Part shown: positions 1-26,886 of the stretch, one piece after another
How positions within the stretch are numbered: the stretch's first letter is position 1
Layout: each line of letters starts with the position of its first letter
Virus record (IMG/VR): IMGVR_UViG_3300024300_000012
Coordinates: 1-26,886 of that record
DNA length: 26,886 nucleotides
Strand: one strand, 5' to 3'
Source of the DNA: a virus
Made by a program: the position numbers and the translations under genes
Notes under the pieces: model-generated
The model's input: only the letters and a program-made list of their open reading frames with translations
Databases searched by the model: none
What the model was told of the DNA's origin: nothing

Positions 1-408
1 TATCAGGGAACTGCGAGTTACACACTTCGCCTAATCGATGACACACCCTCGTCATCTGATACTGTCCGTGTGACGTACACCGTACCCCACAGCGCAACGT
101 CCTCAAGTTGCACAGTCCCGGACAATGATCGCTATGCGGTAGCTGCCCTGGCTGCCAGCAAATTAGCGAAGCAACTGGCCGCTGAAAAAGCCAGAACACA
201 ATCCTCTACGTTGGAAGCAGACGTTGTCAACTATCTCACACAAGTTGACCACTTCCAGCGCATTGCCAAAGAAGCTGAAATGGACTACAGGAAGCACATG
301 GGTATTCCTGATGGTTCTGATGTTGATGCGGCACATGATTATGGGGATATTGATACGCAGTTCTTCTGGGGCGAAGAATTCTTAACACACAAGGATCGTT
401 TCCAGTAA
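1..408 (+). CDS. Partial phage neck / head-tail adaptor-like protein (5' end outside window)
   Basis: The frame is open from base 1, so the GTG at 70 is an internal codon rather than a convincing start, and 135 residues of the C-terminal part are visible. The N-terminal part seen is beta-rich (TASYTLRLIDD, VRVTYTVPH). It is followed by an Ala-rich helix (YAVAALAASKLAKQLAAE), then ADVVNYLTQVDHF and a further helix. A C-terminal pattern of an Ala-rich helix, an A-D-V/S-x-x-Y motif and a long helix of small residues is common in head-tail connector proteins of siphoviruses, and the position just before the tail genes fits. The identification rests on this pattern and on position only. It could be another neck or head-completion protein. 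The stop is TAA at 406-408, and the next gene begins 48 bases later behind an AAGGAG site. Confidence 0.5.
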   Translation, partial: YQGTASYTLRLIDDTPSSSDTVRVTYTVPHSATSSSCTVPDNDRYAVAALAASKLAKQLAAEKARTQSSTLEADVVNYLTQVDHFQRIAKEAEMDYRKHMGIPDGSDVDAAHDYGDIDTQFFWGEEFLTHKDRFQ

Positions 409-456
409 TCGGTGGTTCACAGTACAACTGAATATATATAAGGAGCAAAAGAGACT

Positions 457-3234
457 ATGGCTAGGATTATGGTTCACAGCAATGCGCCATGGTGCGCGAG
501 CGGCTATGGCAAGCTAACCCGATACCTTGTTAACGGGTTAATGAAGCGTGGTCACAAGATGGCAATATCAGCCTTCTTCGGCCTTCAAGGTGGGATTATC
601 AATGCCGAGGGGGTTGATATATATCCGTGCGGCATTGAGGGATGGGGAAACGACGTAATTGAAGCGCATGCCAAGAAGTTTGGCGCCGACATGGTAATCA
701 CCATCATTGACAACTGGGTCCTCAAGGACTTTGGCAAGAAACTGCCCGACAAGTGGTTTCCGTGGTTTCCCGTCGACAGCCATCCTGCTTCACCGCAGAT
801 ACTTGCCAATCTTGGCGGGTCTGTCAAGAGTATCGTAATGTCGAAATTCGGTCTTGAAACGATAAGCAAAGAAGCCAAGTTTCCGAATCTTATCTACATC
901 CCGAACTCTATTGATACGAAGATTATGAGGCCCCTCGCCCCCACCATCATAGAGTCAAAACGCAGGGCAAAAAGAGTCCTTGGTATACCGGATGATATGT
1001 TCCTTGTCTCCATGGTAGCGGCCAACCAGAGCAACCCCTCACGCAAGTGCTTTGAGGAAAACATCGAGGGGTATTTGAAGTTCCATGCCAAACACCCGAA
1101 TTCAATGTTGTATATTCATACCGACCCATTGCCCGTCAGACAAGGCATTGACCTTTATCGGGTAATCAATATTCTCGGTGGCGATAACTCAATTCGTTTC
1201 CCTGACAGATACGATTACCATCTTGGAATTGACGAAGAGCAGATGAATGTCCTTTACAATGCCAGCGACGTTCTCCTCTCATGCTCTGGGGGGGAGGGTT
1301 TTGGGATGCCTATCTGTGAAGCCCAAGCTGCCGGTACTCCTGTCATTGTTACGAATGCCACAGGGATGCCTGACCTTGTTGGGGCGGGATGGGTGGTGCC
1401 TATCCATCACAAGAGGTTCTACAATCTCGGTAATTGGCATTTTCTTCCTGAGATAGAAAAGATAACCGAGGCGTTAGAGAATGCTCTTAGTATCAACAAG
1501 GAATTTTTTGGTGACAATGCCCGCAAGCACGTTATGCAGTTCGATTGGGATTACTGTATTGATAACTACTGGATGCCTCTTATAGAGGAGCACGAGAAAG
1601 GCTCTGTTGATAGGCTACTTAAGAGTTTCCCTGTTAATGCGGATGGGAACAACTATGCTGGCGAAGAAAGCAATATGATTGTTGTGCCGACATGGTCATG
1701 CAATCTAGGTAATAAAGCAGAGACAAAGTGCGTCTATTGCGACTATGTGCCGTCAGAGGGTGGTCATTGTGTCAATATGTTCCAAGGCATTAACAACGTT
1801 AAGATAGATAAGCACCTTGAGCCGAAAGAATGGTTGGACTTCATTAACAAGCGAATGAAGAAACCGGGGCTTGTTGAATTCACAGGCGGTGAGCCGTTGA
1901 TGTACCCTGGGTTCAAAGAACTTGTTAACAATCTGCCTGACGGAATTACATGGGCTATTACCTCAAATACGATACTTTCAACAGAGGGGATTGACCCCAG
2001 CAAGTGCAGAGCATGGACAGCTTCTTTCCATCCGACAGCACCAGCTCCGTATTCAAATCTAGGTTGGTTCATCGAGAGAATGGCAGCACTTCGTAAGCAG
2101 GGGTTTAAGAATATAGCGGTAACTGTTGTTGCCCATCCCAGTTACTTGGATGGTCTCCGTGACGTTGTTAAGGCGCTACGGATGGCGAGACTCGAAGTCA
2201 ATGTCGCTCCGTTCTACTCGAGAGCCTTTGATTGGCGCAAGGACCCATCGAATCTTCGCAGGTTGCTTGACTTCTCCAACTTCTTCCATGGTTTTAATCG
2301 GCTGTGGTGGGACGATACTCCGTCGAATGCGATGTGCTCTGCCGGTGTAACAAGCGGTATAGTCATGCCTGATGGCAGGATATATCGTTGCTACTCGTCC
2401 ATGCTGTGGGACAAGCAGTTATTGGGGAATGCTACTGACGAGAAATCGCCTTACCTAGAGAACGAATCAATGTGCGGGTTGCCTTGCATGTTCCCCTGTG
2501 ACTACGGCAGGAGACGGATAGTTTCTTTGCCGACAGTATCGGTAGCCACTCTTGTTGGACCGGATGCCACCAAAGAACACCTCTCAAGGTTCTCAAAGAT
2601 GATTCGTGAGATAGGTTATCCGAAAGAGAAGATGAAGGTCGTTGTCATGTCGCATCCGTCAAAGACCGAGAGTGTTTCAGAACTGGACTTCGGTGGCAGG
2701 GAAGTTATTACGATTATTGAACCAGTAATCAAAGGTACCAAGTTCCAGCGTATAGCCGGATGGCGAAACGCCTTGAAAGAAAAGGCTCTCGAGTCCAATC
2801 CTGATTACATACTGATGATTGATAGCGATATAGTCAGCATGTCGCCAAGTTCGCTTTCAAGAATGACATCGCTAGGCGCTGATGTAGTAGCCCCTCTTGT
2901 TGTCCTCGAAAACTCACCATGGGGACAATACTACGACACCCTAGCTTTCCGCAGAGATGGACAGCGATTCGGGCTGGCCCCGCCGTATTCAAAGGGTGTT
3001 GAACTTGGCTCCGGCAAACTACTTGAACTGGAGTCCTGTGGCACCGTTTATCTAATCTCGAACAGGGCAGCCAAGATATCCAATTATGCCGGAGATATAG
3101 ACTCCGAACACGTTGCTTTCTGTCATAATGTGAGGACTAACGGAATGAAAGTCATGCTTGACCAGAAATCTACTGCCTTTCATGTAATGCTCGAGAATCC
3201 GCACATGGAAGATGAGTGGAGGAAAGTAGCGTAA
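457..3234 (+). CDS. Three-domain fusion: GT4 glycosyltransferase - radical SAM/SPASM-like - GT2/Anp1-like glycosyltransferase
   Basis: This 925-residue protein has three recognisable enzyme parts. Residues 1 to about 390 are a GT-B glycosyltransferase of family 4 type, with an N-terminal G-Y-G-K loop near residue 17 and the EX7E motif EGFGMPICE at 280-288. Residues about 405-690 are a radical SAM domain: cysteines 415, 425 and 428 (CX9CX2C in place of CX3CX2C), GGEP at 477-480, ITSNT, and a C-terminal set of cysteines at 627, 645, 673, 677 and 681 that resembles a SPASM/twitch auxiliary Fe-S site. Residues about 695-925 resemble a GT-A glycosyltransferase (GT2 or Anp1-like), with a DSD metal motif at 789-791 and a late acidic/His region (DSEHVAFCHNV, then AFHV). 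The start ATG follows AAGGAGC by ten bases. The gene stops in TAATG, overlapping the next gene by one base. It sits between neck and tail genes, where structural genes would be expected, so it looks like an inserted accessory gene. The substrate is unknown; sugar transfer and radical modification of one product is inference. Confidence 0.85.
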   Translation: MARIMVHSNAPWCASGYGKLTRYLVNGLMKRGHKMAISAFFGLQGGIINAEGVDIYPCGIEGWGNDVIEAHAKKFGADMVITIIDNWVLKDFGKKLPDKWFPWFPVDSHPASPQILANLGGSVKSIVMSKFGLETISKEAKFPNLIYIPNSIDTKIMRPLAPTIIESKRRAKRVLGIPDDMFLVSMVAANQSNPSRKCFEENIEGYLKFHAKHPNSMLYIHTDPLPVRQGIDLYRVINILGGDNSIRFPDRYDYHLGIDEEQMNVLYNASDVLLSCSGGEGFGMPICEAQAAGTPVIVTNATGMPDLVGAGWVVPIHHKRFYNLGNWHFLPEIEKITEALENALSINKEFFGDNARKHVMQFDWDYCIDNYWMPLIEEHEKGSVDRLLKSFPVNADGNNYAGEESNMIVVPTWSCNLGNKAETKCVYCDYVPSEGGHCVNMFQGINNVKIDKHLEPKEWLDFINKRMKKPGLVEFTGGEPLMYPGFKELVNNLPDGITWAITSNTILSTEGIDPSKCRAWTASFHPTAPAPYSNLGWFIERMAALRKQGFKNIAVTVVAHPSYLDGLRDVVKALRMARLEVNVAPFYSRAFDWRKDPSNLRRLLDFSNFFHGFNRLWWDDTPSNAMCSAGVTSGIVMPDGRIYRCYSSMLWDKQLLGNATDEKSPYLENESMCGLPCMFPCDYGRRRIVSLPTVSVATLVGPDATKEHLSRFSKMIREIGYPKEKMKVVVMSHPSKTESVSELDFGGREVITIIEPVIKGTKFQRIAGWRNALKEKALESNPDYILMIDSDIVSMSPSSLSRMTSLGADVVAPLVVLENSPWGQYYDTLAFRRDGQRFGLAPPYSKGVELGSGKLLELESCGTVYLISNRAAKISNYAGDIDSEHVAFCHNVRTNGMKVMLDQKSTAFHVMLENPHMEDEWRKVA

Positions 3235-4061
3235 TGGCTCACTTAATCGCTTTCTTGACATGGAGATGCGGGTTAGGTTGCCCCTACTGCGGGTATTACC
3301 TGCAGCCGGATGGCATGTCGCTGAAGTATTGCCCGTTCCAAGATAAGCATACATACGTTGTCGAACGCGAGATTACCGGGGACGAGTGGATAAAACAACT
3401 TAAGCATTTTGCTAAACTTCAATACACTATTGAATTTTGCGGTGGCGAGGTCACAAAACACCACGACTTCGTTAAGATAGCCAATAGCTTGCCACAATGG
3501 GCAATCACATCTAATACCATGAATCTTCCAGAGGGATTGGATTACTCAAAGTGCTTCAGTTGGACCGCGAGTCTTCATTACCATATTGGAGATAAAGGCA
3601 TTCAGAAGTTCATGAACAATGTTGACATTATCGCCAGCAAGGTTAGTTCCTACAGCATGACGATGGTTGCTATGCCAAATACAATAGCTAGAGTAAAAGC
3701 GCTATCCGAGATGTTAACTAGCAAGGGTATTAAAAATCAGCAACATGTTTTCTATGATGATCCATCGTTCTCATGGTATCATCATCCAAAGGAACTTAAG
3801 GAATTAGAGACACTTCCTAATGTTTGTTATGAGAAGAGATTGTTTAGTTGGGGTCAAGTCAAAGGCTCGAGTATGTGCCGTGGCGGTAGTGGTTACATAA
3901 CAATCGGTCCGGATGGGAAGATGTTCAGGTGTCTTACTGCAATGCTGGAGGGGTGGGGGGAGATACCCGCGCCTGATATAAACTTCTACGATTGCAAGAG
4001 ACCATGTCATCTACCTTGTGATTGGTCATGGCGTGATTGGTTATGGGGAAGTGGTGCGTAA
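3234..4061 (+). CDS. Free-standing radical SAM protein, paralogue of the middle domain of the preceding fusion
   Basis: This 275-residue protein starts with the canonical cluster motif CGLGCPYC (cysteines 12, 16, 19), has GGE at 70-72, the strand WAITSNT, and the conserved segment SKCFSWTASLHYH. Its C-terminal cysteines follow the pattern C..GPDGKMFRC and CKRPCHLPC, which parallels CGLPCMFPC in the fusion, so the two share a radical SAM core and an auxiliary Fe-S site. I chose the ATG at 3234 because it overlaps the upstream TAA by one base and has GGAGG 11 bases upstream; an ATG 18 bases earlier lies inside the upstream gene and has no better site. It should use a 4Fe-4S cluster and S-adenosylmethionine to generate a 5'-deoxyadenosyl radical. 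The substrate is not visible. Coupling to the glycosyltransferase fusion suggests sugar or peptide chemistry. Confidence 0.85.
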   Translation: MAHLIAFLTWRCGLGCPYCGYYLQPDGMSLKYCPFQDKHTYVVEREITGDEWIKQLKHFAKLQYTIEFCGGEVTKHHDFVKIANSLPQWAITSNTMNLPEGLDYSKCFSWTASLHYHIGDKGIQKFMNNVDIIASKVSSYSMTMVAMPNTIARVKALSEMLTSKGIKNQQHVFYDDPSFSWYHHPKELKELETLPNVCYEKRLFSWGQVKGSSMCRGGSGYITIGPDGKMFRCLTAMLEGWGEIPAPDINFYDCKRPCHLPCDWSWRDWLWGSGA

Positions 4062-4201
4062 TGCGTGATATAATGCAAAATAGAGGCGTCCAGCTAATGG
4101 AGCGACTGATTCCATGTCTAAGCATAATGGACGCTAAAAACGAGGCTTCTAGGGGCATTTCTCGCCAAAGTAGAAGCTGGCTGGAGTCGTATAATGGCTA
4201 A
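4061..4201 (+). CDS. Small 46-residue protein coupled to the radical SAM gene
   Basis: An ATG overlaps the last base of the radical SAM stop (TAATG) and opens a 46-residue frame that ends at TAA 4199-4201, eight bases inside the next gene. The tight overlap at both ends fills what would otherwise be a 132-base gap in a compact operon, which supports translation. The product is basic and polar, has one cysteine (LIPCLS), four methionines and no obvious transmembrane segment, and ends in SWLESYNG. I do not recognise a family. The position directly after a radical SAM enzyme is one that ribosomally made, post-translationally modified precursor peptides often occupy, but this peptide shows no clear leader or core repeat. 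It may simply be a small phage protein. Confidence 0.45.
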   Translation: MRDIMQNRGVQLMERLIPCLSIMDAKNEASRGISRQSRSWLESYNG

Positions 4202-4709
4202 CTCAAAGATATGGCGTCTGATGGAAAAGGTAAAGGAAGCTCTCGAGAATATCGAGGGTATTGCCGAGGGCAAGGCGCGTGTCCGCATTATGGCGCAACG
4301 TGCGGTCACGCCCGAGGTATTCGAGAAGATTTTCCAGGTACAGTTAGAGGCGACTAAGCCCGTTCATGCATGGGTTATCAGGTGGAACGGCGCCAACGAC
4401 ATCACGTACCCGGAGACTTCTCTCCAGACCGTAATGCGCGACCATGATTTAACAATCTTTGGCTTCAAGAGCTATAGCGAGCACTCTGATGAAGAGATGC
4501 TCCAGATAGCGGAAAGGATTATGGATTCTTTAACGCAAAAGAAAACATTGGGTATCGGGCTTGTTACCGATGCCGATGAGCCGATATTAATGCATTCAAG
4601 GACTGCAGTAGCTAATCTGAATCAAACAATGCTTGGGCCCGTTCTGTGCAGTTTCGCTGAATTCCGTGTTACTGCTCGCGAATGGAAGGGCGACCAGCAA
4701 TTCACTTAG
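4194..4709 (+). CDS. Putative tail terminator / minor tail protein
   Basis: The product is 171 residues, with a helical N-terminus (KIWRLMEKVKEALENIEGI), a central beta region and the segment FKSYSEHSDEEMLQIAERI, followed by an LG.GL.TDADEP strand and a late C-terminal strand (LCSFAEFRVTAREW). Helix-strand order, size and the place immediately before the major tail protein are those of siphovirus tail terminator proteins, which cap the tail tube and set where it meets the neck. The ATG has GGAG eight bases upstream. No catalytic motif is visible. The call rests on position and secondary-structure pattern, so tail completion protein is an equally fair name. Confidence 0.5.
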   Translation: MANSKIWRLMEKVKEALENIEGIAEGKARVRIMAQRAVTPEVFEKIFQVQLEATKPVHAWVIRWNGANDITYPETSLQTVMRDHDLTIFGFKSYSEHSDEEMLQIAERIMDSLTQKKTLGIGLVTDADEPILMHSRTAVANLNQTMLGPVLCSFAEFRVTAREWKGDQQFT

Positions 4710-4718
4710 GAGGACATA

Positions 4719-4967
4719 ATGAGAGTTCGAATAACAATTGACACTAATCTGCTGGTAGTAAACAGGATGGAAATCCCTGTACCGGCGGACCGCATAGTCG
4801 AGTGCGAAAATGAGTTAGCGGAGGTAATTGTTAAGACATTGAAGTATGGCGAATATTTATATGATGATGTCTTGTCAGCATTACCGGAGCCTGATAAAAT
4901 GGAGGAAAAGCATGAGGATTTAAGGCCACCTATTCCAATGGGAAGCTTTAAGAAGCGCAAGAAATAA
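4719..4967 (+). CDS. Hypothetical small acidic-core protein with basic tail
   Basis: This 82-residue product starts ten bases after the preceding stop, behind a strong AGGAGG site. It has a beta-hairpin-like start (MRVRITIDTNLLVVNRMEI), an amphipathic helix with many glutamates, and a lysine/arginine-rich end (GSFKKRKK). There is no recognisable domain. Its place between the tail terminator candidate and the major tail protein suggests a minor structural or assembly role, which is inferred from context only. Confidence 0.6.
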   Translation: MRVRITIDTNLLVVNRMEIPVPADRIVECENELAEVIVKTLKYGEYLYDDVLSALPEPDKMEEKHEDLRPPIPMGSFKKRKK

Positions 4968-4985
4968 CTTGGAGGTCAATGAAAC

Positions 4986-5957
4986 ATGACGCAGACTTTT
5001 AGGACAAAAGTAGGCATTGCTGGCGAAACCGCTTGGGGCAGCGGTACTGCCAATGGCGCCTACCATATTATTCCATGTGAAACACCGAGAGTTTCAATCA
5101 ACTACGAGCAGATACTTGATAGCGGTCTCCGTGGTATCGCCATGAAGGACTTCGGCGCTTATCAGGGCGTCGGTCATTCAGAAGTAACACTTTCCGGCAT
5201 GGCGTATCCTGACGAGATCGGATACTTCCTGTGGGGCATACTCGGCTCCGTATCTGCTGCCGCTGGCACACCAACAGTCCATACCATGACGTTAGCAAAT
5301 GAACCACCGTCGTTCATCATCGAGGACCAGACTAACGTTAATGCTCCTGGAGGCGCCGTTGAAACCAACGCGATAAAATTCACCGGAATGCTTGAGAACT
5401 CGCTCTCATTGCGTTTCAATGCCGGTGAAGGAGCGGTCAGTTTCGAGGCATCATTCATGGGCAAGATAGGTGCCGTGGGCGCCTTAAACACCATCGTTGG
5501 TACACCTGAAGCGCCTTTCCTGGGTTGGTATGGTTCAGTCTCAGCAGGAACGGTGCTCACCACGAAGATCATCGACACCGAGTTCACGTTCTCCCGCGAA
5601 GTCGCCGTTGTACATACTGGTGCTCAGACACAGAATCCGTCATTCGGGTATCATGGTCCGCTTGAAGTCACCGGTAGGGCAACGATGGCATTCCATACGT
5701 TCGATGACTATAACAAGTACCTGAACAACACACAGGAAGAACTTATCTTCGAGTTCGTCCGTGGTTCTAGTACTACTCTCCGCAGTCTCAGGATTACCCT
5801 GCCCAAGGTCAGTTATCTTGAAGCCCCGATGGAAATTGACCGTGGCGCAGTTGACGCAAGGCTAAGCGTGTCGTTCCGTGGCTTGTGGGATTCAAGCGAT
5901 GGGGACAAGCCGGTGATTATATTGAAGTCCCTGGAAGACAACTACCAGACAGCATAG
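4986..5957 (+). CDS. Major tail (tube) protein
   Basis: This 323-residue beta-rich protein has the features of siphovirus tail tube subunits: an N-terminal segment with a GIAGETAWG turn, a repeated pattern of alternating strands (EVTLSGMAYPDEIGYFLW, SLRFNAGEGAVSFEASFMG), and a C-terminal strand set ending in ARLSVSFRGLWD. Size, position upstream of the chaperone and tape measure, and lack of enzymatic motifs agree. Copies of this protein polymerise into the tail tube around the tape measure. The start has GGAGG ten bases upstream. A 13-bp hairpin follows the stop after five bases, which could set a high level of this transcript relative to downstream genes, as expected for the most abundant tail protein. 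Confidence 0.8.
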   Translation: MTQTFRTKVGIAGETAWGSGTANGAYHIIPCETPRVSINYEQILDSGLRGIAMKDFGAYQGVGHSEVTLSGMAYPDEIGYFLWGILGSVSAAAGTPTVHTMTLANEPPSFIIEDQTNVNAPGGAVETNAIKFTGMLENSLSLRFNAGEGAVSFEASFMGKIGAVGALNTIVGTPEAPFLGWYGSVSAGTVLTTKIIDTEFTFSREVAVVHTGAQTQNPSFGYHGPLEVTGRATMAFHTFDDYNKYLNNTQEELIFEFVRGSSTTLRSLRITLPKVSYLEAPMEIDRGAVDARLSVSFRGLWDSSDGDKPVIILKSLEDNYQTA

Positions 5958-5962
5958 TTTCC

Positions 5963-5993
5963 GAAACCCGAGTGCTAAAAGCACTCGGGTTTC
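5963..5993 (+). terminator. Strong hairpin, probable (partial) terminator after the major tail gene
   Basis: A perfect 13-bp inverted repeat, with arms at 5963-5975 and 5981-5993 (GAAACCCGAGTGC and its complement), encloses the five-base loop TAAAA. The 3' arm ends in GGGTTTC and is followed by TCAGGAG, so the U-tract is short and termination is likely to be incomplete. The ribosome binding site of the next gene starts two bases after the stem. Confidence 0.65.
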
Positions 5994-6010
5994 TCAGGAG
6001 TGTAATTCTA

Positions 6011-6334
6011 GTGGCAATAGCACTTAAGATAGCTAGGAAGAGAAAGAAGATGACGCAAGCTGAACTCGCCGAGGCGACAGGCGTAGACCGTCGGCAGATT
6101 TCGGCGTATGAGACTGGTCGTGTAATCCCGCAACTATCAACTATTGTAAGGCTCGCTTCTGTCCTAGGCGATGCCATACATGAGAGATACAGTTTTATTG
6201 ACACCAATGGTAATAAGAGTGAGTTCATCGTCATGTTTTCGAGTGAATTCGTCTCTAATGGGTTCAAGACAACCATCATGCAGACAGCAGATGGCAAGAC
6301 AATAGTATCAAGAAAAAAGGAGATAACTAAATGA
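6011..6334 (+). CDS. XRE-type helix-turn-helix regulator within the tail operon
   Basis: From a GTG start this gives 107 residues. Residues about 5-60 form a Cro/CI-type helix-turn-helix: ARKRKKMTQAELAEATGV, then RRQISAYETGRVIPQL and a helix STIVRLASVLG. The remaining 45 residues (SEFIVMFSSEFVSNGF and a lysine-rich end) are unassigned and could mediate dimerisation or ligand sensing. I chose GTG 6011 because AGGAG lies ten bases upstream and because longer starts would place the coding region across the 13-bp hairpin. Its stop overlaps the ATG of the next gene (ATGA). A regulator placed inside a late tail operon is unusual. It may control this operon, itself, or host genes. Confidence 0.8.
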   Translation: MAIALKIARKRKKMTQAELAEATGVDRRQISAYETGRVIPQLSTIVRLASVLGDAIHERYSFIDTNGNKSEFIVMFSSEFVSNGFKTTIMQTADGKTIVSRKKEITK

Positions 6335-6687
6335 GTTGGGAAGCTTATCGCAAATCAAAGGTTAAAAGGTTTACCCTAGAGTCACTTTCTCTTCCGGAGT
6401 TCTGGATAGATATCCGTGACATGAAGTCGCTGACTCCGGCAGAAGCGAAAGAACTTGACGCAAAGACAAGGGTTGATTCCCCGGCAATTGATGACATTAT
6501 TTCAACCATCGCCCCGCTTGTCGTGGCATGGAATGTCACTGATGAAGCTGGTAATCCGTTGCCGGTCCCGTCCAAGAGTAGGGAGTCTCTTGAGAAGTTG
6601 CCACTTGATATAACCCTTTTCATTGCTCAAAGTTCAACCAATGAAATACGGAAAGAGGATGAACTCCCGGAAACGAAAGGGACCTAA
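6331..6687 (+). CDS. Tail assembly chaperone, short (G-like) form
   Basis: The product is 118 residues. Its position between the major tail protein and the tape measure, its size and the presence of an overlapping -1 reading frame at its 3' end match the G/GT tail assembly chaperones of siphoviruses, which bind the tape measure and recruit tail tube subunits. The segment LTPAEAKELDAK and the following helices fit the family only loosely. The start overlaps the XRE stop (ATGA). The frame ends at TAA 6685-6687. The -1 frame is open from 6663 and continues to 6920, so a longer product is likely. Confidence 0.65.
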   Translation: MSWEAYRKSKVKRFTLESLSLPEFWIDIRDMKSLTPAEAKELDAKTRVDSPAIDDIISTIAPLVVAWNVTDEAGNPLPVPSKSRESLEKLPLDITLFIAQSSTNEIRKEDELPETKGT

Positions 6688-6920
6688 TCTGGGCAGTCAT
6701 TAACGAGACGTATACAGGTCAGGTCCCTCTCCCGCCGTGGTATACTACAATACAGTTGATGAGGACGTTAAAATGTACCGAGAAACAACTGGAAGAGGAA
6801 TATACAATCGGCACCTTAAATAGAATAGCTTATGTCCTTGACCTCGAGGGCAAACATAACAAGATGATGATGGACAATGCCAAAGCTAAGCAAACTCATA
6901 CGAATACCAAGTCTCGTTAG
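6663..6920 (+). CDS. Tail assembly chaperone C-terminal extension (T-like), reached by probable -1 frameshift
   Basis: The -1 frame opens after TGA at 6660-6662 and encodes about 80 residues up to TAG 6918-6920, with well-formed protein sequence such as DLIWAVINETYTGQVPLPPW, IGTLNRIAYVLDLEG and a charged tail. No start codon with a ribosome site precedes it; the first ATG, at 6759, lies well inside the sequence and has no Shine-Dalgarno. The most likely route is a -1 shift from the short chaperone between 6663 and 6687, probably near AAAGGG at 6676-6681. No textbook X-XXY-YYZ heptamer is present, so the exact site is open. It overlaps the next gene start (6877) by 44 bases. Confidence 0.65.
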   Translation, partial: TPGNERDLIWAVINETYTGQVPLPPWYTTIQLMRTLKCTEKQLEEEYTIGTLNRIAYVLDLEGKHNKMMMDNAKAKQTHTNTKSR

Positions 6921-7848
6921 GAATCCCAAACTCGCTAGTTCGGGGACCCCGACGAAGAAGCCAACAAAGTTTGGTTCTCTAGGAGCGTGGCCTGTTAGAC
7001 CCAAAGTAGGTCGCCCCGCGTTGCCACCCCCCTTGCCTCTGCCGGTAGTCGAAAGCGGACTGAAGATACGGTTCGATGTTGACGCTAAAGACCTGTCAAA
7101 GTTCGGTATCAAGCTAAAGTACTTTCGTGAGGAAAACATCGAGCCTATTCTCGCCAAGGTCCAGGACATCATGTTGCACAACTTCAAGCTGATGATTCAG
7201 TTTATTCATAATGAAGAAGTCGATATGTATACCGGTCAGTCGTTCGGGGCAATCCGCATGAAGAAAGTTCCCGATCCTACGGAGGAATCGGGCTATCGTG
7301 GCTATGTTGGCTATTTCCCTCAAGGTGTTGAGAACTCTGAACGTAATACCTCGAGGCCTGTTATGTCGTATCTCCCCGTGCTTGATAGAGGCTTGCCCCC
7401 TGGTGTTCTTGGTATACAGGGCAATGCTCTTAAAGAGATATCCCCTCAGGGCCGTGAGAGATTGGGTATGTGGGCACTCGAGCATGGGATTACTATCCCG
7501 CCACAAACGATTACTTCACGTATCAAGGTCAAAGGCAAGTATAAAATGAAGACCCATAAACTTCCAACACGCTCGGGTTACAAGAGTGTCGGTTGGGTTC
7601 TTGCCCGCCATATTGGTTCGGCAGGTATGCGTGGCAGGCAATTACGGATGAAGATAGGACAAAGGCTGATGCAGAACTGGACATTATGGCTGGAAGACGC
7701 TATACGTTCGGCAACGTTGCTTGTTGGCGCATTCAATCCGCAACACGTTTCCGGTGTGTTCAGGCCCGAAGCAACCACTATCATTACGCATGGCGGTAGT
7801 GCTAGCCGGAGAATACCTGAGAGGAGGAGAGCAAGGCACGGTGGTTAG
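6877..7848 (+). CDS. Unassigned basic tail-module protein
   Basis: This 323-residue protein starts with a basic, proline-rich arm (residues about 1-60, LPPPLPLPVV) and then has a mixed domain beginning FDVDAKDLSKFGIKLKYF and helix NIEPILAKVQDIMLHNFK. It has a glycine/tyrosine-rich centre (ESGYRGYVGYFPQGVE), a region of basic residues (KVKGKYKMKTHKLPTR) and a highly basic end (RRIPERRRARHGG). I do not recognise a family. The helix-rich middle and its place between chaperone and tape measure suggest a minor virion protein. The high charge could also mean nucleic-acid contact. The ATG lies within the 3' end of the frameshifted chaperone. Confidence 0.6.
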   Translation: MPKLSKLIRIPSLVRNPKLASSGTPTKKPTKFGSLGAWPVRPKVGRPALPPPLPLPVVESGLKIRFDVDAKDLSKFGIKLKYFREENIEPILAKVQDIMLHNFKLMIQFIHNEEVDMYTGQSFGAIRMKKVPDPTEESGYRGYVGYFPQGVENSERNTSRPVMSYLPVLDRGLPPGVLGIQGNALKEISPQGRERLGMWALEHGITIPPQTITSRIKVKGKYKMKTHKLPTRSGYKSVGWVLARHIGSAGMRGRQLRMKIGQRLMQNWTLWLEDAIRSATLLVGAFNPQHVSGVFRPEATTIITHGGSASRRIPERRRARHGG

Positions 7849-7860
7849 AGGAGAGGTTAA

Positions 7861-10800
7861 ATGCCAAATCTAGGTGAATGGTCTGCTAATGTACGGATGC
7901 ATGCCGAGGGCTTTGAGAAGCTCAACGAGATACAGTCCAGAGTTGAGTTAACCAAAGCTAAACTTGAGGGCTTGGCCCGTGCCAGGATTGCGCCGTTAGG
8001 TATTGAACTCGGTAACATCCTGAATACGATACGGGCAACTACTCCGGCGGCCAGAGGATTACAGGAAGAAATCCAGCGTGTCATGAAGAGCGGCAATGTT
8101 TCTCCACGGCAACTGGAAAAGATAGTCGCTAAATCCGGTGAGCAGGCAGTTAAAGCAACTGGGCAAATTAAAAATGTACTCGCTCAGGGCGGAAAAGACG
8201 TCCATAGTATCTACGAAAAGATGAAAACTGACCAGCAGAACTGGGCGTCTTCAGTTCGGGCAAGTGTGCTTGGTGTCGCTGATGATTTCCGCCTTGCTTT
8301 CCCGTCTACCAAAGTCCAGATGGAAAAGAAAGTCGCAAAAGAACTGGAGATTGTCAATAAGCTTGAGGACTTGAGGAACGTTAGAAGCGAGAAAGCTAAC
8401 GTACAACGCTTCAAGCTGAAGAACCAACTCAAGGTTGTCAAGAACGAAATACAGAGTATGGGTGGCAGGGACCTTGTTCAACTCCGCGAGAAGATACTAA
8501 CAACGCTAATGGCTCTTTCGGAAAGTGCCCAAATTACTCCGGAAGCTATACTCAAGGTTGCCAGGGAAATGCAGTTCTTTGGCGAGGTTGCTGATGACGC
8601 AACCGGCAAGGCTACCAAGTTTCAGAGGAGCCTTAACGACATCGCTACTATCTATGGCGAGAAACTCACGAACGAGCAGATTATAGCAACGAACGCCTTG
8701 TCTGCTTACGCTGACGAACTTAACAAAGTACTGGGCACTCAAGGTAAAGTATCTCCCGAACTGGAGCAGTTGTTCAATGTAATAATGTCCCGCAAGCCGA
8801 TGTCTATCGGGCAGGCAAAGGACTTGTTTGGCAGGCTGATGGCAATCGAGGACCTGAATATACCTGATGCCCAAATACGTGACCTTATTTCCAATATGAA
8901 AAAGGCGCTGGAAAAGGAAATTATCCCGACCCTGGTAGAAGCCGAACGTCGCTATAAGGCAACAGGCACTGGCGGATGGACACAGCTTGATCCCAATGTT
9001 AGGGCAAGGCTCGATATGTTAAGCTACGCTGCCCATGGCGCAATGCTTGCCTTTGGTGCAATGCAGGGTTCTATCATTCAAACAGGCTTCTCCTTGATAT
9101 TCCTGAAGTTCTCCCTGCCACAGGTGGTTTTGCCTGTTGCTGCTCTAACTTCCGAACTTCTGCTTTTAGCTAAAGCGTTCAGCTTTGTAAAAGATGTAAT
9201 GATCGGTGCTGCTGAATACAGCCGTCCGATGATAAGTGCTTGGAACGCCTTAACGAAGACGACTAAGAAGCTAAAGAAAGATATTGGTACGGCAATGTTT
9301 GAGCCTTTATACCAATATCTTGGGATACCAGTATTACAGACTGTAAATCAGGTCGTTAAAGAACTTGCCAGCAACTTCATCAGCATATTCAAGGGAGGCG
9401 CAAAGCTTGATGAATTCCGCTGGAACATGAAAGTTATCGGCGAGGGCGTACAAGAGATTCTAGGGTTTGTTAAAGCGCTTGGCAAAGAGTTCAGCGTCGT
9501 GCTGGCCGAGGGCCTCAATATACTGGTCAAGGTTATCAAGCCGATAGCCCAGATTACCGGAACTATTCTAGGCTGGATAGGTAGGACGATCGAGGCGTAC
9601 CCGGTGATAGGAAAAGCCTTAAGTATCGTTGGGATTATGGCTGTAATAGCCTCTCAAGTAACATTAGGGTACTTCCTGCTGAAGGTCTTTATTCCAAGCT
9701 TATGGAACGTTACAAAAGCCATTAATATAGCATCTGCCCGAATGGTGGCATCGGCTGGTGCTACTGGTGTGGTTGCCACTGGTGGTGCTGCTGCCGCTGG
9801 TGGTGCTGCTGCAGGGGCAGGAGGTGCTGCTGCTGCAACAGGCAAAAGGGCAACTGGTGGAGCGGGCCGAGGGGTAGGTAAAACTGTGGCTAAAAGTAGC
9901 GTCTATTTTCTTTTAGCATCACTAGTTGGTGGTTTGTTTGCTGGCGGAAGTGATGTCAACGAACAGTTGATGTACGAAAGAGCCGTGGAGAGAGGCGATA
10001 AGGCAGAAGCATTGCGAATTCGCAATCGCGCCGAAGCACTTGGTCATCCAATAACGCCGATTTTCGGATTTGCTACTGGTGGCATTGTAACAAAGCCGAC
10101 TATTGGGTTAGTTGGTGAAGCTGGTCCCGAGGCCATCATCCCGCTTACCGACGCTAAAGCTGGTGGCGCAACCGGGATGGAGAACTTCACCCAGCGCATC
10201 AAAGTGTTTGTTAATCCTGTAGTCGAGAAACTATCAGAGGGGTTCAAAACTATCACACTGAGATTGCGCGACTTATGGCGTGGGTGGCAAATGATTTCTG
10301 GCCCGTTAGCTGTTGTTACTGGTTGGTTCAGTCGCCTTTGGGGATGGGTTGCCAGGATATTCGGGATGTGGAAAATAAATATCAAAGTCCCTGAATGGCT
10401 GACTACCGATTGGTGGATAAGCAAGTTCGGGGAGTGGAACGTTTCTCTGCCGGACATCTTCAATGCCGAATGGTGGGCAACGAAATGGGAAGATATCAAA
10501 CAACTTGATTGGATACCAGACTTCCTGAAGCCTAATACTTGGGGCGGGTATATCTCGGATTTAGCTAAAACTGTACAGAATTGGTGGGAAAGTGTTAAGC
10601 CTGACTTCTTCCGTCCTGAATGGTGGTCGCTGGTTGCAGGAGAGATCAATGTAGCGTGGCTGACATTAAAAGGCTACTTCATTAGTTTCTCTGTCAGCTT
10701 CATGGAAGTATTTGGCCCATTTATACAAACGATTGTAGATAGCTGGAACAAAATTCCGTGGGTAGGCGAGAAGCTTCATTGGGACTTTAAGGTTGAGGAT

Positions 10801-11211
10801 TATAAGGCGGAATTAAAGCAACTCAGCGAGGCTAATACAAAAGCCATTGCCGAGCAGATTGCTGCTAATAACGCACTTGCTAGGTCAATTAACAACCTCA
10901 AGCAAGCTGGTATGAATACAATGGGTGGCACGTATACGAACCCGCCTTATCCGATTGATTATACCTCTCCATATCCTCAATTCCCAGGACAGCCATTTGC
11001 CAATGGCGGAATAGTTACCCGCCCCACCCGCGCCATCATAGGAGAACGGGGACCAGAGGCAGTTATCCCGCTTTCAAGGATGCCGCAAATCGTGGTTAAT
11101 GTCACAGGGAACTACATACTGGACAAGCATGGTGCCGATGCATTAGCTGATGTCGTATCTGAGAGTATTATGCGAAAGTTACGGAACTACATTCCGGTGT
11201 CGGTGAGATAA
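7861..11211 (+). CDS. Tape measure protein
   Basis: At 1116 residues this is the longest gene of the window. It has a long helical N-terminal half (residues 1-385), hydrophobic stretches at about 386-446 and 580-613, and an Ala/Gly-rich run (about 630-665). The motif GGIVT(K/R)PT...GE.GPEA.IPL occurs twice, at about 740 and 1049; this signature is common in phage tape measures. Between the copies is a Trp-rich part with several EWW or WW pairs, as in NAEWWATKW and FFRPEWWSL. The protein sets tail length and is ejected ahead of DNA; the hydrophobic stretches suit membrane insertion. AGAGGAGAGG precedes the ATG. No lytic-transglycosylase or peptidase motif is evident. Confidence 0.88.
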   Translation: MPNLGEWSANVRMHAEGFEKLNEIQSRVELTKAKLEGLARARIAPLGIELGNILNTIRATTPAARGLQEEIQRVMKSGNVSPRQLEKIVAKSGEQAVKATGQIKNVLAQGGKDVHSIYEKMKTDQQNWASSVRASVLGVADDFRLAFPSTKVQMEKKVAKELEIVNKLEDLRNVRSEKANVQRFKLKNQLKVVKNEIQSMGGRDLVQLREKILTTLMALSESAQITPEAILKVAREMQFFGEVADDATGKATKFQRSLNDIATIYGEKLTNEQIIATNALSAYADELNKVLGTQGKVSPELEQLFNVIMSRKPMSIGQAKDLFGRLMAIEDLNIPDAQIRDLISNMKKALEKEIIPTLVEAERRYKATGTGGWTQLDPNVRARLDMLSYAAHGAMLAFGAMQGSIIQTGFSLIFLKFSLPQVVLPVAALTSELLLLAKAFSFVKDVMIGAAEYSRPMISAWNALTKTTKKLKKDIGTAMFEPLYQYLGIPVLQTVNQVVKELASNFISIFKGGAKLDEFRWNMKVIGEGVQEILGFVKALGKEFSVVLAEGLNILVKVIKPIAQITGTILGWIGRTIEAYPVIGKALSIVGIMAVIASQVTLGYFLLKVFIPSLWNVTKAINIASARMVASAGATGVVATGGAAAAGGAAAGAGGAAAATGKRATGGAGRGVGKTVAKSSVYFLLASLVGGLFAGGSDVNEQLMYERAVERGDKAEALRIRNRAEALGHPITPIFGFATGGIVTKPTIGLVGEAGPEAIIPLTDAKAGGATGMENFTQRIKVFVNPVVEKLSEGFKTITLRLRDLWRGWQMISGPLAVVTGWFSRLWGWVARIFGMWKINIKVPEWLTTDWWISKFGEWNVSLPDIFNAEWWATKWEDIKQLDWIPDFLKPNTWGGYISDLAKTVQNWWESVKPDFFRPEWWSLVAGEINVAWLTLKGYFISFSVSFMEVFGPFIQTIVDSWNKIPWVGEKLHWDFKVEDYKAELKQLSEANTKAIAEQIAANNALARSINNLKQAGMNTMGGTYTNPPYPIDYTSPYPQFPGQPFANGGIVTRPTRAIIGERGPEAVIPLSRMPQIVVNVTGNYILDKHGADALADVVSESIMRKLRNYIPVSVR

Positions 11212-11212
11212 G

Positions 11213-12736
11213 ATGATAACGATTTATCTCATAGACAGGCAACGCGGTGTTGTGGATATCACAGCGTATGTAGATATTACCAGCGTCAATATAACTGATA
11301 GCATCAAGGTTAAAGCTGACTCGTTGCATTTTACTATGAAGATTAAAGGTTGGGAAACTCGCAAGCCGTTAGCCGGAAACAACATCAAAATAGTAAGCAA
11401 CTTACTGAAGTACCCGCATGCTTCATCTGAGGGGTTCGCTACCCGTGTCTACGAGGAAATCGAGTTCTGGGGCCAGATTATGACGGTGACACAGACGATG
11501 CTCAACCCCGTCACTTTCCAGTATGAGGTTGAGTGCCAGGACTGGACACACTGGTTTGACCGCCATCTTGTGACTCTTGATATCGAGGCCGGCCGAACGA
11601 CAAGGGAAATCATCGGGATGCTCGACGACGATACTATTCTTGGCGCCGGCCCTAACCGTTATTCCAATGAGGCTAGCATAGAACCAATATTCACTACCGA
11701 TAATGTTGTTGAGATTGCCGACTGCCCAGCCTTTCAATGGAAGAACGTAGAACCGTCACAGGCGATGGATGAACTTGCCGAAGCTATGGGATGCCAATGG
11801 TACATTGACTATGAGAAGGACGTGCACTTCAATTATCCGCACAAGCTGTTTGAGGGCGCTAATACTCCGGTAACTACGGCAAGCGGGGCAATTGTTATTG
11901 ATGCCGATAACGATAATCTTGTCTACGGCGACCTGGTTATTACAGAAGACTTTACGCAACTGCGCAATCGTGTCATTGTCGCTGAAGCAAAAGAGGCAGC
12001 ACCAACAATGACGACCGACTCCTTTACTACCGACTGGGAGACTAAGTATTTCTTTGCGTTAACCCGCGATGCTTTCTGTCCTGATAACCCAGGGAGTGCC
12101 GAACTAAATACTCTTATGAGAGGTTGGATTAAGAACCGTGTAGACGGGGCGATTGAACGTACTCTTAATGACGTTAAAGTAGACTACAAGGAAGGGCGGT
12201 TTGGTGATGGTAAAGGCGGGGCGAATACTATTTACTGGAATCCGGAGATGAACTCAATCCGCCTACCCGATAACTTCCCTCTCCAGTATTATTACGGGAC
12301 CCCTGGTACTGTCGTGGTTGGCACACAGGCTGTCCTAGAAATACAATACTATGCTGCAGAGGAATTCGAGGATGTGGTATTCAGCCGTGACAGCGTTGAG
12401 GAAGTTCGTGACAGGGAAGGACGTATTTCGTCAGGGCAGTATGAGATAAAAGTATCTGAAGCGCAAATCTACGACAGGACGGACAGGGAACAAATCATGC
12501 AGGCTGCCAATCGTGCCCTGCTACGCTACGGGCAACCAGCCGTGAACGGGTCCTTTTACTCAATGCTTCCGGGGTGGAAGGCGGGGCAAAAGGTAGTTAT
12601 CTCCTCGGTCGTGAGAGGCGAGAAAGAGAATCCTTTTGTTGTAGAGGCATATGTTCAGTCCGTCAAGCGCACCTATCCGTCTGGTGAATGGGTTCGATCC
12701 GAAGTTGATTTCTCGAATACGCCGTGGGGTAATTAG
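11213..12736 (+). CDS. Tail hub-like / distal tail protein
   Basis: This 507-residue protein directly follows the tape measure (TAAGATG junction). It opens with a beta-rich domain (MITIYLIDRQRGVVDITAYV, then SIKVKADSLHFTMKIKGWE) resembling the first domains of gp27-like baseplate hub proteins. Residues about 150-260 contain AFQWKNVEPSQAMDELAEAM and WYIDYEKDVHFNYPHK, a pattern typical of the second hub domain. The end holds a run of strands and helix ADREQIMQAANRALLRYG-like (DREQIMQAANRALLRYG), then a C-terminal beta domain. It probably forms the tip ring that connects the tube to fibres. Close homologues have peptidase or lysozyme tails; no such domain is present here. Confidence 0.65.
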   Translation: MITIYLIDRQRGVVDITAYVDITSVNITDSIKVKADSLHFTMKIKGWETRKPLAGNNIKIVSNLLKYPHASSEGFATRVYEEIEFWGQIMTVTQTMLNPVTFQYEVECQDWTHWFDRHLVTLDIEAGRTTREIIGMLDDDTILGAGPNRYSNEASIEPIFTTDNVVEIADCPAFQWKNVEPSQAMDELAEAMGCQWYIDYEKDVHFNYPHKLFEGANTPVTTASGAIVIDADNDNLVYGDLVITEDFTQLRNRVIVAEAKEAAPTMTTDSFTTDWETKYFFALTRDAFCPDNPGSAELNTLMRGWIKNRVDGAIERTLNDVKVDYKEGRFGDGKGGANTIYWNPEMNSIRLPDNFPLQYYYGTPGTVVVGTQAVLEIQYYAAEEFEDVVFSRDSVEEVRDREGRISSGQYEIKVSEAQIYDRTDREQIMQAANRALLRYGQPAVNGSFYSMLPGWKAGQKVVISSVVRGEKENPFVVEAYVQSVKRTYPSGEWVRSEVDFSNTPWGN

Positions 12737-13678
12737 ATGGGACAACTTGAAGATTTAGCAGTACTGTTAGGCAAGCATGACAAAGCGCCGGAACGACGTG
12801 GGCGACGGCAGACGCAGTCTATCGAACGATACAGATATGCCGAGCGTGGAGAGGGTTCTGTGCTGTCATCCAGTTTCCTTTGTCAGAACTCCAGGTATCC
12901 GGCTCGACTTGACAGGCAACAGTATTTCTCGGAAGTACAGTTGTGTTCGTTGGACCAGCAGTTATTAACATTGTATGACTTCTACGATGGGAACGATTGG
13001 TTCTACGGCACTGGCGGTCAAATTCAGGATAGAAAGATTGGCACTACTTCTATCGGGTATTTGGTATACCTCTTCTCGTCGTGGTTGACTGCCTCAATCT
13101 GTTGGTCTGAAGCGACTACTCGAGAGCAGACCGTCTATCGTATGAACGGCTCGACTTCAACTTGCTCGGCTGCTACCGGTAGCGGATTGGCGACAAATCT
13201 TGCGACAGGCTCTGTTTATGTAATATTCCGTCCAGAGAATATCCTGACCGACCAAGCTATTGTATATGACTACACAGGAGTAGGCGGTTGGAAGTTCTAT
13301 AGCCAAACCAGTGGATTTTACTACTGGGGCGTTACTTGGAATCTAGGGACCGGTAACGGTATGATTGCCAAGCAGTTAACTTCAGGTGACATGAATAAGT
13401 GGTATCTATCGGCTTTTACTTTTAATGGTACGGTTTTTGCTACCTATTGGGTTGATTTGAGTACCGGAGTATTAACTGAGTCGCTTTATAATTATTCTGC
13501 TAGAACAATAGCCCCGTCCGGTTCTACTTTATACCTTGGCGCGACTCCTCTCAACCTGCAGAAATTCACAGGCTCATTCGCAAGGCTAAGCATTATGCCG
13601 GGGAAAATACTGACATCAGCCGAGATTTTGGCGATTGCCGGTGGTAACTACTTCGTTTCTCAGGGGGTAATAGTGTAG
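12737..13678 (+). CDS. Distal tail / fibre protein with LamG-like C-terminal domain
   Basis: The start ATG abuts the preceding stop. Residues about 130-300 look like a concanavalin/LamG-type jelly roll: GSVYVIFRPENIL, a run of Trp/Tyr/Gly strands, WYLSAFTFNG, and a final GSFARLSIMPGKILTSAEI signature, which is typical of laminin-G folds in phage fibres. Such domains usually bind glycans. The first 100 residues are unusually charged (KAPERRGRRQTQSIERYRYAERGEG) and the neighbouring frames are also partly open here, so the N-terminal reading could be less certain than the rest. I would keep this gene as a probable receptor-contact protein. Confidence 0.65.
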   Translation: MGQLEDLAVLLGKHDKAPERRGRRQTQSIERYRYAERGEGSVLSSSFLCQNSRYPARLDRQQYFSEVQLCSLDQQLLTLYDFYDGNDWFYGTGGQIQDRKIGTTSIGYLVYLFSSWLTASICWSEATTREQTVYRMNGSTSTCSAATGSGLATNLATGSVYVIFRPENILTDQAIVYDYTGVGGWKFYSQTSGFYYWGVTWNLGTGNGMIAKQLTSGDMNKWYLSAFTFNGTVFATYWVDLSTGVLTESLYNYSARTIAPSGSTLYLGATPLNLQKFTGSFARLSIMPGKILTSAEILAIAGGNYFVSQGVIV

Positions 13679-13681
13679 AAT

Positions 13682-14848
13682 ATGGAAATGAATGTAAGAG
13701 GCCAAGTAACAGTTAATGGGGTTACTTTCAAAAACCTCACGACTACTTACGCAAGAGAACAACTAGCTACATGGTGGACAGGCGGTACAGTTACCCCGCC
13801 ATCTTATATAGCCATTGGTTATGGGACGGTTGCCGCCTCAGTAGGGGATACGGCGCTGTATAACGAGATATACAGGAAGTCTGCCGTTAGTCGTTTAGCC
13901 AGAGCAACGTATTACGCTAGAATAGCTACAACCTTTACTACCCACGAGCCACCGGTCCCGCCAGGTTCGGCTAGTGTTAACATTAAAGAGATGGGTCTTT
14001 TCGATGGTGGGACTGTCACTATAAACAATAACTGGTTCGAGACATGGACGCCCGGGACGCCAGCTTCACCTAACTCATGGTTGTGGTCCGGTGGCACTCC
14101 CGGTTCTATATCCGGAACAGCAAGCGTTTATGAGGGTTCTGCTGCATGTCGCTTTTCCGGTACTGCTGCCAATGCCCAGTTGTATCAGAACGCTTCATTT
14201 GACTCGTCATGGGTAAGCCAACAGTTCACATTCCGTGTGGCGGTTAAAGCTGGTAGCGCATCGCTGGCAAGGGCTTTCATCTATGATGGGTACACAACGA
14301 CTTACTCCGGCTATAATTCTGGTACTGCGAGTTACGAGGTACTTTCAGCGCAAAAGACACTGTCGGGCACAGCTAACGCGCTGAGGGTTGGTGTGGAACT
14401 AGCTGCTGCAGGAACAGCAGATGTCGACTGGGCAAATGCAGTAAAGAATGGAAACTGTTGGGCAAGAGCAGCAGTGAATGTTACTAAAGAGACTAATGAT
14501 CCTGTAACGGCAATATGGGAGGTATATTCCGAAGAACAGGACGAGGAGGGTTCAATGCCTTATGTGCCTTACAACAATGAAGAGATTTCAGCAGGGACGT
14601 CTTCGTATGGGTCGCTAGACCCTACGAAGTACCAGCCGACAGGAGAGGCACCAGCTCAGAAAGCAGTGCTGACAATAGAGAGTAATCAGTTGCGGTACTG
14701 GGTTCATAGCGGAACGCCTACGGCTTCTTCCGGACACGTTCTTGACCCCGGCGATGTGTTAACGCTCGAGGGCGCAACGACTATAAGCCGGATGAAGTAT
14801 ATTGGCGTTGGCGGAACTGCTACTGTCAAAGTGACTTATGAGAGGTAA
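13682..14848 (+). CDS. Tail fibre-like protein with an inserted carbohydrate-binding-type domain
   Basis: This 388-residue protein has a module split in two: residues 1-110 (AIGYGT, LYNEIYRKS, SVNIKEMGLFDG) and 254-283 (NCWARAAVNVTKETND, then VTAIWEVY). In many phage fibres these halves run directly into each other. Between them, at about 112-253, sits a jelly-roll-like insertion beginning NWFETWTPG and containing SVYEGSAACRFSG and YQNASFDSSW, a carbohydrate-binding module pattern (CBM4/9-like). Residues about 320-388 form a small beta domain (KAVLTIESNQLRYWVHSG) ending in VKVTYER. The protein probably sits on the tail tip and touches the host surface. The arrangement is inferred from sequence pattern only. 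The stop is followed by a GAGG site for the next gene. Confidence 0.65.
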   Translation: MEMNVRGQVTVNGVTFKNLTTTYAREQLATWWTGGTVTPPSYIAIGYGTVAASVGDTALYNEIYRKSAVSRLARATYYARIATTFTTHEPPVPPGSASVNIKEMGLFDGGTVTINNNWFETWTPGTPASPNSWLWSGGTPGSISGTASVYEGSAACRFSGTAANAQLYQNASFDSSWVSQQFTFRVAVKAGSASLARAFIYDGYTTTYSGYNSGTASYEVLSAQKTLSGTANALRVGVELAAAGTADVDWANAVKNGNCWARAAVNVTKETNDPVTAIWEVYSEEQDEEGSMPYVPYNNEEISAGTSSYGSLDPTKYQPTGEAPAQKAVLTIESNQLRYWVHSGTPTASSGHVLDPGDVLTLEGATTISRMKYIGVGGTATVKVTYER

Positions 14849-14853
14849 CTAAA

Positions 14854-15555
14854 ATGACAGCGAATATGAGTCGTCCGTTTACCAATCAGGACCTTTGTAG
14901 TGCTGACTTTCTGAACCTATTGCGTGATGATGTTCTGGATGAAGCAACAGGGCACAAGCATACAGGTGCGACTGACGATGGATATCTTCTGACTTATTAT
15001 GGTACGCTGGCTAACCGTCCGGCAGCATCAGCGTCAAACAAGGGGTTCTTGTATTTCGCCAGCGATGAATCGGTCCTGTATCGTAGCAACGGCTCAAGCT
15101 GGGACACGATTTCTGTAGCGCGGACGGACAACCTGATTAAGATGGTTTGGAAAGCTGCTAACCAGACAATCAACAATAGTACTACTCTTCAAGATGATAC
15201 TCACTTGAAACTCACGGTAGCAGCTAACGATGTCTATCAAATTAGGATGACACTTAAAATTACATTCAATGGTACCTCAGACTTGAAATGGAAATTTACC
15301 ATACCCTCTGGTGCATCAATGACGTGGTGGTACCAATCGGTTGACGGAACACCATTGAATGGAACTGATGCCACCGGCGAATCAGTATGGCAGGGTGGTG
15401 ATAGTAAATATCACGCAGTTGATATGCTTTACGTTGGTGGTACCGTTGCTGGAACGGTTCAGTTTCAGTGGGCGCAGTATTCGCCTGTAGTTGTAGACGA
15501 TACAATACATATTGGCTCTAACCTAATAGCACATAGGATTTCACCGGTAATGTAA
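14854..15555 (+). CDS. Tail fibre / distal tail protein
   Basis: This 233-residue protein has a helical N-terminus (FTNQDLCSADFLNLLRDDVL), a linker with HKHTGATDDG, then a short module common to fibre bases: TLANRPAASASNKGFLYFAS and VLYRSNGSSWDTIS. The second half is beta-rich (RMTLKITFNGTSDLKWKFTI, GTVAGTVQFQWAQYSP) and ends in HRISPVM, as in trimeric fibre heads. It is the last virion gene before the membrane protein. Its TAA overlaps the next ATG. Confidence 0.6.
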   Translation: MTANMSRPFTNQDLCSADFLNLLRDDVLDEATGHKHTGATDDGYLLTYYGTLANRPAASASNKGFLYFASDESVLYRSNGSSWDTISVARTDNLIKMVWKAANQTINNSTTLQDDTHLKLTVAANDVYQIRMTLKITFNGTSDLKWKFTIPSGASMTWWYQSVDGTPLNGTDATGESVWQGGDSKYHAVDMLYVGGTVAGTVQFQWAQYSPVVVDDTIHIGSNLIAHRISPVM

Positions 15556-15758
15556 TGAGATGTCTGTATCTCGTATCAGGCGCACTTACCGGGTCGCTAT
15601 TGACAGTTACGACAGCGGATATAGTCTACCTGTGGTGGATAGGCAGGTGGTATGAAATCCAGCCGATACTTGACCTCGAGTTAATATCGCTGGTCCTGCT
15701 GTTCGCGTTCGGGTTGTCATTCTGTATATGGAGTCTTCGCCTGTTGAAACGCCGTTAG
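15555..15758 (+). CDS. Small two-helix membrane protein, holin candidate
   Basis: The ATG overlaps the previous TAA (TAATG). The 67-residue product has two hydrophobic segments, roughly residues 3-25 (LYLVSGALTGSLLTV and on) and 40-61 (LELISLVLLFAFGLSFCIWS), and ends in LLKRR, a positive-inside end. Location at the end of the tail module and the two-segment layout fit a holin, but no endolysin is next to it in this window, so this is only a candidate. It could be another small membrane protein. Confidence 0.5.
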   Translation: MRCLYLVSGALTGSLLTVTTADIVYLWWIGRWYEIQPILDLELISLVLLFAFGLSFCIWSLRLLKRR

Positions 15759-15764
15759 GGTACT

Positions 15765-15843
15765 GTCCATTTCATTCAAGAAGCCACTTTTTAGCCTGCT
15801 GGACAAGCTGGCAGTATGAAACTATAGGCTAGGCAAAATGGAC
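15765..15843. repeat. Nested inverted repeat between convergent genes
   Basis: Between the ends of the two converging arms, GTCCATTT at 15765-15772 is complementary to AAATGGAC at 15836-15843, and TAGCCT at 15792-15797 is complementary to AGGCTA at 15826-15831. The arms are offset unequally, so this is not a simple terminator hairpin, but it could terminate transcription from both sides. There is a short T run (CTTTTTAG) at about 15787-15794. No genes lie here. Confidence 0.4.
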
Positions 15844-15844
15844 G

Positions 15845-16333
15845 TTAATTCTGATGGCGTTCAAGATAGAACTGGTGCGTGGAACGGAATTCCCCGGACT
15901 CAATGGAGTCTTTAACCCGCGCCTTAAACAGGTCTGTCGCTTTCCAAAACGATAAGCCGTTCATGAGTTTCGGCTCAAAAAGGCAGTTAGTATAAACCCA
16001 TAATCGTGGGGCTATGTACCACGAATACTTATCAGCCTTGGCCATTTTCGAGCTTGGAAGCCGTGAATACTCGCAGTGTCCGGCTGTTAACAAAAAGTAT
16101 TCAAACCCGAACCACCGACCGGCAATCGTAGCACCTGTCCGCCAATGCGCCTTTTTCTGCTCGACATCATTCAAGTAGTCAAGGCCCCAATGCCCTATAT
16201 CGTGCAACAGGATGCAGACGGTTTCTTTGAAAGTTGGGAACTTCCCGTACAGCTTTCGCCATGATAGCCAAACTAGAAAACAATGGACAAACGAATGGCA
16301 ACCGAACAGTATAGAGATAGTGCCTTGTTTCAT
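15845..16333 (-). CDS. HD-domain metal-dependent phosphohydrolase-like protein
   Basis: This 162-residue protein has the HD signature: H13 and H17 near the N-terminus, HD at 44-45 in LLHDIGHW, H86, and an ADKYSW late motif. These are the expected metal ligands of the HD superfamily, which includes nucleotidases and phosphodiesterases. It starts one base after the stop of the SPL-type gene (TAAAATG), so the two are co-translated and may work on one pathway. The substrate is not visible. The N-terminus lacks a signal peptide. Confidence 0.7.
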   Translation of the reverse strand: MKQGTISILFGCHSFVHCFLVWLSWRKLYGKFPTFKETVCILLHDIGHWGLDYLNDVEQKKAHWRTGATIAGRWFGFEYFLLTAGHCEYSRLPSSKMAKADKYSWYIAPRLWVYTNCLFEPKLMNGLSFWKATDLFKARVKDSIESGEFRSTHQFYLERHQN

Positions 16334-16334
16334 T

Positions 16335-17087
16335 TTAAGCTTCTGCTTTACATTCTATTCCCTTGAGGCTTCCAAGGTGAACAGCGAGGTCCTTCTTGAT
16401 GTAGTATGACTTCTTCAGTTTCCTCAGGAGCGCCACAACATCCCTAGCGAACTTTGTCCAGTTAACTTGCTCGGCAAGCGGGTGATAGTTCAACTTGCCA
16501 ATTTTATAAGTGTCAACATACTTTGCTGACTTCTCGATAAGAGACAAGGTTTGCTCCGGATAAACCACGGGTTCGCAACTTACCCATGTTCTAATCTTAT
16601 AGTCATGCGCCACTTCCAAGTTCTTGAGTCTGACTTCCGGCAAGGCAGCACTCGGCTCCCACAGGAGAGAGTCGCTACAGTTATTAAAAGTAAGCGTGGT
16701 GCCGAATTCATCAAAGCCCTTGTAAAGATTAAAGTCGTCACGGACGACAGCCCCAGCCTTTGTTAGTATCTTGTAGTTTATGCTGTATCTGTTAAATATA
16801 CGCATAGCTAATTGGGTATCGCTCTCAACCCCAGGCATATATGGGTCGCAGGAGAACGACATCAGCACGGGGCCCCAGTTGGCATGGTCATACATGAACG
16901 CGACATCCATTTCGAGTTTCTTGAAAGCATCGGGCTTCATCTTCGGGACGCTGTACTGCTCTCGAGTAAGATGTAATGTCTCCGGTCCGTAGCAGTAGAT
17001 GCAACCGTGTGTGCATCCATCATACAGATTTAGTGCCATGTTGCAATACTCTTTGGCACGACCACTAGTGTAGTAGATAATCCTCAT
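16335..17087 (-). CDS. SPL (spore photoproduct lyase)-family radical SAM protein
   Basis: This 250-residue protein has the cluster motif CTHGCIYC (cysteines 25, 29, 32) in the setting ALNLYDGCTHGCIYCYGP, the fingerprint of the spore photoproduct lyase-like group. It also has SFSCDPYMPG, ILTKAGAV and WVSCEPV, which are core strands of the radical SAM barrel. Bacterial and phage members of this group are often unassigned; spore photoproduct lyase itself repairs thymine dimers. AAGGAG lies just upstream of the ATG. It is paired with the HD protein and preceded by a structured RNA candidate in its leader region. It is not a close relative of the two SPASM-like radical SAM proteins in the tail arm. 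Confidence 0.82.
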   Translation of the reverse strand: MRIIYYTSGRAKEYCNMALNLYDGCTHGCIYCYGPETLHLTREQYSVPKMKPDAFKKLEMDVAFMYDHANWGPVLMSFSCDPYMPGVESDTQLAMRIFNRYSINYKILTKAGAVVRDDFNLYKGFDEFGTTLTFNNCSDSLLWEPSAALPEVRLKNLEVAHDYKIRTWVSCEPVVYPEQTLSLIEKSAKYVDTYKIGKLNYHPLAEQVNWTKFARDVVALLRKLKKSYYIKKDLAVHLGSLKGIECKAEA

Positions 17088-17112
17088 GTTTCTCCTTTCA
17101 AAAGTAAAAAGC

Positions 17113-17279
17113 GGTGCGGTATCCGGGAGTATAATGCGACTCTACTAAAGTGCATTAAAGCGCCTCTGGTTGCCCAGTCCCCGGCTTCACGGCGGTATTC
17201 ATGGCTCCCCTTGGTGGATTTCCTTATCGGGGAGTTATAGCAACCTACGTTTTGCCACCATCCAACAGGCTACCGCACC
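17113..17279 (-). ncRNA. Structured RNA candidate, multi-helix with pseudoknot (leader of SPL-type gene or independent RNA)
   Basis: Read on the minus strand, GGTGCGGTA at 17279-17271 pairs with TACCGCACC at 17121-17113 (9 bp, P1). GGTTGC 17245-17240 pairs with GCAACC 17173-17168 (P2). CTCCCC 17234-17229 pairs with GGGGAG 17210-17205 (P3, 18-base loop). A further hairpin at 17154-17135 has eight pairs and one bulge, including one G-U pair that is an A-C mismatch on the opposite strand, so the minus strand is favoured. The P3 loop also contains CCACCA (17217-17212), which matches TGGTGG (17260-17255) in the P1-P2 junction, a possible pseudoknot. I do not match this to a known riboswitch class. 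It could be a leader element or a separate RNA. The whole 257-base gap 17088-17344 has no gene. Confidence 0.4.
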
Positions 17280-17344
17280 ATTACACAGGCGGGATAGGAT
17301 ATACCCATTAAACGAGTTTCCGACTCAATACCTGTATAAGCAAA

Positions 17345-17530
17345 TTATACTACAATATCCATGTCCGGATGTGCTTCCTTTTCTGCTAGTAGATTTAGCG
17401 AGATAGCTATAGTAGCCACGGCACACCTGCCGTCAACCCACCATTGACACGCTTCGCCAACGCAGTCAATCTCGTCCGGCAATACTATAGTAGGATGGAT
17501 ACGAAATATTGGGCAGATGCCTTTACTCAT
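17345..17530 (-). CDS. Small four-cysteine protein, probable metal-binding
   Basis: From the ATG at 17530 this is 61 residues, with AGGAA six bases upstream; a longer start would overlap the previous gene without a site. Cysteines are in CP (residue 5), CVGEAC and GRC, with a Trp pair (CQWWVDGRC). Small phage proteins with this CP...C...CxWW...C layout usually bind zinc or iron-sulfur, but the role is unknown. The C-terminal part is an amphipathic helix (VATIAISLNLLAEKEA). Confidence 0.6.
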   Translation of the reverse strand: MSKGICPIFRIHPTIVLPDEIDCVGEACQWWVDGRCAVATIAISLNLLAEKEAHPDMDIVV

Positions 17531-17531
17531 A

Positions 17532-17771
17532 TTAGTTCCTGAATATAGTTTCTGGTCTATAAGTGGTGTCGTCAGACATAAGCACAAAGTCGACCTTTTC
17601 CCATGAACTAGCCGCATTGTCCGGCATACCGAGTATACGGATCATCCTTGCTACCAAAGCATTCCACCCTTTGTTAAGCGACTGCCTTAGCGCAATCGCC
17701 CTAACAAGCACGATATACTCTTCATGGGGAATCTGGTCAAACTCCTTTTGTGTTAATAGCACTTTCTTCAT
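17532..17771 (-). CDS. Hypothetical protein coupled to the DNA methyltransferase
   Basis: I chose ATG 17771 because it forms an ATGA overlap with the methyltransferase stop and has GAGGAG at eight bases. The product is 79 residues, mostly helical (EEYIVLVRAIALRQSLNKGW, NALVARMIRILGM), with no cysteines and no recognised motif. The overlap with the methyltransferase gene suggests joint expression. The function is unknown. Confidence 0.6.
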   Translation of the reverse strand: MKKVLLTQKEFDQIPHEEYIVLVRAIALRQSLNKGWNALVARMIRILGMPDNAASSWEKVDFVLMSDDTTYRPETIFRN

Positions 17772-18310
17772 AGGCTCGCTCCTCGCTCTATCGGCTCGTC
17801 GCTTCGCCACACAATCCTATCCCAAGTAATTTCGGTGCTGTCGGCAAAGCCACGGCGCCATATACAATACGCACTAATGCCATACCAATTAAAGACTTTT
17901 GTTAGAAACATGGTTGACAATCCAAACCCGCGCTGTTGACAATACTCAAGGCGTGCCGGAGTTATAGCATGCATCAGCAGTAATAACCCAAAGCCTTTAC
18001 GACATGATGCCGTTGCCGTTGATAGCGTCTTGTCAATCATTGAATACGGCGGATTTGTAACTATCCAATCAACATTGGCGGGAAACCAAAAAGCGTCCTT
18101 GCCGTCTTCCATCTCTGCCCATCTCTTATCAACAAAGTCGGGCAGATTGTCATAGAAAGCCCCGCTTCCTCGAAACGGCTCCATCACAACATCATTCTCT
18201 ATAAGCGGGGTAGAGCTAATTAGTTTTCCAGCCAAAACCCTGGGAGTATAGAACTTGTCATTCGGCTTTTCACGGTGCTTGATTCCGTGCGACGTACTAG
18301 ATAATGACAT
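17768..18310 (-). CDS. DNA methyltransferase (amino-methyltransferase type)
   Basis: This 180-residue protein has the two key methyltransferase motifs: motif I for S-adenosylmethionine binding as EPFRGSGAFYDNLP and motif IV as TNPPYS (NPPY), with FYTPRVLAGKL in front. NPPY marks enzymes that methylate an exocyclic amino group (N6-adenine or N4-cytosine). It is short, lacking a clear target-recognition domain, as is common in phage orphan methyltransferases, which protect DNA or mark it. The stop overlaps the next gene. The start ATG is preceded by a weak purine-rich site and a compact RNA pseudoknot. Confidence 0.8.
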   Translation of the reverse strand: MSLSSTSHGIKHREKPNDKFYTPRVLAGKLISSTPLIENDVVMEPFRGSGAFYDNLPDFVDKRWAEMEDGKDAFWFPANVDWIVTNPPYSMIDKTLSTATASCRKGFGLLLLMHAITPARLEYCQQRGFGLSTMFLTKVFNWYGISAYCIWRRGFADSTEITWDRIVWRSDEPIERGASL

Positions 18311-18326
18311 AACTCTTTTCTTATTA

Positions 18327-18368
18327 GGGGCCTACACTCCGGGTCGGCCCCCAGTCTTCGGTACCCGG
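18327..18368 (-). other. H-type pseudoknot candidate in the methyltransferase leader
   Basis: On the minus strand CCGGGT (18368-18363) pairs with ACCCGG (18344-18339), and GGGGCC (18351-18346) pairs with GGCCCC (18332-18327). The second stem's 5' arm lies in the loop of the first, with connectors of 11, 1 and 6 bases. This is an H-type pseudoknot of two six-bp GC-rich stems ending 17 bases before the ATG of the methyltransferase, so it could influence translation. The pairing also works on the opposite strand. Confidence 0.4.
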
Positions 18369-18438
18369 CTACCTCGCCACTGGTGCACGCCATAAGTAAG
18401 AGCCTAGGAATTACTCACGGTAACTGACCTGTGGCTAG

Positions 18439-18479
18439 AAAATAAAAGCCCAGTTAACTGGTGGTTGCCAGAACTGGGC
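18439..18479 (-). terminator. Intrinsic terminator downstream of the tRNA
   Basis: On the minus strand GCCCAGTT (18479-18472) pairs with AACTGGGC (18455-18448), with an inner CTGG/CCAG stem (18471-18468 with 18461-18458), followed directly by TTTTATTTT (18447-18439). This is a normal intrinsic terminator two bases after the 3' end of the tRNA. Confidence 0.85.
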
Positions 18480-18480
18480 A

Positions 18481-18556
18481 TGGTAGCGGGGGACGGAGTC
18501 GAACCGCCTATTTCAACCGCATGGGGGTTGTGAGATGCCGTTTCTCCACACCCGCG
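18481..18556 (-). tRNA. Atypical tRNA, anticodon CAT (Met/fMet-like or Ile-lysidine)
   Basis: On the minus strand this is a 76-base cloverleaf ending in encoded CCA. The T arm is GGCGG-TTCGACT-CCGTC, the anticodon arm is CAACC-CCCATGC-GGTTG with CAT at the anticodon, and the D arm is GAGA-AACGGCA-TCTC. The acceptor 3' strand is CCCCGCT before the A-CCA end, and the 5' strand starts CGCGGGT. The 1-72 pair is a C-T mismatch, reminiscent of the mismatched end of initiator tRNA. Three bases (rather than two) lie between acceptor and D stem, and position 33 is C, not T. It lacks the three G-C pairs of initiator anticodon stems. It may be a variant or decayed tRNA. A terminator follows. Confidence 0.6.
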
Positions 18557-18569
18557 ACGCAACATAATC

Positions 18570-19112
18570 TTAAGTTGTCTTAAGGTGAAAGTCAATATCA
18601 ATGTCTCCCCTAAATCGCCACCGTTCTATGTGCTTGTCTTTGTCGGAAGTGATTAACTGTCCGCCAGCCTTACAGATTACGTCCAGAAAGACCTCGAGTT
18701 CGCCAGGTTCACTTACATCAACATTAACCTCGGCTACATTATATACCCACCCATGAGTAACTATCCTGCCAACAGGCAGGGCAACAATCTCGACAATGTC
18801 CAGTTCCTGCAAAATGAAAGTAATCTCCTCGAACCGAATTTCTCTACGACCAAGCCTGTCATGGATGCCAATGCTTCCGCAAAATTGTCTATGTTCTATC
18901 ACCTTGTCGGTAGGCAGAACACTAATGACAAATGACTTATTGCCGACGTGCTTATGTATGATGAGGAATATCTCATCAAAGCTGAGATAGCCAGCCGGAG
19001 TATCAACGAAGTTTTGAGTCAATGGATATTCCAGCCCGGCGCCGTTCTCGATATCGTCAAGCGTTCTTTCCTCGAACTTGCACAGGAAGTTAGTGTATTC
19101 AGTTTCGTTCAT
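18570..19112 (-). CDS. Hypothetical protein upstream of the tRNA
   Basis: The product is 180 residues with alternating helix and strand segments such as FLIIHKHVGNKSFVISVL, FEEITFILQELDIVEIVALP and ELEVFLDVICKAGGQLI. It has no metal-cluster motif, no signal peptide and no recognised domain. It overlaps the 3' end of the preceding small zinc-type gene by 14 bases, and its stop lies 13 bases before the tRNA. The good coding character and packing argue that it is real. The function is unknown. Confidence 0.6.
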   Translation of the reverse strand: MNETEYTNFLCKFEERTLDDIENGAGLEYPLTQNFVDTPAGYLSFDEIFLIIHKHVGNKSFVISVLPTDKVIEHRQFCGSIGIHDRLGRREIRFEEITFILQELDIVEIVALPVGRIVTHGWVYNVAEVNVDVSEPGELEVFLDVICKAGGQLITSDKDKHIERWRFRGDIDIDFHLKTT

Positions 19113-19254
19113 CTATTCTCTTCGCCTTAAATAACTTTGCGCACTTACTGCATAGCGGACCGTTGTGTTTGGATATCTTGAGTTCTTTATCAAGCCCTAA
19201 CCATTCATATGTAACAAGCTGAGTCACCCTGTGACCGCAGATGCCATATTTCAC
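19099..19254 (-). CDS. Small zinc-ribbon-like protein (51 residues)
   Basis: GTG at 19254 starts right after the TAA of the metallophosphoesterase gene, with AAAGG about six bases upstream, and runs 51 residues to TGA 19101-19099. It has CGH near the N-terminus (YGICGHRV) and CSKC near the C-terminus (NGPLCSKCAKLFKAKRI), giving a Cys-His-Cys-Cys set that could hold one zinc. The gap would otherwise be 142 bases in a compact operon. It is below the usual size cut-off for gene finders. Confidence 0.6.
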   Translation of the reverse strand: MKYGICGHRVTQLVTYEWLGLDKELKISKHNGPLCSKCAKLFKAKRIDERN

Positions 19255-20169
19255 TTAGGACCTTTTCTTGCCCCAGACATTGCCCTTGGAGCAGACCTCG
19301 ACATCACGGCGTCCGTGATGTAACCCATGAAGGATTATCTTTGACGTGCCAAGGTCTGTCGGTTGATGACCGCCACGCTGGGCATAACCGCCCCATTTGA
19401 CCCAGGCACCGCAACCAACAAAGTTCTTGCGGTGGTTTCTAGCAAGACCGACTTTCCACGGCTTGCCATCTACAGCGTATGTCCTGTTATCAGGTACTAG
19501 ATAGTTCTGCGGGTGAGTGTGGGTTGTGTGGTCATGAGCAATCAGATAGACATCAGCATGGACGGCATCGCCGAGGTCTTCCACCTTGACTACTTTCGAG
19601 CCTATACGCCTAGCACCACCCCACCCATGAGTGCCATAGACCCAGAAAGAGTAGCCCCTATCGGGGAGAGAGTAATTGCTACTTCCAAAAGTAACCTTGA
19701 GATAGATACCATCGGGGAAATACGGCACGCCCAGTTCGGTAGCCATTTCCTCAGAGACGTCCGTGCTGGTGTTGCGGTATATGCGTGCCTCATGGTTGCC
19801 ACTGGTCATTCCTAGAATCTTATGCTTGATTGGTTTCAAAATCTCGATGACCGCACGCTTCTGCTTCGATGGGGTAATAATCTGGTCCCAAGCTGACCCT
19901 TTCGAGTCAAGGAGATTTGCTTCAATGAGATCGCCAATGCAGATAGCGTAGGCGTTGGGGGTGGTGGCGATGTAGTCCCTTAACTCAAGGAAATGGGGTA
20001 GGGAACAAAAGGGGTTGCCGAGATGAAGATCGCAAATACCGAACAACTCAAGGTTTTCGAATTCCTTGCCGAGGGACCAAGCTACATACTTCAGTTCTTT
20101 AAGATCGGCTTTGAGTAGTAATGACTCCCAATCTTTTTCTTGGTTTGTTAACTTCGGTTTAGTACTAAT
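19255..20169 (-). CDS. Calcineurin-like metallophosphoesterase, probably with an ATT start
   Basis: All metal-binding blocks of the calcineurin-like phosphoesterases are present in order: DLH in GICDLHLGN, GD in IGDLIEA, GNHE in SGNHEAR, H in THGWGG, and the last block as AHDHTTH. Substrates of phage members are usually nucleic acids or nucleotides. A TTG at 20046 would start just before the DLH block, but the frame is open 41 codons further up with convincing protein (QEKDWESLLLKADL, LKYVAWSLGKEF). In that extension ATT at 20169 has GGAAAGAGG six bases upstream, right behind a promoter-like sequence, and no ATG, GTG or other TTG is available. So I extend to the ATT, giving 304 residues. The end abuts the zinc-ribbon gene. 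The start is inferred. Confidence 0.75.
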   Translation of the reverse strand: MSTKPKLTNQEKDWESLLLKADLKELKYVAWSLGKEFENLELFGICDLHLGNPFCSLPHFLELRDYIATTPNAYAICIGDLIEANLLDSKGSAWDQIITPSKQKRAVIEILKPIKHKILGMTSGNHEARIYRNTSTDVSEEMATELGVPYFPDGIYLKVTFGSSNYSLPDRGYSFWVYGTHGWGGARRIGSKVVKVEDLGDAVHADVYLIAHDHTTHTHPQNYLVPDNRTYAVDGKPWKVGLARNHRKNFVGCGAWVKWGGYAQRGGHQPTDLGTSKIILHGLHHGRRDVEVCSKGNVWGKKRS

Positions 20170-20186
20170 GTCTAACCTCTTTCCCT

Positions 20187-20215
20187 ATATTAGCATAGTG
20201 GATTTTATACGTCAA
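20187..20215 (-). promoter_or_regulatory. Sigma70-type promoter candidate ahead of the metallophosphoesterase
   Basis: On the minus strand TTGACG (20215-20210), a 17-base spacer and TAATAT (20192-20187) match the bacterial -35/-10 pattern at five and four positions of six. Transcription would begin at about 20181, giving a leader of only about 12 bases before the ATT start and fitting the GGAAAGAGG ribosome site poorly or just well enough. The -35 overlaps the 3' end of the upstream gene. Confidence 0.4.
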
Positions 20216-20621
20216 TTCTTACCCCTCTGGTTCGGGACCACGTTAGATGCGACCGGTGTGAACGGCTACAACAGTATTCATTCCTGTCTATCTTGGCACG
20301 ATATTTAATCTGAGACATACGGATTTGTATCGTCTTCCCGCACCATGCGCATTTGACTGCCTTGTAGTGTGAGGCAGACTGACATGCCATATTGCAGAAT
20401 ATCCTGTGTCCTGCTATCGGCTTACCGCAACTTGGGTTGGCGCACAGGTGCATATTCTTTGTCTTTCTTGCGCCAAGCATTGCCTTGTACATCTCGGGTG
20501 CTTTCCTAACAAAGATTTGACGGATGTTCTCGTATGAACAGTCAAACTTCTTGCTGATATGGCGAAGCGTAACGTCCGGATGTTTCTTCTTATAATCAAT
20601 TACTGCTTTATGATTAACCAC
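20205..20621 (-). CDS. HTH protein with two zinc-finger-like cysteine clusters
   Basis: From GTG 20621 (GGAG five or six bases upstream) the product is 138 residues. Residues about 15-42 (VTLRHISKKFDCSYENIRQI) form a sigma-70 region 4-like helix-turn-helix. It is followed by two cysteine clusters: CANPSCGKPI...FCNMAC and VKCAWCGKTI...CCSRSH, each with four possible zinc ligands. The pattern points to DNA binding, perhaps a transcription factor or homing-type DNA-interacting protein, but no nuclease motif is seen. It overlaps the preceding gene by eight bases. The C-terminus is basic (TWSRTRGVRI). Confidence 0.65.
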   Translation of the reverse strand: MVNHKAVIDYKKKHPDVTLRHISKKFDCSYENIRQIFVRKAPEMYKAMLGARKTKNMHLCANPSCGKPIAGHRIFCNMACQSASHYKAVKCAWCGKTIQIRMSQIKYRAKIDRNEYCCSRSHRSHLTWSRTRGVRIDV

Positions 20622-20946
20622 GATTACTCCTTGCCCATTCCATTAAGGATGTTCTGAATTTCTCTTTTGTCATCTCCAACAGAGACGAGTTCCCGCTGTC
20701 AATTGCTCGGAAGATAATCGGCCACAGGGCCAACAGTTCCTTATGCTTCTCTTCCGCAACAGCCTTTAAGTATGCTTTGCTACAATCCGGCAACACGATG
20801 GTTGACGGGTCTACACCATTGGCCACCTGTTCCTGAACGTAGCGCCACCAATCGTCTTGGGATACTTCGTAGACAATCCATTCGATGCCACTACGTCCAG
20901 GAATCAGATGACCGCCGCCCGCGGTTTTGTTAAAACCTAGGTACAT
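20614..20946 (-). CDS. Hypothetical protein downstream of the putative annealing protein
   Basis: The ATG overlaps the stop of the preceding gene (TAATG), and the 110-residue product has an early Gly-rich part (NKTAGGGHLIPGRSG), a Trp pair (DDWWRYVQEQ) and a long helix with SKAYLKAVAEEKHKELLALW. No domain is recognised. Coupling to the recombination-type gene suggests an accessory replication role, by context only. Confidence 0.55.
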   Translation of the reverse strand: MYLGFNKTAGGGHLIPGRSGIEWIVYEVSQDDWWRYVQEQVANGVDPSTIVLPDCSKAYLKAVAEEKHKELLALWPIIFRAIDSGNSSLLEMTKEKFRTSLMEWARSNRG

Positions 20947-21863
20947 TAGGAAGCCGCTTTAGTAGCAATCTCCTTTGCTTTATTCCAGATTTCTTCCTGA
21001 GTGACCTGTGCTGCGGTGCGGCCGCCAAGTGCTGAGAGCACCTGATTAGGAAGGAGACCAAACTGTTCTCTTACTTTCTTGAAGCAAACAGTTTTGTCGG
21101 AGAATGGCGGTTCTGTATTCGTGGCTGTCGGGTCGACTTTAGGCTCAACCTTTTCCACGGTAATCTTCGGTGTCCTTTGCGGCATGGAGTCGGAATCCAT
21201 TTCTTCCGGCATTGAGCCAAGCCCTTCACCGAGAGCCTTACGGCAGGCATCTCCGAACGCTCTTGTGCGAGCCATGTTGACTACTCGCTCGAGATTGGCT
21301 GAAGCGCCTGCTTGCATCTTGGCGCCGGACAGGGTACAGATACCGTGCCCGTCGTAGTGTTCGCCATTCCAGAATTCGATGACAACATCAATCTGCGCCC
21401 ACGGGTCCTGACTTTCCTCATGAACATTAAGGTTGCGGAAAGTAATGGACTTCTTCAGCCTTGGGTCGGCATCAAGTCGCCACTTTCTACCGTCAACACC
21501 AGCGTAGGGCCGGCCGCTGATGATAGACACGGTGTCATACGGCACATTGGCGATGTTGACGAACTGGTCAATCATCTTGAGTGTCTTCTTGTCAATGTAC
21601 GTACCCGGCTTCACCTTTAACAGCGCTGAACGTTCGTTGTCGGGCAGGCGCCGTTGCTGTTCAATACAGTTGAACAACGAAGCACGGGATTGTGCCGACA
21701 TCAGGAATGCTGGTATTGCTTCCCGTGGAAAGCCAGCGACAGTCATGAGTTGCGAGAGTTCGGAAATCTGCGCCTGTTCTTTCTTTATGATTTCAGTATT
21801 TATAACTCCCTGTACTGAAGCAGGGACCAGAGCAGAGGTAGGTTCGTCTTGTTTCTTTGGCAT
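20946..21863 (-). CDS. Putative single-strand annealing / recombination protein
   Basis: This 305-residue protein has a helical N-terminal region (AQISELSQLMTVAGFPREAI), a beta-rich middle with DQFVNIANVPYDTVSII and VVIEFWNGEHYDGHG, and then the segment ANLERVVNMARTRAFGDACR-KALG. That late arginine-rich helix (ARTRAFGDACRKALG) is like the motif ARTRAxNRALRxA found in phage annealing/recombinase proteins. A proline/charge-rich linker and a C-terminal helical part follow. The neighbours (RecB-like and ERCC4-like nucleases) support a recombination module. I cannot assign RecT, Erf or Rad52 type with confidence. AAGGAG precedes the start. Confidence 0.5.
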   Translation of the reverse strand: MPKKQDEPTSALVPASVQGVINTEIIKKEQAQISELSQLMTVAGFPREAIPAFLMSAQSRASLFNCIEQQRRLPDNERSALLKVKPGTYIDKKTLKMIDQFVNIANVPYDTVSIISGRPYAGVDGRKWRLDADPRLKKSITFRNLNVHEESQDPWAQIDVVIEFWNGEHYDGHGICTLSGAKMQAGASANLERVVNMARTRAFGDACRKALGEGLGSMPEEMDSDSMPQRTPKITVEKVEPKVDPTATNTEPPFSDKTVCFKKVREQFGLLPNQVLSALGGRTAAQVTQEEIWNKAKEIATKAAS

Positions 21864-21885
21864 ATAAACTCCTTTTATTTATTTA

Positions 21886-22212
21886 CTATCCGAGTACCTT
21901 GCCAGCGGGATTGCGTTCCCGTGGTGTCCACTCAAAAGTGACCTTACGGCCGTCACAAAGCTTGAAAGCTTGATGCGCTAATGCCTGTAACCGCTTCTCT
22001 TTAATCGACCATTCGCAGCGAAGCTGATTAATTATAAGCTGACTGTCTGACACGATATTTACATCATCGGGTATAGACTCCAGCGCCCAGATAACCGCCA
22101 TATACTCAGCCTCATTGTTAGTTGCTGTTTCAATTTCCTTTATCCGAGGCGGTTCATCCTTTACCTTGTAACAGATTTGGTGCGGGTTGGCATCTACATA
22201 GACTGTCTTCAT
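21886..22212 (-). CDS. RNase H-like protein, compact
   Basis: The 108-residue protein begins with the strand YVDANPHQICYK (D7), then NNEAEYMAVIWALESI (E34) and VSDSQLIINQL (D58), the three core acidic residues of RNase HI. The last strand and helix are FEWTPRERNPAGKVLG. Most family members have an aspartate in N-x-A-D, here replaced by glycine. The fold is likely RNase H type, removing RNA primers or R-loops, but activity may be weakened. It is shorter than the usual ~150 residues because the first hairpin is compact. Its ATG overlaps the stop of the zinc/HTH gene (ATGA). Confidence 0.7.
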   Translation of the reverse strand: MKTVYVDANPHQICYKVKDEPPRIKEIETATNNEAEYMAVIWALESIPDDVNIVSDSQLIINQLRCEWSIKEKRLQALAHQAFKLCDGRKVTFEWTPRERNPAGKVLG

Positions 22213-22895
22213 AGCGGTATGAAAGTTGTCCTGCCTTTCTTGATTACTTCACCAGAAGCCTCAGGGACGTTGATTTTAGGCTGTTTTTGAGGCTTCTCGC
22301 TTGCTCCAGTAGAATTCCTTTGCCTTGTCGGAATGGACGCTAAATCTTGCCCTTCTCGCAAGGCTTTGACGCGAGTAAAGACCCATCCACGGGATTTGCC
22401 CAGCAACTTACCCTTTTGCTCCATCGTTAATGATTCGTCCATCAATATGGACTTTACGTCAGTCGGCTGAGCTGGTGGAGCGTCAATCGGTACCGCCTCT
22501 TCCATCACCTGCACAAGTTCTATCGGCATATCAATCGGTCGCCTTACTTCGGGGATATATTGAGGCGGTGGTGCGATCTTGCCATCCTTAGTAATAAGGC
22601 AATTCACTTTAATCCATGAACTACCGCCGGCTAAACGCACCCCCATAAAGTGGTCCCCGTTCTCACGGGACATGAACCAGAGTTCGTCCTTCTTATTGGA
22701 CGTCGGGCACTTCTCCTCTCGCAACTTGATTATTGACTCAGGAGAAATCGGCTCGACGAGGGCCTTTGTGCACCATCCGCAGAAGAACTCGCCTTTCTTT
22801 CTTACGTTCTTACCGCACGTTGGACATGTCTGCTGTTCATCCGGAGTATCCAGTATGTCGGTTTCAAGGTCCTTAAATCTTCTTATTCTGCCCAC
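22209..22895 (-). CDS. Zinc-ribbon protein with a C-terminal HTH-like part
   Basis: I use GTG 22895, with GGAG six bases upstream; an ATG two codons earlier has that site directly against it, and any longer start lies over the ERCC4-like gene. The product is 228 residues. A zinc ribbon CPTCGKNVRKK...FCGWC is followed by a PLEP-type linker and a region of MSRENGDHFMGVRLAGG. The late segment TMEQKGKLLGKSRGWVFTRV could be a helix-turn-helix of ParB-like type. The end is proline-rich and charged. It is probably a DNA-binding accessory protein of the replication module. Confidence 0.6.
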   Translation of the reverse strand: MGRIRRFKDLETDILDTPDEQQTCPTCGKNVRKKGEFFCGWCTKALVEPISPESIIKLREEKCPTSNKKDELWFMSRENGDHFMGVRLAGGSSWIKVNCLITKDGKIAPPPQYIPEVRRPIDMPIELVQVMEEAVPIDAPPAQPTDVKSILMDESLTMEQKGKLLGKSRGWVFTRVKALREGQDLASIPTRQRNSTGASEKPQKQPKINVPEASGEVIKKGRTTFIPL

Positions 22896-23655
22896 CTGCA
22901 TCTCCTTTCGTTTTCTTTTCGGGGATATAGGCTTGAGGGGTATAAATCGTATTGTCGTTCTGAGGTCTGCCGAAGACTTCAAAGATGTCATTGATTGTCT
23001 GCGGGCCCACATCGGGCACGGCGCCTTTAAGCTTCTTGAACGGCTGGGCAAGGAAGTCTATAAACTTCGGGAATTCTTTCTTAATCGCAGTTGCCCTTGC
23101 TAACCCAACGCCTTTTATAGACGTCAGCATTTCAATAACAGGGTCACGCACAAGCAACGGGATGGCATAATGGACCGGCGCCTTTCCGGCTACATGCTCA
23201 GGGTCGTTGTACCATGAAACGATTTTCTGCACCGCAGTATAGGCAGCCCCGGCGCCCTCAGACGGGAAGCGATAGTGGTAAATGCCAGCGTGCCACATCT
23301 CAAGTAACCAGTTCTCAAGAAAGAACCAGTTATAGTTACGTTCACCGTATTTGGTGCGGATATTCATCCTGGGGAATGAACAACTGTAGTAACCGAGTAT
23401 CATCAGTATTGGAATGTCAACTGCTTCGGCAAGGCCTCGCAGTTGTTCCTTAATCCTGTTTGTCTGCATATCGGTCAATAGCGCACCGATTGTTTTCTCT
23501 TCCATGCCGACAGTCAAGTGAGGAGGACACTCCATGATAAACCGGTAATCGCCACCTCTGTCCCCGAGGTCGCAAATCTCGACATTGTCGTTCATTAATT
23601 CCTGAAACTTCTTCTTCGTAGGATCAGGTTGTCTGTAGTCCATCCATAAGTGCAT
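22873..23655 (-). CDS. ERCC4-type nuclease with helix-hairpin-helix domain
   Basis: This 260-residue protein has an XPF/Mus81-like core: GDY at 35-37 (RGGDYRFIME), EEK at 52-54 in place of the ERK motif, then a helix with DMQTNRIKEQLRGL. Residues about 176-198 (MLTSIKGVGLARATAIKKEF) are a helix-hairpin-helix with the GVG loop. In archaea and eukaryotes this pair cuts branched DNA; in phages it may resolve junctions or process forks. The start has AGGAG nine bases upstream. The N-terminal metal residues are consistent, but the ERK variant needs testing. The C-terminus is lysine/glycine-rich. Confidence 0.75.
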   Translation of the reverse strand: MHLWMDYRQPDPTKKKFQELMNDNVEICDLGDRGGDYRFIMECPPHLTVGMEEKTIGALLTDMQTNRIKEQLRGLAEAVDIPILMILGYYSCSFPRMNIRTKYGERNYNWFFLENWLLEMWHAGIYHYRFPSEGAGAAYTAVQKIVSWYNDPEHVAGKAPVHYAIPLLVRDPVIEMLTSIKGVGLARATAIKKEFPKFIDFLAQPFKKLKGAVPDVGPQTINDIFEVFGRPQNDNTIYTPQAYIPEKKTKGDAGGQNKKI

Positions 23656-23667
23656 TTCTGTATTCTC

Positions 23668-24453
23668 CTACTTCTGCATCCACGGTCGGCATAATCCAGC
23701 GAACTGACAGCCGGGGCACGTGAATATGTTCGGCCTCGGCGGAAACAGCCCTGTCTTAATCAACCCGATAACTGGTTTCAAGACTTCGTTGATATACCAG
23801 TTAACGTGCTCAATTGTTCTAACAACTGTCATTTCTTGGACTTCCGGCGTCCGTTTCCTTACGGCGGTATGGAAACTGAACTTGACCGGCGCAGTAACCC
23901 CGGCATTAAGGAAACGGCTCATTGAATATGAGTAAGGTTGCAAGCTTGACTCGACATCGGAAACGGTCTTACTGCGCTTTGATGTCTTGTGGTCTATGAT
24001 TGCCTCATGCTCCTCACGGACATCAATCCTTCCTGTAAAGGCAACCCCTGTATCGGGAATGACAAGTTCAAAGTTCTCTTCAACGGCAATCGGCTTAATC
24101 TTTTTTGCTCTCTGGTCGTACTGGGCACGGACAAGTTGTATGCCCTCGTCCTTGATAATGCCCGGGTCCTCATCGCCAAAGTCAATCTCCAGATGGCGCG
24201 ATTCCTCGTCATCAATCTGGTCTTTCTTTTCCCATGATGTTGAGAATATATCCTCTACATCGCTGAGTGGCAACAGTTTTGCAGTCTTCATCTTGTGAGC
24301 AAGGTTATCGCCAACTGCTTTGTGATAGGCACCACCTAGGAACAGGTTGTAACTTACCCTGCCTGGTATCTTGAGTATGTACTGGTATTCAGCCAACCGC
24401 GGGCAGTTCATGTAGGCTTGAACTAGTGAGTTACGGAAAGTCAAGGACTGCAT
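23668..24453 (-). CDS. RecB/Cas4-like PD-(D/E)XK nuclease with Fe-S cysteines
   Basis: The 261-residue protein has the PD-(D/E)XK core: an N-terminal AYMNCPRLAEYQY (C17), GGAYHKAVGD (H44), GRIDV with D144, and IIDHKT with D154 and K156, plus a Q...Y helix (SLQPYSYSMSRF). Its end has CPGC and LC, which together with C17 make a four-cysteine cluster like the iron-sulfur nucleases AddB and Cas4. It is expected to be a DNA exonuclease, partner of the annealing protein. I chose the ATG at 24453, behind GGGGGAATTG, over a TTG one codon earlier. It overlaps the previous gene by 23 bases. Confidence 0.82.
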   Translation of the reverse strand: MQSLTFRNSLVQAYMNCPRLAEYQYILKIPGRVSYNLFLGGAYHKAVGDNLAHKMKTAKLLPLSDVEDIFSTSWEKKDQIDDEESRHLEIDFGDEDPGIIKDEGIQLVRAQYDQRAKKIKPIAVEENFELVIPDTGVAFTGRIDVREEHEAIIDHKTSKRSKTVSDVESSLQPYSYSMSRFLNAGVTAPVKFSFHTAVRKRTPEVQEMTVVRTIEHVNWYINEVLKPVIGLIKTGLFPPRPNIFTCPGCQFAGLCRPWMQK

Positions 24454-24685
24454 CAATTCCCCCTAACCGGCCTTGGCATTCCTCGTGCATAAACGGCAGA
24501 ATGCCTAGTACCTCGAATTCTACATCATCGTTGGGACAGAACTTCCCATGACCTTTTGGCTGTAACACCCTGTACCTTACAACCCGCTTTTTGCCACACC
24601 AACAACATTGTTCTAGGGAGATGATTTCGTCTTCTCCTGCCGGCATATCATCAGTATCCGGTGTTTGATGCCAGCAATGTTCCAT
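24431..24685 (-). CDS. Small cysteine/histidine-rich protein
   Basis: The 84-residue product has CWH near the start, CCWCGKKR in the middle and GHGKFCP further on, enough for one zinc site of the CxxC type. AAGGAG lies upstream of the ATG. No family is recognised. Its end overlaps the nuclease start, so the two are coupled. A role in DNA metabolism is possible by context only. Confidence 0.6.
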   Translation of the reverse strand: MEHCWHQTPDTDDMPAGEDEIISLEQCCWCGKKRVVRYRVLQPKGHGKFCPNDDVEFEVLGILPFMHEECQGRLGGIDAVLDFP

Positions 24686-24698
24686 AGTATTGCTCCTT

Positions 24699-25145
24699 CT
24701 ATTTTAATCTTTGTCTTACTAATTCTGAACTTGATTGTAATTTCTCACCACCAACGTTATATCTGATCTCGATATTAAGGTTATTACACGTTATGATTTC
24801 CTGTGGCGGGAGAGTAAATGGGCCACGGTCGCCACCCTTTGCGAATATGTTCGGGTGGTAATGACTCAGACTCTGGGCAACAGAGCCGTCATTGTCTATA
24901 TTGGGGAGTACGGCGTTAACGTCCTTCATGGCAAGCAGGATTTCCGAACGTTCTTTGTAAGGCATAAAGCAGTAGCCCTTTTTGGCTACTGCCTGTTCAT
25001 CCGTATTAAGTATGACCCATAAGATGTCACCGAGTTTCTTTGCGGCCTGTATGTATCTTACGTGTCCGATATGGAGAGGGTCGAAGTAACCTGAAACCGC
25101 AACGACTGTTGTAGCACGTTTCTTTTTCTTACATAGACCGCCCAT
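24699..25145 (-). CDS. Nucleotidyltransferase, cytidylyltransferase/RfaE-C-like
   Basis: Starting at ATG 25145 (GGAAG six bases upstream) the protein is 148 residues. It has the nucleotidyltransferase core GYFDPLHIGHVRYIQAAKKL, with the HIGH motif at 25-28, WVILNTDEQ, PYKERSEILLAMKDV, and a late KGGDRGPFT motif. The family makes CDP or ADP derivatives of glycerol phosphate, heptose phosphate or similar (TagD, RfaE-C and Aut-like proteins). It follows the cupin gene with an overlap of 17 bases, so the two likely act on one sugar. A longer start would lie inside the cupin gene. The exact sugar is unknown. Confidence 0.82.
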   Translation of the reverse strand: MGGLCKKKKRATTVVAVSGYFDPLHIGHVRYIQAAKKLGDILWVILNTDEQAVAKKGYCFMPYKERSEILLAMKDVNAVLPNIDNDGSVAQSLSHYHPNIFAKGGDRGPFTLPPQEIITCNNLNIEIRYNVGGEKLQSSSELVRQRLK

Positions 25146-25533
25146 AGTCATCTTCCATTCTAACGATATCCGTATCGTCATAGTCCTCTGGCCGTGGGAA
25201 GCATTCAAGCAATGACAGTGGCGTATCGGCAAGCGATGAAACGCGGTGGATAGTATTAGCTGGTATTACTACTGAAGTACCTGTTCTGAGGTACACTCTG
25301 GCAAATTCAACGTGGTCAGGGCTATCATGCTCAGTAATCATGCACGGTACCTCTAGATAACCATCATCTAGGAATGTCATAATTTCTGAACGTTTCTTAT
25401 GGTACTGGAGTGATGTCCTTGACGCCTTGATAATATGCAACGTCTTGGCTACCACTTTGCCATCCGAGTCTACGATAAGATGCTCGTGGCCCCACGGCTT
25501 ATCAACGCGCACAGGGGCAGAAATAGTTATCAT
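25129..25533 (-). CDS. Cupin-type sugar-phosphate isomerase-like protein (type II PMI-like)
   Basis: From ATG 25533 (AAGGAG six bases upstream) this gives 134 residues. It has the family signature DKPWGHEHLI, then SLQYHKKRSEIMTFLDDGYL with metal ligands H45 and E50, and a late GTSVVIPANTIHRV with a third ligand. This is the cupin core of type II mannose-6-phosphate isomerases and of the ManC C-terminal part; other sugar-phosphate cupins are possible. It overlaps the nucleotidyltransferase gene. Together they suggest an activated-sugar pathway supplying the glycosyltransferases on the other arm. Confidence 0.72.
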   Translation of the reverse strand: MITISAPVRVDKPWGHEHLIVDSDGKVVAKTLHIIKASRTSLQYHKKRSEIMTFLDDGYLEVPCMITEHDSPDHVEFARVYLRTGTSVVIPANTIHRVSSLADTPLSLLECFPRPEDYDDTDIVRMEDDYGRSM

Positions 25534-25559
25534 TGGAAACTCCTTCTCGATAGTAGAAA

Positions 25560-25763
25560 CTAAAGCTGATTGTCGTTTATCATCCAAAGACCGCGACCTG
25601 TTGAAAACAATACCATCAGCAATGCCGCAATCCCCATGACAGATACAAGGATAGCTAGAATATTTCCATCCGCATTAAGTAGAATGGAAATAAAAACCGG
25701 CCACCACCCCCCGGTCATTAAGAGTAAAACGAAAACCCTGTAGGCTTTGGCTAACATTGCCAT
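25560..25763 (-). CDS. Small two-helix membrane protein
   Basis: The 67-residue product has two hydrophobic stretches: residues about 8-28 (YRVFVLLLMTGGWWPVFISI) and 35-54 (ILAILVSVMGIAALLMVLF), joined by LLNADGN. The ribosome site before the ATG is weak, and a second ATG lies two codons downstream. It may be a holin/antiholin, a superinfection factor or another small membrane protein. No signal for any of these is seen. Confidence 0.5.
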   Translation of the reverse strand: MAMLAKAYRVFVLLLMTGGWWPVFISILLNADGNILAILVSVMGIAALLMVLFSTGRGLWMINDNQL

Positions 25764-25817
25764 ATTCTACCACAAACTGTGAGAGACTTTCAAGTAAGGT
25801 TTGGGTGCGCGGGAGTC

Positions 25818-26060
25818 TTAACCGCGTACCGCTCCGCTAAGGTTTTTATCTTTTATAGCTCCTGGTGTCAGAGAGTTCTCTTGAGGGCTTCGACCATCTT
25901 TATCGCCCAACACCAGCACCCATCCTTTGTCTCTCAGATATTCGTCCATGAGTTTGAGGACGCTCGAAGCAGCGAGTGTCATGAACCCCTGCTCTTTACG
26001 CATCCAATCTTTGAAGTCTTGCCACTCTATATCAGATACTTTAAGCGTCCTCGTACTCAT
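25818..26060 (-). CDS. Hypothetical small protein
   Basis: Starting at ATG with AAGGAG seven bases upstream, the 80-residue product is helical (EWQDFKDWMRKEQGF, SSVLKLMDEYLRDKG) and ends in a polar tail (SLTPGAIKDKNLSGAVRG). No domain is recognised. The last codons span a GC-rich hairpin sequence. It lies in the accessory arm between the two sugar genes and the Ala/Pro-tailed gene. Confidence 0.6.
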   Translation of the reverse strand: MSTRTLKVSDIEWQDFKDWMRKEQGFMTLAASSVLKLMDEYLRDKGWVLVLGDKDGRSPQENSLTPGAIKDKNLSGAVRG

Positions 26061-26070
26061 GGATAGCTCC

Positions 26071-26265
26071 TTATGCTACTGCCGTGAACTTTCCCGGTGC
26101 GGCTTCCTTAAGCTGCAGGGATACCGTCATGTCCTTCACAAGTTGCGTGGATTTAGGAGCGAAGCTTGCGAACTCAGGTTTGTTCTTGAGCATTGAAGCT
26201 ATCTCCAGCGTTGTTTTCGATGTGCCTGTGCAGAACACGTAAACAGCATCCTTTACTGCAGACAT
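26071..26265 (-). CDS. Small protein following the Ala/Pro-tailed gene
   Basis: The 64-residue product is polar with a hydrophobic N-terminal part (AVYVFCTGTSKTTLEIASML) and ends in LKEAAPGKFTAVA. It starts eight bases after the preceding stop with no clear ribosome site, so it may depend on coupling. No family is recognised. Confidence 0.5.
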   Translation of the reverse strand: MSAVKDAVYVFCTGTSKTTLEIASMLKNKPEFASFAPKSTQLVKDMTVSLQLKEAAPGKFTAVA

Positions 26266-26273
26266 TGGGTCAG

Positions 26274-26886
26274 CTACCGGGTTGGTGCTTTTGGGGTTGC
26301 CTTTACAGGGGCAGCTTTCGTAGGTGGCGAAGTAGCTACCGGGGTAGCAACCTTCTTCGCTGGCGCCGGTGCCGGGGCCGGTGCTGGCGCTGGCTCTTCG
26401 CCGAAGTAGCCGTAGAATTTCGTTGGGACCAATCTCTCAAAGGTTTTGGGTGGGGCATTGGGGTTCTTCCGGTCTTCCATTGTTTCTTCCTGCCACTTCC
26501 AATCGCACTCGAGTCCCTGGAAGCCCTTGGCGTTCTGCCATGTCTTACCTTCATCATCGGTGAGGGAGAATCTGGCGCTTTCGAAGTTGACTCCGACACT
26601 CTCGAGAGCGGCGCAGAATACGGCAAGACCGGCGAGTTCGTTCATTTGCTGGTCAGAAGCGAAGAGAGAACCATCTTCATTGATTTCGAACTCCGAGATT
26701 GTCTTACCCATTTTGAGGGTAACGTCTTCAACACCATCAGAACCATCCGATGGGACGATGGCGATCTTGAGCGACGGGCCGTTCATGTACTTTGGGTCAT
26801 TGGGTAGCCAGCCGGCTGCAGCGATGTAGCCCTTGATTCCGTCCGGGAATGTCTTGGGCTTCCCCTGCGCTGAGGGGGCAAAGGTG
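26274..26886 (-). CDS. Partial protein with Ala/Pro-rich tail (5' end outside window)
   Basis: The frame stays open to the window edge, so ATG 26786 need not be the true start; about 203 residues are visible. The folded part has acidic and aromatic segments (LKMGKTISEFEINEDG, RFSLTDDEGKTWQNAKGF, ECDWKWQEETMEDRK, LVPTKFYGYFGEE). It ends in an Ala-Pro repeat (EEPAPAPAPAPAPAKK) and a basic Pro/Thr tail. Such tails are flexible. The acidic core and the position at the head of the replication arm allow a single-stranded DNA-binding role, but no motif proves it. A gene further right in the same direction may share its transcript. Confidence 0.6.
   Translation of the reverse strand, partial: TFAPSAQGKPKTFPDGIKGYIAAAGWLPNDPKYMNGPSLKIAIVPSDGSDGVEDVTLKMGKTISEFEINEDGSLFASDQQMNELAGLAVFCAALESVGVNFESARFSLTDDEGKTWQNAKGFQGLECDWKWQEETMEDRKNPNAPPKTFERLVPTKFYGYFGEEPAPAPAPAPAPAKKVATPVATSPPTKAAPVKATPKAPTR

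Follow-up and report, generated by a model that had tools for sequence, protein, structure and literature searches.

The uncultured phage IMGVR_UViG_3300024300_000012 encodes, in one reading frame, a GT4 glycosyltransferase, a radical SAM enzyme and a GT-A glycosyltransferase, and carries this gene between its head and tail genes. We propose, with middling confidence, that the fused enzyme builds and modifies a glycan that is made together with the phage structural proteins, most likely for the virion. Glycan decoration by phages is itself already known; new here is the fused radical enzyme added to it.

A single reading frame joins two glycosyltransferases to a radical SAM enzyme

We analysed a window of 26,886 nucleotides, positions 1 to 26,886 of the IMG/VR record. 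The fusion gene runs from ATG 457 to a stop at 3234, 925 codons in a single frame without interruption, and contains the following features:

457..3234, + strand: GT4–radical SAM/twitch–GT-A fusion protein, 925 aa (open frame; Pfam, PHROGs, our own HMMs)
457..1641, + strand: GT4 (GT-B) glycosyltransferase domain, residues 1–395 (Pfam PF00534, 8.8e-12; Mae-JY09 relative)
1294..1320, + strand: EX7E motif of the GT4 domain, E280–E288 (both Glu invariant in five phage homologues)
1669..2517, + strand: radical SAM domain with an auxiliary Fe-S (twitch/SPASM-like) site, residues 405–687 (own HMM, model)
1699..1740, + strand: core [4Fe-4S] cysteines C415-X9-C425-X2-C428, extended spacing (all three invariant in 20 relatives)
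1885..1896, + strand: GGEP SAM-binding motif, residues 477–480 (GGE invariant in 20 sequences)
2335..2499, + strand: auxiliary cluster motif C627-X12-G-X4-C645 ... C673-X3-C677-X3-C681 (C627, C645, C673 and C677 invariant in 20 relatives)
2521..3228, + strand: GT-A glycosyltransferase domain, Anp1/GT62-like, residues 689–924 (Pfam Anp1; Foldseek, VIA-align)
2821..2829, + strand: DXD motif D789-S790-D791 (motif inspection)

Pfam returned the domains in the order GT4, a weak Radical_SAM and Anp1. Our own HMMs scored 600 bits for GT4 (1–395), 280 bits for radical SAM (405–687) and 219 bits for GT-A (689–924); since the fusion's own domains are part of their alignments, these scores serve as boundary markers and carry no weight as independent tests. 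The domains were modelled separately; the full-length alignment for a whole-fusion model was misaligned. The initial annotation had read this gene as one protein with two glycosyltransferase folds around a radical SAM core, and the analysis confirms this reading: domain searches, the radical SAM family alignment and structure prediction together support three enzymatic domains. The EX7E motif, Fe-S cysteines and GGEP that it had pointed out are conserved as listed, the CX9CX2C spacing of the cysteines having gone unmentioned.

The fusion gene lies among head and tail genes

The same virus is represented by another contig, IMGVR_UViG_3300045117_000026 (79,568 bp; L001), which is longer and 99.98% identical to the window over 14,034 bp. 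The window spans its ends, so that the two contigs jointly close a circular map. L001 carries the same fusion, which rules out an assembly artefact, a possibility that the initial annotation had itself raised. The contig order is terminase, portal, protease–capsid fusion, unnamed genes, fusion gene, second radical SAM gene, tail tube and tape measure, and this order on the larger contig places the fusion gene in the structural block; the capsid gene occupies 1232–3949 of L001. Its surroundings in the window are:

1..408, + strand: 3′ part of an unnamed upstream structural-block gene (full gene at 9266–9952 of L001; no PHROG)
3234..4061, + strand: second, stand-alone radical SAM protein, 275 aa, with a canonical CX3CX2C core and auxiliary cysteines as in the fused domain (ATG 3234)
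4986..5957, + strand: tail tube protein, downstream context (Pfam Phage_tube_2, 9.7e-20)
7861..11211, + strand: tape measure protein, context (PHROG tape measure, 1.7e-12)

Stop codon of the fusion gene and start codon of the second radical SAM gene share nucleotides (TAATG), with an RBS-like GGAGG upstream; this start is more likely than the one listed at 3216. The two radical SAM proteins belong to the same family (27% identity, E 2.8e-31) and form long, unresolved branches in the tree. In Pfam searches of L001 the fusion gene was the sole GT4 match, and no GT2-family match was found.

The radical SAM domain carries an auxiliary cluster site

Three cluster cysteines open the partial TIM barrel of the middle domain, the GGE motif is present, and the predicted fold matches solved structures with Z up to 18.1. 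The canonical CX3CX2C spacing is replaced by CX9CX2C. Among relatives the core loop is CX12-13CX2C in the clade that has GT-A partners, and mostly CX3CX2C in the others; thus, the extended loop of the fused domain is natural variation. Non-canonical spacings exist in the radical SAM superfamily, QueE having CX14CX2C. The extended loop prompted us to consider identity with QueE, which was not adopted because the domain has an auxiliary cluster. A bacterial origin of the domain was likewise dropped, a scan of genome contigs having returned only an NrdG-like protein (L118).

Downstream of the core, CX9-15GX4C is followed by further auxiliary-cluster cysteine ligands, as expected of SPASM/twitch enzymes. 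The full seven-cysteine SPASM pattern is absent (the domain scores 20.4 bits on TIGR04085, whose cut-off is 27), CX3CX3C standing in place of CX2CX5CX3C, which is closer to twitch. Pfam Radical_SAM gave 2.8e-4 and 21.5 bits, under its cut-off of 29.5; the homologous radical SAM proteins of loci L029 and L030 pass this cut-off. NCBIfam STM4011 reached 25.1 bits against a cut-off of 200, and the other named NCBIfam radical SAM families among the matches listed were also under their own cut-offs.

The predicted model (pLDDT 82, pTM 0.83) was compared with solved SPASM/twitch structures and matched SkfB (Z 18.1), BlsE (17.4), MoaA (17.3), DesII (17.3), SuiB (16.5), anSME (16.5) and BtrN (13.7), with PqqE also among the fold matches. 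BlsE, DesII and BtrN are sugar-acting enzymes. Since sugar-acting and peptide-acting enzymes both occur among these matches, the fold leaves the substrate undecided.

The two glycosyltransferase domains

The GT4 domain exceeds the cut-offs of two Pfam families (Glycos_transf_1, 45.3 vs 26.4 bits; Glyco_trans_1_4, PF13692, 2.1e-11, 44.7 vs 27 bits), and PHROGs matches its residues 4–345 to the glycosyltransferase phrog_2170 (1.5e-29). It is 35% identical over 384 aa to the capsid-adjacent GT4 gene of Microcystis phage Mae-JY09. In Mae-JY09 and in phage phiPsal1 the GT4 gene follows the major capsid gene directly or after one gene, a capsid-side position that is repeated in many viral contigs. 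A viral-contig scan with GT4 yielded 80 loci, the best of 559. Nine of these 80 have a fusion of GT4 with an FkbM methyltransferase (L020, L022, L036, L042, L054, L058, L066, L076 and L093), with a second methyltransferase domain behind the fusion in L058. Sugar-chemistry enzymes found in equivalent slots are FkbM methyltransferases, sugar epimerase/dehydratase genes and sulfotransferases; B12-binding radical SAM proteins are also part of the same module.

For the tail, the initial annotation had proposed a GT2-like domain with a DSD motif. The motif and the GT-A fold stand, while the domain is nearer to Anp1/GT62 than to GT2. Pfam Anp1 (PF03452) matched it at 4.1e-7 within the fusion, above cut-off, and at 34.3 vs 28.8 bits when the domain was searched alone, in an alignment covering only 63 of 263 profile positions. 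The GT-A model is poor (mean pLDDT 56, second half worst). The VIA-align matches listed for this low-confidence model are GT-A glycosyltransferases with Z of 10–12, Mnn9 (3zf8) scoring 10.2 and other matches equal or higher. Foldseek placed the collagen hydroxylysine galactosyltransferase COLGALT1 first (E 7e-7), followed closely by LH3. Homology of the tail to the GT4-adjacent GT-A genes of Mae-JY09, phiPsal1 or S-CBS4 was rejected, the similarity not being significant. Homology to the GT-A genes of loci L135–L153 was not accepted either: suggestive motifs were all that was seen, with BLAST E 0.007 (nine-sequence set) and hhalign E 0.016 at a probability of 2.8%.

Radical SAM relatives are paired with glycosyltransferase genes in other phages

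We found no other instance of the three-domain fusion, and a fused GT4–radical SAM or radical SAM–GT-A frame is absent from all other loci collected. In tblastn against 50,697 GenBank phage records, matches were obtained for the GT4 part only, and no cultured-phage relatives were found for the radical SAM domain, for the radical SAM–GT-A half of the fusion or for the GT-A protein of L147. NCBIfam and PHROGs gave only weak single-domain matches for the radical SAM domain and no named family with the order GT4–radical SAM–GT-A, in line with the initial annotation, which had known of none. Scans with P0001 or with a two-sequence radical SAM alignment matched the virus itself only; better alignments were needed to reach relatives. 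Scans with radical SAM sequences then gave three groups of loci: (a) L098–L115, (b) L117 and L122–L133 and (c) L135–L153.

In groups (a) and (b) together, 29 of 31 radical SAM loci have a GT4 gene at most 5 kb away, and the remaining two contigs end at the radical SAM gene; most of the 31 are flanked by capsid genes on one side and by connector or tail genes on the other. Group (a), which is of the L029/L030 type, has GT4 within 5 kb in 18/18 loci. Its gene order is capsid, GT4, often a B12-binding radical SAM, radical SAM, often a sugar epimerase/dehydratase, a second GT4, tail completion and tail tube. Group (b) is the closer subgroup: a capsid gene is beside radical SAM in 13/13 loci and GT4 in 11/13 (the other two being those cut at the radical SAM gene), and sulfotransferase genes are present in L124 and L128. 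In group (c), 18 of 19 loci have a GT-A gene directly 3′ of radical SAM, and the one exception is a cut locus. The neighbourhood here is of replication type, with genes for a polymerase processivity factor and a PAPS-reductase-like protein adjoining; the radical SAM–glycosyltransferase pair is thus not tied to the virion everywhere.

These counts are not independent, because many loci are near-copies (e.g. L101/L103–L105/L109 and most of L136–L153). Near-copies inflate the numbers, yet three separate groups agree on the pairing of radical SAM with glycosyltransferases. The initial annotation had suggested searching other phages for the same domain order. That order did not recur; instead, dozens of uncultured phages have the parts as separate neighbouring genes. 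The fusion is therefore new, but the partnership is shared with other phages. Both this separate-gene partnership and the coupled second radical SAM gene had been missed before.

A proposed virion glycan and its alternatives

If the three domains act in the order of the chain, the GT4 domain would most likely transfer a sugar to a head or tail protein, or extend one already there. Next, the radical SAM domain would alter that sugar by means of a 5′-deoxyadenosyl radical, through dehydrogenation, epimerisation or another change initiated at a C–H bond; two-electron oxidation, epimerisation and other C–H activation are possible candidates for the reaction, and the complete auxiliary Fe-S site would suit electron transfer. 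The GT-A domain would add the next sugar, and the coupled second radical SAM enzyme may make a further change. Gene position and the sugar-chemistry enzymes in equivalent slots suggest that a virion-bound sugar, rather than a protein, is the substrate of the radical, and joint action of the parts is supported by the fusion and by the neighbourhoods in three groups. As relatives of the fusion's parts stand side by side in many phages, the virus probably makes a coat of sugars for its particle and alters it chemically. The initial annotation had suggested a processive modification of a glycan, a glycosylated peptide or DNA: the first two suit the neighbourhoods, DNA is disfavoured by the structural-block position and by a search that found no precursor enzymes for pyrimidine hypermodification, and the term processive is unsupported.

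Several observations weigh against a virion glycan. The peptide-modifying enzymes SkfB, SuiB, PqqE and anSME share the same fold list, and sequence profiles favour peptide-modifying enzymes as much as sugar enzymes. Gene position is not proof of the target: the host surface can be the site of action of phage glycosyltransferases encoded among structural genes.

Similarity in fold and profile to peptide-modifying SPASM/twitch enzymes would also fit a radical that oxidises or otherwise changes a structural-protein side chain, much as anSME, SuiB and SkfB act on peptides, with both glycosyltransferases then glycosylating the altered residue. The model for such a chain is the lysyl hydroxylase LH3, which combines residue modification and glycosylation, and the Foldseek ranking of COLGALT1 and LH3 points the same way, although it was obtained with a low-confidence GT-A model. 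Inspection without dedicated tools showed neither a small precursor peptide nor a RiPP leader-binding domain, and FkbM, epimerase and sulfotransferase in equivalent slots indicate sugar chemistry. We consider a side-chain substrate unlikely, although it is the strongest of the alternatives.

Modification of a host surface polysaccharide during infection, for superinfection exclusion or receptor masking, would make the structural-block position incidental. Glycosyltransferases of other phages have been read in this way (PMC7029224), the virion glycan is here a prediction, and the phage also encodes an HldE-like nucleotidyltransferase, a type of enzyme employed for LPS sugars. What makes this explanation rather improbable is the late structural-block position of the fusion gene, together with the occurrence of GT4 or radical SAM genes beside capsid genes in many diverse contigs; nor was a transmembrane anchor or polymerase gene noticed beside the fusion gene.

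Radical SAM and glycosyltransferase genes serve in known DNA hypermodification, and the group (c) pair adjoins polymerase processivity factor and PAPS-reductase-like genes. One glycosyltransferase could then glycosylate a modified base of the phage DNA, with the radical SAM domain altering the sugar. Against this stand the location of the fusion gene in the structural block and a search of the 79.6 kb contig, in which neither PF00303 (thymidylate synthase/hydroxymethylase-type) nor PF12851 (Tet/JBP) had a match, the control genomes giving a clear signal for the former and hardly any for the latter. DNA as the target therefore seems very improbable. Least credible is that one domain is a passenger, the radical SAM part having drifted and only the glycosyltransferases mattering: CX9CX2C in place of CX3CX2C and the Pfam score under cut-off would fit, but all ligand cysteines and GGEP are kept, the full auxiliary site is invariant, and a clade of intact relatives has a still longer loop, CX12-13CX2C.

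Comparison with known systems

Returning to the virion glycan, we tentatively extend it, at somewhat less than even confidence, to the view that phages remodel glycans of their own particles by radical SAM chemistry, and that this virus has packed a first transfer, a radical modification and a second transfer into one chain, which would establish a new phage family of radical SAM enzymes with glycosyltransferase partners. If true, the recurrent module would mean that phages equip their particles with sugars of unusual chemistry. The fusion is a Rosetta-stone statement that three activities act together, and it thereby offers a single construct with which to find the reaction of the radical SAM family. 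In the open-access papers searched, most subscription papers being outside this scope, we found no report of a phage radical SAM–glycosyltransferase partnership or fusion; radical SAM and glycosyltransferase genes are mentioned separately among marine phage genes (PMC7029224, PMC7150976).

Among solved enzymes, SkfB, BlsE, MoaA, DesII, SuiB, anSME and BtrN share fold and auxiliary-cluster architecture with the fused domain, at about 14–18% identity and without glycosyltransferase fusion. Their substrates differ among themselves, so that none predicts its reaction.

Phage virion glycans are made by phage glycosyltransferases, as stated in passages of PMC11256854 and PMC12619734, which cite mycobacteriophage glycans on capsid and tail-tube C-termini, e.g. 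in Che8. Such glycans have been recognised recently, and those cited there are explained by glycosyltransferases alone. Phage glycosyltransferases are proposed there to decorate structural proteins, and here too a glycosyltransferase lies inside the structural block. Unlike the mycobacteriophage systems as these passages describe them, the present virus has radical SAM enzymes and a fusion of these with glycosyltransferases, and its glycan is predicted from genes alone.

The GT4 proteins of Mae-JY09 and Pontimonas phage phiPsal1 are 33–35% identical to that of the fusion over the whole length and are encoded in the same genome region, but there the GT4 gene is unfused, with epimerase, methyltransferase or GT2 encoded separately after it and no radical SAM gene. 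The GT4–FkbM fusions of uncultured phages join the same GT4 to a C-terminal SAM-dependent enzyme in the same kind of module; they have a methyltransferase in place of radical SAM and no GT-A tail. The radical SAM proteins of L029, L030, L117 and L122–L133 are about 20–34% identical to the fused domain, with the same auxiliary cysteines and a capsid-side position, whereas their radical SAM and GT4 are separate genes and their core is the canonical CX3CX2C. The L135–L153 pairs resemble the fusion in the order radical SAM then GT-A and in the extended core cysteine loop, and differ from it in being separate genes in a replication block with weak homology of GT-A to the tail. The fusion unites both partner types, GT4 and GT-A, on one chain.

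Genome map and further genes of the phage

Comparison of window segments 13707-15275 and 15273-26886 with the ends of the 79,568-bp contig of the same virus (G001) revealed that the window joins both ends. Since it bridges them, the genome map of the virus is circular or circularly permuted. The capsid protein has an N-terminally fused prohead protease-like part:

L001 (locus on G001) 1232-3949, 905 aa, phrog_29592 (1.2e-138)

Two more radical SAM (rSAM) genes are present in the same phage. Their families differ from that of the fusion's rSAM, and no glycosyltransferase was recognised adjoining either of them:

window 16335-17087 (-), PA0069-like
G001 35021-36004 (-) (L009 15021-16004), phrog_7293

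An activated sugar might come from a pair of overlapping genes:

window 24699-25232 (-), HldE/cytidylyltransferase-like nucleotidyltransferase
window 25129-25587 (-), mannose-6-phosphate-isomerase-type cupin

Inspection by eye picked out a pair of ThiF/E1-like proteins, the first of them adjoined by a JAB-like protease; PHROGs placed E1 only weakly, and the phage may have a ubiquitin-like or cysteine-biosynthesis system:

G001 31452-32483 (-), 30646-31452 (-), 41239-41814 (-)

Two small neighbouring proteins (G001 29875-30261 and 30280-30633, both (-)) start with MKIRTGFVSNSSSSSFLI and MKLRTSFVSNSSTTSFLI.

Putative sugar chemistry in related phage modules

Many of the related loci L029, L030, L032, L033 and L098-L110 carry a B12-binding rSAM (415-426 aa) close to the capsid-side GT4; this rSAM is a candidate for C-methylating the same glycan. 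GT4-FkbM methyltransferase fusions were observed in the phage structural blocks of L020, L022, L036, L042, L054, L058, L066, L076 and L093, that of L058 with a second methyltransferase domain. Sulfotransferase-like genes lie within the capsid-rSAM-GT4 module of two loci, which suggests sulfated virion glycans:

L124 7801-8397
L128 5139-5810

In another phage lineage (L135-L153), the rSAM and GT-A gene pair is conserved and adjoins polymerase processivity factor and PAPS-reductase-like genes; this pair may serve DNA or nucleotide modification.
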